A stretch of DNA of 64,000 nt from the NCBI RefSeq assembly GCF_000024785.1, contig NC_013441.1, positions 5,022,001 to 5,086,000 of the forward strand. The letters are read 5' to 3'. The position numbers and the translations under genes are program-made. The notes under the pieces were generated by a model. It worked only from the letters and a program-made list of their open reading frames with translations. It searched no databases and was not told where the DNA came from. The DNA is from Gordonia bronchialis DSM 43247. GTDB lineage: Bacteria > Actinomycetota > Actinomycetes > Mycobacteriales > Mycobacteriaceae. This document shows, piece by piece, positions 1-64,000 of the stretch; the stretch's first letter is position 1; the number at the start of each line of letters is the position of its first letter.

Positions 1-337
1 CCGAGTACCGGATGCAGGTCTGCACCACCGTTGTCGCGAGCACATTGGCGCCGTGCAGCCGAGCGATCTTCTCGAAAGGAGTTCCGTCGTCGGTGGTGAG
101 GTCGTAGAAGCGCGGGCGGCCGATGGATTCCACCTGCACCCCGGTGTCGACGCCGTCATAGAGGACGCGGTCACCGTCGAACTCGAAGGGACTGAGCGGG
201 TTTCGCGGAATCGCAGCATTGAGCCCGTCGATCAGCAGGTGGCCGTCGTCGGTGGGGCCCGCCCCGCCGGTGCGGTTCACCGGTGGCGTTCCGCGGATGC
301 CGAGGAGGGCAAGATCGACTCGGGTGGACACGGTCAC
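1..337 (-). CDS. nitD: NitD-type radical SAM protein (MSMEG_0568 family), N-terminal part, cut by window edge
   Basis: Only the first ~112 codons are in the window. The reading frame begins with GTG overlapping the nitH stop as GTGA, which indicates translational coupling. The visible protein starts VTVSTRVDLALLGIRG and runs to VVQTCIRYS at the edge, before any radical SAM CxxxCxxC motif. The call therefore rests on operon position and resemblance to the N-terminus of the radical SAM member that accompanies NitC, NitG and NitH in Nit1C clusters. The role of this radical SAM enzyme in cyanide or nitrile nitrogen use is not established biochemically. The family assignment is an inference. Confidence 0.6.
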   Translation of the reverse strand, partial: MTVSTRVDLALLGIRGTPPVNRTGGAGPTDDGHLLIDGLNAAIPRNPLSPFEFDGDRVLYDGVDTGVQVESIGRPRFYDLTTDDGTPFEKIARLHGANVLATTVVQTCIRYS

Positions 338-1641
338 GAGGGCGCTCCGTTCACTGCTGCGGCACTCACGCCTGCGGCGACGCTGCGCCGAGAGCCACCC
401 AGGGAGGCGACGACGTGGTCGGCGACGTGCCGGGCGTCGCGGTCGATACCGAGGAACCGGCCCGATCCCCAGGTGTGCATCCACGGCAGGCCGATGAAGC
501 TGAGGCCGGGAACCTGCGTGATCCCGCGGGTCTGCATGGGACGCCCGGCACCGTCGAACGCGCTGGCTTCGATCCACCGGTAGTCCGGCCGAAAGCCGAT
601 GGCCCACACGATACTTGTGATGCCGGCGGCGGCGAGGTCGAGTTCGGTCGGATCGGTGTCGGGCGCCCAGACCGGTTGGTAACGGGTTGCGGGCGGGGCG
701 TCGATCCCGTTGGCGTCGATGTAGCGGTCGATGTCGGCGCAGATGGAGTTGTAGACGGCGTCGGCCTTGTCCAGGGCAGCGGTCAGAGTGGGCGCAAAGC
801 GCAGCGTCGAGTCCTTGCCGTCTTCGAGGGCCCCGTAGAGTCGCATGCCCTCGGTGGCGAACCGGCGGAGGTCGATGTCGCGCCCGCCATCACGGCCGGT
901 GACATAGTGGTTCGTCTTCTCCTGTGCCGCTTTGCCTCCCGGATACTGCTGGGTCGGGGTGTCGTAGAGTCCCATGTCGGCGAGCCAGGTCATGCTGTCA
1001 CGGCCGCGGTAGAACCGCGCGACGCGGGGTGCGTTCCCGATGGCCAGGTGGACGTCGCGGCCGGCGAGGTGCAGGTCTTCGGCGATCTGAGTGCCGGATT
1101 GGCCGGAGCCCACCACGAGTACCGCGCCGTCGGGGAGTTGGTCGGCGTTGAAGTACTGCTCGGAATGGATCTGGGTGACGCTCGGGTCCAGTGTTCCGGC
1201 GTAGGGCGGAATGACCGGCAGCGGGTAGCCGCCGGTGGCGACGACGACCTGTTCGCAGGTCACCGATTCGATCCCGTCGGGACCGTTGAGCGTCAGCTCG
1301 AATCCGTGGGCGCCGGTCTCGGTCAGACGGGTCACCGTGGTGTGTTCACGGACCGGTGGGGTGAAGGTGGCCAGCCACCCCTGAAGCCAGGTGACGACCT
1401 CGTCGCGGGTCATGAAGCCGTCGGGGTCCGGACCGTCGTAGACGTAGCCGGGCAGGCGGCAATGCCAGTTGGGGGTGACGAGAGTGAAGTTGTCCCAACG
1501 GGAGTCGGCCCAGGCGTGGGTCGGGGTCTTGGACTCGACGAGCAGGTGGTCGACTCCGGCACGGCCGAGGTACCAGCTGACCGAGAGTCCGGCCTGGCCG
1601 GCGCCGACGATGACGACGGGATGGTGGGCGGTTGCGCTCAT
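334..1641 (-). CDS. nitH: NitH-type FAD-dependent oxidoreductase (MSMEG_0569 family)
   Basis: A 435-residue flavin monooxygenase-like protein. The N-terminus carries an FAD-binding GxGxxG (VVIVGAGQAGLSVSWYLG). A second nucleotide-binding GxGxxG (VLVVGSGQSGTQIAED) sits mid-protein, with ATGGY between them, as in the YUC/BVMO-like flavoprotein class. The ATG chosen lies inside a longer open frame and overlaps the nitG stop as ATGA; the extra 89 upstream codons are the other strand of nitG in a different frame and look unnatural. In Nit1C clusters this enzyme accompanies the nitrilase; its substrate is unknown. Expression is probably coupled with the genes on both sides because all junctions overlap. 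Confidence 0.85.
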   Translation of the reverse strand: MSATAHHPVVIVGAGQAGLSVSWYLGRAGVDHLLVESKTPTHAWADSRWDNFTLVTPNWHCRLPGYVYDGPDPDGFMTRDEVVTWLQGWLATFTPPVREHTTVTRLTETGAHGFELTLNGPDGIESVTCEQVVVATGGYPLPVIPPYAGTLDPSVTQIHSEQYFNADQLPDGAVLVVGSGQSGTQIAEDLHLAGRDVHLAIGNAPRVARFYRGRDSMTWLADMGLYDTPTQQYPGGKAAQEKTNHYVTGRDGGRDIDLRRFATEGMRLYGALEDGKDSTLRFAPTLTAALDKADAVYNSICADIDRYIDANGIDAPPATRYQPVWAPDTDPTELDLAAAGITSIVWAIGFRPDYRWIEASAFDGAGRPMQTRGITQVPGLSFIGLPWMHTWGSGRFLGIDRDARHVADHVVASLGGSRRSVAAGVSAAAVNGAPS

Positions 1642-1958
1642 GATGTCTCCAGAGCGGTTGGTGTCGAGGCGGGTAGTGGTGGATGCATTGCGATGACGGC
1701 GACGGTGCCATCGGGGTCGTACTGTGCTGCGTTGCAGACGATGTCGTCGGCCGTTGCGGCCGCCGAGGTGCACGCGAATCCGAACTTCGTCCGGACTCGT
1801 TCGCCGGCTTCGTCGAGGGCGGCTGTCGCGCGGGAGCAGAAGTCCGCGACGGTGTAGGAGTTGCCGACGGTGAGGTGATCGTGCATGACCAGACTGGGTG
1901 AATAGCATTGCTGCACAGCGCCGTCGGGCCAGCGCACGGTGAAGGTCATCTCAGGCAT
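1638..1958 (-). CDS. nitG: NitG-type small protein (MSMEG_0570 family nitrogen starvation response protein)
   Basis: A 106-residue protein beginning MPEMTFTVRWPDG with a central YSPS...GNSYTVADF segment. It matches the small conserved protein that lies between nitrilase and flavoprotein in Nit1C clusters. The start overlaps the end of nitC by 8 bases and the stop overlaps nitH by 4 bases, so it is an internal member of one transcript. No membrane segment or signal peptide is visible. Its biochemical role is unknown in the family; the name rests on position and sequence resemblance. Confidence 0.75.
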   Translation of the reverse strand: MPEMTFTVRWPDGAVQQCYSPSLVMHDHLTVGNSYTVADFCSRATAALDEAGERVRTKFGFACTSAAATADDIVCNAAQYDPDGTVAVIAMHPPLPASTPTALETS

Positions 1959-2850
1959 GAGCGAGGTCCCGCCAGCCTGCGGTGCCCGTGGCGTCGAGTT
2001 CGGTGAGCACCCCGTAGGCGTCGGGCCGCCGGTCGCGGAGGTGGAACATCCCGCCCCGCATCGCGGTGAAGGTTCCTGCGATGTCGACGTCGGCGACGGC
2101 CATTCCCTCGCCGAGGAGCGTCGAATCCAGCACGTTGCCACCAGGATCGACGATCTTGGCGTTGCCGACATAGCGCAGCGATCCAAAGGTGCCGGACTGA
2201 TTGGACGCAATCCAGAAGACCTGGTTGTCCAGCGCCCGCGCCGAGTCGAACAGGTTGAACCGGTATGTCCAGCGGTCGTCCTGCAGGTTCTCGGCGGTCG
2301 CCGTGCGGGCGGCCGGCCAGGCCGACAGGCTGGCGATGATCTCCGCGCCCTTCAGTGCCATCACCCGCGCGGCTTCGGGAAACGCTTTGTCGTAACAGAT
2401 TTGGAGGCCGACGCGGCCGACCGGCGTCTCGAAGACGCCGTAGTCGGAGCCCGACGAGTACGACATGTTCTCCCCCAACGGCTGATGCACCTTGCGGTAG
2501 CTGCCGTAGATCCGGGTGCCGTCGAGGACGGCGGCCGCGTTGTATCGCGTCTCCCCGTCGTCGGCGAGTTCGCAGAAGCCGATGGCGATCACCAGGTCAC
2601 CGATGATCGATTGCACGCGTGCGATTTCCGGGCCGTCGAGCCGGATGGCCGGCGGCAGCGACCGCGTGGTGTTCTTCACGGTGTCGCCGTGATTGCCGAG
2701 CGAGGACAGGTAGCCGCCGATCGCCGCCTCAGGAAAGACGAGGAACTCTACGCCGCGGTCGCGGGCCCGCGCGACGTACTCGGCGATGGTCTGGTAGTTC
2801 TGTTCGAGATCGCGGGTGAAGTTGGCCGCGACGGATGCGATGGTGGTCAT
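1951..2850 (-). CDS. nitC: NitC nitrilase (carbon-nitrogen hydrolase superfamily, Nit1C type)
   Basis: A 299-residue nitrilase-superfamily enzyme with a complete Glu-Lys-Cys triad: Glu in FPEAAIGGY, Lys in YRKVHQP and the nucleophile Cys in QICYDKAFPE. Length is normal for an aliphatic or branch-1 nitrilase (about 300-350). It would hydrolyse a nitrile to the acid plus ammonia. In Pseudomonas fluorescens NCIMB 11764 the equivalent gene is needed for growth on cyanide as nitrogen source, but the physiological nitrile is not settled. It sits 13 bases downstream of nitB and overlaps nitG. Confidence 0.9.
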   Translation of the reverse strand: MTTIASVAANFTRDLEQNYQTIAEYVARARDRGVEFLVFPEAAIGGYLSSLGNHGDTVKNTTRSLPPAIRLDGPEIARVQSIIGDLVIAIGFCELADDGETRYNAAAVLDGTRIYGSYRKVHQPLGENMSYSSGSDYGVFETPVGRVGLQICYDKAFPEAARVMALKGAEIIASLSAWPAARTATAENLQDDRWTYRFNLFDSARALDNQVFWIASNQSGTFGSLRYVGNAKIVDPGGNVLDSTLLGEGMAVADVDIAGTFTAMRGGMFHLRDRRPDAYGVLTELDATGTAGWRDLAHA

Positions 2851-2863
2851 GTCGGTGAGCCGT

Positions 2864-3388
2864 TCACACCATGTAGGTGGAGTTGATGATCGCGCCCTTG
2901 CGGGCGTAGTGGATGATGGCGTCCTGCACGTCGAGCGGATGCGCGGGGATGACGCCCTCGATCAGGTCCTCTTCCCGTCCGCCGTGCAGCGCCAGCCCGA
3001 ATCGGCAGCAGAAGACGGTGCCGCCCTCGGATATGAAGGTCTCGAGCGAGTCGTTGATGTTCTGCTCCCCGGGGAACCCGGAATCACCCGTCTTCGGGAA
3101 CCCTCGTGTGGCAAGGCAATTAATGGCGCCGGGCCCGTAGAAGTAGATGGCCGACTCGAATCCCTTGCGCAGCGCGCGGGTCGCCTGCAGCACCGCCACG
3201 AACGACACCGACGACTCATGCGCGATGCCGTGGACGAGGGTGAAGTAGGTTTCGCCGTCTTCGGCCTGGTAGTCGGGGAAGATCTTGGTCCCGCCGTAGA
3301 TGTTGGACCCCTTCGGCAGCGAGGGGTGCGGGATCTCACCGAGCGACTTGGCGATGTTCTTGGTGATGGTGTCGTCGAACGAGGGCAC
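2864..3388 (-). CDS. nitB: NitB-type protein (MSMEG_0572/Sll0783 family nitrogen starvation response protein)
   Basis: A 174-residue protein with the conserved features of the Sll0783 family (GGTKIFPDY near residue 33, ESAIYFYGPGA mid-protein, LDVQDAIIHYARKGA near the end). It is the first gene of the Nit1C cluster. The GTG start is supported by a GGAGA ribosome-binding site ending four bases upstream. That site directly touches the TA dinucleotide at the border of an IS630 element, so the native promoter has been separated from this gene and the operon may be silent or driven from the IS. Function is unknown beyond its link to nitrogen starvation and cyanide use. Confidence 0.85.
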   Translation of the reverse strand: MPSFDDTITKNIAKSLGEIPHPSLPKGSNIYGGTKIFPDYQAEDGETYFTLVHGIAHESSVSFVAVLQATRALRKGFESAIYFYGPGAINCLATRGFPKTGDSGFPGEQNINDSLETFISEGGTVFCCRFGLALHGGREEDLIEGVIPAHPLDVQDAIIHYARKGAIINSTYMV

Positions 3389-3397
3389 GGGGTCTCC

Positions 3398-4516
3398 TAG
3401 TGGTCCGGGGGATAAAATAGTTTACGTTTGATAGTATGTGGGAATGGTGAATCGTGCTGCGGCTCCGCTGTTGTTGGTTGATGGGGATCGGGCACGGTTG
3501 GAGGGGTTGGTGCGGGCTTCGACGACGCCGGCCGGTCTGACGCGGCGGGCTCGGATGTGTTTGATGTCAGCCGATGGAACAGCGAAGGCCGACATTGCCG
3601 CGGTGGTGGGGGTGTCACGGCCGACGGTCGACAAGTGGCTGCAGCGCTACCGGGTTGGTGGGGTGGAGGCGTTGGTCGATGAGCAGCGCTCGGGGCGCCC
3701 GACCGAGATTGACGAGTCCAAGATCATCGCCGCCACCTTGCAGCGGCCACCGAAATCTCTGGGAGTCACCCACTGGTCGGCCCGCTTGTTGGCGCCGCGG
3801 GTCGGGGTCGATCACACCACGGTCTCGCGGGTGTGGCGCAAGTACAAGGTCACCCCCTGGCGCAGCGAGACGTTCAAGTTCTCCAACGACCCCGACCTCG
3901 ACGCCAAGGTGGTCGATGTTGTTGGCCTGTATATGAATCCGCCGGAGAATGCGATCGTGCTCAGCATCGATGAGAAAAGCCAGATCCAGGCTCTCGACCG
4001 CACTCAACCGACGTTGCCGATGGCGCCGGGGCACTGCGAGCAACGCACGCATGATTACATTCGTCACGGCACCACGACCTTGTTCGCCGCACTAAACATC
4101 GCCACCGGCGAGGTCACCACCCAATGCAAACCGCGTCACCGCCATCAAGAGTTCCTCGCGTTCCTCAAACACGTCGCGAAAACCTATCCCGACCACCACC
4201 TGCACCTGGTCATGGACAACTACGGCACCCACAAGAAAGCCGAGGTAAAGGACTGGCTCGCCCAGAACCCCCGGATCACAGTGCATTTCACACCGACTTC
4301 CGGATCCTGGATGAACATGATCGAGGCCTGGTTCGCCATCATCGAACGCCAAGCGATCCACCGCGGCACCTTCACCAGCGTTCCCGACCTCGTCGCCGCC
4401 ATCCGCCGATTCGTCACCAGCTGGAACACCCGCTGCGAACCATTTGTGTGGACCAAACCCGCGAATGAAATACTCGACAAAATCAAACGTAAACGAATTT
4501 CAAACACGGGCCACTA
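3398..4516 (+). mobile_element. IS630-family insertion sequence with TA target duplications
   Basis: The element runs between two CTAG sites, consistent with IS630/Tc1 insertion at TA and duplication of TA. The ends are imperfect inverted repeats: both begin TAGTGG(T/C)CCG from the outside and share GTTTACGTTTGAT about 12 bases further in. One transposase gene fills it. It inserted between the promoter region and the ribosome-binding site of nitB. Confidence 0.85.
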
Positions 4517-4517
4517 G
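3438..4517 (+). CDS. IS630-family transposase
   Basis: A 359-residue single-ORF transposase. The N-terminal third holds a helix-turn-helix (ADIAAVVGVSRPTVDKWLQRY). The catalytic domain shows the DDE pattern of the family: Asp in SIDEKSQIQALD, Asp in LVMDNYGTHK, and Glu in MNMIEAWFAIIER. The reading frame is intact. GTG at 3438 or ATG at 3444 are both possible starts; neither has a strong ribosome-binding site. The stop codon lies in the right-hand CTAG border. Confidence 0.92.
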   Translation: MGMVNRAAAPLLLVDGDRARLEGLVRASTTPAGLTRRARMCLMSADGTAKADIAAVVGVSRPTVDKWLQRYRVGGVEALVDEQRSGRPTEIDESKIIAATLQRPPKSLGVTHWSARLLAPRVGVDHTTVSRVWRKYKVTPWRSETFKFSNDPDLDAKVVDVVGLYMNPPENAIVLSIDEKSQIQALDRTQPTLPMAPGHCEQRTHDYIRHGTTTLFAALNIATGEVTTQCKPRHRHQEFLAFLKHVAKTYPDHHLHLVMDNYGTHKKAEVKDWLAQNPRITVHFTPTSGSWMNMIEAWFAIIERQAIHRGTFTSVPDLVAAIRRFVTSWNTRCEPFVWTKPANEILDKIKRKRISNTGH

Positions 4518-4883
4518 AATGTCTACGACGGGTCGGTTCCGTCGATGCATAGATGCTTGGGCGAGGCGACGCTGCCTCAGAGGGGTGGAGCAGATCCGCT
4601 TGCGGATCGGGTGAGTAGCCCTGCTGGGCTACGACATTCAGTTGACTCCCGGAGTATTTCGCGGTGGTTACCGACGGAATAATTGCGGAGCGGCTCGGGT
4701 TAACACGGCGGTCCGAGGCGGTTCTCCAGTGGGTCCGGTGGAGCAGGCAAGAGTTCCCCCGCTGAGAACCAGTCGACGGCGGCGGGCGATGCCGGGTCGA
4801 ATCGCCGAGGGCCACGAGAGCGAGAGCGAGCGTATGAACTACATCGACCACCAGGACCGCAACCTGCAGACCGAGCTTCATTA
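4518..4883. other. Stretch without a gene between two insertion sequences
   Basis: No convincing coding region. Because the IS630 element split nitB from its upstream DNA, this stretch probably contains the original nit promoter region. Two small hairpins are visible (GATCCGC-TT-GCGGATC and AGCCC-TGCT-GGGCT, around 4590-4634). A short frame starting MNYIDHQDRN at about 4834 runs straight into the following IS fragment and may be the start of a lost gene, but it is too short to judge. Confidence 0.5.
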
Positions 4884-5365
4884 CCTGACTTAGCTCAAAT
4901 TAGTGTCCAACGTCTGGGGCGAGTTCGCGGAGGGCCTGGGCCAGCCGTCGGGGAGCGGGTCTGCGGCGGTGATCGTCTAGCCGGCGGCTTGGATCACGAT
5001 GGTGCGATATCGGCGTGCGGTGGTGACGAACTTCTTGATCGACCATCCGGGCTTCGACGATCCGGGTGATCGCGAGTGCGGCGAACACGATCGTCAGGTG
5101 CGCGCGGATGGATCCCTCGAGACGGTGGAAGATCGGGCGTCCGGCCAGGTCAGATTTCGACATGCGGAAACTCTTCTCGATCCGCCACAGCTAATGATAC
5201 GAGCCGATCACGAAATCTGCTGTCGCAGGCTCGCTATTCGTCGCGTACGCCTTCCACCCCGCGAGGGTCTTGGCCTTCTCGGCCAGTGCGGAGGTGCGCT
5301 CTTTGATACGCGGGGGCCATCCCAATCGAGTCACCAACGCGATCGATACCAGCTGACCCGGACAA
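4884..5365 (-). pseudogene. IS1634-family transposase remnant, C-terminal part only
   Basis: The left edge is the inverted-repeat tip CCTGACTTAGCTCA followed by AATTAGTGTCC, matching the right end of the complete IS1634-like element at 10.6 kb. Read on the minus strand, fragments match that transposase (ALAEKAKTLAGWKAYATN, MSKSDLAGRPIFH, LTIVFAALAITRIVEAR). The frame is broken in two places and the N-terminal two thirds is missing. The sequence has diverged from the other copy, so this is an older insertion. The right boundary is approximate. Confidence 0.75.
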
Positions 5366-5548
5366 TAGTCCCACCACACGCTGGGAACCTACTCCTTCCG
5401 CGGCCGAGGGGTAAGACCTAGAAATCGCACAGCTACTCGACGGACATGACAGCGGAGAGCCCGGTGCTGGCCTCTGCCGCACCCAACTCCCGTGCATCTG
5501 TAGAGGAAGCAAACTAGGTGAGAAAACCCAGGAGCGAATGCAAACTAG
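5366..5548. repeat. Duplicated flank L, first copy (matches 11979-12162)
   Basis: About 180 bases that recur left of the other IS1380 copy with only two mismatches noticed (CGCTGGG versus CGCGGGG, and CTCGACGG versus CTCTACGG). It ends in CTAG, the 4-base target duplication of the adjoining IS1380 element. No gene is visible in it; it is probably part of an older element or duplicated chromosomal DNA. Confidence 0.8.
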
Positions 5549-7226
5549 CCTCAATCTTTCGTGAGGTGGCGGTCCCTTGTTGAGTGGCCCGGATGAGTGG
5601 TCTGAGGACTGAATTCCGGGTGTGGACCGTGGCGTGTTGCCCGAGGCGTCGGTGGGCGTCGGGGTTCACGGTCCCGAGGTGAAGCATCCTTTCTGGATCG
5701 ATGATCGGATCGGGCCTGGTGGTCAGGCCGGCGCGGGAAGCGCTGCGAGTCTGGCTATTCCGTCGAGCAGGAGGTCGACGTGGGGTGCGTGGGCAGCGAG
5801 TTTCAACCGGGTTCGCCGCGCGTGGCGGGTGATCTTGGCGGCGATCGCGAACAGGCGATGGCGCAGTCGTTTGGGTGCCCACCGGCGGGCGGGGTGATCG
5901 GTGAACGCGAGCATCTGGGTCCAGGCGATCAAGTCGCAGGCGAGCATCACGATGGCACACCAGATGCGGTTGGCGTCGAATCCGTGCAACGGAAGGTTCG
6001 TCAGGCCACAGTCTTTGGCCGTGCGGATACGATCTTCGCAGCGTGCCCGACGCCGGTGACGTAGCTCGAGTGTGGCGAGTTGACCACGGCTGGTGTTGGT
6101 GGCAAATGCGGTGAGCCGCAACCCATCGTGGTCGGTGAACCGTAACTGCGCACCGGGATGCGGGCGCTCCTTGCGGACGATCACCCGCATCCCGGCAGGC
6201 CAGCCCGCCAGGTCGATCAGCCCGGTCAACTCGGCCACCCATGCCCCGTCGCGTTGCACGCCGTCAGCGTCGTAGGCCGGCGTCCACGCCTCGGGGCTGA
6301 TGCGGTCGATAGCGGCCGCGGTCGTCTCGGTCAGTCCGAACCCCACCGAGTAGGCCAGGCGCCGGCGGGTGAGGTAGTCGAGGAAGTCGTGGGTGCCGCC
6401 GGCTGAGTCGGTACGCACCAGCACCGACTTACCGACCCGATACCCGTGCACCTGCGGTAGCTGCTCGAGTGCGGCGGCGGTGACCGCGATGTGATCGGCA
6501 GCTGTGTTTGCACCAGCATTACCCGGTCGCAACTCGATCGCCAGGGGTTCGCCGGTGCCCTCGCTGCCGTGATCGACAAACGCGCACAACGGGTGAAACC
6601 CGAACCCCCGCTTGTAGGTTGGTGCCGCATCCTCTTTCTCTGAATGCGCAGTGACCAAGGTGGCGTCGAGGTCGAGGATCATCGGATCATCGACGTCGAC
6701 GTCATGATCGGGAGCAGCGGTACCGGCTGCCGACCAGCACGCTGCCCGCGCGCCAGCGCGGGCAGTCGTGATCGCCGACAGTGCCGCCGGCGCATCATCA
6801 GCCAACGTCGAGATCAGTCGTGACACCGTGGGGTCAGAGGCGACCTGACCGAACACCGCCGGGTCGGCGCGCAACTGGTTGATGTCAGCCAAACAGTCGC
6901 CACCGATCACGACGGCCACGGCCAGATCAGCGATGATCTTGCCCGGGTCATGGGTCGCAAGGGGTTTACGCCACGGCACCAACGCTTCGGACAATCGGCT
7001 GGTCAGACCCGTTTTCTCCGCGGCCCGCAGGACCACCGTGGCGCCGGCGTGCGACACCACCCCGGTTCCGGTGCCATCTGCAGACAGCATGGGGTAGGGC
7101 GACGTAGACTTACTCACCTGAATGGTGCTCCTCGATCTGGTCCGATTGATACCTTCGCAAGTTCAATCATCCCAGGTCAGGGCACCATTCTTCATTCACG
7201 ACACGAAAAAGCGTGAAAGCCCGAGG
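5549..7226 (-). mobile_element. IS1380-family insertion sequence, copy A (minus orientation)
   Basis: A 1678-base element with CCTC...GAGG tips (CCTCAATCTTTCG at one end, CCTCGGGCTTTCACG at the other), flanked by CTAG on both sides. An identical-length copy lies at 12163-13840 in the opposite orientation, in the same flanking sequence. This copy has an intact transposase gene, so it could be the active source. Confidence 0.88.
5723..7117 (-). CDS. IS1380-family transposase, intact
   Basis: A 464-residue DDE transposase. Recognisable family segments are PMILDLDATLVTAHSEKE (first Asp region), VLVRTDSAGGTHDFLDYL (second Asp) and RRRARCEDRIRTAKDCGL (Glu region in the C-terminal third). The GTG start matches the start of copy B. 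The frame is intact where copy B has a stop: here the codon after TAH is TCA (Ser). Confidence 0.92.
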   Translation of the reverse strand: MSKSTSPYPMLSADGTGTGVVSHAGATVVLRAAEKTGLTSRLSEALVPWRKPLATHDPGKIIADLAVAVVIGGDCLADINQLRADPAVFGQVASDPTVSRLISTLADDAPAALSAITTARAGARAACWSAAGTAAPDHDVDVDDPMILDLDATLVTAHSEKEDAAPTYKRGFGFHPLCAFVDHGSEGTGEPLAIELRPGNAGANTAADHIAVTAAALEQLPQVHGYRVGKSVLVRTDSAGGTHDFLDYLTRRRLAYSVGFGLTETTAAAIDRISPEAWTPAYDADGVQRDGAWVAELTGLIDLAGWPAGMRVIVRKERPHPGAQLRFTDHDGLRLTAFATNTSRGQLATLELRHRRRARCEDRIRTAKDCGLTNLPLHGFDANRIWCAIVMLACDLIAWTQMLAFTDHPARRWAPKRLRHRLFAIAAKITRHARRTRLKLAAHAPHVDLLLDGIARLAALPAPA

Positions 7227-7366
7227 CTAGGGCAGACTCTGATGAGAAGATGCAAAGTGGGATGCGAACTGTAGGCTCCATCTCCTTCTGTCAGTCTCAA
7301 ACTCTCCAACCAGCGGGTTTCCAATTTCTGTCAGTTCAGCTTTCCAGCTAGGGGTGTCAGAAACCT
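7227..7366. repeat. Duplicated flank R, first copy (identical to 13841-13980)
   Basis: 140 bases beginning with the CTAG target duplication and ending GTGTCAGAAACCT. I see no mismatch with the second copy. It contains two TTCTGTCAG words. There is no gene. The last three bases also fit the tip of the following IS1634-like element. Confidence 0.8.
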
Positions 7367-7456
7367 GACTTAGCTCATTTTCGTCTGTTTCGCGGTTTGC
7401 GGGGCTGTGACCTGGGGTGTTGGGTTCGGAGGTGGACACTAACCGGCGGTGCTTAG

Positions 7457-9101
7457 CCTCGATCCACCGATTTGCTTGTGATCGGTCGGTGAGGGATAAA
7501 CGAAATGCCCTGTCTGAGTGACAGAATGGGACTTCTCTAGGGTTCCATCCACACACACAGGAGGGCATGTCGTAGATGCGATTGTCTCACACTCACCCGG
7601 TCCGGTCTGCATCCTGTGACGATCCGAATCTCCTCGCCGCTGCGGGGGTGGTGCCGGTGATGGCGCTGGCCGAACGCGCCAGCCTGTCGGAGTTGGCCCG
7701 CGAGCATCTGAGCGTGCCCACCGACAAGGGCGCCCATCCGGATCGGAAAATGTTTTCCCTGGTGGCGGGGATGGTGGCGGGCGCCGACAGCATCGACGAC
7801 ATGGCCGTGTTGCGACACGGCGCGATGGGCAAGGTGTTCGACCATCCTTACGCCCCGTCGACGTTGGGATCGTTTCTTCGCGAGTTCCGGTTCGGGCATG
7901 TCCGCCAAGCCGATGCGATCGCCACCCGGCTGTTGGCGGGACTGGCTCGCCATACTCCGGTGCTGGCGGGGATCGACGGGCCGGTGATGATCGATATCGA
8001 CGACTCGATCATCGAGGTCCACGGCCCGGCCAAGCAGGGCGTCGGATTCGGCTACACCCGAGTGCGTGGGCTGAACTCGGCGATCACCACCCTCACCTGT
8101 GGTGACGGTGCGCCGGTGATCGCCGCTCAACGCCTGCGCAAAGGGGCGTGTAACTCCGCGCGCGGGGCGCATCGGTTGATCGCCGACACCCTGGCCACCG
8201 TGCGGCGGCTACGGTCGTCCGATGCGTCGGGACCGATACTGCTGCGAGCGGATTCAGCGTTCTACGGCCATCGCGCGATCACCACCGCGCTCCGGGCCGG
8301 TGCGCAGGTGTCGGTCACCGTGCGTCAGGATTCCCACGTCCGAGCAGCGATCAGCGAGATACCGGCAGATGCATGGACGCCGATCGAGTACACCGACGCC
8401 GTCTTCGACGAAGACAGCGGCCAGTGGGTCTCGCGGGCCGAGGTCGCCGAAGTACCGTTCACCGCGTTCACCTCCAAAGCCAAGCGCCTGCAGGTATCCG
8501 GACGGCTGGTGGTGCGCCGTATCCCTGACTTCGCAGCCGAGGGAGACGGCTTGTTCGACGTGTGGCGGTTTCATGCGTTCTTCACCACCAGCGACCTGGA
8601 CACCGTGACCGCCGACAAGACTCACCGCGGTCATGCGATCATCGAGCAAGTCCACGCCGACCTCAAAGCCTCCGCATTGGCGCATCTGCCCTCGGGAAAG
8701 TTCTGCGCGAACGCCGCATGGCTGGTGTGTGCGGTCATCGCGTTCAACCTGACCCGCGCCGCAGCCTGTCTCGGTGGACAGCGTCTGGCGAAGGCGACTA
8801 CCTCCACCATCCGACGCACCCTGATCTGCATACCCGCTCGAATCGCGTCCTCAGCGCGGCGCATCACGATGCATCTACCCGCCCGATGGCCGTGGGAACG
8901 CGAGTGGAACCTGTTGTTCAACAACACGATCAAACGACAACACTCAGCCTGACCCCTAACCATCGGCCAGAACCGGCCCCGACACGAAACCCAGTGAAAC
9001 ACGCCGACACCAGAGATCGGCGACTCACCCACGCCCACCGCCACCCCGAACATACACAACACATTTCACGAGACATCAAAAAGCCGATCGGTGGATCGAG
9101 G
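7457..9101 (+). mobile_element. Second IS1380-type insertion sequence, nested in the IS1634-like element
   Basis: The tips are CCTCGATCCACCGAT at the left and its complement ATCGGTGGATCGAGG at the right. The flanks carry a 5-base direct repeat CTTAG. The element contains one intact transposase gene. Its sequence is unrelated at base level to the twin elements at 5.5 and 12.2 kb. Confidence 0.85.
7576..8952 (+). CDS. IS1380-family transposase (second type)
   Basis: A 458-residue transposase with intact frame. Catalytic-region segments include GPVMIDIDDSIIEVHG (first Asp), GPILLRADSAFYGHRA (second Asp) and HAIIEQVHADLKASAL (Glu region). The ATG is preceded by AGGAGGG, but the spacing of about 12 bases is long. 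The protein shares family architecture but little sequence with the other IS1380 transposase in this window. Confidence 0.9.
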   Translation: MRLSHTHPVRSASCDDPNLLAAAGVVPVMALAERASLSELAREHLSVPTDKGAHPDRKMFSLVAGMVAGADSIDDMAVLRHGAMGKVFDHPYAPSTLGSFLREFRFGHVRQADAIATRLLAGLARHTPVLAGIDGPVMIDIDDSIIEVHGPAKQGVGFGYTRVRGLNSAITTLTCGDGAPVIAAQRLRKGACNSARGAHRLIADTLATVRRLRSSDASGPILLRADSAFYGHRAITTALRAGAQVSVTVRQDSHVRAAISEIPADAWTPIEYTDAVFDEDSGQWVSRAEVAEVPFTAFTSKAKRLQVSGRLVVRRIPDFAAEGDGLFDVWRFHAFFTTSDLDTVTADKTHRGHAIIEQVHADLKASALAHLPSGKFCANAAWLVCAVIAFNLTRAAACLGGQRLAKATTSTIRRTLICIPARIASSARRITMHLPARWPWEREWNLLFNNTIKRQHSA

Positions 9102-9115
9102 CTTAGGCTGGTCAT

Positions 9116-10631
9116 GTGGCGTTCGTGCGGACGGTGAAGACGAAGTCGGGGGCAACGGCTGTCCAGATTGTGTACTCGAATCGTGGTGGGGCGCGCAGGA
9201 TCGAGCACATCGGATCTGGTCATGACGAACAGGAGGTCGCCGCGTTGAAAGCGGCGGCTGCTGCGCGGCTGTCGCAGGGGCAGCAGCAACTGGACCTGGG
9301 GATCGCCGCCGTCGATGGGGCTGGGCCACTACCGATCACCAGTTCGCGGATGGCGGTGCTGGTCGATGCGTTGCTGAGAATCTATGACGAACTCGGATTC
9401 ACCGAGAAGACATACGGCGACAACGTGTTTCGTGATCTCGTACTGGCCAGGATCATCGAGCCGACGAGCAAACTCGATTCGCTGCGGGTCCTGGATGAAG
9501 CGGGAGTGAATGCACCGTCGTATGCGACGGTCACCCGCCACCTGCGCATGTTTGCCGAGCCGCGGTGGCAGCGTGAGCTGTCGCGGGCATGCGCCGAGCA
9601 CGCCCGCCTCGGGCCGGCGACGCTGTGTTTGTATGACGTGACGACCCTGTACTTCGAGACCGACAAGGCCGACGGGTTTCGCGAACCGGGGTTCTCCAAG
9701 GAACGGCGCCTGGAACCGCAGATCACGGTCGGGTTGTTGACCGACGCGTCGGGGTTTCCGTTGATGATGGAAGCGTTCGAAGGAAACCGGGCCGAGACAT
9801 TGACGATGATGCCGACGCTGACCGCCTTCATGACCGCCCACAAGCTCACCGATGTGACCGTGGTGGCCGATGCCGGCATGATCTCGACGGACAATATGAA
9901 AGCCATCGAGGATGCCGATCTGACGTTCATTCTGGGGGAGAAGATCCCGACGGTCCCCTATCTGATCAGCAAGTGGCACAAAGACAATCCCGGATCGACA
10001 CCGCCGGACGGGTTGACCTTGACCCAACGCAAACCGGCGAACTCGAAGACCAGCTACCGCAGGGACCGGGTGGTGTACTACCGCTACAGTGCTGATCGTG
10101 CCCGACGCAGCCTGCGGGGCATCACCGAGCAGTTGGAGAGGGCGGAAAAAGGCTGTGGCAGGCAAGATCCCGGTCAAACGTAACCGGTTCGTCACCCTGA
10201 CCGGCGCGGACAAGAGTGTCAACACTGCGTTGGCTAAGAAGGCCAAGACCCTCGCGGGATGGAAGGCGTATGCGACGAACATCGACTCTCCAACACCGGA
10301 TTTCGTGATCGGCTCGTACCACCAGCTGTGGCGCATCGAGAAGAGCTTCCGCATGTCGAAATCTGATCTGGCCGCCCGCCCGATCTTCCACCACCTCGAG
10401 GGATCGATCCGGGCGCACCTGACGATCGTGTTCGCCGCACTCGCGATCACCCGGATCGTCGAAGCCCGCACCGGATGGTCGATCAAGAAGTTCGTCACCA
10501 CCGCACGCCGCTACCGCACCATCGAGATCCAAGCCGCCGGTCAGACCGTCACCGCCGCAGATCCGCTCCCCGACGACCTGGCTCAGGCTCTGCGCGACCT
10601 CGCCCCAGACGTGGACACTAATTTGAGCTAA
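9116..10631 (+). pseudogene. IS1634-family transposase, broken by a +1 shift
   Basis: The first frame gives 355 residues from GTG (MAFVRTVKTKSGATAVQIVY at the start; YDVTTLYFETD and VVADAGMIS in the catalytic region). It runs off frame at about 10150 inside GCGGAAAAAGGCTG. One base fewer would restore ...AEKAVAGKIPVKRNRF, and the second frame then continues to the normal C-terminus (SYHQLWRIEKSFRMSKSD, which carries the Glu region). The break is either a one-base insertion beside an A run or a recoding site. The element is probably inactive unless recoding occurs. Confidence 0.85.
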
Positions 10632-10673
10632 GTCAGGAATAGTGAACCGTCCTGGATCGGATAGAGACCTGGT

Positions 10674-11603
10674 TCAGGCCACCTCCGCCACGGAGGCGAC
10701 GCTGTCACGATAGCGCGTCTCGTACTCGACGGGTGAGCAGTAGCCCAGGGAGGAGTGCAGCCTCTCGGCGTTGAACCAGTGCACGTAGGCGGCGGTCTCT
10801 CGTTCGACCTCGCCGCGGTCCTTCCAGGCGCGGCCGGTGTCGATCAGTTCGGTCTTGTACAAGCCGATCGCCGACTCCATGAGCGCGTTGTCGAGCGCAT
10901 CGCCGACCGATCCTATGGATCCGGTGATGTTGGCCTCGGTCAGCGCAGCGGTGAATGCCAACGATGTGTACTGACTGCCCGCATCGCTGTGATGAACCAA
11001 ACCGGTTGCGGTGAAGTCGAATCCGGATCGGCGGCGGGCGAACAACGCTTGCTCGACAACACTCGTCACCAACGGTGTGTGCTTGCTCGCCATGACTCGC
11101 CACCCGAGGATGCGTCGCGAAAACACATCCACGAGGAACGCGACGTAGACAAACCCCGCCAATGTCCACACATACGTGAAGTCGGCCACCCACCACTGAT
11201 CCGGATGTGTCGGTGTATCCCATTGTCGTTCAACATGATCAGGGAATCGTGGCGCCCTATCGTCTCGGTGGGTCGTGGTGGTGCGATGGCTGCCGCGTAC
11301 AGCACCGGAGATGCCGCAGATCCCCATCAGCCGGCCGACCTGATCACGACCCATCACGTGACCGGCGCGCCACATCGTGTGATACATCTTGCGCACCCCG
11401 TACACACCGCGGTTCTTCTCGAACTGCTGGTAGACGGCATGAGCGGCGTAGGCCTCCTCGAGCATCGCTGCCGAGACCAGGCCACGCTGCTTGTGGGCAT
11501 AGTAGGTGGATGGGGCAATCTGCATTCCGTACTCGGTGAGTACCCGGCAGATCGGATCGACCCCGAACCTGTCCCTGTGATCGTCGATGTACTCGACGAT
11601 CAA
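10674..11603 (-). CDS. IS3-family transposase OrfB (copy 1)
   Basis: A 309-residue DDE integrase-type protein. It has an HTH_21-like N-terminus (NRGVYGVRKMYHTMW), first Asp in WWVADFTYVW, second Asp in LVHHSDAGSQYTS and Glu in DNALMESAIGLYKTE. Its ATG overlaps the orfA stop as ATGA; a fused OrfAB by frameshifting is usual in this family. The frame is intact. Confidence 0.92.
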   Translation of the reverse strand: MIVEYIDDHRDRFGVDPICRVLTEYGMQIAPSTYYAHKQRGLVSAAMLEEAYAAHAVYQQFEKNRGVYGVRKMYHTMWRAGHVMGRDQVGRLMGICGISGAVRGSHRTTTTHRDDRAPRFPDHVERQWDTPTHPDQWWVADFTYVWTLAGFVYVAFLVDVFSRRILGWRVMASKHTPLVTSVVEQALFARRRSGFDFTATGLVHHSDAGSQYTSLAFTAALTEANITGSIGSVGDALDNALMESAIGLYKTELIDTGRAWKDRGEVERETAAYVHWFNAERLHSSLGYCSPVEYETRYRDSVASVAEVA

Positions 11604-11926
11604 CGAAGTCGGCGGTCGATCTCCGCCGCGGCGAAAAACGCCGACGCCGTCTTCAAAATCTCATTGGCTCTGCGCAATTCGGAATTCTCACGACGCAGCT
11701 CACGCACCTGAGCATCCAACTCCCCACTGGTCGTACTCACCCCCGAGGAGACCACCGGCGTGTCCTTCTCGATCCAGTTACGCAGCGTCGCCTGATTGAT
11801 ATCGAGCATCTCGGCGACATGCCGGCGCGCCGCCGACTTCGACCCGCCCACCTCGCCGAGCCGATCCTGATACATCCGCACGGCACGCTCACGCGTCTCC
11901 TGGTCAAACTTCCGTGGTGCTCCCAT
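11600..11926 (-). CDS. IS3-family transposase OrfA (copy 1)
   Basis: A 108-residue protein starting MGAPRKFDQETRERAVRM, with a helix-turn-helix (AEMLDINQATLRNWIEKD) and a C-terminal leucine-zipper-like segment (VRELRRENSELRRANEILK). This is the typical OrfA design, binding the terminal repeats and partnering with OrfB. Confidence 0.9.
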   Translation of the reverse strand: MGAPRKFDQETRERAVRMYQDRLGEVGGSKSAARRHVAEMLDINQATLRNWIEKDTPVVSSGVSTTSGELDAQVRELRRENSELRRANEILKTASAFFAAAEIDRRLR

Positions 11927-11978
11927 GACAGCATTCTCCTGGTGAGATCACGGTCTCCACCAGACCCAGGACGGTTCA

Positions 11979-12162
11979 ATAGTCCCACCACACGCGGGGA
12001 ACCTACTCCTTCCGCGGCCGAGGGGTAAGACCTAGAAATCGCACAGCTACTCTACGGACATGACAGCGGAGAGCCCGGTGCTGGCCTCTGCCGCACCCAA
12101 CTCCCGTGCATCTGTAGAGGAAGCAAACTAGGTGAGAAAACCCAGGAGCGAATGCAAACTAG
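11979..12162. repeat. Duplicated flank L, second copy (matches 5366-5548)
   Basis: Same sequence as the first copy apart from two noticed substitutions. It is preceded here by the IS3 element and followed, after CTAG, by the IS1380 copy in the opposite orientation to that seen in the first copy. Confidence 0.8.
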
Positions 12163-13840
12163 CCTCGGGCTTTCACGCTTTTTCGTGTCGTGAATGAAGA
12201 ATGGTGCCCTGACCTGGGATGATTGAACTTGCGAAGGTATCAATCGGACCAGATCGAGGAGCACCATTCAGGTGAGTAAGTCTACGTCGCCCTACCCCAT
12301 GCTGTCTGCAGATGGCACCGGAACCGGGGTGGTGTCGCACGCCGGCGCCACGGTGGTCCTGCGGGCCGCGGAGAAAACGGGTCTGACCAGCCGATTGTCC
12401 GAAGCGTTGGTGCCGTGGCGTAAACCCCTTGCGACCCATGACCCGGGCAAGATCATCGCTGATCTGGCCGTGGCCGTCGCGATCGGTGGCGACTGTTTGG
12501 CTGACATCAACCAGTTGCGCGCCGACCCGGCGGTGTTCGGTCAGGTCGCCTCTGACCCCACGGTGTCACGACTGATCTCGACGTTGGCTGATGATGCGCC
12601 GGCGGCACTGTCGGCGATCACGACTGCCCGCGCTGGCGCGCGGGCAGCGTGCTGGTCGGCAGCCGGTACCGCTGCTCCCGATCATGACGTCGACGTCGAT
12701 GATCCGATGATCCTCGACCTCGACGCCACCTTGGTCACTGCGCATTAAGAGAAAGAGGAGGCGGCACCAACCTACAAGCGGGGGTTCGGGTTTCACCCGT
12801 TGTGCGCGTTTGTCGATCACGGCAGCGAGGGCACCGGCGAACCCCTGGCGATCGAGTTGCGACCGGGTAATGCTGGTGCAAACACAGCTGCCGATCACAT
12901 CGCGGTCACCGCCGCCGCACTCGAGCAGCTACCGCAGGTGCACGGGTATCGGGTCGGTAAGTCGGTGCTGGTGCGTACCGACTCAGCCGGCGGCACCCAC
13001 GAATTCCTCGACTACCTCACCCGCCGGCGCCTGGCCTACTCGGTGGGGTTCGGACTGACCGAGACGACCGCGGCCGCTATCGACCGCATCAGCCCCGAGG
13101 CGTGGACGCCGGCCTACGACGCTGACGGCGTGCAACGCGACGGGGCATGGGTGGCCGAGTTGACCGGGCTGATCGACCTGGCGGGCTGGCCTGCCGGGAT
13201 GCGGGTGATCGTCCGCAAGGAGCGCCCGCATCCCGGTGCGCAGTTACGGTTCACCGACCACGATGGGTTGCGGCTCACCGCATTTGCCACCAACACCAGC
13301 CGTGGTCAACTCGCCACACTCGAGCTACGTCACCGGCGTCGGGCACGCTGCGAAGATCGTATCCGCACGGCCAAAGACTGTGGCCTGACGAACCTTCCGT
13401 TGCACGGATTCGACGCCAACCGCATCTGGTGTGCCATCGTGATGCTCGCCTGCGACTTGATCGCCTGGACCCAGATGCTCGCGTTCACCGATCACCCCGC
13501 CCGCCGGTGGGCACCCAAACGACTGCGCCATCGCCTGTTCGCGATCGCCGCCAAGATCACCCGCCACGCGCGGCGAACCCGGTTGAAACTCGCTGCCCAC
13601 GCACCCCACGTCGACCTCCTGCTCGACGGAATAGCCAGACTCGCAGCGCTTCCCGCGCCGGCCTGACCACCAGGCCCGATCCGATCATCGATCCAGAAAG
13701 GATGCTTCACCTCGGGACCGTGAACCCCGACGCCCACCGACGCCTCGGGCAACACGCCACGGTCCACACCCGGAATTCAGTCCTCAGACCACTCATCCGG
13801 GCCACTCAACAAGGGACCGCCACCTCACGAAAGATTGAGG
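12163..13840 (+). mobile_element. IS1380-family insertion sequence, copy B (plus orientation)
   Basis: 1678 bases, the same length and tips as copy A at 5549-7226, again between CTAG flanks embedded in the same L and R sequences, but flipped. The transposase gene contains a nonsense mutation, so this copy cannot make a full transposase. Confidence 0.88.
12272..13666 (+). pseudogene. IS1380-family transposase inactivated by a nonsense mutation
   Basis: The sequence is almost identical to the intact copy A. The codon after ...LVTAH is TAA (12746-12748) where copy A has TCA, and a nearby GAT has become GAG. Translation stops after 158 residues, before the second Asp region. The downstream part stays open to the normal end. 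A further change gives NSAGGTHEF-like His-Glu in place of His-Asp near 13002. This is a recent point inactivation, not long decay. Confidence 0.9.
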
Positions 13841-13980
13841 CTAGGGCAGACTCTGATGAGAAGATGCAAAGTGGGATGCGAACTGTAGGCTCCATCTCCT
13901 TCTGTCAGTCTCAAACTCTCCAACCAGCGGGTTTCCAATTTCTGTCAGTTCAGCTTTCCAGCTAGGGGTGTCAGAAACCT
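13841..13980. repeat. Duplicated flank R, second copy (identical to 7227-7366)
   Basis: Begins with CTAG and ends GTGTCAGAAACCT, as in the first copy. Beyond this point the two copies diverge: an IS1634-like tip follows the first copy and unrelated sequence follows this one, so this is the right edge of the duplication. Confidence 0.8.
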
Positions 13981-14138
13981 CGTCTGATGATCTTCGTTCC
14001 AACGAGCAGCAACAGCTTGATCTGGTCTGGGCGTGCTGGCCGAGCCGGGCACGTTTCCTCCACTTCGTTGCGGATGGCGGTGTAATAGAACTACCTCGAC
14101 AGGGTGTTCACCGAACTCGGGTTCGCGCAGGCAAGTTG
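13981..14138. other. Short gene-free stretch between the repeat and the CHAT gene
   Basis: No convincing coding region or promoter. It lies downstream of the stop of the CHAT gene, which reads toward it from the right. Confidence 0.4.
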
Positions 14139-15983
14139 TCAATCGAAATTCGTCGAAGGAGGAACGAGGCGGGCCCGCGACTGTAGTGATAATGAACAGT
14201 ACCTCGATTTATCTCGCAGCATCAGACTCGAGTACGACGACTCCAAAGTATGATCAGCTGCGATCGATTCAATAATTTGGCGCAAGGCTTCGGAACCCAG
14301 CCTCCTTCGAATTGACCACAGAGTAGACAAGATACTGCGCGCACCTGCATATGCGAAACCGTTCGAGATAGCCGCACCAGGCAGTCTAAAATTTGTACTT
14401 CCCGACTGGCACGCGATGATGATAACGTCAGAATCTGGCAACAATCGCAAACTCGCACTCATTCCAGGCGTCAGGAAGCATTCGCGCTGATTTCTATCAA
14501 TCCCTAAGAAGAGTCCACTCTTCCTGTAGTCGTGCTCGTCGTTCAAGCCATGGCAAAAGAATGCCACGGAGCGCGCTTCGGTCGTATCGGACATAATTTT
14601 CTTATGAACTAATTCATCGCCTGGGACGAGCGAGTTGAACAAGACAATACGCCAACCAGATCGCTCCGCAACTTCACATACAAGCCTGCTTTCATCCATG
14701 CTGCTATCTGCAAATAGGACTCGGAACGTTTCTGGAGGTCCGTGAGTTGATGACCTACTATTGGGGTAGGGGTTCAGTACTGCCGTCTGCTCAGACAAGT
14801 TTCCGTAGGAGAGCCAGGGGAAACGAGCGGCGTAACCGACAGGATTGATACGCGATTCGCCCGATTCGTGGATCTCCCTAGTGATTAACTTCAACGCAGA
14901 AGCCATTTTCTTGCGCAATTCTTCGTGACGAGCATCCGAGTCAGAAATAGCCGCGTCTAAGAATCTTTCAACTAGTTCTCTGTCGACCGATACGGCTACA
15001 TACTTTCGGGTTAGGCCGTTCAGAGCAACGATATTCGTGAAGTCTGAGATTATATGCCATACATTCCCAAAGGTCTCGCCACTAAGTTGGTGGACTTGCC
15101 CCCAGGTATTCAGAGACAAACAAGCTGCGGAGACCCTATCCGCAAGATCGTCATTCGACGCGGCGCGCCTGAGAACATTAGGTGCTTCTATTCCAAATAT
15201 TCCGATAAAACTGGCCTGCTCGTCAGAGAAAGGTGCCCCTAATCGTGCAGATTTAAGCACTACCTTCTCCAGGAGATCTAGTCGTTGCTCGTTTGAGCTA
15301 GCACTGCGAATCCGGCTCATAAACACATCCGCTACCACACGAGGGTCACCGAGTCCCTGAAACACTTCGTCGGGGAGTTCGAGTCGCGGTCCACCGAGGG
15401 AACCGGATAGAGATTCACAATTCGCACGGATCCACTCATAAAGGTCGTGCCGATCATCGGGAGCGCATCTTTCGAGTTCCGCTAGGTCAACGTAGATTTG
15501 ATAAACTTTGCTTATCAACTTCTCCCTAGATGCTTGCCAGCCAGAATCAACCAGGCAAGCTGGGTTCGAAAATAGATATGCCTCGGCCTGCGTTACGAGT
15601 GTCCGTAATTCTAGTTCGAGGGTATGGATCTCCGCCGATTCCCGCATTTCCTTCTGGACGGTTGAGGTTAACCAATCGGACAACTCGGTCAGGCGCAAAT
15701 AGCATTTGTTGTGTAGTCCGCAAACATCAGTACGCAGCACCTCAGTTACATAAGGTTCAAAATCAGTCCCCCAGATCCAGAGACCAGAGTAGGCGCGAGC
15801 TAGGGCACGAGTAAGTAGTAAGGCATCCTCCAAGACCAGTTGCCCTTCATACCAGGCCGATTCGCCGCTTCGAATCGCGGCAAATATGCGTTCTAAAGCG
15901 TGCTGCGGCTCCGCCAAAGATCGCCGCGTATCACTGAGTTCTTTCTGAGCGAGGGTTAGCTCATCTAAGATTGTTGAATTCAC
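14139..15983 (-). CDS. CHAT-domain (caspase-like) protein of unknown target
   Basis: A 614-residue protein. The first ~380 residues are helical and not recognisable. The C-terminal ~200 form a CHAT protease fold: a His-Gly pair near residue 478 in SVAFFCHGLNDEHDY, then VIIIACQSG with the candidate nucleophile Cys near 525, and the CHAT-typical GFAYAGARSILSTLWSI. The His-Cys spacing of about 47 fits the family. GTG start with GGAG a few bases upstream. The base composition is visibly lower in GC than the surroundings, which suggests transfer. CHAT proteases act in bacterial defence and cell-death systems, usually with a sensor partner. No intact partner gene is adjacent, so the function here is inference. 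Confidence 0.8.
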   Translation of the reverse strand: MNSTILDELTLAQKELSDTRRSLAEPQHALERIFAAIRSGESAWYEGQLVLEDALLLTRALARAYSGLWIWGTDFEPYVTEVLRTDVCGLHNKCYLRLTELSDWLTSTVQKEMRESAEIHTLELELRTLVTQAEAYLFSNPACLVDSGWQASREKLISKVYQIYVDLAELERCAPDDRHDLYEWIRANCESLSGSLGGPRLELPDEVFQGLGDPRVVADVFMSRIRSASSNEQRLDLLEKVVLKSARLGAPFSDEQASFIGIFGIEAPNVLRRAASNDDLADRVSAACLSLNTWGQVHQLSGETFGNVWHIISDFTNIVALNGLTRKYVAVSVDRELVERFLDAAISDSDARHEELRKKMASALKLITREIHESGESRINPVGYAARFPWLSYGNLSEQTAVLNPYPNSRSSTHGPPETFRVLFADSSMDESRLVCEVAERSGWRIVLFNSLVPGDELVHKKIMSDTTEARSVAFFCHGLNDEHDYRKSGLFLGIDRNQRECFLTPGMSASLRLLPDSDVIIIACQSGSTNFRLPGAAISNGFAYAGARSILSTLWSIRRRLGSEALRQIIESIAADHTLESSYSSLMLRDKSRYCSLSLQSRARLVPPSTNFD

Positions 15984-16082
15984 TTATCTCCACTGTAATC
16001 GGATCGGGTATCGTCGGACTGGTTCTGATTCTTTCTGAGCAGCAGCGTAGTGCATGTCCCCAAGATACACATGAGACGGTAA

Positions 16083-17700
<1,618 letters not shown>

Positions 17701-17728
<28 letters not shown>

Positions 17729-18216
17729 TCGCGGAACGCTCGTACGAGCGCCTCACCGAAAACCACCTACGTCGTCTGGCCCTGATTGCCCGCCGCGATC
17801 GTGCCTGGTTCTTCGATCAATACGGTTACGCCGACGTCGCGGCAGGGTTCCTGCTCACCGCCCTCGTCCAGGGTGGCGCCCAGCACTACCTCGGCGGCGG
17901 CAACGGGGTCAAGGACCTTGATGTGTGCAGCTACTTCGCTAAACCGCCTGGCGGCCCGAGCCTCATCAGGCGTCGACCGAAGAAGTACGATTTCGGGCCG
18001 TCGGAACTGGGCGTCCACCCCGCAGACTCGGGCTACCGGGGCCGGCATGTCGACTGTCTTCTCCGGATCGTCGACACCCAGGGGGACATCGGCGACCCCG
18101 TCGCCACGATCAGGGGACACATCCGGGAACGCGGCAGATCCGACACGGGTGAACGTGCCGTCGTGGCCCTCGACCCACCTGAATTGTTCGCAACCGCCGT
18201 GTGGCCGCTGCCGTAA
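17701..18216 (+). CDS. Unknown protein with a nucleotidyltransferase-like motif
   Basis: A 171-residue protein. The segment HYLGGGNGVKDLDVCSYF resembles the GG/S...D-x-D core of minimal nucleotidyltransferases, and a later RHVDCLLRIVDTQGD could supply the third acidic residue. No HEPN partner is next to it. The ATG lies inside the tail of the decayed pentapeptide gene. I do not recognise the family by name; a nucleotidyltransferase fold is an inference from one motif. An alternative is a conserved hypothetical with no catalytic role. Confidence 0.55.
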
Positions 18217-18289
18217 CGCGGGCCTGTGACGGCGCGGTCGACGTGTATTGACCCCGGGCATCGCTGTTTAGTCCGATTGTGGGTGTCAG

Positions 18290-18603
18290 TCAGTACACCT
18301 CGACGCAAAAGGCCGATATGGCCGGTGAGTCGATCCGACCGGCACCAGATAGCAGAGCGATCAACTCTCCCAGCGTGAGCCCGGACAACTCGGGGCAGTA
18401 GCCCTCCACCAAGTAAGACGAAGCCACCGCCGTGACCCCCGCACCACGTAGATCGGAACGCCGGATAGCGACAGAGAATCGATGTCACGGAGGATCGTTC
18501 ATTCCGACTCCTCGAGTTCCACGGCGAGTTGAGTCTTCGCGCGCAGCCGACTAAGAAGTGTGTCCGACGGGGCCGCGCTGGTCGGTTTGGGCGATGCCGC
18601 CAT
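18290..18603 (-). pseudogene. Debris of one or two small genes
   Basis: A 34-residue open frame (MAASPKPTSAAPSD... ending KTQLAVELEESE) overlaps by ATGA with a second ATG that stops after MNDPP. After a shift, the minus strand continues as RRSDLRGAGVTAVASSYLVEG and ends LLSGAGRIDSPAISAFCVEVY. The ATGA overlap and the natural-looking residues suggest a real gene pair that has lost its frame. The family is not recognised. Confidence 0.4.
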
Positions 18604-18655
18604 GCGGGGGGTGAGTACAGCTACCGTGCATCCAAAATTGCGTGGACAACCATCG

Positions 18656-18872
18656 CTACTCGATGACATAGAACTCCGCCTGGAAAATCAGATCCAAAAT
18701 GGTGCAGGTCCGCAGCCGGCCGGTCTGCCGGAACCGTATGGTCACGTCTGTGTCGTCGCGGCAGGTGATTTCCGCGTCGCCGTCGTCGCAGTGCACTTTG
18801 CTGCCGGTTGCGAGCAGTAGGGTTCCGGCGTCGGGGTGGGTTATTGCGGTCACGCCAGTGGCGTGTCCCCAG
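18656..18872 (-). pseudogene. Gene fragment cut by the IS3 insertion
   Basis: The minus-strand frame outside the IS3 tip reads GHATGVTAITHPDAGTLLLATGS, which resembles a WD40 blade, followed by DAEITCRDDTDVTIRFRQTG and a natural stop. The upstream part is missing, replaced by the IS3 element. It may be the 3' end of a longer gene; the family call is weak. Confidence 0.35.
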
Positions 18873-18931
18873 TGAACCGGCCCGGGTGGTTTTAGAGTCC
18901 TGATTGCCCTGATGAGGGCAGAGAAGGGACG

Positions 18932-19222
18932 ATGAAGAACATGGCAGGACGGAAGCGTCACTCGGCGGAGGACATCGTGCGCAAACTGCGCCGGGCCGAC
19001 GAGTTGGCCGCGGAAGGCAAGACCGGTGAGGAGATCGCCGCCGACCTCGAGGTGTCGGCAGCGACCTTGTACAACTGGCGCCGCCAGTACGGCGGCATGG
19101 ACGGCGACGCCGCGAAGGAACTCAAAGAACTACGCGAGCAGAACAACCGACTCAAGCGGCTGCTCGCCGATGCCGAGTTGGAGAAAGACGCGCTGCGGGA
19201 GATAGCCAAGGGAAAATTCTGA
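18932..19222 (+). CDS. IS3-family transposase OrfA
   Basis: A 96-residue protein with a helix-turn-helix (GEEIAADLEVSAATLYNWRR) followed by a zipper-like coil (AKELKELREQNNRLKRLLAD). It ends at TGA directly after GGAAAATTC, a possible slip site for -1 frameshifting into OrfB. Confidence 0.88.
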   Translation: MKNMAGRKRHSAEDIVRKLRRADELAAEGKTGEEIAADLEVSAATLYNWRRQYGGMDGDAAKELKELREQNNRLKRLLADAELEKDALREIAKGKF

Positions 19223-20085
19223 GCCCAACCGCCAAACGCGCCGCCATCGACATGCTCACAGACGTCAAGAACATGTCAGAACGCATGGCGTGCAGGGTAG
19301 TTGGGCTGTCCCGTTCCGCGTATCGTCGGCTGCCGCAAGCACACACCCCGGCCGATCCGAACGCCGCACTGCGCGAGCAGCTGCGTGGTTATGCCCGCAA
19401 AAATCCACGGCACGGGTTCCGGCGGGCGTGGGCACACCTGCGCTTCGACGACGGCATCGAGATCAACAAGAAGAAGGTGCACCGGTTGTGGAAGGAGGAA
19501 GGACTGCAGGTCCGGCGCGCGCCACGCCGGAAACGGGCCGGCCAGTCATCGGTCCCGATCGTTGTCGCGGACGCACCGAAGGTGGTGTGGGCATTGGACT
19601 TTCAATTCGATTCCACCATCGACGGCAAGAAGGTCAAGATCGCGTCGATGGTCGACGAACACACCCGCATGTCGCTGCTGAACATCGTGGACCGGTCCAT
19701 CCCGGCCGAGCGGTTGATCGAGGAGTTGGAGAAGGTCTTCGCGATCTGGGGTGGCCCACCGATGGTGCTGCGCATGGATAACGGTCCTGAGTTCATCTCC
19801 GAGGCCCTACAAGCGTTCTGCGCAGGGTCGGTGGGGATCTCCTACATTCCGCCCGGCACGCCGTGGAACAACGGGTTCATCGAGTCGTTCAACAACCGGT
19901 TGCGCGATGAGTGTTTGAACCGCAATTGCTGGCCCACCCTGCTGGAGGCCCGCGTGGTCATCGAGGACTTCAAGGACGACCACAACCACCGACACCGGCA
20001 CTCGGCGCTGGGCTACCAAACCCCGACCGAGTACGCTGCCCGATGCACCCACCAACATCACCCCGTGGGCTGCGAGATCGACTGA
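19219..20085 (+). CDS. IS3-family transposase OrfB
   Basis: The ~277-residue catalytic part, counted from the first internal ATG. It is likely made as an OrfAB fusion by a -1 shift at the end of orfA, giving ...LSPTAKRAAIDMLTD. Catalytic residues: Asp in VVWALDFQFDS, Asp in MVLRMDNGPEFIS, Glu in NGFIESFNNRLRDE. The frame is intact, so the element is potentially active. Confidence 0.9.
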   Translation: MSPTAKRAAIDMLTDVKNMSERMACRVVGLSRSAYRRLPQAHTPADPNAALREQLRGYARKNPRHGFRRAWAHLRFDDGIEINKKKVHRLWKEEGLQVRRAPRRKRAGQSSVPIVVADAPKVVWALDFQFDSTIDGKKVKIASMVDEHTRMSLLNIVDRSIPAERLIEELEKVFAIWGGPPMVLRMDNGPEFISEALQAFCAGSVGISYIPPGTPWNNGFIESFNNRLRDECLNRNCWPTLLEARVVIEDFKDDHNHRHRHSALGYQTPTEYAARCTHQHHPVGCEID

Positions 20086-20126
20086 CGATCACAACAAGGA
20101 ACCGGCTCTAGAACTACCTGGACCGG

Positions 20127-21071
20127 TTACTGGGGACCTGCCAATTCGGCCACTGGGTCCGGTCCGGTGTCGCCGTACTGGAGTGCGCGATTGGCGGCGG
20201 CTCGTGCCGCGCTTGCGGAGAGTCCTCGCGCACTGTTGTCTTCGCGTGGCATGATGTTGCCCCATTGATCGATCCCGGGGATGAGCGGCTGGGACCGGCC
20301 CGCGAGTGCCTGTCTGACGCCCGCTGGCGTGAGTTCTTCGCAGTCCGGAAAGGTATCCATCGGGCCGTTGTCGTCGGCTCGTGCTACGACCGTCGCCCAT
20401 CGTGCGATGACTCGATACAACCCGTTGGGGTCATCATGATCGAGGGGTACGGTGATGTCGTGATCGACGAGTTCGATTGTGTTCTCGGTGATTCGAATGC
20501 CGTCGGTGCGCAGGTTCGCGATCACTGAGGTGGGGACCACCAGTATTTCGGTCAGCCACAGCAGTAGCGCATCGCGACGGCCTCGGAGCATCGCTGAGCC
20601 GGTGGTGGGCTGGTTCGCGATTGCACGGCGCGCCAGGTCGACATCCCGGAACCGTCGGGAGAGCATGGCGCGCAGCATGATGCTCCGTCCGGGTGGCGGG
20701 AACCCATTGGCCCGGTGTACGGCGTTGATGGCCGACACTGCGCCGCGGCGCGTGTGTTCGGAGGGGTTCTCAAACTTGAGGAATTCCGCCACCACGGCTG
20801 GGGTGGTCGGCAGGTACTCGTGGTCGAATGCGCAGGCCCAGTCGACGAAGTACGCCCACTCGTTGGTGTATCGCGGCGGCACGATGGTGCGGGGTCGGCG
20901 ATGCTGGTCCTGTCGCTGGGGCCCGCTGGGGCTGCTGTCCTGGTGGAGAGGATCGTTGTCGAGAACCAGCCATGCGGCGAGGATCGTGCGCGTGTATTCA
21001 TCGATGATCAGGAACTGTCGTGCGGGGCCGTCTGCTGTCTGGACGGGTCGGTCGTCAGCGTGTATGTACAT
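20127..21071 (-). CDS. Transposon-borne recombinase-like protein, last gene of the Tn7-like operon
   Basis: A 314-residue protein. Its middle (RYTNEWAYFVDWACAFDHEYLP, then TTPAVVAEFLKF) looks like the N-terminal core-binding domain of tyrosine recombinases, and matches the pattern YTGRWSYFIDWCSSHD in the next gene upstream. A later segment (SAMLRGRRDALLLWLTEIL) resembles the start of a catalytic domain. I cannot place a full R-H-R-Y set. The start overlaps the previous gene by 17 bases. Function is unknown; it may be a regulatory or degenerate recombinase. Confidence 0.5.
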   Translation of the reverse strand: MYIHADDRPVQTADGPARQFLIIDEYTRTILAAWLVLDNDPLHQDSSPSGPQRQDQHRRPRTIVPPRYTNEWAYFVDWACAFDHEYLPTTPAVVAEFLKFENPSEHTRRGAVSAINAVHRANGFPPPGRSIMLRAMLSRRFRDVDLARRAIANQPTTGSAMLRGRRDALLLWLTEILVVPTSVIANLRTDGIRITENTIELVDHDITVPLDHDDPNGLYRVIARWATVVARADDNGPMDTFPDCEELTPAGVRQALAGRSQPLIPGIDQWGNIMPREDNSARGLSASAARAAANRALQYGDTGPDPVAELAGPQ

Positions 21072-22167
21072 GGTCGTCCTCTGTGTCGTGGGGGTGATCG
21101 AATCGGTGGAGAGCGTCGACGTTCAGTGACGCGATGCCGAGGTTCTTGGCGGTCTGACGGATGTCGTGTCCGGCGTCTATGGCGTCGGCGAGATAGCCGG
21201 CGCGCAGGCTGCGGACGCCATATCCGGTCTGGTCAATGTCGGGATAGGCGGCCGCGAGTCGTCGGCGAACTGCCCGAGTCGCGGTGTACTCGGTGAGGTG
21301 TCGTTCGCGGAAGCGTCCCGTGGTGCCACCGGGAAAGCAGGGGCTGTCGACGGTGAGACCGTGGATGGCGGGTCTGCGCTTGCAGACGTGCCAGCGCTGC
21401 TCGTGGCCGCGGGCGAGCAGTCTGATGACTCCGTGTCGCTGTCGTGTCGCGTGGGTGTCGAGGACTTCGAGCCAGCGCACCCACGCGCACGGGGCGCAGA
21501 GGTGGACGTCGGTGTGGTGGCAGATGGCGATGGGGGCTTGCTTGGTCTGCGAGCGCATTCGGTCGACGCGTATCCACCACTGTTGCCGGGCGCGGTGGAC
21601 CTCGGCGATCTGTAGTTGGACACTTTCACGGCCGGTGAGTCCACTCATGGCCGGCAGCAGAATCAGCGCGGTGTCGCGTCGCTCCATCGCGCGTTCTTCC
21701 CATGTTGCGGCGTTGGTGCGTGCTGTCACGATCATGTGTTTGAGGTGATCGGCTCGGAGTGGTCGCACGGAAGGTTCCGGCTCTGCGTCGGTGGGGTATT
21801 GACGGTCGATCTCGTTGAGTGCGTCCTGGATTCGGTGGTCGGCCCAGATCGGGATGGTCGGCGCACCGGTTGTCGGATCAGGGGAGGTACGGTCCATACG
21901 GCGGTGTGCGTAGATGATCGCCGCGTAGTCGCCGCGGACGGTGCTCCGCGCGCGTCTCGGCACGCCGGTGGTCGGATCGATGTCGGTGCGTGCCCAGAGG
22001 TATCGGATGACGGTGGTCGAGGTGGCGGGTGCCGCGGCAACGTCGTGGCTGCTGCACCAGTCGATGAAGTACGACCATCTCCCCGTGTAGCTGAGGCGAG
22101 TTCTTGGGGTCTTGCAGTCGGCGAACAGTGCCGTGGGATCGGGAAGGGGTGTCCGGTAGTCGGTCAT
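21055..22167 (-). CDS. Tyrosine-recombinase-like protein in the Tn7-like operon
   Basis: A 370-residue protein. The N-terminal core-binding-like region is TRLSYTGRWSYFIDWCSSHD. The catalytic-like half has RRDTALILLPAMSGLTGRES with the first Arg region, and YGVRSLRAGYLADAIDAGHD in the usual position of the H/L-x-x-R box. The expected terminal Tyr segment reads LNVDALHRFDHP, with no clear Tyr, so catalysis is doubtful. The ATG overlaps the preceding stop as ATGA; a longer open frame upstream is ignored for that reason. Such genes sit beside tniQ in some actinobacterial Tn7-like elements (inference). Confidence 0.55.
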   Translation of the reverse strand: MTDYRTPLPDPTALFADCKTPRTRLSYTGRWSYFIDWCSSHDVAAAPATSTTVIRYLWARTDIDPTTGVPRRARSTVRGDYAAIIYAHRRMDRTSPDPTTGAPTIPIWADHRIQDALNEIDRQYPTDAEPEPSVRPLRADHLKHMIVTARTNAATWEERAMERRDTALILLPAMSGLTGRESVQLQIAEVHRARQQWWIRVDRMRSQTKQAPIAICHHTDVHLCAPCAWVRWLEVLDTHATRQRHGVIRLLARGHEQRWHVCKRRPAIHGLTVDSPCFPGGTTGRFRERHLTEYTATRAVRRRLAAAYPDIDQTGYGVRSLRAGYLADAIDAGHDIRQTAKNLGIASLNVDALHRFDHPHDTEDDHVHTR

Positions 22168-23939
22168 GCGGGCCTCTCCTGGGGAACAATCTGGGTAGGG
22201 GCGTGCGCACGGGGCTCCCACAGGTCGAGATCGATGGTGGAGCCGAAGGTATGGACGAGGTGGCCTTGCAGTTCGCTGCCCACCGCGCCCAAGGTCCACT
22301 GCTGATGGGTGACTTGGTAGAGGCCGGCGATCGCCACGTCGAGGGAGGGTCCGTGGACGAGTGTTCCGGTGCGTTGGTGGGCGATGATGTCGGTCAGAAT
22401 GTGATCGAGGTGGCCGCCGGTGGTGAATGCGTCAAGTACCTGTTGAGTGGTGTGGTCGCGGCTGGACTGGCGCAGCGTGTCGGTCCGGCTCGGCGAGGTC
22501 CACCCGGGCAGGCTTCTTTCGAGATCGGGGGTTGGTGATCGCCAGCCGTCGTCGTAGTCGAAGGTGGGGGCCCACTGGATCGGTTCGTCGATCCTGTGGC
22601 GCAGGAGAAGGCTTTCGGCTTTGTGGCGGAGAAACTCGTGGAGGGCTCCCGCTTCCAACGCCAGGAAGTGCTTGTACGCGACGCGGATCTCTCCCGCCGG
22701 TAGTGATTGGTGAGTTCGGAACCGGGCGTCGCTGCCGGTGAGTAGTTCAAAGAGTGCATGTCCCAGAAACATTCGGCGGCGGTCGGTGGCGACGAGGTCG
22801 GCGTCGCGGCAGGCTTGGCGCCAGCCGCGGCCCGGGTCGATGAGCTTGCGGAAGATCCATCGGCGGCGTGCGTAGTCGATCGGGGGTGGGGAGTCGTCGA
22901 GGCATTCGCGGAGAGCATCGAGCACCAACGCGGTTTCGGCGAACATGTCGTTGTCGATCAGGCGTGCCATCACCGATTGGGGGGTGCGGGCGAAGGTTGA
23001 GGGGAGCGCCATCTGCAGGGCGATCGGGCCCCAGCGTGTGTATGTGCCGATTCGCGCGAGCATCATTGCTGCGACCGTGGGGAATGCTCCGGTGTCTTTG
23101 TGGGTGCTCTGCGGTAGGGCGGCGATGACGTTGGGCCACAGGCGTTGCGGGATGTGGCGAGCGGTCAGTCCGGTGAGTGCGATGTGCGGCCAGGTGGGAA
23201 GGGCGATGGTCGACGGTAGGGGCCTACGGGGGATGCGGTTGTGGAGACGGAAGGTGAGTTGGTCGCTGGGGGTCAGGTCCTGGCCTGCGAGGTCGATGGC
23301 ATCGATGAGACCCGCGCGGTGACGCGTCTGCAGTCTCGGTGTGTCCGAACGCCAGTCGGCCGCGCCGTCGGTCATGTCCTCCCGCGGGGTTTTCGAGAGG
23401 GCGAGGTCGGCGTAGCGGGCCATCTCGTGTGCAGCGCGGGCCTGGGTGGGCGCAGCCAGGCAGTCGACGGCCATCGTCGCGGCCTCCCCGAAGCGGGCTG
23501 CGCACGCCACGGTGGCGGCGAGGACCGATTGGGCCGGGGCGTCGCCGGGTGGTGGGGTGACCCCGGTGGTGATGCGCCGCGGTGTGCCCAGGTTGTGGGT
23601 GACCGCATCAGTGGTGTCGACGCGTAGCAGCACCATGCGCCGCACCAGTTGTGACAGCGCGCACAGCGTTTCGATGCGCGGGACGTCGATTCCGCAGACA
23701 TGCGTGGTGGCCGAGGATGGTCGGCCTGGCGAACCGATGACCCCATCGATCCATGCCTGGGTCGCAAGCAGTGGATGTCCGGTACCCAGTCGGGTGGGTT
23801 CGGCGTCACGAAGGTCGAACCCACAAACTTCACGGCTTGTCGCGCCGCCGCTGCGGATCACGTTCTGACAGAGCCATGGCACCATTCGGTGGGTCCGCCG
23901 GTTCTCTCCGAGCGGGGAACGTGAGCGCACCGGGGACAT
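22164..23939 (-). CDS. C-terminal part of a TniQ/TnsD-like protein, in a shifted frame
   Basis: A 591-residue open frame. After about 20 doubtful residues it reads RMVPWLCQN...SREVCGFDLRDAEP, which is the second half of the TniQ zinc-binding region, and then a long helical domain typical of extended TniQ/TnsD proteins. It overlaps the 3' end of the tniQ N-terminal frame by 82 bases. The full protein would be about 740 residues if the frames were joined. Either the gene is broken or two polypeptides are made. It would choose the target site for insertion. Confidence 0.65.
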   Translation of the reverse strand: MSPVRSRSPLGENRRTHRMVPWLCQNVIRSGGATSREVCGFDLRDAEPTRLGTGHPLLATQAWIDGVIGSPGRPSSATTHVCGIDVPRIETLCALSQLVRRMVLLRVDTTDAVTHNLGTPRRITTGVTPPPGDAPAQSVLAATVACAARFGEAATMAVDCLAAPTQARAAHEMARYADLALSKTPREDMTDGAADWRSDTPRLQTRHRAGLIDAIDLAGQDLTPSDQLTFRLHNRIPRRPLPSTIALPTWPHIALTGLTARHIPQRLWPNVIAALPQSTHKDTGAFPTVAAMMLARIGTYTRWGPIALQMALPSTFARTPQSVMARLIDNDMFAETALVLDALRECLDDSPPPIDYARRRWIFRKLIDPGRGWRQACRDADLVATDRRRMFLGHALFELLTGSDARFRTHQSLPAGEIRVAYKHFLALEAGALHEFLRHKAESLLLRHRIDEPIQWAPTFDYDDGWRSPTPDLERSLPGWTSPSRTDTLRQSSRDHTTQQVLDAFTTGGHLDHILTDIIAHQRTGTLVHGPSLDVAIAGLYQVTHQQWTLGAVGSELQGHLVHTFGSTIDLDLWEPRAHAPTQIVPQERPA

Positions 23940-24388
23940 CGATCAACCAGGACGGCCTGGTGTTCGTGGCAGACGAACGTCCACTGCAAGTGCCATGACA
24001 CTGGAGTGACACGGGGCCTCTCGGTCAGGCAGGCGGGGCAGAAGCGGGCACCGCTGTCGCGGGTGAACAGTGTCCATTGCGCGGTGGCGCTGCGTGATCG
24101 CTTGTAGCTGGACGGTGCGACCCCGACGTCTCGGTAGCAGCCGAGCGTCGCGGCCCTGATCTGGTCGATGTCGAGGTCGCACGCATCGGCCAGGTGGGCC
24201 ATGGTGGTGACGTCGGGATTCAGCAGGGCGTGTGTGGTGCGTTCCGAGGTGATGTCGAGCCGGCGCAGCATCACAGCAACGCTGACGTGGTAGTCGATCG
24301 CCATGGATTCGATCAGGCTCTCGAAGGTTTGGCCGGGGTCGAGTCGTGCCGCGAACGGGAGCCGGCGCACCGGTTCGTGCCCGGTCAT
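23858..24388 (-). CDS. tniQ: TniQ N-terminal domain (targeting protein), truncated by frame change
   Basis: A 176-residue TniQ domain beginning MTGHEPVRRLPFAARLDPGQ. It has a DNA-binding helical segment (ITSERTTHALLNPD) and a zinc-finger start (RFCPACL, then FVCHEHQAVLVDRCPRC). The remaining Cys pair of this finger (LCQN, VCGFDL) lies in the other frame, so this frame stops before the finger is complete. The start overlaps the tnsC stop as ATGA. The shift must lie between CPRCAHVPR and the LCQN codons. Confidence 0.8.
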   Translation of the reverse strand: MTGHEPVRRLPFAARLDPGQTFESLIESMAIDYHVSVAVMLRRLDITSERTTHALLNPDVTTMAHLADACDLDIDQIRAATLGCYRDVGVAPSSYKRSRSATAQWTLFTRDSGARFCPACLTERPRVTPVSWHLQWTFVCHEHQAVLVDRCPRCAHVPRSERTGGPTEWCHGSVRT

Positions 24389-25449
24389 GCGGCGATGTTC
24401 TTTCCCGCAGTGTTTTCCCAGTAGGACTGGGCGATGTAGTCCAGCGGCACCAGTCGCAGGATCTCCTCGGTGATCCGTTCGGATTTGGTGGCGATGGCAT
24501 AGCTCGCGGCGCGCGTGATCAGGTGATTGAGAGACACCAAATAACCTTGTGTCCGATCGTGAATCAACTGGGCGTGTGAGACGAGGTCGGTGGGTTCGTG
24601 CGCGGCGAGGACCAGTTGTTGTTCGTAGGCGGCCAGCAGGTCCTTCCACGCCCGTTTCCCCTCGCGTCCTTTGTTCGTGTATGCAGCGAGATTCACCGGC
24701 GTCCACCGGCGTCCGTTCTGAGAACTGGTGGTGTTGAAGGCTTTACCGTCGGTGTACAGGCCGCGGCTGGCGAGGTCGACTCCGGTGATGACGAGCGCAA
24801 CACCGAGGTCGTTGGAAACGCCCTTGATGAAGTTCGACACGGCCAGACCGTCCCTCGAGGTGGGGTCGACGAAATGCATGTCGTCGACGGCGATGATGCG
24901 GGTATCGGTGCGGTCGACATAGTCGATCAGCATCTCGTACAGTTCGTTGCGGCGAAGGGAGTCGGTGTCGACTTGTGCGCCGCCGTAGAACCTGAGCAGG
25001 GTCGCGACAACCGGTTTGAGTCCCGCTTTTGCACTCATACCGACGCGGCACACCGGGATCCGGTCATGTCCCCGATCGGTGCGCTCCCCGTACTTGCGCA
25101 GTTCTCGTCGCTCGAATTCTCGGAGGTATTCGTTGACGGTGGTGGTTTTCCCGACGCCGGCGTCCGCGTCGATGACGACTGACGGTTTGACTCTGTCGGA
25201 GTCCACCCGTAGGCCGGTGTCGAGGACCATGGTCATCAGAGCGTGTGCCTGGACCAGCTGGGGGGTTCGGATGACACCGAAGTTCGCGTGGAAGTCCAGT
25301 CGTCTGTCGTCGTAGTCCTCTCGCGCCTCATGGGTCAGCCGATTCAGCTCGCGCACGGTCAGTACGTCCGGGCGGGCTCTGCGTTCGGACGTCACGAACG
25401 CTCGCCAGCCCTCGCGGCGGGTCAGGTCCCATCGACCGGTGTGAATCAT
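24385..25449 (-). CDS. tnsC: TnsC/TniB-family AAA+ ATPase of the Tn7-like element
   Basis: A 354-residue AAA+ regulator. Walker A is at residues 94-103 (DADAGVGKTT), Walker B near 184-191 (RIIAVDDMHF), and a sensor-like segment VALVITGVDL follows. It links target recognition by TniQ to the TnsB transposase. ATG chosen because GGAGAGGAG lies just upstream; a TTG ten codons earlier is also open. It starts 26 bases after tnsB and overlaps tniQ. Confidence 0.88.
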   Translation of the reverse strand: MIHTGRWDLTRREGWRAFVTSERRARPDVLTVRELNRLTHEAREDYDDRRLDFHANFGVIRTPQLVQAHALMTMVLDTGLRVDSDRVKPSVVIDADAGVGKTTTVNEYLREFERRELRKYGERTDRGHDRIPVCRVGMSAKAGLKPVVATLLRFYGGAQVDTDSLRRNELYEMLIDYVDRTDTRIIAVDDMHFVDPTSRDGLAVSNFIKGVSNDLGVALVITGVDLASRGLYTDGKAFNTTSSQNGRRWTPVNLAAYTNKGREGKRAWKDLLAAYEQQLVLAAHEPTDLVSHAQLIHDRTQGYLVSLNHLITRAASYAIATKSERITEEILRLVPLDYIAQSYWENTAGKNIAA

Positions 25450-25475
25450 GCTCTCCTCTCCACTTCTGCTGTCAA

Positions 25476-27725
25476 TCAACGAATTTCGGGTGCCTGTGGG
25501 ACATAGTTTTCGTCATCGTCGTCATCGTCGTCATCGAGCCCGTCAGGTGCATGGGCGGTGAACGCGCCTAACCCGCCGGTGGGTTCCTCCTCGGCCGACT
25601 CCTCGTCGTCTGTCGCCGTCTCGTTGTCGGTGTCCTCGACGGGATCGGTGGGGCGCAGTTGCTCAGCACCCTCGCTTGCCACACCGGCGGCCCGCATACA
25701 CTCGGCCACGACATCATCGACCTCAGACAGATCCCAGGTCGAGATCTCTTCCAATTCAACGTGTTTCGGAGTTCTCTCCGGCGCGGCAAGGTCCGGGTCC
25801 AGTGCCGGACCCAATATCGTGTCGGCAGTGCCGCGCGTGCGCTTGTCGGACATGTGGACCGACCGTATGAGAGCGTTACGGTCATGGCGACTCATGTCAA
25901 TCGACGAAATACAGTCGACGAGAATATCTTTGGTCCGCTCCGGCGACTCTCCCCGGCGTAGAGCCCACTTACGCAGGACCGCATAGGTGTCTTCCGACAT
26001 CGGGCCGGTGAATTTGTGGGCGTGCTCCCACTCGAGTTCGTGCCAGCGATGTGTGCGCGGGTCCTGCACGTAGACACGGGTGATGTCGTCGGGGTTGTAG
26101 CGGATGGGCCACTGCCCGGCGTGGTGACCGGCATACGGTGAGACCCGGCCGTCGAAGGTGTTCAGGATATCGCCGCGATAGCGACGCTTCTTGCCGACCT
26201 CGAAACCGTAGTGGTGCAGTTTCCGCCACGCAGTCGGCAGGAACTCGACGAAGGCATACGGATCGCTGGCCATCCGCGCCAGCCCGTGAACCTCCACCGA
26301 GACCTCGTACATCCGGTTCGGGCTTTGCTTTTCGTGGGGGAAACGGGGATCCACCAGTCCTACGTGGCGGCGTTTGTGGTAGTGACGGGTGATCCAATGC
26401 CGAATGATATTTTCGATCTCGTCGACGAAGAAGAACGCGTCATCCTCCGCGTCGAGCCCCCGCGAATACACATCGGGGCCCTTGTAGCCGGGGAGACGCA
26501 TGATCAGTCGGCGTCGCAGACTGCCGAAAAACCGTTCTACCGTGGGCTTGTCGGTCGGTTTGTATGGCTGGGCAGGCCAGAGGTTGATGCCCTTGCGGTG
26601 GCAGACCTCCATAACGTGGGTGGAGATGAACGCTCGTCCGTTGTCCACGATCAGGTTCTCCGCGGCCACCAGTGGCATGCCCCAGTGGTGGCTGCGCTCG
26701 GTGAACACGATGTTCTCCGGCACTCCGTGGTAGTTCCAGGTGGTACGTGGGTTGATCGGGCCGCGGATCGGGCGTGGATGACAGGTCTCAAACAGAACGG
26801 TCGCGACATCAACGGCCTTCGTCGACACCGGTGTCACCGACAGCCCCACCACTGCCCGGGTGTAAAGGTCCATCGCGATGGTCAGCTGGCACTGCACCCA
26901 CCGCCTGGTCGCCGGCTCCATCGCGAAGACATCGAGGACCTGGGTGTCCATGATGACGTACTCGCCCGCGTGTGTCGGTTTCAGTTGACGCAGTGAGATT
27001 TCGGGTCGCTGAGCGATCGATCGGCGAGCTTTCGCCGACCCCTTGAAGGAGTTGAGATGCGAAAAGTTCTCTTTGACGTAGGCGTAGGCCGTCGACTTTC
27101 CCGGCACCCGCACGACGCCCTCGCCGAACTCCTCGATGAGTTCGTCCTCGACGTCCTCGAGGACTGGCGCGACATCCCACGTCGCGTCCCCGGTGCGGCG
27201 CGAAATGATCTCGCCGAGTTTGTCTTCCCAGCGGGGATCGATGGCGCTGCGGCGCCGGCGGGTCGCTTTCGGTCGGGTCACCCCCGTGGGGCCACCGGCC
27301 GCTTGCAGCTCATCGAGCTGGCGCCAGATTGTGCGTTCAGAGACCTGCCGTCTCGCGGCGAGCTCCTTGACACGCCGGGTCTTACCCGTGCGGGGAGCGG
27401 CTTGCTCGTAGTCGGAGATCTTGTCGAGTTCGGTACCGAAGATGACCCACAACAGTTCCCGTGTCTCCACAGACGCCTGCCGCTTGTCGGCATCCGAGGT
27501 CAGATTCCACTGGAGATCCTGCTCGATGGCGAGTGTCTCGCCGGCGCGCGTGCACGGCTGCGCCTCGGCGAAGAACGCCGCCATCGATATCGTGCGTCCG
27601 ATCTGGCGGCCCATGTCACGGGTGGTAACGCGCGTCGCGTCGTATGCATCGATCCGCAGCACATCGCCCCGGAACCGGACGTGGCTGCCGACATCCAGGG
27701 GCGCCGCCGCCTCAACGACGGGCAT
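25476..27725 (-). CDS. tnsB: TnsB/TniA-type DDE transposase of the Tn7-like element
   Basis: A 749-residue Mu/Tn7-type transposase. It has helix-turn-helix segments in the first 220 residues (LAARRQVSERTIWRQLDEL) and an RNase H-fold core with D260 (YVIMDTQVLDV), D361 (NLIVDNGRAF) and E397 (KPTVERFFG). A Mu-transposase C-terminal beta domain follows, then an acidic tail with a run of eight Asp near the end. The tail may contact TnsC. The ATG overlaps the end of tnsA by 14 bases. The core triad is complete, so strand transfer should be possible. Confidence 0.92.
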   Translation of the reverse strand: MPVVEAAAPLDVGSHVRFRGDVLRIDAYDATRVTTRDMGRQIGRTISMAAFFAEAQPCTRAGETLAIEQDLQWNLTSDADKRQASVETRELLWVIFGTELDKISDYEQAAPRTGKTRRVKELAARRQVSERTIWRQLDELQAAGGPTGVTRPKATRRRRSAIDPRWEDKLGEIISRRTGDATWDVAPVLEDVEDELIEEFGEGVVRVPGKSTAYAYVKENFSHLNSFKGSAKARRSIAQRPEISLRQLKPTHAGEYVIMDTQVLDVFAMEPATRRWVQCQLTIAMDLYTRAVVGLSVTPVSTKAVDVATVLFETCHPRPIRGPINPRTTWNYHGVPENIVFTERSHHWGMPLVAAENLIVDNGRAFISTHVMEVCHRKGINLWPAQPYKPTDKPTVERFFGSLRRRLIMRLPGYKGPDVYSRGLDAEDDAFFFVDEIENIIRHWITRHYHKRRHVGLVDPRFPHEKQSPNRMYEVSVEVHGLARMASDPYAFVEFLPTAWRKLHHYGFEVGKKRRYRGDILNTFDGRVSPYAGHHAGQWPIRYNPDDITRVYVQDPRTHRWHELEWEHAHKFTGPMSEDTYAVLRKWALRRGESPERTKDILVDCISSIDMSRHDRNALIRSVHMSDKRTRGTADTILGPALDPDLAAPERTPKHVELEEISTWDLSEVDDVVAECMRAAGVASEGAEQLRPTDPVEDTDNETATDDEESAEEEPTGGLGAFTAHAPDGLDDDDDDDDENYVPQAPEIR

Positions 27726-28542
27726 CGTGCAGCTTGTGGTAGGTCAGCCAGGTCGACGACTCCAACGGCTCCGACATATCGAACCGATAGATCGACCTCC
27801 ACATACAATGTCGCACAGCAGCTTTGACAAACATCGATGGGAAGTCCGCCGAGAGGTGCGCCACCAGATCCTCCATAGTCGACGACCGGCCGTGCGATGT
27901 CGCGGCCGCGACGATCGCAGGGTCCACAACCGATTCGCGCCGATAGCCGCTCAACAGACTCAGGTTCGCCATCACGATCGGGTCGGCGCCGCACCACACC
28001 TCATAGCGCCACCCAGCTCCGCGCAGGGCCGCACCCGTCCACGTGTATGTCTCCACCCGCTTCGGGTTATAGAGGCGAGTTTCGCTGGTGACATCGACGA
28101 CCGTCGGCCCATCGGCACCCAGCAACAGCAGATCGGGAAAATGCTTGCGTGGCTTACCGTTCGGTGGACGGAACACCAGCTCCATTACCTGCGAGTTGAT
28201 CGCGGTCACCGTGGGGTCGAAGTCGGCGATCATGATGCGGGCGTGCTCGAGCCTCGACTCGAACTCCACGACACGTCCACCCGTGGTCAGCGCGTCGTGC
28301 CCCGAATAGTTTTTGCGACCCTTGTATTTGGGGATCGGCCGTGCCATCCGCCCACCGTCGACACACATCGGATCGACATCCAGGAGCGGTTTCGTCGCCT
28401 CGGCCCCGCCGGCAGGGATATAGCGGACCGTCGTCCTGGCAGCCACCTCGTCCCCGTCGTACCCGCTCCCCTGCTCCATTTTCGCGAAGTGCGCCGGGTC
28501 GGGGACCGATCGCCACAGCGTCGAGCTGGTCAGCGACCGCAT
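27712..28542 (-). CDS. tnsA: TnsA-like endonuclease subunit with an altered active-site motif
   Basis: A 276-residue protein matching the TnsA N-terminal nuclease plan: VVEFESRLEHARIMIADFDP (Glu region), HFPDLLLLGADG (Asp) and then VVDVTSE where a lysine-containing E/D-x-K is usual. Thr replaces that Lys, so second-strand cleavage may be weak or absent. The C-terminal half is helical. ATG chosen for a GGAGG seven bases upstream; an earlier GTG is open. TnsA normally cuts the 5' ends while TnsB cuts 3' ends; loss of TnsA activity would favour a copy-in outcome. That is inference. Confidence 0.78.
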   Translation of the reverse strand: MRSLTSSTLWRSVPDPAHFAKMEQGSGYDGDEVAARTTVRYIPAGGAEATKPLLDVDPMCVDGGRMARPIPKYKGRKNYSGHDALTTGGRVVEFESRLEHARIMIADFDPTVTAINSQVMELVFRPPNGKPRKHFPDLLLLGADGPTVVDVTSETRLYNPKRVETYTWTGAALRGAGWRYEVWCGADPIVMANLSLLSGYRRESVVDPAIVAAATSHGRSSTMEDLVAHLSADFPSMFVKAAVRHCMWRSIYRFDMSEPLESSTWLTYHKLHDARR

Positions 28543-28708
28543 CGCGCGGCCTCCGCCCCCGAGTCGAGGACACACGTCCTATACGGCCGGGTAGGCGGAG
28601 ACAGCGGGAGCCGGAGCGCACAGCCAGGTGCACGATGTCGGGGTACGTCGATAGAATCGCCCACGGCGGGCTCCTTCGGATTCGCGTCCGGTCATCAGGG
28701 CCTGCCAT

Positions 28709-28768
28709 GGGACGACCGGTTCTCAGGCTGTTGGCGCAGCCTCACCGGTCGTCCCGCCTTACGGCGGG
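28709..28768. other. Two adjoining hairpins upstream of tnsA, candidate transposon end
   Basis: A perfect 12-base inverted repeat (GGGACGACCGGT ... ACCGGTCGTCCC, 23-base spacer) runs into a second one (CCCGCC-TTAC-GGCGGG). Just outside is TTGTCAACA. Tn7-like ends finish in ACA, so the outer border may be near 28778. The hairpins could instead be a terminator or a site for operon control. No matching opposite end was found. Confidence 0.45.
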
Positions 28769-28920
28769 CTTGTCAACAAGCTAGGTGTTGATCGGCCCAA
28801 CGTCAAGTGATTAACAGGAACTGCATGTTGCCCTCCCACCCCTTGCTACCAGCATGAGAAGACGTCAGCTCGCTATGATTACCACATACATCGAAGCCCA
28901 TCTCATGAGGTGACACCACC

Positions 28921-29304
28921 GTGTACAAGGCAGCACTGACTCCAAAGGATCCGTCGATTCGCCCTGCAGCGCGCTCGTCGCGGCCCGCCTCCACGCTGCA
29001 CTCATCCCTGAGCGACCACTCGATCGAGGCGTTCTGCATGAATCCGAGCTGCGTCAACAAGGTGACCTACGCCATCGGGCAACCTGGCAGGAAAGCACTA
29101 TTCTGCAGCCACAACTGCTCAACCGAGTACGCCGGCCACCGGCGTCGGCTCCGTGCCGAAGCCGACGAACTTAAACGACAGCTGACCGCGGTCAGCGCCA
29201 GCTCAAAGGACGGTCGACGACTAGCCGAACGATTGAAGCACGTCCTCTGGCACCTCGAACGCTACGGCGGACCCACGAGCCCAGCCGCAGACTCAGGGAC
29301 GTAA
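28921..29304 (+). CDS. Small protein with a four-cysteine zinc-finger-like motif
   Basis: A 127-residue protein from GTG with GAGGTG upstream. The centre holds C-x4-C ... C-x3-C (FCMNPSCVNKVTYAIG, then LFCSHNCSTEYAGH), followed by a charged coil-like helix (RRLRAEADELKRQLTAV). It could bind DNA or protein. It stands alone between the Tn7-like element and the following cluster, and I do not recognise a named family. Confidence 0.6.
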   Translation: MYKAALTPKDPSIRPAARSSRPASTLHSSLSDHSIEAFCMNPSCVNKVTYAIGQPGRKALFCSHNCSTEYAGHRRRLRAEADELKRQLTAVSASSKDGRRLAERLKHVLWHLERYGGPTSPAADSGT

Positions 29305-29664
29305 GACTCGGCTTTCGGCCAACAGCCGAGCAGCGATCGCGTGCGATGTGGAGCGACAGCTACCCTCAAGTCATCGCCGGGACCATTCGTCGGAAGTGAT
29401 GTATAGCTCCCCGGAACGACAGGAGTGCGGGCGGACCTTCAGTTCGCCGATGACGTGGGCAACCTGTGGCGGCGGCGACATGGCGAGCAAGCGGTACCCG
29501 TTCTGGAGGGTTAGTAGGCGAAGCGATCGCTGCACCCTCACCGGCCTCGTGCCTGGGCATGCCTTACTAAAACAGAGAACGCCCGCGGGGAGGCGACCCG
29601 CCGCGGAATCGTCGGCGGATCGCGCCCCGGGGCGTCTGCACGGTCCCGAAGTAGCGTTTCCAGC
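29305..29664. other. Gene-poor stretch, possible minus-strand fragment
   Basis: No plus-strand gene. On the minus strand, residues NGYRLLAMSPPPQVAHVIGE and KVRPHSCRSGELYITSDEW (about 29371-29520) look protein-like and end at a stop. The upstream codons are not convincing, so it may be the 3' remnant of a lost gene. Confidence 0.35.
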
Positions 29665-29979
29665 ATGACTAACAGCAGCAGTGATGTGACGGCGGCCGAG
29701 CGGTTCTACGCAGCGTCGGGGCCGATGGCCACGTCGGTGATGGAGTGCGACTCGCGCTACTACGCCGAGTGCCTGATGTCGGGGCGGGGAGCCGTCACGG
29801 TGTGGTTGAACTCTGGCGAGGTCGAGCACGTCGCCGGCACCCGCTACCTCGACGCGGAGAAGCTGCGCGCCGACGAGAACGGGGGCACCCTCGAGATCAT
29901 CTACCTCGGTGTGGTGCTGCGCGCGTATCCGACGGGTACTTGGACGCGCTGGGAGAGCGTCGACAGCGCCGGGGAATGA
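29665..29979 (+). CDS. Unknown small protein
   Basis: A 104-residue protein (MTNSSSDVTAAERFYAASG at the start). It has alternating hydrophobic beta-like segments (GAVTVWLNSGEVEHVAG, TLEIIYLGVVLRAYPTG) and no signal peptide or cysteine motif. Its stop overlaps the next ATG as ATGA, so the two genes are coupled. Family not recognised. Confidence 0.6.
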   Translation: MTNSSSDVTAAERFYAASGPMATSVMECDSRYYAECLMSGRGAVTVWLNSGEVEHVAGTRYLDAEKLRADENGGTLEIIYLGVVLRAYPTGTWTRWESVDSAGE

Positions 29980-30485
29980 CCACCGCCGAGGTCCGCGAGC
30001 GCCGTGCCGCGGCAGCCCGCCGGTACCAGCCCAGCAGGATCCGGCTGCTCCTGGTAGCGCAAGCGCCGCCCGACGCCGACGACCGCTACTTCTACTTCCC
30101 CGACGTGGCGCAGCACGACTGGTTGTTCCGCGCGGTCGTGCAGGCACTCCTGCCGGGCGCCGAACTCACCAGGGACAACAAGGCGGCCCTGCTGGAGCAG
30201 CTGCGCGACCGCGGGGTGTTCCTGATTGATCTGAAGCCCGATCCCATCGTGAACAGCCGGGACAGTCTTGCCGAGTTGCGGCCGCACGTTCCGCCTCGAC
30301 TGCACCGGATCGCGGAGTTGGAACCCGAACGCATCATCCTGATCAAGGCCGACGTCTACGACGCGGCGTACACCGCGCTGGCAGTCGCGGGCCTGCCGGT
30401 CAGCAAGGTGCGCATCCCGTTCCCATCATCGGGGCGGCAGGCGGAGTTCAAGCTCGCGTTCGCCAGGGCGCTCCAGGGCGAATAG
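29976..30485 (+). CDS. Unknown protein, possibly of the uracil-DNA glycosylase fold
   Basis: A 169-residue protein. Near the start RLLLVAQAPPDADDRYFYFP resembles the motif-1 loop of uracil-DNA glycosylase relatives. In the middle GVFLIDLKPDPI is suggestive, and near the end LEPERIILIKADVY with IPFPSSGRQAEFK resembles the final helix region. This is fold-level resemblance only. Start coupled to the preceding gene by ATGA. It may be a DNA-repair-like or nucleotide-sensing member of a defence cluster. Confidence 0.5.
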   Translation: MTTAEVRERRAAAARRYQPSRIRLLLVAQAPPDADDRYFYFPDVAQHDWLFRAVVQALLPGAELTRDNKAALLEQLRDRGVFLIDLKPDPIVNSRDSLAELRPHVPPRLHRIAELEPERIILIKADVYDAAYTALAVAGLPVSKVRIPFPSSGRQAEFKLAFARALQGE

Positions 30486-30524
30486 CGGTCCGCGTTGTCA
30501 CCCCACCGTGCGACGCTGTCGCCC

Positions 30525-31248
30525 ATGCCCCACACAGCCGAGCAGCTCCACGCCCTCGTCGCCGCCTGCGAGCAGTTTCGCGGCTCGGAGGCACCGAAGG
30601 GTTACCGGGACGGTCTCGCCCTCTGCATGGTCGACAGCGTGCAGTCCACCGGCGTCACCTACCGCAGCGTGGGGAAGGTACTCGACCGTTACCGGGCCTA
30701 CCGCCGCGAGCAGGGCGGAGAACCGGCCATCGACGGCACCGCAGAGCTGCTCGCCACCTTCGACGAGTTGGACGGCCCGGACGGCTGGGCGGCGCGAATC
30801 GGCACCCGCAACCGGACGTCTACCCGCGGCGGGATCCTGAAGGCGGAGGCGATCCGGGACGCGGCCGCGGTGCTCGCCGCCGAGGGCATCGACACTGCGC
30901 CTGCCCTTCGCCAAGCCGCCACCGATGAGGCCCGCCTGGAGCAGGTACGGAAGGCGCGGTGCGCGGTGAAGGGCCAGCGCTCCGGGATCACGCGGCGGTA
31001 CGTGCTGATGCTCGCGGGCATTCCCGGGGGTGAAGCCGGACCGGATGATCTGCCGATTCGTCGCCGACGCGCTGGATGTTCCGCGCCGCAGCGTTGGTTC
31101 AGAGTTCGCTGCCGAGATCGTTACCGCCGCGGCGCCAGAACTCGACATGTCGCCCACGGCCCTCGACCACGCGATCTGGCGGTTCCAGCGGGGCCGGAAG
31201 CCGAATCCCGCAGATCAGCATGCGATGCATGTCGCAGGGAATCGGTAG
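30525..31248 (+). pseudogene. Unknown protein broken by one extra G
   Basis: The frame is good from MPHTAEQLHALVAACEQF to ITRRYVLMLAGIPG. It then goes out of frame in a run of five G near 31027-31031. With four G it would continue VKPDRMICRFVADALDV... AALDHAIWRF-type sequence and end at HVAGNR. The protein would be about 240 residues, helical, with an ending that resembles helix-hairpin-helix or glycosylase-like relatives. It could be a real mutation, phase variation by the G run, or an assembly error. Confidence 0.6.
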
Positions 31249-31259
31249 CGTCGACCCTC

Positions 31260-32114
31260 ATGGGGCCGGATGACTTCTTCGAGGAGCGCGAGACGATCAG
31301 TCCGTGGACCAGCGGCACGACCACGACGACCAAACTGCGTCGAGCATTCCTGAAGGAACTGGCGGCCGGTCCCGTGGCCGGAACGGACGACCTCGACGCC
31401 GCGGTCGCGCTCACCCACCTCGTATGGGATGAACTGATCGCGTTCGGCACCGGCGGCGGTAACACCCTCGACGACAAGGAAGTTGCGATCGCGCAGCGCG
31501 CACTCACCGCGACCCTCTCGCGCATTGGTATCACGCTGAGCTTCCCGTGGCGGGACTTCACCAGCTTCAAGGCTCACTGGTTGCGCAACGGCTGCTACAA
31601 CTCCTGGCACGCCCGCCGCGAGCTGCTCAACGAGTTGTTCGCCCCGGTACAAGCGGAGCTGGATCGGCAGGAGGACGCCCAGTTCCGAGCCGTTAACGCC
31701 GAGGCGGTGTCGCCGCACACTAAGACGGGCTGGCCGAAGGTGGATGAGGAGCTCACCGAGCTTCGCCGGCGCTTCCGCAGCGCCACCACCGCGCAGGACT
31801 ACCGCGACGTCGGTAACCGCGCCGTCGGCGTGCTGGAGGCCCTTAGCCGAACCATCTACGACCCCGACGTGCACCTGCGCGACGGCGAGACCGAGCCGCC
31901 GGCCGACAAGACCAAGCAGCGCATCGGCAGGTACGTCGAGGACTCGCTCGCGGGCAGCGACAACGAGGCGATCCGCGGTGTCGCGAACAAGGTGATCGAG
32001 CTGGCGCACAGCGTGAAGCACTCGACCGCGCCCACGCGGCGGGAGGCCGGCATCGCCGCGGACTCGGTGATCATGCTCGCGAACATCTTGCGCCGGGTGG
32101 ATCAAGACTTCTGA
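31260..32114 (+). CDS. Unknown helical protein, possible HEPN/AbiJ-like C-terminus
   Basis: A 284-residue protein starting MGPDDFFEERETISPW. The C-terminal ~110 residues (AVGVLEALSRTIYDPDVH ... VIELAHSVKHSTAPTRREAG ... ADSVIMLANILRRV) have the character of HEPN-like helical bundles seen at the ends of abortive-infection proteins. A clear R-x4-6-H motif is not certain; H in AHSVKH is a candidate. It begins 11 bases after the broken gene. Function is inference from helical pattern and neighbours. Confidence 0.5.
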   Translation: MGPDDFFEERETISPWTSGTTTTTKLRRAFLKELAAGPVAGTDDLDAAVALTHLVWDELIAFGTGGGNTLDDKEVAIAQRALTATLSRIGITLSFPWRDFTSFKAHWLRNGCYNSWHARRELLNELFAPVQAELDRQEDAQFRAVNAEAVSPHTKTGWPKVDEELTELRRRFRSATTAQDYRDVGNRAVGVLEALSRTIYDPDVHLRDGETEPPADKTKQRIGRYVEDSLAGSDNEAIRGVANKVIELAHSVKHSTAPTRREAGIAADSVIMLANILRRVDQDF

Positions 32115-32190
32115 GTCGCAGTCACGGTTGCATCGCGTCACCGGGGGTTCACTGCACGTCGGCACGCTCGGTGATGCACCATTGGGACCC

Positions 32191-32664
32191 ATGGGCACCT
32201 CTGACACCACCGCCGCGCACGACGCCGCCGAAGGGACCCTGGTCAGCATCGGCTACGAGGGGCGGACAGTCGGCGACCTCGTCGCCCAGTTGCTCGCGCA
32301 GGACGTGCGCGTGCTCGTGGACGTTCGACTGACCCCGCTGAGTCGCAAGCCGGGACTGTCGAAGACGAAGCTGTCTGAGGCGCTCGCCGCCGTCGGCATC
32401 CGCTACGTGCACCATCGTGCGCTGGGCAACCCGAAGGACAACCGCGCCGGGTTCCGCGCCGGTGAGCCGGAGTCCCGCGCCCGGTACCGGGAGGTGCTCG
32501 ACAGCTCGGCCGCCACCGATGCGCTCGCCCACGTATGCGAACTCCTGGACGGCGGGGCAGTGGCATTGCTGTGCTTCGAGCATGACCACGCCGAGTGCCA
32601 CCGCGACATCGTGGTCCGCCAGCTGTTGAAAGCCCGCCCGGCCGCTGCCGTGGTGCACGTCTAG
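32191..32664 (+). CDS. DUF488 family protein
   Basis: A 157-residue protein with the DUF488 hallmarks: TLVSIGYEGRTVGDLVAQL at the start, VDVRLTPLSRKPGLSKTKL in the middle, YVHHRALGNPKDNR, and VALLCFEHDHAECHRDIV near the end with a conserved Cys-Phe-Glu and Cys-His. The biochemical role of DUF488 is unknown; these genes are frequent in mobile and defence regions. ATG chosen over an upstream TTG. Its stop shares the palindrome CTAG with the stop of the converging gene. Confidence 0.85.
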   Translation: MGTSDTTAAHDAAEGTLVSIGYEGRTVGDLVAQLLAQDVRVLVDVRLTPLSRKPGLSKTKLSEALAAVGIRYVHHRALGNPKDNRAGFRAGEPESRARYREVLDSSAATDALAHVCELLDGGAVALLCFEHDHAECHRDIVVRQLLKARPAAAVVHV

Positions 32665-33452
32665 AAGAGGGCGTCCTCGATCTTCGGCCGCCACACGCCG
32701 AGGACGGAGAAGACCCAGTGCCGGGCGTTCTGGTTCCCGACGTAGAAGTACACGTCGTTGTCTTCGGCCAGCATCTCGCCACGCCACTTCGTCAACATCG
32801 CCTCGCGGGCCCGACCGCGGTCACCGTAGTCACGCAGCCACTTGCGGCCGCCCTGCCCGGCCTCCCAATCCAGGACCTTCTGGTCGTGGCCCTTGCATGT
32901 CGCCGTCGCGCACTTGTACCTGTATCGGACGACGAAGGGCGCCGGCTCCAGCGGAGCCAGTGATGTGCCGAACAGATCCGGCGCCGACGCCTTGTCGATC
33001 TTCGCCTGCTCGGACTTGCTCCACGGCTGCCCGTCCTCGACGGTGACCTTGATGTCGTACGGCTTGATCAGGCCGAGCGAGGGCGCCCGCTTGGTCATTT
33101 CACCCACCGGATTCTGGGCCAACAGGTCGCACATGGTCTTCGTGCCGATCAACCCATCGAGGTTCGCCCGGCGGCCCTGCCAGTTGCTGCTCGTACCGAT
33201 CCATGCCAGGCGCGCCATCTCGTCCTGGCGAGGGCGGAAGGACTCCGGACGGACATCGTTGGACTGGTGGTAGGTGCCGTTCACCCGGATCACGTCGTAC
33301 TTCTTGAACGTCCGGTCGAAGTCCTCATTGCGGAACCGGACGGGGTACAGGCGAATCCACTCAGGCCGTTCGCGGTCGAGTCGCACGCCAGCAACGCAGA
33401 CAGTCTCCAGGTACTTGTCGCTCGGGTTGGGGTAGGTCTTGACGGTGATCAT
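32661..33452 (-). CDS. Unknown protein converging on the DUF488 gene
   Basis: A 263-residue protein starting MITVKTYPNPSDKYLETVC, with RPEWIRLYPVRFRNEDFD and KKYDVIRVNGTYHQ following. The middle has a Cys-rich pair (YRYKCATATCKGHDQKVLDW), and the end reads DVYFYVGNQNARHWVFSVLG. This pattern resembles conserved hypothetical proteins found beside DUF488 genes. An upstream ATG (27 residues earlier) is open but adds low-quality sequence. Function is unknown. Confidence 0.7.
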   Translation of the reverse strand: MITVKTYPNPSDKYLETVCVAGVRLDRERPEWIRLYPVRFRNEDFDRTFKKYDVIRVNGTYHQSNDVRPESFRPRQDEMARLAWIGTSSNWQGRRANLDGLIGTKTMCDLLAQNPVGEMTKRAPSLGLIKPYDIKVTVEDGQPWSKSEQAKIDKASAPDLFGTSLAPLEPAPFVVRYRYKCATATCKGHDQKVLDWEAGQGGRKWLRDYGDRGRAREAMLTKWRGEMLAEDNDVYFYVGNQNARHWVFSVLGVWRPKIEDALF

Positions 33453-33657
33453 GACCTCCGCGGTCTCTTCACCCAGCCGCGGAGCCTTCAAGCCGACAGC
33501 GTCGGTCCCATCCGGACCGCCATTTCCTCCCATTCGGGCAGATTAACGGCCGCGTGAGCAATCGACGGGGACCTTCCCCAGCGTCGGCCGCGCCGCACAC
33601 GAAACGCCCGGATCTGGATCTGGCGCGTGTGTCGGTATCACTGCCTATGGTCATCTC

Positions 33658-36600
33658 GTGCCCAGCCAACTCGCTGTCGAGACCGTCACCCGCCTTGCGC
33701 GCCGCACCCCGGCGAGGCCAGAGGCGGAGATCCAGGCCGACATCTACATGCTGTTGACCACTTCAGGCCTCGGCCTCGACTCTGATGACGTCGTGAAGAT
33801 GGAGTCGCAGGTTGCCGACGGCACGCGGCGTCGCATCGACATCGAAGCGGGTCACGTCGTCATCGAGGTGAAGAAGGATCTCCGCGTCGGAAATCTCGCC
33901 GACTACGAGGAGCAGCTCGCGGGGTATGTCCAGCAGCGTCACATCGAGCTCGGTAGCCGTTACGTCGGCATCTTGACTGACGGCACCGGGTGGCGACTGT
34001 ACAACCTGAGGGACGGGGTGCTCGTCGCTGTCTCCGAGCTCGAACTGAACCCGAGTGCGCCGGACGTCGACCATCTTCTGGTGTGGCTGGAATCCGTCAT
34101 GGCGACCAGGGACCAGATCAAACCCACTCCGCAGGAGATCGAAGATCGCCTCGGTGCCGAATCTCCCGGCCATCAGCTCGATCACGCGTCCCTCGCGGCT
34201 CTATTCGAAGCGAACATTGACCACGCAGAGGTGAAGCTCAAGCGCGAACTCTGGGCCAAGCTGCTTCGTACCGCGTTCGGCAAGGGCTTCGTCGATGACC
34301 CCGACCTGTTCATCAACCACACGCTGCTGGTGATTACCGCCGAGCTTATCGCCCACGCCGCGATCGGATGGGACGTCTCACCCAGTGGCGGCCTGTCGCC
34401 GATTCAGCTGACGTCAGGTACGGAGTTCCAGCAGGCCCAGATTCACGGTGTCGTCGAGGCCGACTTCTTCGATTGGGTGGTACAGGTCGATGGCGGTCAA
34501 GAGTTCGTCGCAGAACTCGGTCGGCGCATCGCACGATTCGACTGGACCAAGGTCGAGCACGACGTTCTCAAGATCCTCTATGAATCGGTAATCGCCCCCG
34601 AGGAGCGTCAACGCCTCGGGGAGTACTACACGCCGGACTGGCTCGCGGATCGGGTAGTCGCGGCAACCGTCACTGACCCGCTCGGCTCGAGAGTGGCCGA
34701 CCCCAGCTGCGGGTCTGGGACGTTCCTGTTCCATGCGATCAGGCGGTACCTGCGGGCAGCCGATGACGCGGGGACTGCCAGTGCGGCCGCGGTGGACGAG
34801 GTCACGGCGCACGTGATTGGGATGGATGTGCACCCCGTCGCCGTCACTCTCGCCCGGGTCACTTACCTGTTGGCGATCGGACTCGACCGACTCAAGGATG
34901 GTGAGCGGGGACCGCTGGCGATTCCCGTCTACCTCGGGGACTCGATGCAGTGGGAGCAGAGCCGCGACCTCATCGGAGGCGTGGACAGGGTGACTATCAG
35001 CACGGAGGGCGATTCCATCATCGCCGGCGGCGGCGGTGTTCTCTTCGGTGACGACTTGGTCTTCCCGCGCAGCATCCTCGGGGACGCTGGCCGGTTCGAT
35101 CGCCTGGTCTCGGAGATGGCAGACAAGGCCCTCGACACGTCCAACAAGAAGAACGGAACGTTGATCGACCCCGTCCTGAGGCGGTTCAACATCACCGAGG
35201 ACGAGGCCGAGATCCTGCGTGAGACATTCGCCACCATGCGGGCACTACACAAGTCGGGAAAGAACCACATCTGGGGCTACTACGTCCGCAACCTGATCCG
35301 CCCCCTGTGGCTGGCTGAGCCCGACAACCGCGTCGACGTGCTCGTGGGTAACCCGCCATGGCTGCCCTACGCGAAGATGACCGCCGCGATGCAGGAGAGC
35401 TACAAGAAGCTGGCTAAGCCGCGCAACTTGCTGACCGGCGGGCTAGGGGCGGCCAGCCGTGATCTATCCACCCTCTTTGTCGTGCGAGCAGTGGAGCTAT
35501 ACCTGCGTCCCGGTGGCGCGTTCGCGTTTGTGATGCCGTACGGGATTCTTACCCGTAAGCCGCACACAGGCTTCCGCACCGGCAAATGGATGACGAGGAA
35601 CTCGGAACACCTCGCAGTGGAGTTCGGAGTCAGCTGGGGCCTGGCCGATGTCACAACCGGTTTCCCCATGGTGTCCTGTGTAGTCCACGGCAAGCGCTCG
35701 GCGTCGGCTTCCCCGATCGGGGAAGCCATCAGCACTTGGACCGGATACCTCGCGCGACCGGATATTCCGTGGGAAGAGGCGAAGGACAAGATCACGATCG
35801 GCGATGGCGCTGTGTCTGCGCACGATGCCGGCGCCGTGAGGCCGGAGTCGCCGTACAAGAAGGAGTTCCGTCAGGGCGCCGTTCTCGCTCCGCAGATGGT
35901 TCTCTTTGTCCGTGAAGTACCTGCAGGCCCACTCGGCGCCGGAGCGGGCCGAGTGTCGGTGACGTCCAATCGCAGCACCTACGAGCCGAAGCCTTGGAAG
36001 CACCTGGCCGCGATAAGCGCGACGGTCGAGACGAAGTTCGTTCGTCCTACATACCTCGGTATGACTGTGCTTCCCTACCGCACACTGGAACCGCGGCGAA
36101 CTGTACTCCCGGTCAACGACGCCGATGTGCTCGAAGAGTCAGCCATCGATGACCACCCCGGGCTCAAGTCCTGGTGGGACCAGGCTGAGGAACTGTGGGG
36201 CGCGAACAAGTCGGAGTCAGACAAGGGAAAGCTGCTCGACCGCATCGACTTTCACGGGCAGCTGTCGGCACAACTCCCAGTCGCTTCGATCCGAGTTGTC
36301 TACACGAAGACTGGGAACAAGCTCGCAGCGGCGATAGTGCGCGACTCACGGGCGATCATCGACTTCTCCCTGTACTGGGCCGAGGTCTCGACCGAGTCGG
36401 AAGCGCGGTATCTGTGCGCGGTGCTGAACTCGGGCACGGTGCTGGAGAGGGTGAAACCTCTTCAGACACTGGGCCTATACGGCGCGCGACACTTTGACAA
36501 GTACGTGTTCCTGGTGCCGTTCCCAAAGTACGACAACACCGACGACCTGCACCTTGAGATCGCTTCTCTCGGCGAGAAGGCGGAGAAGCTCGCAGCGACC

Positions 36601-36726
36601 GTCGATGTGTCCTCGGCGCGTACGTTCCAGGCGGCGCGGAAACTGATTGTCCAGGCGGTTGCGGACGCCGGTATCGGCGCGGCGATCGACGCCGCGGTCG
36701 CCAAGCTGGTGCCGGCGGAAAGCTGA
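33658..36726 (+). CDS. Single-chain restriction-modification enzyme (N-terminal nuclease plus N6-adenine methylase)
   Basis: A 1022-residue protein of Type IIG/IIL design. The N-terminus holds a PD-(D/E)xK nuclease with D61, E70 and K72 (RRRIDIEAGHVVIEVKKDL). The methylase core has motif I near residue 347 (ADPSCGSGTFLFHAI) and motif IV near 564 (LVGNPPWLPY), typical of N6-adenine methylation. The C-terminal ~400 residues are the likely target-recognition domain. Such enzymes modify one strand and cut unmodified DNA. The GTG start has no strong upstream site. The gene ends nine bases from the stop of the converging, broken helix-turn-helix gene. Confidence 0.88.
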   Translation: MPSQLAVETVTRLARRTPARPEAEIQADIYMLLTTSGLGLDSDDVVKMESQVADGTRRRIDIEAGHVVIEVKKDLRVGNLADYEEQLAGYVQQRHIELGSRYVGILTDGTGWRLYNLRDGVLVAVSELELNPSAPDVDHLLVWLESVMATRDQIKPTPQEIEDRLGAESPGHQLDHASLAALFEANIDHAEVKLKRELWAKLLRTAFGKGFVDDPDLFINHTLLVITAELIAHAAIGWDVSPSGGLSPIQLTSGTEFQQAQIHGVVEADFFDWVVQVDGGQEFVAELGRRIARFDWTKVEHDVLKILYESVIAPEERQRLGEYYTPDWLADRVVAATVTDPLGSRVADPSCGSGTFLFHAIRRYLRAADDAGTASAAAVDEVTAHVIGMDVHPVAVTLARVTYLLAIGLDRLKDGERGPLAIPVYLGDSMQWEQSRDLIGGVDRVTISTEGDSIIAGGGGVLFGDDLVFPRSILGDAGRFDRLVSEMADKALDTSNKKNGTLIDPVLRRFNITEDEAEILRETFATMRALHKSGKNHIWGYYVRNLIRPLWLAEPDNRVDVLVGNPPWLPYAKMTAAMQESYKKLAKPRNLLTGGLGAASRDLSTLFVVRAVELYLRPGGAFAFVMPYGILTRKPHTGFRTGKWMTRNSEHLAVEFGVSWGLADVTTGFPMVSCVVHGKRSASASPIGEAISTWTGYLARPDIPWEEAKDKITIGDGAVSAHDAGAVRPESPYKKEFRQGAVLAPQMVLFVREVPAGPLGAGAGRVSVTSNRSTYEPKPWKHLAAISATVETKFVRPTYLGMTVLPYRTLEPRRTVLPVNDADVLEESAIDDHPGLKSWWDQAEELWGANKSESDKGKLLDRIDFHGQLSAQLPVASIRVVYTKTGNKLAAAIVRDSRAIIDFSLYWAEVSTESEARYLCAVLNSGTVLERVKPLQTLGLYGARHFDKYVFLVPFPKYDNTDDLHLEIASLGEKAEKLAATVDVSSARTFQAARKLIVQAVADAGIGAAIDAAVAKLVPAES

Positions 36727-36735
36727 TCCGCCGGG

Positions 36736-36782
36736 TTACGCCACCCGCCGCCGCACATCCTCGACGCGGATCAGCCACGCTC
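36736..36782 (-). pseudogene. 3' end of the helix-turn-helix gene cut off by the IS3 insertion
   Basis: Joined to the 5' part at 41103-41484 after removing one CTC repeat, the frame reads ...GSETPMPGAWLIRVEDVRRR and ends VA-stop. The seamless join shows the two fragments were one gene. The remaining 3' part is about 15 codons. Confidence 0.85.
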
Positions 36783-36812
36783 TGAATCGCCCCGGCTTTG
36801 CTGGAGGCTCGT

Positions 36813-36944
36813 TTAGTTGGTTCCGGCCTCTGTTGGGACCGTGTTCTCACGGTAACTGGTGACCGTGTGGGTTGCCCAGTAGGTAGCTTCGTGCTCGACG
36901 GGCGGGGCGTGTCCGATCTCGCCGTGCAACCGTCGGTGGTTGAA
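36813..36944 (-). pseudogene. C-terminal part of the interrupted IS3 OrfB
   Basis: The minus strand reads FNHRRLHGEIGHAPPVEHEA and then YWATHTVTSYRENTVP to a stop, the standard end of an IS3 OrfB. It continues directly from ...VAEYIDW at 39903, on the far side of the inserted element. Confidence 0.88.
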
Positions 36945-36974
36945 CTTATGTGGGTGATCGGCGTCAAGAGCCGG

Positions 36975-38804
36975 TCATGAGGCGTCGGTGTCGAGTCGTT
37001 CGAGGAGTCCGTCGAAGACCTTGGCTCGGCCAACTTGGCCCTTGTGTGCGGCGTCGTCGCGTTGGGCTTGGAGGGTGGGACGGAACTCGATGGTGGTGAC
37101 GAAGAAGCTGCAGGATTCGCAGATCGATTCGAAGTGGCAGTCCATGTCGACGGGCCGGGCACAGTATCCGTTGCCGAGCATGCGGCGGTGCATTTCGGCG
37201 CGGAGCTTGCGCATCTCGGAGCCTTCGTCGGTGTCGGGAAGGTGTGGCGGCTGGTCGTAGAGTGCTTCGACCTTTTCGGTGACGGAGAAGTACTGCTCGG
37301 CCACTGTCCTGTCGGCGATGCGGGCGTAGACCATGGTCATGGCGAGCGTTTTGTGGCCGAGCAGAGCGGCGATGGCGTCGAGCGACATGCCCCGGTTGAT
37401 GGCCTGGGTCGCGAGGGTGTGGCGCAGTTGGTGAGCGGTGACATGTCCGATCCCGGCGGCTTCGGCGTGCCGGTCGAGCGCGGCCGTCACTCGGTGGCTG
37501 GTGATCGGGCGGTGGTTCTCAACGAGCAGCCGGCTGGTGCGGATGCCGGTGGGACGGTGGTTGTCGATCCAGTCGTCGAGGAGTTCTTTGAGTTGGGGGT
37601 GTAGTGGTATGTAGCGGTCATTGTGCATCTTGCCCAATGGGATTCGTAGCCAGAAGGCTGTGCCGATCTGGACCACGGCATCGGTGGTCAGTCCGAGTAG
37701 TTCGCTAATGCGGATGCCTGTGCGGGCGAGTAATTCGACGATCAGACGGGACAGGGGGTCGGTATCTGCGCGGGCGGCGCGGAGAAGTTTGGTGGCGGCC
37801 CCGTCGTCAAGGAATCTGGGCAGTGGCTTGTCGATGATCGGTAGGTCCCCGATGAAGACCAGCGGACGCACCGGTGCGTTCGGGTAGTCCCAGTCGGTGA
37901 TCCGGTCGAAGAAGCAATGCAGGTTGATCAGAGCGTTCTTGATGCTGCCCCGGTTCAACGGTTTCCCGGTACGTGGGGTGGGTGTGGTGGACAGCCACTT
38001 CTTGAACTCCTCGATGTGAACGCGTTGCAGCTCAGCGCAATTCGCGATCTGTGGGTGGGTGTCGGTCAACCACGAACCGAAGCGCCGCAGGTCGTGTTCG
38101 ATGCCGGTGACCGTATTGGGTCGCAGGCTCAGGGTGACCTGCTCGATGTAGCGGCGAGCGGTGGTCGCGTAACCGTGTGTGATCGTCGCCCAACCGGTCG
38201 TCGCGACTGGCTGATGGTTCGACGGGCGCCGCCAGGTGGACAGTTTCTCGGCATGGAACAGGGTCAGCTGGAGCTGGTTGAACATACCCGCGAGGTTGCG
38301 GCCGGCCTCGGGCAGTCCCCGCATCCGGTAGCTCGCCAGGAGCGCTTCGCGAGCCGGGAAGAACTCTGTATCACCCACTGCGGCAGGAGGAGTCGCGGTC
38401 ATCGCGGAGATCTTGGCCAGTAGATTCCACTGGCCGGTGATCCGCGAGCCGCTGATCTCGACTGTCTCGCACGCCTCGAGAAACCAGCGGTAGTCCTGCG
38501 GGCAGTGGGAACGTGCGGCGTATCCCAGATGCAGATTCAGCGAGCTGATCAACTCGGCATCGGCACGCAGCTGCCCGGTGACCATCAGCCAGGACGCGAA
38601 TGAGCGCGCTTTCCCGACGACCTCGAGCCGCTGCGGCGAGGTCAAGCAATGCCAGCCGCCGGCGCGACTCACTCGCCTCTGGCAGGTTTCGGCTGCCTGT
38701 GTCGTGGAGCGCCCGGTCTTGAGTCCTGCCGCGCGCATCGCCGCGAGGTAGCTGGCGACGATGTGTGCGTCGTTGCCGGACAAATCGGCGGCCGCGGCCA
38801 TCAT
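36975..38804 (-). CDS. TnpB-like tyrosine recombinase (Tn554 type)
   Basis: A 609-residue recombinase, close to the ~630 residues of Tn554 TnpB. The catalytic domain shows Arg in LLARTGIRISELLGL, the H-x-x-R box in TAHQLRHTLATQAI, and the LGHKTLAMTMVYARI segment with the nucleophile Tyr. A Cys-rich tail follows (DMDCHFESICESCSFF). The long N-terminal half is probably DNA-binding. The ATG overlaps the end of the other recombinase as ATGA. It should act with its partner for strand exchange. Confidence 0.9.
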   Translation of the reverse strand: MMAAAADLSGNDAHIVASYLAAMRAAGLKTGRSTTQAAETCQRRVSRAGGWHCLTSPQRLEVVGKARSFASWLMVTGQLRADAELISSLNLHLGYAARSHCPQDYRWFLEACETVEISGSRITGQWNLLAKISAMTATPPAAVGDTEFFPAREALLASYRMRGLPEAGRNLAGMFNQLQLTLFHAEKLSTWRRPSNHQPVATTGWATITHGYATTARRYIEQVTLSLRPNTVTGIEHDLRRFGSWLTDTHPQIANCAELQRVHIEEFKKWLSTTPTPRTGKPLNRGSIKNALINLHCFFDRITDWDYPNAPVRPLVFIGDLPIIDKPLPRFLDDGAATKLLRAARADTDPLSRLIVELLARTGIRISELLGLTTDAVVQIGTAFWLRIPLGKMHNDRYIPLHPQLKELLDDWIDNHRPTGIRTSRLLVENHRPITSHRVTAALDRHAEAAGIGHVTAHQLRHTLATQAINRGMSLDAIAALLGHKTLAMTMVYARIADRTVAEQYFSVTEKVEALYDQPPHLPDTDEGSEMRKLRAEMHRRMLGNGYCARPVDMDCHFESICESCSFFVTTIEFRPTLQAQRDDAAHKGQVGRAKVFDGLLERLDTDAS

Positions 38805-39820
38805 TGCTCCGAAAGGTTCTGGGCATCAATGGCTTCCATTGCTCGTCGGTACTCGCTGGCGAGCCAGTCGTTGGCCAGGTGTAGGTAGATCCGAGTCGAC
38901 TCGATCGAGCGGTGGCCAGCCTGGGACTGGATGGCTTCCAACGCCATCCCGGCCTCGCGTAGCCGGGTAAAACAGGTGTGCCGCAACTGATGGCACGTCA
39001 GCTGCTCGATGCCTGCACGGCGCCGCGCGCCGGCGATGATCTCGTCGAGTCCGGCGGCGCTGAGTGGTTGCCCGCGACGGGGACCCTTGAGCACGACGAA
39101 CAGGCGATCGGTGGCCGTATCCTGTGGACGCTCCCGATTCAGATAGTCGGTGACCGCGGTGAAGAAGCGTGTCGAGATCGGCACGATTCGCTGATGCCCG
39201 CCCTTTCCTTCGGCGATAAACACCCGTCTTTCACCAGGATTGAGATCGTTCAACCCGAGTCCGAGGACTTCGCAGCGTCGCAGACCGCCGAGCAGCATCG
39301 CGGCCACCATGGCCCGGTCACGGTCCGTGCGCAATGACGCGACGAATGCGTCGGCTTGCGCGGGATCGAGCACCCGTGGCAACGTCCGCGGCGCCCGGAT
39401 CAACGGAACTCCCCGCACTGCCCGGCCCGGACTCCGAGTCGCTAGTCCTCGCGGCACGGGATTCGCCGTCACGACACCACGGATTCGCAGATACTCGTAG
39501 AGCCCGGCGATGCTGGACAACCGGCGCTTGATGGTGCGCGCCGACAATCCCTGCTCGCCGTCCTCGATGCGTACGACCGTCGCACCCCGACGCGGCTGAC
39601 GCTGCTGCTTGAGGAAGTCGAGCACGTCATCGACGCTGACCTTCTCGGGTTCTCGGTCGACGACCTCGAAGAACACCTTCAGGTCGTAGGCGGTCGCCAG
39701 GACTGTGTTCGGTCGCGCCCGCGTGGCAACCAATTCGAGATAGTCGTCAACCAACTCGTGCCCGAGTGACACCATTCGGCCGCCGGTACTTGCGCCGCGC
39801 ACCAGACAGGGATCGAACAC
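38801..39820 (-). CDS. TnpA-like tyrosine recombinase (Tn554 type)
   Basis: A 339-residue integrase: core-binding domain LVDDYLELVATRARPNTVLA, Arg in AMLLGGLRRCEVLGLGL, H-x-x-R in LTCHQLRHTCFTRLREAG, and the Tyr segment AGHRSIESTRIYLHLAND. GTG chosen because GGGAGG lies six bases upstream; the open frame extends back through the element border into IS3 sequence and cannot be coding there. It pairs with the larger recombinase downstream. Confidence 0.88.
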   Translation of the reverse strand: MFDPCLVRGASTGGRMVSLGHELVDDYLELVATRARPNTVLATAYDLKVFFEVVDREPEKVSVDDVLDFLKQQRQPRRGATVVRIEDGEQGLSARTIKRRLSSIAGLYEYLRIRGVVTANPVPRGLATRSPGRAVRGVPLIRAPRTLPRVLDPAQADAFVASLRTDRDRAMVAAMLLGGLRRCEVLGLGLNDLNPGERRVFIAEGKGGHQRIVPISTRFFTAVTDYLNRERPQDTATDRLFVVLKGPRRGQPLSAAGLDEIIAGARRRAGIEQLTCHQLRHTCFTRLREAGMALEAIQSQAGHRSIESTRIYLHLANDWLASEYRRAMEAIDAQNLSEQ

Positions 39821-39902
39821 CACGCACCTCCCGAGTCGAGGGTCCGCCTGCCCTGTAGCTATCACCAGCAGACACGCCGAGATCACCTGCATATCGTGAC
39901 CA

Positions 39903-40730
39903 GTCGATGTACTCGGCGACGGCGATCTCGACGTCGCCGACACTGCCCCAACCGCCCTTCGGGCGCATGATCGGGTTACGGATGCACTCGGCCTTGAACA
40001 ACGAGTTGAACGCTTCGGCCATCGCGTTGTCGTACGAATCACCTTTGGAGCCAACAGAAGTCACCGCGTCAGCCTCGGCGAGACGTTCGGTGTAGCGGAT
40101 GGCTCGATATTGCACTCCGCGGTCGGAGTGGTGAATCAGCCCGGCCACATCCTGACCGGCACGCGAACGCGCCCACAAGCCCATGTCCAAGGCATCCAAC
40201 GCGAGGTCGGTGTGCATGGTGGTTGAAACCTGCCAGCCGACGACTATCCGCGAGAACACGTCGAGAATGAACGCCGCGTACACCCAGCCGGAGTGGGTGC
40301 GGATGTAGGTCAGGTCCGCGACCCATAGCGCGTTGGGCGCCGCCGCGGTGAATTTCCGCTTGACCCGGTCTGCCGGCTGTGGGGTCTGGGCTCCCTCACT
40401 GCGCGTGGTCTTACGCGTCTTCGACCGTGGTATCCCCTGTAGCCCATCGGCTTTCATCAATCGTTCGACAGTGCAGCGAGCCACCTCAATATCCTTTCTG
40501 CGGAGTTCGGCATGGACCTTGCGGGCACCATAGACGCCGAGATTGGCGGCGTGCACAGTGCGGATCTCACCGAGCAACTCGCGGTCACGAACTGCTCGTG
40601 GCGCTTCGACTCGCCGAGAGCTCAGATGGGTTCGTACCGTGGACGGAGCGATCTGGGCGGCCGTATCTCGCAGGGCCTCGCAGGTCGGATCGACCCCGTG
40701 TTCGCCGCGAAAGGCGGCAACGAACTCCAC
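39903..40730 (-). pseudogene. N-terminal part of the interrupted IS3 OrfB
   Basis: It starts MEFVAAFRGEHGVDPTCEAL and has Asp in LWVADLTYIRTHSG, Asp in LIHHSDRGVQYRAI and Glu in DNAMAEAFNSLFKAE. The frame runs to VAEYIDW and then into unrelated residues of the inserted element. Rejoined with 36813-36944 it is a complete OrfB, so the interruption is the only obvious damage. Confidence 0.9.
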
Positions 40731-40732
40731 AA

Positions 40733-41059
40733 TTAGCGCTGTGGGCGGTCGATCTCCGCGGCGAAAAAAGCCGATGCCTGCTTGAGGATCGTGTTCGCCC
40801 GCCGCAGCTCACGGTTCTCCCGCTCCAACTGGGCGATCCGGTCAGCGTCACTGGTCGTCGTACCCGGGCGCTGCCCACCATCGATCTCGGCCTGTTTGAC
40901 CCAGGTCCGTAGCGCCTCCGGGTGCACACCCAACTGATCGCCAATCCGTTTGAGCGCTCCCGGCCGCGTGGCCGGGTCCTGATGGGCTTCCACCGCCATC
41001 CGCGTCGCCCGCTCCTTCAGCTCAACACTGTACTTCCGTGGTGCTGCCATGCTCTCCAT
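40733..41059 (-). CDS. IS3-family transposase OrfA (fourth type)
   Basis: A 108-residue protein (MAAPRKYSVELKERATRMAV from the second Met), with a helix-turn-helix (DQLGVHPEALRTWVKQAE) and a zipper-like coil (RIAQLERENRELRRANTILK). The frame is intact. It ends three bases before orfB. Confidence 0.9.
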   Translation of the reverse strand: MESMAAPRKYSVELKERATRMAVEAHQDPATRPGALKRIGDQLGVHPEALRTWVKQAEIDGGQRPGTTTSDADRIAQLERENRELRRANTILKQASAFFAAEIDRPQR

Positions 41060-41102
41060 CCTTCACAGGCTCGAGAGCCACCGACAAACCCGGGGCGGTT
41101 CA

Positions 41103-41484
41103 CTCCCGGCATCGGCGTCTCCGAGCCCGCCCGCACCGCCTCCTGCTGCCCCTTGCGGATACGCACGTTCATCGCCTGCGAGGTGATGCCCGCCAGCTCC
41201 GCGACCTCGGCAGTGCTGAGCCAGCCGTGCTCCCGGCGCCACTCGGCTGAGGCCTTACGGCTGCGGGGCACGGCAGCGACCCACTCCGGCCGCGTGACGA
41301 TGCGGTCGTCGACGCGCGTGGAGGGCAGGCGGCCGTCGGCGATCATCCGAGCCACCGTGTCGCGGTGCACGGAGAGCAGCTCCGCGGCGTCGTCGATCGC
41401 GAGGAATCCCTCGGCGTGGAGAGCCGCCTCTTCGCGACGGAAGCGTGCGCGGAGGCCTTCGGCGGCGCGCTCGGAGGGGGTCAT
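41103..41484 (-). pseudogene. Helix-turn-helix (excisionase-like) protein, truncated by IS3
   Basis: Two helix-turn-helix segments are visible: LAIDDAAELLSVHRDTVARM with MIADGRLPSTRVDDRI, and WLSTAEVAELAGITSQAMNV with RIRKGQQEAVRAGS. This is the pattern of excisionase-type DNA-binding proteins. The ATG overlaps the resolvase stop as ATGA, so it was co-transcribed with it. The IS3 element removed the last ~15 codons, which lie at 36736-36782; most of the DNA-binding part is intact, so some activity may remain. Confidence 0.82.
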
Positions 41485-42044
41485 GCGGCGGACTCCTTCT
41501 CCTCAGCGAGTGCGCGGTACACCGTCGCCCGGCTCGCGCTGAGCGACTTGGCGATCTCGTCCACGCCGACGCCGCCGGCCCGGAGGAGGCGGGCGTGCCG
41601 CTTCTGCTCCGCCGTCAGCTTCGCCGGTCGGCCACCGTACCGGCCCTGCGCGCGGGTAGCTTCGAGACCGGCACGGGTGCGCTCGATCAGCAGGTCCCGT
41701 TCCATCGCGGCGAGGGCGGCCAACATCGTGTAGACGAATCGGCCCATCGCGGTGCTGGTGTCGATCTGCTCGGTGAGGGAGACCAGGCCGATGCCGTCAC
41801 GCTCGAACTGCTCGCCGAGATCCACGAGGTGCTTCATGCCCCGGCTGAGCCGGGACAGGGAGTAGACGACGACGGTGTCGCCGGGGCGAAGGTCCGGGAG
41901 CATCGCGTCGAACCGCGGCCGGGACACCGCGGCGCCCGAGACGCCGTGGTCGATGTAGAGGGCGTCGACGTCGGCGCGTTCGAGCGCCCGCACCTGAAGC
42001 GCTTCATCTTGCTCGTCCGTGGATGTCCAACGACAGTGACTCAC
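41481..42044 (-). CDS. Serine recombinase (resolvase/invertase) with an unusual N-terminus
   Basis: A 187-residue small serine recombinase: LYIDHGVSGAAVSRPRFDAM, VVVYSLSRLSRGMKHLVDLG, FVYTMLAALAAMERDLLIER with the long E-helix, and a C-terminal helix-turn-helix (VDEIAKSLSASRATVYRAL). The first strand is abnormal: instead of the usual Y-A-R-V-S-T-D-E-Q it reads SHCRWTSTDEQDEA. The Ser is present but the Tyr and the normally spaced Arg are not, so the start may be damaged by an indel or recombination. Upstream codons give no better start. Confidence 0.75.
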   Translation of the reverse strand: MSHCRWTSTDEQDEALQVRALERADVDALYIDHGVSGAAVSRPRFDAMLPDLRPGDTVVVYSLSRLSRGMKHLVDLGEQFERDGIGLVSLTEQIDTSTAMGRFVYTMLAALAAMERDLLIERTRAGLEATRAQGRYGGRPAKLTAEQKRHARLLRAGGVGVDEIAKSLSASRATVYRALAEEKESAA

Positions 42045-42136
42045 CGCCCGGCGCGGGCACCACTGAGTGCCCGACGGCTCAGGCCAGTCCGGCGGTGAGC
42101 AGAGCGGACTCGCGCGAGGGTCGAAGTCTCTAGGGG

Positions 42137-42186
42137 CCAGTCAAACCCGAGCTTGGACAACACATGGCAGTTCAAAGTTTGACTGG
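42137..42186. repeat. 10-base inverted repeat upstream of the resolvase gene
   Basis: CCAGTCAAAC at 42137-42146 is matched by GTTTGACTGG at 42177-42186, with 30 bases between. Its place ~95 bases upstream of a serine recombinase start suggests a resolution site half or an operator, but no second subsite is apparent. It could also be an old element tip. Confidence 0.45.
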
Positions 42187-42235
42187 TCAGCCGCACTACC
42201 ACCCTGAACCGTCCTGGATCGGATAGAGACCTGGT

Positions 42236-43165
42236 TCAGGCCACCTCCGCCACGGAGGCGACGCTGTCACGATAGCGCGTCTCGTACTCGACGGGTGAGC
42301 AGTAGCCCAGGGAGGAGTGCAGCCTCTCGGCGTTGAACCAGTGCACGTAGGCGGCGGTCTCTCGTTCGACCTCGCCGCGGTCCTTCCAGGCGCGGCCGGT
42401 GTCGATCAGTTCGGTCTTGTACAAGCCGATCGCCGACTCCATGAGCGCGTTGTCGAGCGCATCGCCGACCGATCCTATGGATCCGGTGATGTTGGCCTCG
42501 GTCAGCGCAGCGGTGAATGCCAACGATGTGTACTGACTGCCCGCATCGCTGTGATGAACCAAACCGGTTGCGGTGAAGTCGAATCCGGATCGGCGGCGGA
42601 CGAACAACGCTTGCTCGACAACACTCGTCACCAACGGTGTGTGCTTGCTCGCCATGACTCGCCACCCGAGGATGCGTCGCGAAAACACATCCACGAGGAA
42701 CGCGACGTAGACAAACCCCGCCAATGTCCACACATACGTGAAGTCGGCCACCCACCACTGATCCGGATGTGTCGGTGTATCCCATTGTCGTTCAACATGA
42801 TCAGGGAATCGTGGCGCCCTATCGTCTCGGTGGGTCGTGGTGGTGCGATGGCTGCCGCGTACAGCACCGGAGATGCCGCAGATCCCCATCAGCCGGCCGA
42901 CCTGATCACGACCCATCACGTGACCGGCGCGCCACATCGTGTGATACATCTTGCGCACCCCGTACACACCGCGGTTCTTCTCGAACTGCTGGTAGACGGC
43001 ATGAGCGGCGTAGGCCTCCTCGAGCATCGCTGCCGAGACCAGGCCACGCTGCTTGTGGGCATAGTAGGTGGATGGGGCAATCTGCATTCCGTACTCGGTG
43101 AGTACCCGGCAGATCGGATCGACCCCGAACCTGTCCCTGTGATCGTCGATGTACTCGACGATCAA
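42236..43165 (-). CDS. IS3-family transposase OrfB (copy 2)
   Basis: 309 residues, differing from copy 1 by Val for Ala in LFVRRRSGFDF. The catalytic Asp, Asp and Glu segments (VADFTYVW, HHSDAGSQY, LMESAIGL) are all present. The ATG overlaps the orfA stop. Confidence 0.92.
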   Translation of the reverse strand: MIVEYIDDHRDRFGVDPICRVLTEYGMQIAPSTYYAHKQRGLVSAAMLEEAYAAHAVYQQFEKNRGVYGVRKMYHTMWRAGHVMGRDQVGRLMGICGISGAVRGSHRTTTTHRDDRAPRFPDHVERQWDTPTHPDQWWVADFTYVWTLAGFVYVAFLVDVFSRRILGWRVMASKHTPLVTSVVEQALFVRRRSGFDFTATGLVHHSDAGSQYTSLAFTAALTEANITGSIGSVGDALDNALMESAIGLYKTELIDTGRAWKDRGEVERETAAYVHWFNAERLHSSLGYCSPVEYETRYRDSVASVAEVA

Positions 43166-43488
43166 CGAAGTCGGCGGTCGATCTCCGCCGCGGCGAAAAA
43201 CGCCGACGCCGTCTTCAAAATCTCATTGGCTCTGCGCAATTCGGAATTCTCACGACGCAGCTCACGCACCTGAGCATCCAACTCCCCACTGGTCGTACTC
43301 ACCCCCGAGGAGACCACCGGCGTGTCCTTCTCGATCCAGTTACGCAACGTCGCCTGATTGATATCGAGCATCTCGGCGACATGCCGGCGCGCCGCCGACT
43401 TCGACCCGCCCACCTCGCCGAGCCGATCCTGATACATCCGCACCGCACGCTCACGCGTCTCCTGGTCAAACTTCCGTGGTGCTCCCAT
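43162..43488 (-). CDS. IS3-family transposase OrfA (copy 2)
   Basis: 108 residues with the same protein sequence as OrfA of copy 1. Silent changes are present, and a base outside the gene directly next to the start differs (CCCATAACAG versus CCCATGACAG). Confidence 0.9.
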   Translation of the reverse strand: MGAPRKFDQETRERAVRMYQDRLGEVGGSKSAARRHVAEMLDINQATLRNWIEKDTPVVSSGVSTTSGELDAQVRELRRENSELRRANEILKTASAFFAAAEIDRRLR

Positions 43489-43671
43489 AACAGCATTCTC
43501 CTGGTGAGATCACGGTCTCCACCAGACCCAGGACGGTTCACCCGGCCTTGGTGAGGGTCAGGGGGTAACCCCAGGGGTTATTAACAGGGTGGTTCCGGAC
43601 TGTTCAGAACTGTCGGGTCAGAGCACTAAAATTGAGAGAACATCCACAAGGTGATTGGAAGGTAATCCACG

Positions 43672-44097
43672 GTGAGAGTTCCCGATACCCGCGCCGCGTT
43701 TCGTCATTTCGACCTCGTCCGTGACCCCATTGACCATCAGCTTGATCCCGCGCTACCTGAGGAACCGGGCTACGTCCACGCCGTCGAACTTCACCCCGAG
43801 TACAAGTATCGGCATCGCCACCTGCTGGCACTCGATGACTTGAAGTCTCCCTTGTTCTCGTCGGATCGCTTCGAGTACACAGCGATTTGTGAGCGCTCGG
43901 TCCGCGTAATTCTGCCAATGCCCGTTGAGCTCGATGACCCGGATCTGTGCCCACAATGCAAGCACTGGCTGGACCTTCAGATAGCTGACCCAGCTGAGTA
44001 CAGGCGACAACGACTGGATTGGCGCAATGATCGGTACGCGCGCGAAGAAGAGCGGCGCAACGTCGAGGAGTGGAATCGACGAAACGGCACTTGGTGA
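43672..44097 (+). CDS. Unknown protein with one CxxC motif
   Basis: A 141-residue protein from GTG with AAGG about ten bases upstream. It has LHPEYKYRHRHLLALDDLKS, then SVRVILPMPVELDDPDLCPQ with CPQCKHW, and a charged C-terminal helix (YAREEERRNVEEWNRRNG). It sits between the last IS and dnaB and is the first non-mobile gene of the core side. Family not recognised. Confidence 0.6.
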   Translation: MRVPDTRAAFRHFDLVRDPIDHQLDPALPEEPGYVHAVELHPEYKYRHRHLLALDDLKSPLFSSDRFEYTAICERSVRVILPMPVELDDPDLCPQCKHWLDLQIADPAEYRRQRLDWRNDRYAREEERRNVEEWNRRNGTW

Positions 44098-44319
44098 GCT
44101 TCGAGTGGTTGCAAAGTGAGGCTGAACGACCGACTGATGCCTCCGCCAACCAACACCACCAAATACCGGCCGCGAACAATTCGTCACGTGACCTAGATGG
44201 AGTGGCCTGGGTCACTGACACGCAGGCCGGAATGTCGGGATTTGCTGACAAATCCACTGACACCGGCATTGGAATATGACAACTTTTCTTGGAACCTACA
44301 CGAACCTACATCCGACCGA
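44098..44319. other. Intergenic region downstream of dnaB
   Basis: No gene. It contains a small perfect hairpin (GATTTG-CTGA-CAAATC near 44240). It receives the 3' ends of dnaB and of the unknown plus-strand gene, so a terminator is expected, but no strong stem is seen. Confidence 0.4.
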
Positions 44320-46569
44320 CTAGCCCCGCGCCATATCCACGAACCGCGACAAATGCAGTTGATGCGCAACGGTAATCGTGGCCGTCGGACCATTACGGTG
44401 CTTGCCCAGAATGATGTCCGCTTCACCCGCACGCGGGTCGTCCCGTTCGATGGAGTCCGGCCGGTGGAGCAGGATGACCATATCCGCATCCTGCTCCAGT
44501 GATCCCGACTCGCGAAGGTCCGACACCTGCGGCTTCTTGTCCGTCCGCTGCTCGGGTCCACGGTTGAGCTGACTGATCGCGACCACCGGAACCTCGAGTT
44601 CCTTTGCGAGCAGCTTCAATTGGCGGGAGAACTCGGAGACCTCCTGCTGGCGGGATTCGACCTTCTTACCCGAGGTCATCAGCTGCATGTAGTCGACGAC
44701 GACGAGTTTGAGGTCGTTGCGCTGCTTGAGGCGTCGGGCCTTGGCGCGGATCTCCATCATGGTCAGGTTGGGTGAGTCGTCGATGAACAGCGGCGCCTCG
44801 GAGATCTCGCCCATGCGCCGGGCCAGGCGGGTCCAGTCGTCGTCGCTCATGCTGCCGCCGCGCATGTCGCCGAGTTTGATCTTGGCTTCGGCCGAGAGCA
44901 GTCGCATGACGATCTCGGTCTTGCTCATCTCCAGGGAAAACATGGCGGCGGTCATGTGATGGCTGATGGAGCACGACCGCAGGAAGTCCATGGCCAGCGT
45001 CGAATTGTGGGTGGGCACCATGGCCTCGCCCGCCAGGTATAGGGCGTCGGGGTTGTCGACCTGCACGCAGCGCACCGGCACCGAATCGACCGGCCGCACC
45101 ACGACCACCCGGCGGATACCTGCGGCGCGTCGAAGTTCCTTGTGCCGCAATGCTTTGTGGTGAACAGTGAAGACGTCATCATCGGCGTCGACGCGCAGCC
45201 AGCCGGTGACCGAGCGCTTGTAGTTGTAGCCGAGACCGGCGACCAGATCGGCCACCACCGCGGTCATGTGCCGGGTCGCGGCGGGCACGGTGATCCAGCC
45301 GTCGTCGTCGACGGTGGCCCGCGCATCGAGCAGACCCGCCAGCAACGCCCGGCGCTGAGCGATCGAACCGCGCAGATACTCGTACGGGATGCGCCCGCCG
45401 AGATCGGCCATCAACGTCATCACGTCGACGGGACCCTCGGCGTCGATGCGCATCGCGATCTCTGGGTCGTTGAAGGCCATGCCGGCCAGCGCGGCCACCG
45501 TGTAGGGGCCGTAGGCAAAACGCTTGCGCGGCAACTCCAATGGCTTGGTGTTGCGGACCACCGCACAGCCCACGTGCGACCGCAGGACCTCGGTGGTGAC
45601 CACCTGTGACTCGTTGTCGACGTCGACGATCCACTGATGCTGCTCGTCGGCGACGAGGACCGTGCCGTCGTTGAACTCGACCTCGTAGCAGGGCCGGTCG
45701 GTCATCACGTCGGTCGCGGCGACGACCCGCGTCGGGCAGCCCTGCGCATCGATCAACTGATCGCCGACGGCGACCCGGCCCATGGTGGTCCAGCCGGTGG
45801 GGGTGGGCAGCGGGGTGTCGAGCGCGAGCGCCTTACCCACACCCGGGCGGGCGGCGACGATGATCATCTGACCGGGGTGTAGACCATTGGTCACCGCGTC
45901 CAGATCGGCGAAACCCGTTGGTACGCCGAGAGATATACCGCCGCGCGACGCGATGGAGTCGATCTCGTCCATCGTCGGCTGCAGGAGTTCCTCGAGCGGG
46001 ACGTAGTCTTCGGCGGTGCGTCGCTCGGTGACCTCGTACACCTCGGCCTGGGCGCGGTCGACCACCTCGGCCACGTCCTGACCGTCGGCCCCGGCGTAAC
46101 CGAACTGCACGATGCGCGTTCCGGCCTCCACGAGACGACGCAGGATGGCCTTCTCCGCGACGATCTCCGCGTAGTAGCCGGCGTTGGCCGCAGTCGGCAC
46201 CGTGGAGATCAGGGTGTGCAGGTAAGGCGCGCCGCCCACCCGGCGCAGTTCTCCCGCGCGTTCGAGCTCGGCGGCCACCGTCACCGCGTCGGCGGGCTCA
46301 CCCTTGCCGTACAGCTCGAGGACCGCCTCATAGACCGCCTGATGCGCAGGACGGTAGAAGTCCGCGGTGCGGAGCTTCTCCACGACGTCGGCGATGGCGT
46401 CCTTGGACAGCATCATCCCGCCGAGGACGGATTGTTCGGCAGCGAGGTCTTGTGGCGGTTGCCGACCGAACTCTTCGGGTGGCGGCTCGTCGTCCTGACG
46501 GCGCCCATTACCCCCGTTGAAGCCCCGACCTCTGGCCGCGTCATGCCCTCGGTCATCCACAACAGCCAC
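44320..46569 (-). CDS. dnaB: Replicative DNA helicase DnaB containing an intein
   Basis: 749 residues, of which ~473 are helicase after intein removal, the usual DnaB length. The N-terminal domain starts near FGRQPPQDLAAEQSVLGGMM. The RecA-type core has Walker A split by the intein (AARPGVGK / STLAMDF), Walker B in LKLVVVDYMQLM, and motif H4 near ISQLNRGPEQRTDKKPQVSD. The helicase unwinds DNA at the fork. GTG at 46569 is chosen because it gives the conserved start VAVVDDRGHD and removes an unlikely leader. The gene belongs to the conserved dnaB-rplI-rpsR-ssb-rpsF neighbourhood. Confidence 0.93.
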   Translation of the reverse strand: MAVVDDRGHDAARGRGFNGGNGRRQDDEPPPEEFGRQPPQDLAAEQSVLGGMMLSKDAIADVVEKLRTADFYRPAHQAVYEAVLELYGKGEPADAVTVAAELERAGELRRVGGAPYLHTLISTVPTAANAGYYAEIVAEKAILRRLVEAGTRIVQFGYAGADGQDVAEVVDRAQAEVYEVTERRTAEDYVPLEELLQPTMDEIDSIASRGGISLGVPTGFADLDAVTNGLHPGQMIIVAARPGVGKALALDTPLPTPTGWTTMGRVAVGDQLIDAQGCPTRVVAATDVMTDRPCYEVEFNDGTVLVADEQHQWIVDVDNESQVVTTEVLRSHVGCAVVRNTKPLELPRKRFAYGPYTVAALAGMAFNDPEIAMRIDAEGPVDVMTLMADLGGRIPYEYLRGSIAQRRALLAGLLDARATVDDDGWITVPAATRHMTAVVADLVAGLGYNYKRSVTGWLRVDADDDVFTVHHKALRHKELRRAAGIRRVVVVRPVDSVPVRCVQVDNPDALYLAGEAMVPTHNSTLAMDFLRSCSISHHMTAAMFSLEMSKTEIVMRLLSAEAKIKLGDMRGGSMSDDDWTRLARRMGEISEAPLFIDDSPNLTMMEIRAKARRLKQRNDLKLVVVDYMQLMTSGKKVESRQQEVSEFSRQLKLLAKELEVPVVAISQLNRGPEQRTDKKPQVSDLRESGSLEQDADMVILLHRPDSIERDDPRAGEADIILGKHRNGPTATITVAHQLHLSRFVDMARG
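45004..45831 (-). other. Class 3-type intein in the DnaB Walker A motif
   Basis: A 276-residue insert between Gly-Lys and Ser-Thr of the P-loop. It begins with Ala, not Cys or Ser (ALALDTPLPTPTGW), has Trp in DEQHQWIVDV and Cys in VRCVQVDNPD, and ends with MVPTHN before the +1 Ser. Ala at position 1 with this Trp-Cys-Thr set is the signature of class 3 inteins as described for mycobacterial and mycobacteriophage DnaB inteins. One LAGLIDADG-like motif is degenerate (LLAGLLDARATVDDDG), so the homing nuclease may be inactive. Confidence 0.88.
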
Positions 46570-47078
46570 GTGTGTCAAACCTCTCGGAACGCTTTGGTGT
46601 TGGTATGCCCCTGTGATACCCCGGCCCACCGACAGTGCCTGTCGGAGGAGAGACGGGTCGTCGTTTCGAGGCGCTGAGGGAGGACACTAAGACCTCCTTG
46701 CCTGCTACTCAAACCCGGCTGTTGATAGTTCTGGGGAGCATCTGTGGACGAAGTGTGAGGCGCGCAGGAGTCGTTGTGCACCGGCTGTGGACAACATGAG
46801 GAATTGTTCTGTGAGCAAACGGGTTCGTGCAGGTCAGAGCGGTGAGCAATTTCCACAATCAACGATTTTCCTTCGCGCGGCGTGTCTTGCGAATGGCAAT
46901 GTCGGGCGTGTTGCGGACCGAAATCAACCCCTGGTGCCAACTTTCGGATGAACATCAGATGTGATGTACGTAACACCAGGTCACAGCAGGTTCACTCGAA
47001 GCCGGTCAAGTGGGGCGGTCGTCCCAGATGTGGAAGTTCCGGCCGCACGCGATCGACGGCTGTGATGCAATAGCGGGC
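46570..47078. promoter_or_regulatory. Divergent intergenic region upstream of dnaB with DnaA-box-like words
   Basis: 509 bases between dnaB and the divergent secreted protein gene. TGTGGACAA at 46786-46794 is the complement of TTGTCCACA, the actinobacterial DnaA-box consensus. TGTGGACGA at 46743-46751 is a near match. They could tie dnaB expression to DnaA, but two boxes can occur by chance. No other gene is seen. Confidence 0.4.
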
Positions 47079-47753
47079 GTGTCACCGAGACGTCTCCGCA
47101 CCGGTTTCCTGCGCCGCCTGACGGGTCTGTCGGCTGCCGTCGCGATCGTGGCCGCCTGCGCCGCCGTACTGGCCCCGGCGTCGAGCGCAGCGCCCCGCGG
47201 ACCGGCCATGCCGGTCGAGTTCGACCTCGCCCGCTATCAGCCCGTCAGCCCGACACCGTTCCGGTCACTCGCCTACGCCGACAACGGCAAGTCGTTCTTT
47301 GTCGCCGGACCGTGGATGTGCCAGATCGGCGGGCAGTACCGCTACGTCGGTTGCAAGGGCCGGCCGGCCACCGCGCCGCCGACGGCCCGCGGTGCGATCA
47401 TCGTCGGCGACATCCAGGGCCCGTGGTGGGTGGTCCCGGGTGGGCCGCTCGACGTGAACTATCGCTTCGGTTCCAAGGCCGGTTTCCGGCCGCCCGTGCT
47501 GGGCGTGGGTATGCGCGTGACCATCGAGGGCGTCACCTGCACCGCACCGCGACCGTCGGTGGTCGCCTGCCGCACTGCAGAACGCGCGATGATCCTGACA
47601 CCGTCGTGGCACAAGTTCTTCTGGCCGTCGTGGGACACCATCAAACCCGGCAACAATGCCGTCGCACATGACCGCAATCCTGCGCCGCGGTATCTGCCGC
47701 CGCGACTGCAATACTGGAATCAATTGCCTGCCAATCCGCCGGCACCCAAGTAG
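47079..47753 (+). CDS. Secreted protein of unknown function (Rv0057 position)
   Basis: A 224-residue protein with a typical signal peptide from GTG: basic VSPRRLRTGFLRRLTG, hydrophobic AAVAIVAACAAVLAPA and a likely cleavage after SSA. The mature part has four Cys (WMCQIGGQYRYVGCKG, GVTCTAPRPSVVACRT) that could form two disulfides. An upstream ATG at 47010 is open but would bury the signal peptide. It lies between dnaB and rplI like M. tuberculosis Rv0057; orthology is not tested. Confidence 0.7.
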   Translation: MSPRRLRTGFLRRLTGLSAAVAIVAACAAVLAPASSAAPRGPAMPVEFDLARYQPVSPTPFRSLAYADNGKSFFVAGPWMCQIGGQYRYVGCKGRPATAPPTARGAIIVGDIQGPWWVVPGGPLDVNYRFGSKAGFRPPVLGVGMRVTIEGVTCTAPRPSVVACRTAERAMILTPSWHKFFWPSWDTIKPGNNAVAHDRNPAPRYLPPRLQYWNQLPANPPAPK

Positions 47754-47867
47754 CTCGCTCTGTTGCTCCGGGGGTAGCTGCGGTTCGGTGTGTTCGGGCA
47801 GTGGTAATGCGAACATCGTTGTCTCGCTTGTGGTTTCGACACGCCTTCCGCTAGCGGTTCGAGTCGA

Positions 47868-47960
47868 GCTCAACCAGCAAAGGGGTCGCGGCTCAAGCCG
47901 GCTCAACCACGGCTCAACCAGCAAAGGGGTCGCGGCTCGAGTCGGCTCAACCAGCAACGG
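47868..47960. repeat. Imperfect tandem repeats with GGCTCAACCAGCAA words
   Basis: The word GCTCAACCAGCAA recurs at 47868, 47912 and about 47945. The first two are followed by AGGGGTCGCGGCTC and the last is slightly changed. It lies in the gene-free space between the secreted protein and the rplI terminator. Function is unknown; it is likely slippage-prone filler. Confidence 0.6.
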
Positions 47961-47998
47961 GGCAGCGGCTGAACCAGCCGAGGTGTGGGATGCGAAAA

Positions 47999-48030
47999 GG
48001 GACCGGGTGGAATGGATTCCACCCGGTCCC
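47999..48030. terminator. Strong bidirectional hairpin after rplI
   Basis: A perfect 15-base stem, GGGACCGGGTGGAAT and its complement, with a two-base centre. It lies 20 bases beyond the rplI stop, so it is the likely end of the rpsF-ssb-rpsR-rplI transcript. There is no long T run, as is common in Actinobacteria. Confidence 0.8.
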
Positions 48031-48050
48031 TTGGGCTTTCGCGTTGGTCG

Positions 48051-48503
48051 TCAGCCTGCGACGACGGCGAGCTGCACGGTCGCCGACACCTGCGGGTGCA
48101 GGTTGACGATGACCGGGTAGCTGCCGGTGGCCTTGATGTGGCCCTGCGGAAGCTCGACGTTGCGCTTGTCGACGGTCGGGCCGCCGGCGGTCTTGATGGC
48201 GCCCGCGACGTCGGCCGCGGTCACCGACCCGAACAGCTTGCCCGAGTCGTGGGTCTTGACACCCAGCGAGACCTCGGCGAGGCCCTCGAGGGCCTGCTTG
48301 AGCTCGTTGGCGTGCTCGAGTCCACGGACCTCGCGGGCAGCCTGCACGCGACGGATGTCGTCGACCTGCTTCTGCGCGCCACGGGTGGCCTTGATGGCCA
48401 GGCCGCGGGGCAGGAGGTAGTTGCGGCCGTAGCCGTCCTTGACCTCGACGGTGTCGCCGGCTTCGCCGAGGTTCTCCACGGCAGCGGTGAGGATGAGTTT
48501 CAT
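48051..48503 (-). CDS. rplI: Ribosomal protein bL9
   Basis: 150 residues, the normal length: [20 protein letters not shown] at the start, the glycine-rich [14 protein letters not shown], and a C-terminal domain ending [10 protein letters not shown]. It binds 23S rRNA on the large subunit. Start MKLIL chosen, with GGGAG upstream. Last gene of the rpsF operon, followed by a strong hairpin. Confidence 0.97.
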
Positions 48504-48522
48504 GTCTGTACTCCCTTTCCGC

Positions 48523-48780
48523 TTATCGGCTGGTCGAGGTGAAGGGCAGCAGGGCCACCTCACGCGAGTTCTTCACGGCCACCGCGACATCGCGCTGGTG
48601 CTGAACGCAGTTGCCCGTGACGCGACGCGAACGGATCTTGCCGCGGTCGGACAGGAAGCGCCGCAGCAGTGCGGTGTCCTTGTAATCGATGACAGCCTTC
48701 TTGTCCTTGCAGAAGCTGCACGCCTTGGTCTTGGTGACCTTCTCGACGCGGGGCTTCCGGCTGGCTTTTGCCTTTGCCAT
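48523..48780 (-). CDS. rpsR: Ribosomal protein bS18, zinc-binding type
   Basis: 85 residues with [20 protein letters not shown] and [16 protein letters not shown]. The Cys-x-x-Cys and a third Cys indicate the zinc-binding (C+) form, used when zinc is sufficient. It partners bS6 on the small subunit platform. It lies between ssb and rplI with short gaps. Confidence 0.96.
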
Positions 48781-48807
48781 GTGTGTGTTGCTCCAGTCAG
48801 TACAAAT

Positions 48808-49329
48808 CTAGAAAGGTGGTTCGTCGTCCCCGCCACTGAACGATCCGCTGTTGCTGGCAGGCGCGCTGCCCCAGGGATCCTCGGCGACCTGCTGGTTCGA
48901 TCCGCCGCCGCCGCGGCTTGCGCCGCCGCCCGACGATCCGAACCCACCGCCGCCGCCACCGCTGCGCGAGGTCTTGTTGACCTTCGCGGTGGCATACCGC
49001 AGCGAGGGACCGATCTCGTCGACCTCGAGTTCCACGACCGTGCGTCGTTCGCCTTCTTTGGTTTCGTAGGACCGCTGCTTGAGCCGTCCCTGCACGATGA
49101 CCCGGGCGCCCTTGGTCAGGCTTTCCGTCACGTTCTCGGCCGCGTCACGCCAGATGTTGCAGCGGAGGAACAGCGCTTCGCCGTCCTTCCACTCGTTGGT
49201 CTGACGATCGAAGGTGCGCGGAGTGGACGCCACCGTGAAGTTGGCCACCGCGGCACCGGACGGCGTGAAGCGCAGTTCCGGATCGGCGGTCAGGTTTCCT
49301 ACGACGGTGATGACGGTGTCGCCTGCCAT
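48808..49329 (-). CDS. ssb: Single-stranded DNA-binding protein
   Basis: 173 residues. The OB-fold starts [20 protein letters not shown], with [20 protein letters not shown] and [21 protein letters not shown] Gly-rich linker follows, then the acidic tip GGDDEPPF that recruits partner proteins. It coats single-stranded DNA in replication and repair, and is encoded between rpsF and rpsR as in most Actinobacteria. Confidence 0.97.
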
Positions 49330-49441
49330 GATTTCCCCTCGGGTCGTGTGGTGGGCACTCGCTGATCGACGTGCACCGGGATCGTGGGTCCAACCCTAGG
49401 TCCCGGTACCGACGTGTTCAGACGATCAAGGAATCTGTGGA

Positions 49442-49723
49442 TTACTTCCGCAGGACCTTGGTGCGCAGAACCGACTCGTTCAGCTTGAGCTGACGGTCCA
49501 GCTCGGTCACGGTTTTGGGCTCCGCGTTCAGGTCGATGACCGCGTAGATGCCCTCGCTGTGCTTGGCGATCTCGTAGGCAAGACGGCGCTTGCCCCAGAT
49601 ATCGACGCCATCCACCTTGCCGCCGTCATTGCGGACAACATTGAGGAAGGTATCGAGAGAGGGTGCGACGGTGCGCTCGTCCAGATTCGGATCGAGAATG
49701 ACCATCAATTCGTAGTGACGCAT
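49442..49723 (-). CDS. rpsF: Ribosomal protein bS6
   Basis: 93 residues: [40 protein letters not shown] and [14 protein letters not shown]. It binds bS18 in the small subunit. First gene of the operon. AGGAGGTGATG lies upstream of the ATG. A leader bound by the S6:S18 pair regulates this operon in many bacteria; I cannot confirm the leader structure by eye. Confidence 0.97.
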
Positions 49724-49985
49724 AAGACCACATCACCTCCTATGGGCTAGTCGGCCACGGACGGTCCGTGGCAGGAGGGTCGCCTGCGTCGGCAACCGCT
49801 CCAAGATACACGACCAGGGCGTTTGGAGAGAAATCCGTGGTCGCGGGGGCGGGTGCCGATAGCCGGAAGGTGTATGTCGTGGGGTCGTCACCCGCACCAT
49901 CCACACGCCACCCGCCCCAGGTACAGATCTCGGCAGGCGCCAGGCTCCCCCGGAACCGCAGCCGGTGACCGCCTACGCTGACACC

Positions 49986-51431
49986 ATGCGTGCCTCGCGA
50001 CCCGGTCTGCGCTCGAGGTTGCGCTGGCATTCGGGGCGCGGTGAGACCGCCGTCATCATTCTGGTCGCGTTGATCCTCACCGTGCTGGCGATGCTATGGA
50101 GCTATCACATCAAGATCCGCTGCGGTGGGGAGCCGTTCAACCCGCTCGGTCGCAGCGCCCACTTCCCCGGCGGCGACCAGAGCCGACTGCTGCCCTGCTA
50201 CTCCGACGTCTACCAACTCTGGCTCGACCGCGACGTGGACAAACACGTCTTCCCCTACATCCACGGCGGTATCCATCCGGATGGGACGCTCTACGGCGGG
50301 GTCGTCGAGTACCCGGTGCTGTCCGGGATGCTGATCTATCTCGGGGCGATCGGCGCACACAACGACACCGAGTTCTTCACCCACACCGTGTGGCTTCTCG
50401 CACCGTTCGCGTTGCTGATCACCATCATACTGGCGCTGATGGCCCGCTGGCGGGTGCTGCTGTGGGTGGCCACTCCTCCAATTGTGTTGTACGCCTTCCA
50501 TAATTGGGAGCTCCCGGTGGTCGCGACGACGGTCGGGGCGATCGCGGTGATGGCGTGGGGTGCCACCACGAGCCCCCGCACCGGACAGCGGCGACTCTCG
50601 TTGCGGACAGCAGCCGCCTGCGCATCGGCGCTGCTGGCAATCGGGTTCTGCCTCAAGCTCTATCCGGGGCTCTTCGTGCTGCCACTCGCGTTGTATGTGC
50701 TGTACCGGGGCGCCGACGGTGTGCGCGGCAGACAACCCGACTGGGCCGGCGCCGGGCTGGTGGTGGGCGCCGCCGCGGTCACCACCCTGATCATTCAGCT
50801 CCCGTTCGTGCTGCTGGGCTTCGACGGATGGCTGGCGGCCTGGCAGTTCCAGAGTGACCGCAGCGCAGACGCCACTGCAAATTCCATCTGGTACTGGGGT
50901 TTTCGCTTTCTCACCGGCGGATCGGTGACCGACACCTACAACGCCATCGTCGGCGTGGCCTCGCCACTGCTCATCCTGTGCTCGTTCGCCGTGGCGATCG
51001 CGCTGGGCCGTCGCCGGATGGCGCAGATCGGCACCTTCCCGTGGATCGGTGTCGCCGCGTCGATGCTGGCCGGATTCATGGTGTTCCACAAGGTACATTC
51101 GCCGCAGTACACGCTGTGGCTGATGCCGTTCTTCGTGTTGCTGAACGTCCGTTGGACGGTCATCGCCGCCTATCTCGCCACCGACCTCATCCTCGACATC
51201 GCCATCTTCCGCTACATCGGGTTCATCAACTCGGGCTGGCCGTCGTGGGTGACCATCGGCGGAGTGGCGGGATCGGTCTGGGTTCACGCGGTCCTGCTCG
51301 TCGTGCTGATCGTCACCTTTGTCCGCACCCCACTGCGAGAGCCGTTGGCCACCATGATGTCCCGGAAGAATCCCGTTGACACCGCGGATACGGTGAAGCC
51401 GACAGCACGACCGGAGGAGAGCGTCCAATGA
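49986..51431 (+). CDS. GT87-family membrane glycosyltransferase (Rv0051-like)
   Basis: About 481 residues with roughly ten membrane segments (VAVIILVALILTVLAMLW-like first helix). Early periplasmic signatures of the polyprenyl-phosphate-mannose-using GT-C enzymes follow: CYSDVYQLWLDRDVDKHVFP and YGGVVEYPVLSGMLIYLG. Later there are LKLYPGLFVLPLALYVLYRG and KVHSPQYTLWLMPFFV. It probably adds mannose or arabinose-type residues to a cell-wall glycolipid. ATG at 49986 chosen over a GTG 21 bases earlier. The stop overlaps the next gene as ATGA. Confidence 0.85.
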   Translation: MRASRPGLRSRLRWHSGRGETAVIILVALILTVLAMLWSYHIKIRCGGEPFNPLGRSAHFPGGDQSRLLPCYSDVYQLWLDRDVDKHVFPYIHGGIHPDGTLYGGVVEYPVLSGMLIYLGAIGAHNDTEFFTHTVWLLAPFALLITIILALMARWRVLLWVATPPIVLYAFHNWELPVVATTVGAIAVMAWGATTSPRTGQRRLSLRTAAACASALLAIGFCLKLYPGLFVLPLALYVLYRGADGVRGRQPDWAGAGLVVGAAAVTTLIIQLPFVLLGFDGWLAAWQFQSDRSADATANSIWYWGFRFLTGGSVTDTYNAIVGVASPLLILCSFAVAIALGRRRMAQIGTFPWIGVAASMLAGFMVFHKVHSPQYTLWLMPFFVLLNVRWTVIAAYLATDLILDIAIFRYIGFINSGWPSWVTIGGVAGSVWVHAVLLVVLIVTFVRTPLREPLATMMSRKNPVDTADTVKPTARPEESVQ

Positions 51432-52018
51432 GTTCCTGGCTGGGTACCGGGCCCCTCGTCGGGGATCGGGTGACGTTGCGCCCGTTGAGCTTCGACGACG
51501 TCGGCGCCCTGGCGGGTGTGGTGGGTGATCCGGATCGTTTCCGGTGGGTGCCGGCCATCCCGACCGACGAGACGAGCGCCCGGACGTTTGTCGAGGCCGC
51601 CCACGCCGATCCGCAGCGGCGCGTCGCGTTCGCGGTGATCGACAACGAGACCGGGGCACTACTCGGTTCGACGAGCTACTACGACATCGACCAGCCGAAT
51701 CTGACCTGTGCCATCGGATACACCTTCTACACCGAAGCCGTGCAGGGCACCGCCGTCAATCCGACGGCGAAGTACCTGTTGATGAAACACGCCTTCGAGG
51801 ACTGTGGCGCGGTCCGTCTGGTGTGGCACACCCACGAGCTCAACGCCCAATCCCGGGCGGCCATAACGAAACTCGGTGCGACCTTCGAGGGTCTGCTGCG
51901 CAAACACCGCCGCTTCGGCGACGGTTGGCGCACCACCGCACAGTTCGCGATGACCGACGACGATTGGCCGGCTGCGAAAGCAACTCTCCTGCAGCGAATT
52001 CAGGCCGACATCAGGTGA
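51428..52018 (+). CDS. GNAT-family N-acetyltransferase
   Basis: 196 residues of the RimJ/RimL type: LVGDRVTLRPLSFDDVGALA, a central YFDID-like GSTSYYDIDQPNLTCAIGYT, an acetyl-CoA region NPTAKYLLMKHAFEDCGAVR, and ARAAITKLGATFEGLLRKHR-like ending. The substrate is unknown. It is coupled to the GT87 gene by ATGA and converges with the following membrane-protein gene, overlapping its end by eight bases. Confidence 0.85.
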   Translation: MSSWLGTGPLVGDRVTLRPLSFDDVGALAGVVGDPDRFRWVPAIPTDETSARTFVEAAHADPQRRVAFAVIDNETGALLGSTSYYDIDQPNLTCAIGYTFYTEAVQGTAVNPTAKYLLMKHAFEDCGAVRLVWHTHELNAQSRAAITKLGATFEGLLRKHRRFGDGWRTTAQFAMTDDDWPAAKATLLQRIQADIR

Positions 52019-52523
52019 AGAGCTCGAGGTTGTCGACACAGAGCCCGGCCGGTGCAGCTCGGACGACCACCTCGACGGTCGGCTGTTGTGATTTCTCCGC
52101 ACCCCCGGCGGCCGTCGTTGCGGCCCGGTACACAACCACGACGGGGACCGTGTCCGATGTCCGTCGACCGTCGTCGGCGACTGCACGGAGGATCGTCGCC
52201 GCAGAGGTGATCTTCGACTGAACGAGAATCTGTCTCAGGCTGGTCACGCTCGACGTGAGTTGATTGCGTGTCGGCGACCCGGGACAGGTTCGCCCGATCG
52301 CCCGATCCAGTCCTGACGTGTCTGTTGGACTATAGGTGCTGAGGTCGGTGACGAATTGTTTTGCAAGGTCGACGGATTCGGCATCTCGCTGCGCCGCCTC
52401 GTCGACGTGGTTGTCATGCGTTGGCTCCGTCGACGCCGTCGAATCCGACGACTTGGCGGCCCACACCGCGCCGCCACCGGCGAGTGCGCCGACGACGAGC
52501 AACGCGATCCCGCCCAGCACCAA
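52011..52523 (-). CDS. Membrane-anchored protein, Mce-associated type, possibly the 3' part of a split gene
   Basis: 170 residues from an internal start. A single membrane helix (GGIALLVVGALAGGGAVWAA) is followed by an extracytoplasmic domain of the type seen in Mce-associated proteins (AQRDAESVDLAKQFVTDLST, TVPVVVVYRAATTAAGGAEK, LCVDNLELFT). Upstream codons are open in the same frame as a Pro/Gly-rich leader back to a TAG at 52635-52637. There is no good start between TAG and the helix except TTG or GTG at the helix itself, so the natural gene may have begun further up. Confidence 0.6.
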   Translation of the reverse strand: MVLGGIALLVVGALAGGGAVWAAKSSDSTASTEPTHDNHVDEAAQRDAESVDLAKQFVTDLSTYSPTDTSGLDRAIGRTCPGSPTRNQLTSSVTSLRQILVQSKITSAATILRAVADDGRRTSDTVPVVVVYRAATTAAGGAEKSQQPTVEVVVRAAPAGLCVDNLELFT

Positions 52524-52634
52524 CCCGACGATGGGTCCTCGACGCGGTCGTCTCCGCTGCGGCGGCGGTCCGCCGGGACCGAAGCCGGGCGGCCCGGGCG
52601 CAGGGTACGGCGGCGGTCCACCGGTGCCAGCCGG

Positions 52635-54443
52635 CTATGGCCCGGGTTGCGGTGCCAGCGGGGGTGGCGGCCTGGGCGACGGAGCTGCCCATGATGGTTG
52701 CGGGCCGTCCGACCCCGGTTGACCCCCGCCAGTCATGTGCGACCTTCCCCCTGTCGCCATGACCGTACCGTCGTCACCCGCGTCGTGTGGCCGGTTCGCG
52801 CCGACGTCAGCGACGACGCGCGATCCCAGCCGGTCGGGTGCACCGTCGAGCACCCCACCCGCCGGGTCGTCATAGTAGCCACCCAGGCGTCGTTGCCGGA
52901 CGAGATCTTCGGTGGGATGCCAGATCTGCCAGATCACGACGCCGCACAGCATGATCACCATCAGTCCACGCAGGATCACCGCGCCGGTGAACCACTCGTC
53001 GGGTAGCCACCGACGGTCGGCGTCGAGGAACAGGCCCATCCGCGGAATCCAGAGCAGGGCGTCGATCACCATCCAGCTCAGCAGAAGTCGCGTGTGCGGC
53101 AACGCGAGCACGGCCAGCGGCACGAGCCACAGCGAGTACTGCGGACTCCATACCTTGTTGACCAACAGGAAGCCGGCGACGAGCAGGAAGGCGAGCTGCG
53201 CGACCCGCGGGCGGTACGGGGCGAGCAGGCCGATCGCGATCACCGCGCCGATGACCAGCACCAGCAGCAGCATGGTGAGCCCGTTGAGAAGATCGATGTT
53301 CCATGTGAAACCACCGATGTCGGAGAGCACGCGATACCAGGAATCGGGGTCGGCCCCGCGATCGGTGTTGAAGCGGAAGAACTCTCGCCACCCGGAGGGG
53401 TACGGGATGAGGACCGGCAGATTCACCAGCAGCCAGGAGCCGACCGCCGTCGCCGCCAGGACCGCGAACTCGCGCATCTTGCCGGCCCGCAGACACAGCA
53501 CGGCGAACACCACCAGCAGTAACGCCGGGTACAACTTGGCCGCTGTTCCCAGGCCGAGACACACACCGGCGAGCCACGGTTGGCGCCGCGACCAGGCCAG
53601 CAACGCGAGCGCGACCAACGCGGTGGCGATGGCGTCGAAGTTGGTGAACGCATGCACCAGGACCAGCGGGGACAGGGCCGCCAGCCACACCGACCACATG
53701 CGAGTGCGGGCGGTCAGCGCGGTCGCCCAGATGGTGACGAGCCAGAACAGTGCCAGCCCGAGCGCGACGAGGTTGAAGAACATCACCACGTCCAGCGCGC
53801 CCGGCACTCCCCAGTGTTCATTCGCCCAGCCCCACCAGCCGGCGAGCCGCGCCGCACCGTACATGTACATCCCGGTGAGCACCGGGTACTCCATGTAACG
53901 CTTGATCTGTTTGCCGGTGCCGTCGTCCTGATACCAGTAGTCGCGGTAGGGCAGCGCGCCGTCGTTGAGGCGTTCGGCTCCGTACAGACTGATGACGTCG
54001 GAGTAGCAGAGGTCGGTGAACTGACGCTGGTTGTCCCAGTCGAGCCGCATGACCGCGCCGGGCTGTCCGGCGGTTCCGTCATCGGGTTCGGCCTGCTGCA
54101 GACAGCCGGCCTTGCCGAACCAGCTGAGCGCCAACGTGATCAGAGCCAGGCCGAACAGCACCCGGACCGGGGTCAGATGCCGGCTACGTCCCACGACGGC
54201 GTGCGCGCCGGACGGACCGCCGACGACCGAGCTGGCCTCGCGCACCAATCCGTCGGTGTGACTCGGGCGTATCCGATCGTCGTCGACGCGAAGGTCGGCG
54301 GACATGCGGGTGGGACTCACCAGGCCCGGTTCGGCGTCGTCACGGGCGGGGTTCGGCTCCGAGCGGCTCGGCTCGGGCGGATTCGGCTCAGACATGGGCG
54401 GCCTGGGGCGTGCGGAGGCGGCCCGTCGTGGCTCGTCGCTCAC
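52635..54443 (-). CDS. Second GT87-family membrane glycosyltransferase, with an extended proline-rich end
   Basis: 602 residues. After a Pro-rich cytoplasmic start come membrane segments and the family signatures LCYSDVISLYGAERLNDGAL, YMEYPVLTGMYMYGAARLAG, GLGTAAKLYPALLLVVFAVL and VNKVWSPQYSLWLVPLAVLA. The normal end is probably near GGYYDDPAGGVLDGAPDRLG. The frame continues through MATGGRSHMTGGGQPGSDGP to a TAG, beyond which the same frame leads into the membrane protein at 52011-52523. An in-frame fusion or a lost stop plus a new stop are both possible. Confidence 0.8.
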   Translation of the reverse strand: MSDEPRRAASARPRPPMSEPNPPEPSRSEPNPARDDAEPGLVSPTRMSADLRVDDDRIRPSHTDGLVREASSVVGGPSGAHAVVGRSRHLTPVRVLFGLALITLALSWFGKAGCLQQAEPDDGTAGQPGAVMRLDWDNQRQFTDLCYSDVISLYGAERLNDGALPYRDYWYQDDGTGKQIKRYMEYPVLTGMYMYGAARLAGWWGWANEHWGVPGALDVVMFFNLVALGLALFWLVTIWATALTARTRMWSVWLAALSPLVLVHAFTNFDAIATALVALALLAWSRRQPWLAGVCLGLGTAAKLYPALLLVVFAVLCLRAGKMREFAVLAATAVGSWLLVNLPVLIPYPSGWREFFRFNTDRGADPDSWYRVLSDIGGFTWNIDLLNGLTMLLLVLVIGAVIAIGLLAPYRPRVAQLAFLLVAGFLLVNKVWSPQYSLWLVPLAVLALPHTRLLLSWMVIDALLWIPRMGLFLDADRRWLPDEWFTGAVILRGLMVIMLCGVVIWQIWHPTEDLVRQRRLGGYYDDPAGGVLDGAPDRLGSRVVADVGANRPHDAGDDGTVMATGGRSHMTGGGQPGSDGPQPSWAAPSPRPPPPLAPQPGP

Positions 54444-54523
54444 GCTGCTGGCACCTCAGGATGCGTGGGTCGGCGCCGCGCGTACACACGCGCTGCAGGG
54501 CGCGAACGTCAGCTCGATGCCCG

Positions 54524-56833
54524 TCAGCCGACTGGCGGTTCCGGAATGTCCCCATTACCGCCGTCCCCGTTGTCGCCGTTGTTGCCACCGTTGCCGGTGT
54601 CTCCACCGTTACCGTCGCCGTCCCCGCTGTTGCCGTTGTCGTTTCCGTTGTTGCCACCACCCGGCGGCCCGGTCGGGATGGTGATCCCGGGCACCGGCGT
54701 CCAGTTGCCGTCGCCGCCGTTGCCGTAGTCACCACGACGCGGTTGGGTCCGCGGACCACGGGTCTGGGTGGTGGTCGGATCGTACGTCACCGCCGGCGGC
54801 TCGTAGGGCACACCGGCCTGACCGCCCACCGCTTCCGGCTCGGGGAACTGCTCGATCGGCTCGCCGGCCAGGGCACCGTTCATCGCCGCCTGCCAGATGT
54901 CGGAGGGCAGGCCGCTGCCGTAGATGGACGCACCGTTGACGTTCTCCAACGGCCCACCGGCATTGGTGCCCACCCAGACCGCGGTCGAGAGCTGCGGGGT
55001 GTAACCCACCATCCAGGCATCCTTGTTGCTGCCGGTGTCGCCGAGCTGGACGGTGCCGGTCTTGGCTGCCGACGGACGCGAACCCAGCGTGGGGTCGTAG
55101 AGCGAGTGGCCGTTGGAGTAGGCCGCGATCGGTTCGAGTGCCGAGGTCACGTTGTCGGCGACCTTCGCCGGGAAGACCCGCTGACCGTCGTTCTTCTGAC
55201 GCTCGAACAGGACGTTGCCGTCGGAGTCGGTCACCTTCTGCACAAAGTAGGGCTGACGGTAGATCCCCGACGCGGCGAGCGTGGCGTAGGCCGAGGCCAT
55301 GTCGATCACGCGGGACGGGTACTGCCCGAGCACCACGCCACCCTCGGGATAGCCGTTGGCCTCCTGCAGGGTCTGCGCGATGTCGCCGAACGACCGGGCC
55401 ACACCGGCCTGATGCGCGGCGTCGGCGACGGCCTTGGCGCCGCCCTGCAGATCCATCATGAGCCGGTAGTAGACGGTATTGAGCGACATCTTCATGGCCG
55501 TCGCGAGGTTGCACGAACCGCAGGATTCACCGTCGGAGTTCTCCACGGTCAGTCCGCCGGTGGCCTCGTACGGCGCCGAGCTGTAGACCCGCGAGAGCGG
55601 GATGCCCTGCTCGAGCGCGGCGACGAGCGCGAACACCTTGAACGACGACCCGGTCTGCAGTCCGGCCTGTGCGTAGTCCCAGCCGAGCGATTCGTCGCCG
55701 CCGTAGTAGCCGCGGACCGCACCCGTGCGCGGGTCGATCGACACCGAGGCGGTCCGCAGGTTCTTCGGTTCGCCGTTCATCTTGCCGTCGGGACATTTGT
55801 AGATCTTGTTCTGCCGGCAGGACGCCTGCACGACCGAGTTCTGCACCTGGGGATCGATGCCGGTGACGATACGCAGACCACCGGTACGCAGCTGTTTCTC
55901 GGTGATGCCGATGGAGGGCAGCTCGGCGAGCACCTGACGTTTGATCAGGCCGCTCGGGCCGGGCGTGTAGTCGGAGACGCTACGCGGCTCGATGGTGCGC
56001 GGCAGTTTGTCCCGCGCACCTTGTTCCTGGGCTCGGGTGATGGCACCGGTGGTCACCATGCCGTCGAGGACGTAGCGGTAGCGCACGAGCGCGACGTCGG
56101 AGTTGACCGCCGGGTCGTAGTAGGACGGTGCCCGGACGACGGCTGCGAGGAGGGCCGCCTCCTCAAAGGTGAGGCCCTTGCTGATCGGCTTGCCGAAGTA
56201 GGCCTGGGTGGCGACCGCGATGCCGTACGCGCCGCGGCCGAAGTAGATGGTGTTGAGGTAGGACTCGAGGATCTTCTCCTTGGACCACCCGTTGCCCGGC
56301 TTCATCTTCGCGGCGTAGGCCAGCTCGCGGAACTTGCGGGTGTAGGAGCGTTCGTCGCCGACGATCGCGTTCTTGACGTATTGCTGCGTGATGGTCGAGC
56401 CGCCGCCGGCGTCCTCGTTGCCGGTGAGCTTGCCGAGCACCGCGCGCGAGAGGCCACGCGCCGAGAAGCCGTCGTTCTGCCAGAACTCGCGGTCCTCGGC
56501 GGCGACGATCGCCTGCGTCATGGTGGTCGGGATGTCCTTGTACGGGATCACCTTGCGGTCGCCGTCGGCCTGCTTGACCTCGGCGATCAGGTTGCCACCG
56601 GAGTCGACGATGGTCGCCTTCTGGCTGACCTCGGGCTCGGGGATCTGCGCGTTGGCGTAGGTCCAGGCAAATGCCGCGATCAGGATCAGCACGATGGCCG
56701 GGACGATGAGCCCCACCGCGCCGAGTGCCCAGGCGAAGCGGCTGTGCTTCTCATGTGTCGCGCCGCCACGACCCCGATTCGACGCCGAACCGGCGCCCCG
56801 CGACGTGGGCGAAGTGCTACGTGCCTCGCTCAT
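54524..56833 (-). CDS. ponA: Class A penicillin-binding protein (PonA type)
   Basis: About 769 residues. It has one N-terminal membrane anchor (GLIVPAIVLILIAAFAWTY), then a GT51 transglycosylase with EDREFWQNDGFSARGLSRAV, GGGSTITQQYVKNAI and GRGAYGIAVATQAYFGK. The transpeptidase has SxxK in GSSFKVFALVA, SxN in MSLNTVYYRL and KTGT in SAAKTGTVQLGD. It polymerises and cross-links peptidoglycan. The end is a Gly/Asn/Asp-rich low-complexity tail. Start at MSEARST; an earlier ATG eight codons up is open. Confidence 0.95.
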   Translation of the reverse strand: MSEARSTSPTSRGAGSASNRGRGGATHEKHSRFAWALGAVGLIVPAIVLILIAAFAWTYANAQIPEPEVSQKATIVDSGGNLIAEVKQADGDRKVIPYKDIPTTMTQAIVAAEDREFWQNDGFSARGLSRAVLGKLTGNEDAGGGSTITQQYVKNAIVGDERSYTRKFRELAYAAKMKPGNGWSKEKILESYLNTIYFGRGAYGIAVATQAYFGKPISKGLTFEEAALLAAVVRAPSYYDPAVNSDVALVRYRYVLDGMVTTGAITRAQEQGARDKLPRTIEPRSVSDYTPGPSGLIKRQVLAELPSIGITEKQLRTGGLRIVTGIDPQVQNSVVQASCRQNKIYKCPDGKMNGEPKNLRTASVSIDPRTGAVRGYYGGDESLGWDYAQAGLQTGSSFKVFALVAALEQGIPLSRVYSSAPYEATGGLTVENSDGESCGSCNLATAMKMSLNTVYYRLMMDLQGGAKAVADAAHQAGVARSFGDIAQTLQEANGYPEGGVVLGQYPSRVIDMASAYATLAASGIYRQPYFVQKVTDSDGNVLFERQKNDGQRVFPAKVADNVTSALEPIAAYSNGHSLYDPTLGSRPSAAKTGTVQLGDTGSNKDAWMVGYTPQLSTAVWVGTNAGGPLENVNGASIYGSGLPSDIWQAAMNGALAGEPIEQFPEPEAVGGQAGVPYEPPAVTYDPTTTQTRGPRTQPRRGDYGNGGDGNWTPVPGITIPTGPPGGGNNGNDNGNSGDGDGNGGDTGNGGNNGDNGDGGNGDIPEPPVG

Positions 56834-56986
56834 CGTCAACCTTTCCCACCGGGCCAAGCGCGCGTGTCAGCGCCGCAACCACAGTACTTCTCGTATGCGT
56901 TCGTTACTCTACTGTGACGTACTCGCGTGCCCGACGGCAAAAAGCGTCGCGCAGAACACAGCCGAAACGGCCGGCGATCCGTCGAA

Positions 56987-57376
56987 CTATTTGGCCACGC
57001 GACGAGTCCGCGTGGACCGCGGTGGCAACCCCGCAACGTACGACTGCACGAGATGGTTCCAGCTGCAGGTCCGGCACACCTCGACGACGTGCACCGAGAA
57101 CTCCTCGGCGCTCGCATCGAGCCGGGCGATCTCCTCGTTGCTGCGCGCCGACCCCGACACCTGCCCGAGACGGTCACCGAACACCCAGGACACGAGCGTG
57201 ACCTGCTCTTTGCGGCAGACCGGGCACACCGTCGACGAGGGACGGCCATGGAATTTGGCGGCACGCAGCAGATACGGACTCGCATCGCACACATCGGCGA
57301 CGGCGGTCCGGCCCGAGTGAACCTCGGCCAACCGCGCGCGCCGCTGCAGGGCGTAGTCGACGATCTGGCGTTGCAC
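56987..57376 (-). CDS. DUF5318 family protein
   Basis: 129 residues with two Cys pairs of zinc-ribbon type (TVCPVCRKEQVTLVSWVFGD and VEVCRTCSWNHLVQSYV). This is the small protein found next to ponA in Mycobacteriales (Rv0049 position). Function unknown. GTG start. It reads away from the PadR gene, so the two promoters are divergent. Confidence 0.85.
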   Translation of the reverse strand: MQRQIVDYALQRRARLAEVHSGRTAVADVCDASPYLLRAAKFHGRPSSTVCPVCRKEQVTLVSWVFGDRLGQVSGSARSNEEIARLDASAEEFSVHVVEVCRTCSWNHLVQSYVAGLPPRSTRTRRVAK

Positions 57377-57571
57377 GTGTTTCAGCGTACGTCCTCACTG
57401 TTGTGGACGCCCGCGCGACGTGCGGCAGCGCTCACACAGCGTCGTCGTGGACAGTCGTTATATCGGTGCGATACATTGGCGAATACATCGGAACGGACTG
57501 TTGGCGCGTCAGTATGCGTCGACATGTCGGGTGCACTGGTGTCGGAACCATCGGCGAAAGGGGGTGCGGAC

Positions 57572-58330
57572 ATGCTCGAACTGGCTGTTCTCGGACTGCT
57601 CATCGAATCCCCCATGCACGGATACGAATTGCGGAAACGTCTGACCGGTCTTCTCGGCGCGTTCCGGGCCTTCTCTTATGGGTCGCTGTATCCGACGCTG
57701 CGCCGCATGCAGGCGGACGGTCTCATCGACGAGGCCGCCACGCCGTCGGGGATGAAGGTGCGACGCGGTCGCCGCGTCTACCAGCTCACCGACAAGGGTC
57801 GGGAACGGTTCAACGAGCTCGTTGCCGACACCGGACCGCAGAACTACACCGACGACGGATTCGGGGTGCACCTCGCGTTCTTCAGCCGTACCCCGGCTGT
57901 GGCGCGCATGCGCATCCTCGAAGGCCGCCGCCGTCAGGTGGAAGAACGCCGGGAAGGTCTGCGGGAGATCGTCGGCCGGTCCAACCGGGCCGTCGACCGC
58001 TACACCCGGCAACTGCATCAGCTCAGCCTCGAGTCCAGCGAGCGTGAGGTGCGCTGGCTCAACGAGCTGATCGCGGCCGAGAGTTCCGGATCCGGTCCCG
58101 ATGACCCGGATCCGGATCGCGGCATCGATGCCGATGCCTTTGAACCCGCAACCGACACCGACGTCTCCGATGCGGATTTCCGTGTTCCGGCCACCCGCCG
58201 GGACGCGGAGGACAACGGCGGTCCCGGGTCGCGTGATTCCACGCGCCGGGATTCCGAGCAACTGAAAACACCGGTCGCGCAGCGAACGTCTGTGGCGCCG
58301 CGAGAAGAAGGAGAGCCCGACCATGGGTGA
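57572..58330 (+). CDS. PadR-family transcriptional regulator
   Basis: 252 residues. The winged-helix domain is clear: [61 protein letters not shown] coiled helix follows ([20 protein letters not shown]), then a disordered acidic tail. ATG chosen for AGGGGG upstream. The end overlaps ino1 by eight bases, so it probably controls ino1 and itself, as proposed for its M. tuberculosis counterpart next to ino1 (inference). Confidence 0.9.
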
Positions 58331-59414
58331 GCCCAACAAGGTGCGCGTTGCCATCGTGGGCGTAGGAAACTGCGCTTCATCCTTGGTGCAAGGCGTGCAG
58401 TACTACAAGGACGCCGACGAGAACGCGAACGTGCCCGGCCTGATGCACGTCAAGTTCGGTCCGTACCACGTGCGCGACGTCGAGTTCGTCGCCGCCTTCG
58501 ACGTCGACGCCAAGAAGGTCGGCTTCGACCTCTCGGACGCGATCTTCGCGAGCGAGAACAACACCATCAAGATCGCCGACGTGCCGCCCACCGGCGTCAC
58601 CGTGCAGCGCGGCCACACCCTCGACGGTCTCGGCAAGTACTACCTCGAGACCATCACCGAGGCCGACGGCAGCGGCGTCGACATCGTGCAGACCCTCAAG
58701 GACGCCGAGGTCGACGTGCTGGTCTCCTACCTCCCGGTGGGCTCGGATCAGGCCGACAAATTCTACGCGCAGTGCGCCATCGACGCGGGTGTCGCCTTCG
58801 TCAACGCCCTTCCGGTGTTCATCGCCTCCGACCCGGAGTGGGCGCAGAAGTTCGTCGACGCCGGCGTTCCGATCGTCGGCGACGACATCAAGAGCCAGGT
58901 GGGTGCCACCATCACCCACCGCGTGATGGCCAAGCTGTTCGAGGACCGTGGCGTCACCCTGGACCGCACCTACCAGCTCAACGTCGGCGGCAACATGGAC
59001 TTCAAGAACATGCTCGAGCGTGAGCGCCTGGAGTCCAAGAAGGTCTCCAAGACCCAGGCCGTGACCTCCAACCTGACCGGCTCGCTGGCCGGCAAGGTCG
59101 AGGACAAGAACGTGCACATCGGACCGTCGGATCACGTTGCGTGGCTTGACGATCGCAAGTGGGCCTACGTTCGCCTCGAGGGACGCGCCTTCGGCGATGT
59201 GCCGCTGAACCTGGAATACAAGCTCGAGGTGTGGGACTCCCCCAACTCGGCCGGCATCATCATCGACGCCGTGCGTGCGGCCAAGATCGCCAAGGACCGC
59301 GGCATCGGCGGACCGGTCATCCCGGCTTCGGCCTACCTGATGAAGTCCCCGCCCCAGCAGCTCGCCGACGACGTCGCTCGCCAGCAGCTCGAGGCGTTCA
59401 TCATCGAGGGCTGA
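58323..59414 (+). CDS. ino1: Inositol-3-phosphate synthase
   Basis: 363 residues, the short actinobacterial form. The NAD-binding start is [20 protein letters not shown], with [40 protein letters not shown] and [20 protein letters not shown] (active-site Lys and Asn regions). It converts glucose-6-phosphate to inositol-1-phosphate, the entry to phosphatidylinositol and mycothiol. Translationally coupled to the PadR gene and followed by a strong hairpin. Confidence 0.97.
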
Positions 59415-59427
59415 TTCTTCTCGATAT

Positions 59428-59465
59428 CGAAACCCACCATTCCGCTTGCGGGATGGTGGGTTTCG
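59428..59465 (+). terminator. Hairpin terminator after ino1
   Basis: A 13-base perfect stem, CGAAACCCACCAT paired with ATGGTGGGTTTCG, with a 12-base loop, 14 bases after the ino1 stop. Confidence 0.85.
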
Positions 59466-59477
59466 TAGTTGGTGGGT

Positions 59478-59831
59478 CTACCTCTGCGACAGGCGGCGGT
59501 TGATGGCCGCGGCGTCGAAGAAAGTGGGATCGATCCGCTCGCCGGGCTCGAGCCCCGCCCACTCCATCAGTTCGTTGTGCCGCTCGTGTGTCGGATCATT
59601 CACGGCGGCAAGGAACTCCGCCCAGCCCCAGACTCTGCCGACATCTTCGAGCGGCGCGGTACCGGATCCTGCTCGAAGCCCGTGTCGGCCAGCCACTGCT
59701 CGAAGTCATCGAGAAGGTCATCGAGTGCGGGACCGCTGCGTCGGATCGGGACGACGTTGCCTTGCCGCTTCGCGCGCTTGCGGGTCTTCTCGGCGCGGCG
59801 GGCACCACGGGGGGCGGTTCTTCTTGCTCAT
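59478..59831 (-). pseudogene. Decayed pRiA4b ORF-3-like or related small gene
   Basis: It begins ATG with MSKKNRP, and after a shift QGNVVPIRRSGPALDDLLDD and FEQWLADTGFEQDPVPR follow. After another shift comes LEDVGRVWGWAEFLAAVNDP, with THERHNELMEWAGLEPGERI and a natural stop. The ending resembles the WGYAEFL...HxExxEW tail of pRiA4b ORF-3-like proteins. At least two frame changes show it is not functional. Confidence 0.6.
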
Positions 59832-60089
59832 CGGGGTCAAGGGTAACGCCGGGGTGAGTCGTGGTGGTCGTCAGAGACCGCTAGAGGTTCGCTTCGGCGG
59901 GTGTCCCCCTTATAGGTGTACTTCGACGTGCGTGCCACCAGGACGCAGGTGAGTGTCGGAGCGGTGTCGGCGTGCAGGAGGTCGTCGTCGACGTGCGGGG
60001 AGCATTGCCTGCATCATGTCGGCTGGACAGGTGCTCCATCAGCTGCCCACGGCGGCGAGTTGACTAGCCCACGTGCCCGGCTAATTCAA

Positions 60090-60263
60090 CGACAGTCGCG
60101 AATCGGCGGCCGCGCCGTCGAAGAAGATAGGATCGAACCGCTCGCCGGGCTTTAAGCCCGCCCACGCTGCCAGTTCATAGTGCGTTCGCGGCTCGGATCA
60201 CTTGCCGCGGCAATGAGCTTATCCACCCAACGGGTCCGCCGACGTCTTCGAGCAGGCAGGAAC
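60090..60263 (-). pseudogene. Second, more decayed copy of the same 3' gene fragment
   Basis: The bases CCGTCGAAGAAGATAGGATC and GCTCGCCGGGCTTTAAGCCC follow the order of 59510-59560 with many substitutions and small deletions, and GACGTCTTCGAGCAGG matches the next block. It looks like an old duplication of the neighbouring remnant. Confidence 0.5.
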
Positions 60264-60346
60264 TGCCGCCCTGCATGGGTGCGGACGTTCGACTCAGAGA
60301 GCATCTGCTCCAGGCATAGTTGTCGGGAGACCGCGACGCTGACAAC

Positions 60347-60858
60347 TTAGCTTTCGAATCTCCTGATGCAATGCATCGCGCAACTCAACCAGTCGCGTCG
60401 CATAAGCGTCGGGGTCTGTCTCAGCATTCTCCAAATAGTTATTGCACGCTCGGACCATGCGAGCGAGGGGCCTTGTAACAACTCAACCAGTCGCGTCGCA
60501 TAAGCGTCGGGGTCTGTCTCAGCATTCTCCAAATAGTTATTGCACGCTCGGACCATGCGAGCGAGGGGCCTTGTAACGAAGGCAGTTGCCGCACCTGCGT
60601 GCGAGCGTGACGAATCTCGTCTCTCGCCGACAGCACGCTGGCGTTGGCCCGCGCGTAGTCGCCTGTGCCCACAGCACCGGGCGTAGTACCTGGTGACCCA
60701 GAAAAGGCTCGACGATGAGAGAGGTCAATGATAAGCGCTCGCAGCGCCAGCTTTTCGGTTCGCCGCACGCTCAACACGTAGGTGCCGAACGCAATGGCCA
60801 CAGTCAGTGCCGCTCCGATTACTGCTACCAGCACATCCGGCCAGAACGTCGCCCACAT
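60347..60858 (-). CDS. Unknown membrane protein with a 98-base duplication in its 3' end
   Basis: The long frame (139 residues, 60439-60858) has one membrane helix near the start (PDVLVAVIGAALTVAIAFGT) and then LRALIIDLSHRRAF and SVLSARDEIRHARTQVRQLP. Near the end a 98-base unit is tandemly repeated (60381 and 60479). Because 98 is not a multiple of three, the frame changes and the protein ends early. The ancestral end may be in the frame YLENAETDPDAYATRLVELR. Family not recognised. Confidence 0.5.
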
Positions 60859-60895
60859 TGTGAGTAGTCTGCCAGACCGACAGGATCGAGACTAG

Positions 60896-61404
60896 CTAGT
60901 ACGACCTGTAGTTCTGGCGGACGTTACTGGCCCAGTGTTTCACCACAATCCCGATCTGGCTGGCGGTCTCAACATCAGGCATTCCGACGGGTAGTCTCTG
61001 GATAAATACGTCAGTGACGCCCGCGTCGAACACACCTCCTTGTATGCCGTCCTGACGGAAAACGAGCAGCGGAAGCCTCAGACCGAACAAAACTCCAGCC
61101 TCCAAGTTGTTCCAGGGGTCGGAAACGATATATTTCGCAAAGTGGCCGATGCCGAAGTACCTGGTTTCGACTGAACCTTCGAAGCAGACATCTGTTCGTA
61201 GCCAAGTATCACTCCACCAGAGCAGTGTCGGGCAATTGAATAGACCTCTTTCAGTGGCGAGTCAACACCATAATCGGTACGCCCAAGCGCGCGATGCTCG
61301 AAGTGCTCATTGGCCAATAGGTCGATAATAAAGTCGTAGGACATTTGTTGCTCTGCAGAGAGCGCCGTCGGTGCCGACACAAACACCGGGATTCGCGCAC
61401 TCAC
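60896..61404 (-). pseudogene. Nucleoside 2-deoxyribosyltransferase-like gene with a frameshift
   Basis: The first frame from GTG reads VSARIPVFVSAPTALSAEQQ, LGRTDYGVDSPLKEVYSIAR, HCSGGVILGYEQ and then shifts near 61192. The other frame continues DVCFEGSVETRYFGIGHFAK, DPWNNLEAGVLFGLRLPLLV and GGVFDAGVTDVFIQRLPVGM to a stop. The layout resembles N-(deoxy)ribosyltransferase or SIR2/TIR-like small-molecule domains. One indel separates the halves, so the decay is recent. The family call is tentative. Confidence 0.55.
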
Positions 61405-61926
61405 GTAACATCTCCTATACCTGCAGACATCTTCGAACCTCTGCACACTAGCTCCCGGCCTGTACCCGCATTGCGATCATATAGCGCGCCACTCAGCCCA
61501 GACGGCGATGACACCAATGGTGCGCGGCCGAGCGCATCGGAGTAGGCAACGTGTCCGTGGGAACTGGCGTGCGAGTCCGATTGACAGGTACTTGGGCCTC
61601 GCGTTCGGGGCATCCCCCACCAGCACGCCGATCTGAACAGAGTCGCTCGTCCGCCGGTTGAGTGGCCAGACCCTCACACAGACGCAGGACAGCGTTCGCC
61701 GCATTGTGGATCGGTCGGCCTGGCGCGGCAGTAGACGCTGCAGAGATGCGAAGCCAATCACACCCACGCCCCCCGCTCACGAGGCTTGGCCGTAGCAGCG
61801 TCGGTCATTCGTCCAGACGGCCCACTCCCCGCAATGCCCGATTTCACATACAGTGTTGGCGAAACCGGCAAAACGTTCGGCGCCGGTTCCGCGATCACCG
61901 ATGAACGCAACGAAAGGCGCTTCAAC
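61405..61926. other. Stretch without an intact gene upstream of terD
   Basis: The minus strand contains a protein-like segment ([20 protein letters not shown], then EGLATQPADERLC) near 61650-61740, with no start or family match. The last ~100 bases should hold the terD promoter; no clear -10/-35 pair is evident. Confidence 0.4.
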
Positions 61927-62502
61927 ATGGGCGTAAGCCTCAGCAAGGGCGGAAATGTCTCGCTGACCAAGGAGGCACCCGGCCTGACCGCGGTCTCCGT
62001 GGGTCTGGGATGGGACATCCGCACCACCACCGGCACCGACTTCGACCTGGATGCCAGCGCCATCGCGCTCGGCGCGAACAAGAAGGTGCTGTCGGACGCC
62101 CACTTCATCTTCTTCAACAACCTGCGGTCGCCGGACGGCTCCATCGAGCACACCGGTGACAACCTGACCGGCGAGGGTGAGGGCGACGACGAGGTCATCA
62201 AGGTCGACCTCAACGGGGTCCCGCCGGAGGTCGACTCCATCGTCTTTCCCGTCTCCATCTACGACGCCGACGCCCGCAGCCAGTCCTTCGGTCAGGTGCG
62301 CAACGCGTTCATCCGCGTCGTCAATCAGGCCGGTGGCGCCGAGATCGCCCGCTACGACCTGTCCGAGGACGCCTCCACCGAGACCGCGATGGTCTTCGGT
62401 GAGCTGTACCGGAACGGCGCCGAGTGGAAGTTCCGCGCCGTCGGCCAGGGTTATGCGTCGGGCCTCGCGGGGATCGCCCGCGACTTCGGCGTGAACGTCT
62501 GA
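61927..62502 (+). CDS. terD: TerD-family stress protein
   Basis: 191 residues: [40 protein letters not shown] (calcium-binding Asp cluster), [40 protein letters not shown] and [20 protein letters not shown]. TerD proteins bind calcium and are linked to tellurite resistance and general stress. It is followed by a strong hairpin, so it is probably its own transcript. Confidence 0.95.
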
Positions 62503-62527
62503 GAAAGTTCACCCCCACGACAGCATC

Positions 62528-62560
62528 CATGCCGCACCCGGCCCGTCCGGGTGCGGCATG
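62528..62560 (+). terminator. Hairpin terminator after terD
   Basis: A 14-base perfect stem, CATGCCGCACCCGG and its complement, with a five-base loop, 26 bases after the terD stop. Confidence 0.85.
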
Positions 62561-62620
62561 CTTGTGCGATCGACACTGGTGCCCCTGCGCACCGCTCCTT
62601 AGTGAAAGGCCAGCTCCACC

Positions 62621-63763
62621 TTGGTAGTACGCATATTCGGCATCTCGTTCGTCGTGACGATCGGTGCCATGATCATCGCGTTCCTGTACGGGGGCTGGCA
62701 GGCGCTTATCCTGACCGTCATCCTCGGCATCCTCGAGGTCTCGCTTTCCTTCGACAACGCGGTCATCAACGCGACCGTCCTGCGTCGGATGAGCGAGTTC
62801 TGGCAGAAGATCTTCCTCACCATCGGCATCCTCATCGCCGTCTTCGGTATGCGTTTGGTGTTCCCGCTGGCGATCGTGTGGATGGCGTCGGGCCTCGGTC
62901 CGGTGCAGGCACTCGACCTGGCTCTCAACCCGCCGCCAGATGACGCCGCCTACTTCCCCAACGGTGACCCCAGCTACGAGACGATCATCACCGACGCGCA
63001 CCCGCAGATCGCGGCCTTCGGTGGCATGTTCCTGCTCATGCTGTTCCTCGGCTTCGTGCTCGAGGAGAAGGAGATCACCTGGCTGAGCTGGATCGAGCGT
63101 CCGCTGGAACGCATCGGCAAGCTGGAGATGCTCGAGGTGGTCATCGCGACCGGCCTGCTGATCATCACCGCCGAGTACATCGCCGCACCTGAGGAACGGT
63201 CGACGGTGATGATCGCCGGCGCGCTCGGCATGATCACCTACATCGCGGTCAACGGGCTCGGCGAGTTGTTCAAAGTCGACAACGTCGTCGACGACGAGGA
63301 CGCGGACCCCGCACCAGAGAACGCGAAGCGTTCCGGTGGTCCCAGCGACCTCGCCAAGGCCACCGGCAAGGCCGGTTTCTTCCTGTTCCTCTACCTCGAG
63401 GTGCTCGACGCGTCGTTCTCCTTCGACGGCGTCATCGGCGCCTTCGCCATCACCGCCGACCCGATCATCATCGCGCTCGGCCTCGGCCTCATCGGCGCCA
63501 TGTTCGTCCGGTCGCTGACCGTGTACCTGGTGCGCAAGGGCACGCTCTCGGAGTACGTGTACCTCGAGCACGGCGCCCACTGGGCGATCGGCGCGCTCGC
63601 GTTCATCCTGCTCTACTCGATCGGCACGCACGTCAACGAGGTCATCACCGGTCTTGTGGGTGTGGTGCTCATCGGCGCGGCCTTCGCGTCGAGCATCGTG
63701 CGTCGACGACGTCTCGGTGACGCCGACGACGAGGCTTCGACGGAGGTCGAGGCCAAAGCCTGA
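62621..63763 (+). CDS. DUF475 (TerC-related) integral membrane protein
   Basis: 380 residues with about nine membrane helices. Two internally similar halves each carry the family Asp motif: ILEVSLSFDNAVINATVLRR and LEVLDASFSFDGVIGAFAIT. The design is that of TerC-like metal exporters, which often lie next to terD; manganese or related efflux is plausible. TTG start with GAAAGG upstream. A charged cytoplasmic loop (DDEDADPAPENAKRSGG) separates the halves. Confidence 0.9.
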   Translation: MVVRIFGISFVVTIGAMIIAFLYGGWQALILTVILGILEVSLSFDNAVINATVLRRMSEFWQKIFLTIGILIAVFGMRLVFPLAIVWMASGLGPVQALDLALNPPPDDAAYFPNGDPSYETIITDAHPQIAAFGGMFLLMLFLGFVLEEKEITWLSWIERPLERIGKLEMLEVVIATGLLIITAEYIAAPEERSTVMIAGALGMITYIAVNGLGELFKVDNVVDDEDADPAPENAKRSGGPSDLAKATGKAGFFLFLYLEVLDASFSFDGVIGAFAITADPIIIALGLGLIGAMFVRSLTVYLVRKGTLSEYVYLEHGAHWAIGALAFILLYSIGTHVNEVITGLVGVVLIGAAFASSIVRRRRLGDADDEASTEVEAKA

Positions 63764-63775
63764 GTTTCACCGCAG

Positions 63776-63823
63776 AAACGACGATGGGTTGCGCTCTTCA
63801 CGGAGTGCAACCCATCGTCGTTT
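63776..63823. terminator. Bidirectional hairpin between DUF475 and the next gene
   Basis: A 17-base perfect stem, AAACGACGATGGGTTGC and its complement, with a 14-base loop. It lies between two converging genes and ends in TTT, so it can serve both. Confidence 0.88.
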
Positions 63824-63828
63824 GGGGA

Positions 63829-64000
63829 CTACTTGCGGCCGGCCTTCCAGTTCAGGCCCCAGTTGTAAGCCTGGTCCACCGCGGATTGCGAGCCGCGGAT
63901 ATAGCGGACCTCGCGGTTGATGACGAGGTCACCGCCACGGTTCTCCAGCAACGCGATGGCGCACGAGATGGCGCCCTGATCCGACTCGTCGAGGCGCACC
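63829..64000 (-). CDS. C-terminal end of a gene cut by the window edge, TerA/TerD-related guess
   Basis: The last ~56 residues read VRLDESDQGAISCAIALLEN, RGGDLVINREVRYIRGSQSA and VDQAYNWGLNWKAGRK before the stop. The ending GSQxAVDxxYxWGLxW resembles tails of tellurium-resistance family proteins and would fit beside terD, but I am not sure of it. Confidence 0.45.
   Translation of the reverse strand, partial: VRLDESDQGAISCAIALLENRGGDLVINREVRYIRGSQSAVDQAYNWGLNWKAGRK

Follow-up and report, generated by a model that had tools for sequence, protein, structure and literature searches.

For many site-specific integrators, the integration site lies in a tRNA gene or another conserved host gene. Tn554 of Staphylococcus inserts without target duplication. 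As outlined in PMC3414803 and PMC10214605, it also has two tyrosine recombinases, a third gene (tnpC), imperfect inverted ends and a unique target site, and a copy of the six bases at its left flank ends up to the right of the next site. Strand-biased circularizing integrative elements (SEs), as presented in PMC10214605, additionally carry Tfp and Srap genes and move a core hexamer from the left flank to the right flank, while RIT elements are defined by three recombinase genes. The closest described systems are the Tn554-related actinobacterial pairs reported in 2012 (Van Houdt et al., PMC3414803), in which Famint36 and Famint41 designate a short (~350 aa) and a long (>600 aa) tyrosine recombinase encoded adjacently and in the same direction, with no TnpC in that account. 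The same paper states that such elements might possess several attB sites resembling one another, names no target genes in its section 10, and lists in its Table 2 a pair on plasmid pREL1 of Rhodococcus erythropolis PR4.

Here we analysed a 64,000-nucleotide stretch of Gordonia bronchialis DSM 43247 (the window), in which a first-pass annotation had described a helix-turn-helix (HTH) gene cut by an IS3 that is itself cut by a Tn554-like element. The sequence and uninterrupted relatives of both joins bear out this three-layer nest at 36736..41484, which comprises the following features (window positions).

36736..41484, minus strand: HTH (excisionase-family) gene, 141 aa, split by the IS3 (HTH_17; TIGR01764; uninterrupted relative P0121)
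41103-41484, minus strand: 5' part of the HTH gene (one CTC repeat copy counted)
36736-36779, minus strand: 3' part of the HTH gene (one CTC repeat copy counted)
36780..36782, no strand: left copy of the 3-bp IS3 target repeat CTC, read from the sequence
41103..41105, no strand: right copy of the CTC repeat, read from the sequence
36783..41102, minus strand: IS3-family insertion sequence with both inverted ends, inner element included (NF033516 on the orfB piece; ends)
40733..41059, minus strand: IS3 orfA, 108 aa, uninterrupted (HTH_Tnp_1)
36813..40730, minus strand: IS3 orfB, split between W and F of EYIDW/FNHRRLH (13 uninterrupted siblings)
36946..39900, minus strand: inner element of 2955 bp whose edges can shift by 2 bp, with two tyrosine recombinases and no other gene assigned; three copies in the genome
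39895-39900, minus strand: six bases GTCACG outside the tnpA-side end, travelling with the element
39881..39894, minus strand: tnpA-side 14-bp inverted end, ATATGCAGGTGATC
38801..39856, minus strand: tnpA, tyrosine recombinase of about 351 aa (PF00589, 6.2e-33; PF02899; Xer-type solved structures)
36975..38804, minus strand: tnpB, long tyrosine recombinase of 609 aa (PF00589, 6.2e-29, at residues 332-498)
36946..36959, minus strand: tnpB-side 14-bp inverted end, GATCACCCACATAA, an imperfect inverted repeat of the other end
36940-36945, minus strand: six bases GTTCAA beyond the tnpB-side end, part of the target and present in element-free siblings

The outer layers are conventional. The window IS3 measures 4320 bp loaded and 1365 bp without the inner element, its inverted ends read TGAACCGCCCCGGG and TGAATCGCCCCGG, and the orfB piece scores 251 bits against NF033516 (cut-off 160), so that it shares with the IS3 family the orfA/orfB arrangement, the transposase, the inverted ends and the short target duplication (the 3-bp CTC named in the first-pass annotation), and differs in being split by the inner element. 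IS3 copies are numerous in the genome (36 matches). Six of the 13 element-free siblings were examined for termini: five have both ends and a 3-bp repeat, and in the sixth the left end was not found. Across the outer join, the HTH protein is reproduced without interruption by P0121 (141 aa, one substitution), which reads TPMPGAWLIRVEDVRRRVA, and P0122-P0124, at 80-85% identity, are arranged likewise at this point. The HTH piece itself had no match in the plasmid set at E 1e-8 and matched one of 59 genomes of the genus, its own.

On the minus strand the inner join runs from GAGTACATCGACTGG through the element to (G)TTCAACCACCG. The first-pass annotation had rejoined orfB by removing 36946-39899 and had held all borders to be known almost to the base. 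The rejoined reading is correct, and its proposed alignment to uninterrupted IS3 copies agrees with it: 13 element-free loci in the same genome (L013-L025) read straight through TGGTTCAACCACCG. The inner border, however, had slipped by one base, as the literal cut leaves one G over and puts the reading out of frame. Removing a unit of 2955 bp brings it back into frame; since GT is common to both edges, this unit can be placed equally well at 36944-39898, 36945-39899 or 36946-39900. Compared with the 13 siblings, no base is lost or doubled at the junction, and insertion thus occurred without target duplication.

The two recombinase genes overlap by 4 bp and occupy nearly all of the 2955 bp, leaving 29 bp from the tnpB stop to the right end. 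TnpB retains the invariant residues H458, R461, H484 and Y493, and its structure model has an extra helical N-terminal part of ~200 residues; a structure-library search with TnpB covered residues 206-510 only. In size, adjacency, common direction and the lack of room for a TnpC, the pair matches the Famint36/41 description, to which we assign the inner element; the Tn554-like label therefore holds. An element on NC_007491 (L075), whose products are 64% (TnpA) and 47.5% (TnpB) identical to those of the window element, is, judging from its plasmid and anatomy, presumably the pREL1 pair of PMC3414803. To that account we add targets, ends, a hexamer rule and target classes. The window element shares with Tn554 its two tyrosine recombinases, imperfect inverted ends, site-specificity and insertion without target duplication, but it has no tnpC, uses many target copies instead of one, has kin in both orientations, and keeps its tnpA-side six bases rather than passing left-flank bases to the next right flank. 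Having two recombinases that fill nearly all its length, it has neither the tfp and srap genes of SEs nor the third recombinase gene of RIT elements. Many relatives among the matches listed bear names such as "integrase/recombinase XerD" or no name.

The placement of the inner element, a subject absent from the first-pass annotation, is not random. Its three genomic copies each occupy the OrfB codon junction EYIDW/FNHRRL and differ from one another by 1-2 bases per 2954, whereas the IS3 that carry them diverge by 11-18% (138-218 of 1200 bases on the left; 85-90% protein identity), with divergence beginning 4-22 bases to the left and 13-16 bases to the right of the junction. Chance placement is excluded because three copies lie at one codon of three different IS3. 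In Mycobacterium sp. SM1, an element with a 74% identical TnpA (L050) occupies the identical OrfB junction of a very different IS3, bringing to two the element lineages of this class with known context; in most hosts seen, the target codons are D/E-W before and F/Y-N after the junction.

Relatives extend this pattern to other conserved codons. We found 20 sites in transposase or recombinase genes on four codon junctions: 4 in OrfB, 10 in IS3 OrfA, 4 at LLG/H and 2 in IS21; five of the 20 are known from one junction (L045, L079, L078, L085, L076). The ten OrfA sites share GC-N6 at LKxAS/A (LKxAS/AFFA) and lie in nine different IS3 hosts, the same IS3 being used at two loci (L047 and L049); both junctions could be read in eight of them and the tnpB-side junction only in two. 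The LLG/H sites fall in the tyrosine recombinase box and include the tnpB of the elements' own kin, and both IS21 transposase sites have the junction KSAKEVM/EI. One Rhodococcus element shows 0 differences in 2950 bp across 6 loci of 5 plasmid records and sits in three different IS3, once reversed. In each of the three elements known from more than one site, the tnpA-side (left) hexamer was constant (GTCACG across 3 hosts, ATCATG across 3, GGCTTG across 2), and the right hexamer of the GTCACG element is that of the 13 element-free siblings. The Tn554 and SE footprint rule was accordingly rejected, since the left hexamer is constant and does not move to the right flank. The base at the fourth position before the junction, which is G in 12 siblings but C in both the window copy and L010 and A in both L009 and L025, was likewise set aside as a candidate for a carried base; it lies outside the six-base core and may be plain IS variation.

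No target was identified for 4 of 17 entries in the long-TnpB clade (L068, L081, L083, L084), nor for L066, L067, L072 and L073, and some flank pieces had no HMM match or one below the curated cut-off only. End-like sequences are present at L066, L067/L068 and L072/L073, and L068 groups in the long-TnpB clade yet has a short TnpB. One further locus (L093 in G749, TnpB 77%) is truncated, and no end was found in it. A sister clade with short TnpB adjoins palindrome-like sequences: read by eye, without an HMM scan of the flanks, its members lie next to a hexamer of the TGCCGA type, in many cases flanked by palindrome-like arms. L054, of this clade, abuts an IS3-like end.

Target class largely follows recombinase clade. 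On the TnpA tree the six target labels, one of which is "unknown", require 6 changes (minimum 5; shuffled mean 13.4; 0 of 200 shuffles as low), and on the TnpB tree 7 (shuffled mean 16.0; 0 of 200 as low). Neither tree unites the OrfA class, since L051 stands apart. In the TnpB tree two changes are required for the IS21 label, as L086, which represents a fragment of the L082 element, is placed elsewhere on a long branch. Both trees omit near-identical copies (L009, L010, L047, L087-L091); the TnpA tree further omits entries shorter than 225 aa or matched over fewer than 150 residues, and the TnpB tree L050 (nested) and spans under 110 (L078, L079).

Among the genomes sampled the element is rare. 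Counting its own genome where that formed part of the sample, it was present in 5 of 397 genomes of the order (E 1e-60), 3 of 401 of the family (1e-80), 4 of 396 of the phylum (1e-80) and 2/17, 2/28 and 2/24 of further samples, with TnpA in 1 of 335 genomes of the class (1e-100); viral contigs held no TnpB relative. The open-licence PubMed Central literature searched yielded no report of transposase-gene targeting by such elements, which is weak evidence of absence.

Taken at the level of sequence, the anatomy, ends, target positions, loss-free insertion, constant left hexamer and near-identical copies in diverged hosts are established. They very probably describe a minimal site-specific transposon, two tyrosine recombinases between 14-bp ends, that integrates at the DNA of an IS3 OrfB codon run and has kin at other conserved codons. 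The integration site would be the short DNA encoding D/E-W and F/Y-N, with insertion, free of target duplication, beside a GTTCAA core that would stay on the tnpB side while GTCACG travels on the tnpA side. TnpA and TnpB may catalyse the reaction through a circular or similar intermediate, the arms around the hexamer may provide target recognition, and the N-terminal extension of TnpB may have a role in the process.

How the window copy came to lie in the HTH gene is a separate matter, and one compatible with targeting. The order of events had been called certain, but nesting gives topology only. The element could have entered an IS3 elsewhere, and the loaded 4320-bp IS3 could then have transposed whole into the HTH gene, with a sibling supplying transposase in trans, therefore placing the second and third layers in the reverse of the order first proposed; we regard this history as possible, at somewhat less than even chances. 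Here and at L010 the loaded IS3 has both its ends and lies between 3-bp repeats (CTC and AAC, respectively), the 13 element-free siblings could provide transposase, and no empty version of the IS3 at this locus was found (best sibling 90% identical). In genome G080, moreover, an IS3 loaded with a related element occupies two loci; over 4308 bp these are 99.84% identical, their surroundings differ, and the identity stops at the ends of the IS3 or no more than a few bases away. One loaded copy lies between CGA repeats, and the further copies of this IS3 found in G080 reach 93% identity at most. Because the composite keeps both ends and the 3-bp repeat, element-free siblings are present and G080 has its loaded IS3 at two loci, the IS3 could already have been loaded on entry. 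Conversely, this loaded IS3 turned up only once in its own genome, the other G080 copy has no matching 3-bp repeat, and the G080 pattern would be the same had two elements inserted separately into identical IS3 copies. IS3 transposases also act mostly in cis.

Two further explanations would do away with targeting itself. Had the element entered one IS3 and then spread between IS copies by gene conversion or homologous recombination, its shared position would be uninformative. The three hosts are indeed related IS3 (85-90% protein identity), and a short conversion tract could leave the C seen four bases before the junction in the window copy and L010, where the 12 nearest siblings have G; we nevertheless consider this very improbable, as the hosts already differ 4-22 bases to the left and 13-16 to the right of a near-identical 2955-bp insert, the same codon is used in a very different IS3 in Mycobacterium, and in Rhodococcus, with an identical element in three different IS3, once reversed, the explanation is untenable. 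Still less credible is an ordinary Tn554-like transposon of relaxed target choice that enters transposase genes through their abundance. Tn554-related pairs are known in Actinobacteria (PMC3414803) and this genome has 36 IS3 matches, but abundance fails to explain why the 20 sites read in transposase or recombinase genes lie on only four codon junctions.

Site-specific integration by the paired recombinases would thus make the transposase genes of other transposons into landing sites, interrupting each transposase entered and probably abolishing its function, and the element may benefit from riding on IS copies; related recombinase lineages would use IS3 OrfA, the IS21 transposase and LLG/H of tyrosine recombinases, kin tnpB included. 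We consider it likely that the paired-recombinase clade consists of specialised parasites of mobile elements, each lineage using one conserved transposase or recombinase codon run, with landing sites that scale with IS load, silencing of the elements entered and carriage on loaded IS, and that target switching may be linked to the TnpB N-terminal extension. With a conserved site that is part of other mobile elements, a single integrator can spread over many distinct IS copies, probably costing the host little while interrupting the transposase of each. The ends and the target rule permit exact annotation of such elements, and the four target classes, which share one kind of ends and mostly sort with recombinase clade, offer a natural series for studying how target specificity changes in tyrosine recombinases.

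Uninterrupted relatives of both host layers confirmed the three-layer nest proposed in the first-pass annotation, as well as its two joins:

36736-41484, minus strand: helix-turn-helix (HTH) gene
36783-41102: IS3 inside the HTH gene, bounded by inverted ends and a CTC repeat
within orfB of that IS3: Tn554-like element of two tyrosine recombinase genes, tnpA and tnpB

On the minus strand, the left orfB flank ends in GAC TGG and the right flank goes on as (G)TTC AAC CAC, and the insert starts with TCACGATATGCAGGTGATC and ends with GATCACCCACATAA. Both joins had been called exact and proved correct, but cutting out 36946-39899 as first proposed leaves one extra G; the unit whose removal restores the orfB frame is 2955 bp long and has three equivalent placements, because GT is common to both edges. 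All 13 insert-free sibling copies of the IS3 in the same genome (L013-L025) read TGGTTCAACCACCG. OrfB matches of at least 79% identity in this genome (n = 18) comprise 3 interrupted copies, 13 uninterrupted ones and 2 that end before the site, at residue 202 or 191; both ends and a 3-bp repeat were present in five of six siblings examined. For the outer layer, the protein P0121, an uninterrupted relative of the HTH gene product with one substitution, reads TPMPGAWLIRVEDVRRRVA, and P0122-P0124 (80-85%) have the same layout across the join.

The genome assembly (5,290,012 bases, two contigs) holds three copies of the element, that of the window plus L009 and L010, and the junction falls at the identical IS3 OrfB codon in 3/3. 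The copies differ from each other by 1 or 2 in 2954 bases, and the left sides of their host IS3 by 138-218 per 1200 bases, with the first host differences at a distance of 4-22 bases to the left of the insert and 13-16 to its right. Homologous recombination between IS copies could place an element at a shared position, but would require both crossovers to fall within those few bases every time; site-specific insertion is therefore the better account of the shared codon, as judged from these alignments. The fourth base before the junction (window 39903) is C in the window copy and L010, G in 12 siblings, and A in L025 and L009.

The first-pass claim that the order of events is certain was not borne out, as nesting alone leaves the order unfixed. 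Since the loaded IS3 (that is, the IS3 carrying the element) retains both ends and its repeat, and element-free siblings exist, it may have entered the HTH gene whole, as a single unit. Within its own genome, we found neither an empty copy of the window's very IS3 nor a second loaded copy. A different genome, G080, has two loci, unlike in their surroundings, that each hold an IS3 carrying a related element (L099 782-5087 on the reverse strand; L100 1146-5452). They share a block of 4308 bp at 99.84% identity whose borders coincide with the IS3 ends or lie a few bases off; a 3-bp CGA repeat is present at one locus and none at the other. Further full-length copies of this IS3 stretch in G080 reach at most 92-93% identity. 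This pair is compatible with, without proving, composite movement in which the loaded IS3 transposes as a unit.

We compared relatives from 24 loci in species genomes, with more from plasmids and further genomes. Edge alignment yielded common ends, subject to variants: the tnpA side has ATATGYRGGTGATC and the tnpB side GATCACCCRCATAA. Flank genes identified by translation and HMM fell into four target classes (slash, junction):

IS3 OrfB, DW/FN: window, L009, L010 and L050 (Mycobacterium sp. SM1; host sequence SW/YN)
IS3 OrfA, LKxAS/AFFA: 10 sites in 9 hosts (L042, L045, L047, L049, L051, L075, L077, L079, L087, L088)
tyrosine recombinase, LLG/H: L050b (within tnpB of the L050 element), L074, L078, L085
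IS21 transposase: L082 with L086 (one element), L076

All ten OrfA sites carry GC-N6 in host orientation; L047 and L049 share the same IS3 host, and L089 and L090 have the same flanks as L075 and L088. Five of 20 sites are known from one junction (L045, L079, L078, L085, L076). Assignment rests on a conserved-motif reading for L085, the left piece of L074 and L086, where the HMM match is missing or weak, and for L078 and L076, the latter placed through flank likeness to L086; the NF033546 match to the L082 piece (4e-13) lies under the curated cut-off. L050 8294-11267 is another multi-layer nest, a tyrosine-recombinase-class element in tnpB of an OrfB-class element in an IS3, and L091 joins the left flank of the L087 site to the right flank of the L075-type IS, the arrangement that recombination between two Rhodococcus element copies would produce. 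In L097 (G622:C3:74000-90000), tnpB of an IS21-targeting element is broken at QLRH/T by ~6 kb encoding other recombinase-like proteins, and the recombinase flanking L078 on the right shows a comparable foreign end at this RH/T codon; another element family may target that box.

Target largely follows recombinase lineage. With six labels including 'unknown', the TnpA tree (33 rows) requires 6 changes, against a least possible 5 and a shuffled mean of 13.4, and the TnpB tree (34 rows) requires 7, against a shuffled mean of 16.0; 0/200 shuffles were as low in either. The tyrosine-recombinase and short-TnpB classes each form a single group in both trees, and the OrfB class forms one group in the TnpA tree, with one row only in the TnpB tree. 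The OrfA class takes two changes in each tree, with L051 apart, and the IS21 class two in the TnpB tree, where fragment L086 is placed elsewhere on a long branch. Targets were identified for 13 of the 17 TnpB rows in the long-TnpB clade (L082 and L086 belong to one element), and in all 13 the target is a transposase or recombinase gene. No N-terminal extension is present in the sister clade (17 TnpB rows), whose best matches start at window TnpB residue 164 or later; this clade adjoins TGCCGA-type hexamers, often with palindrome-like arms as judged by eye. One short-TnpB locus, L062, has tandem tnpA-side ends at 5804 and 5910 (106 bp spacing), which may be the trace of repeated insertion.

The six bases on the tnpA side are constant per element across sites (GTCACG in 3 hosts, ATCATG in 3, GGCTTG in 2), and those on the tnpB side vary with the site; for the GTCACG element, element-free siblings identify the tnpB-side hexamer as the target's own. 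In strand-biased circularizing integrative elements and Tn554-related elements, the six left-flank bases reportedly reappear as a copy in the right flank of the following site (PMC10214605), a rule from which the present elements depart. The simplest model is conservative site-specific insertion adjoining a six-base core, for which we infer both the catalysis and a circular form. One Rhodococcus site, L087, has reverse orientation, in keeping with the absence of TnpC, which has been described as affecting orientation in Tn554 (PMC3414803).

The window holds further mobile or associated genes:

7576-8952 and 12800-13666: two DDE_Tnp_1_4 transposase ORFs
14139-15983: 614-aa CHAT-domain protein
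24385-27725: Tn7/Tn5053-like transposition genes (TniB-like ATPase; 749-aa protein with Mu-transposase C-terminal domain)
33658-36726: 1022-aa Eco57I-like N6-adenine methyltransferase with weak MAD2/PglX likeness, its end within 10 bp of where the broken HTH gene ends
41481-42044: serine resolvase immediately upstream of the HTH gene, with a 4-bp overlap
42236-43488: a different, second IS3-family element
44320-46629: 769-aa DnaB helicase, its C-terminal domain match split in two stretches as if by an intein

The resolvase-HTH pair may itself be mobile. The group of the second IS3 (38-39%) has 8 full-length matches, 2 within the window; the five copies fetched (L036-L040) contain the GGTTCAA core and are all uninterrupted.

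Actinobacterial Tn554-related pairs were defined as a class by Van Houdt et al. 2012 (PMC3414803), who list among them pREL1 of R. erythropolis PR4, the plasmid carrying L075; the Tn554-related section of that paper states no target gene. Titles and abstract beginnings in the open-licence literature yielded no report of transposase genes as targets of such elements. The machinery is thus already known in outline; what appears to be previously unreported is the choice of target, how exact it is, its division into four classes and the way the hexamers behave.
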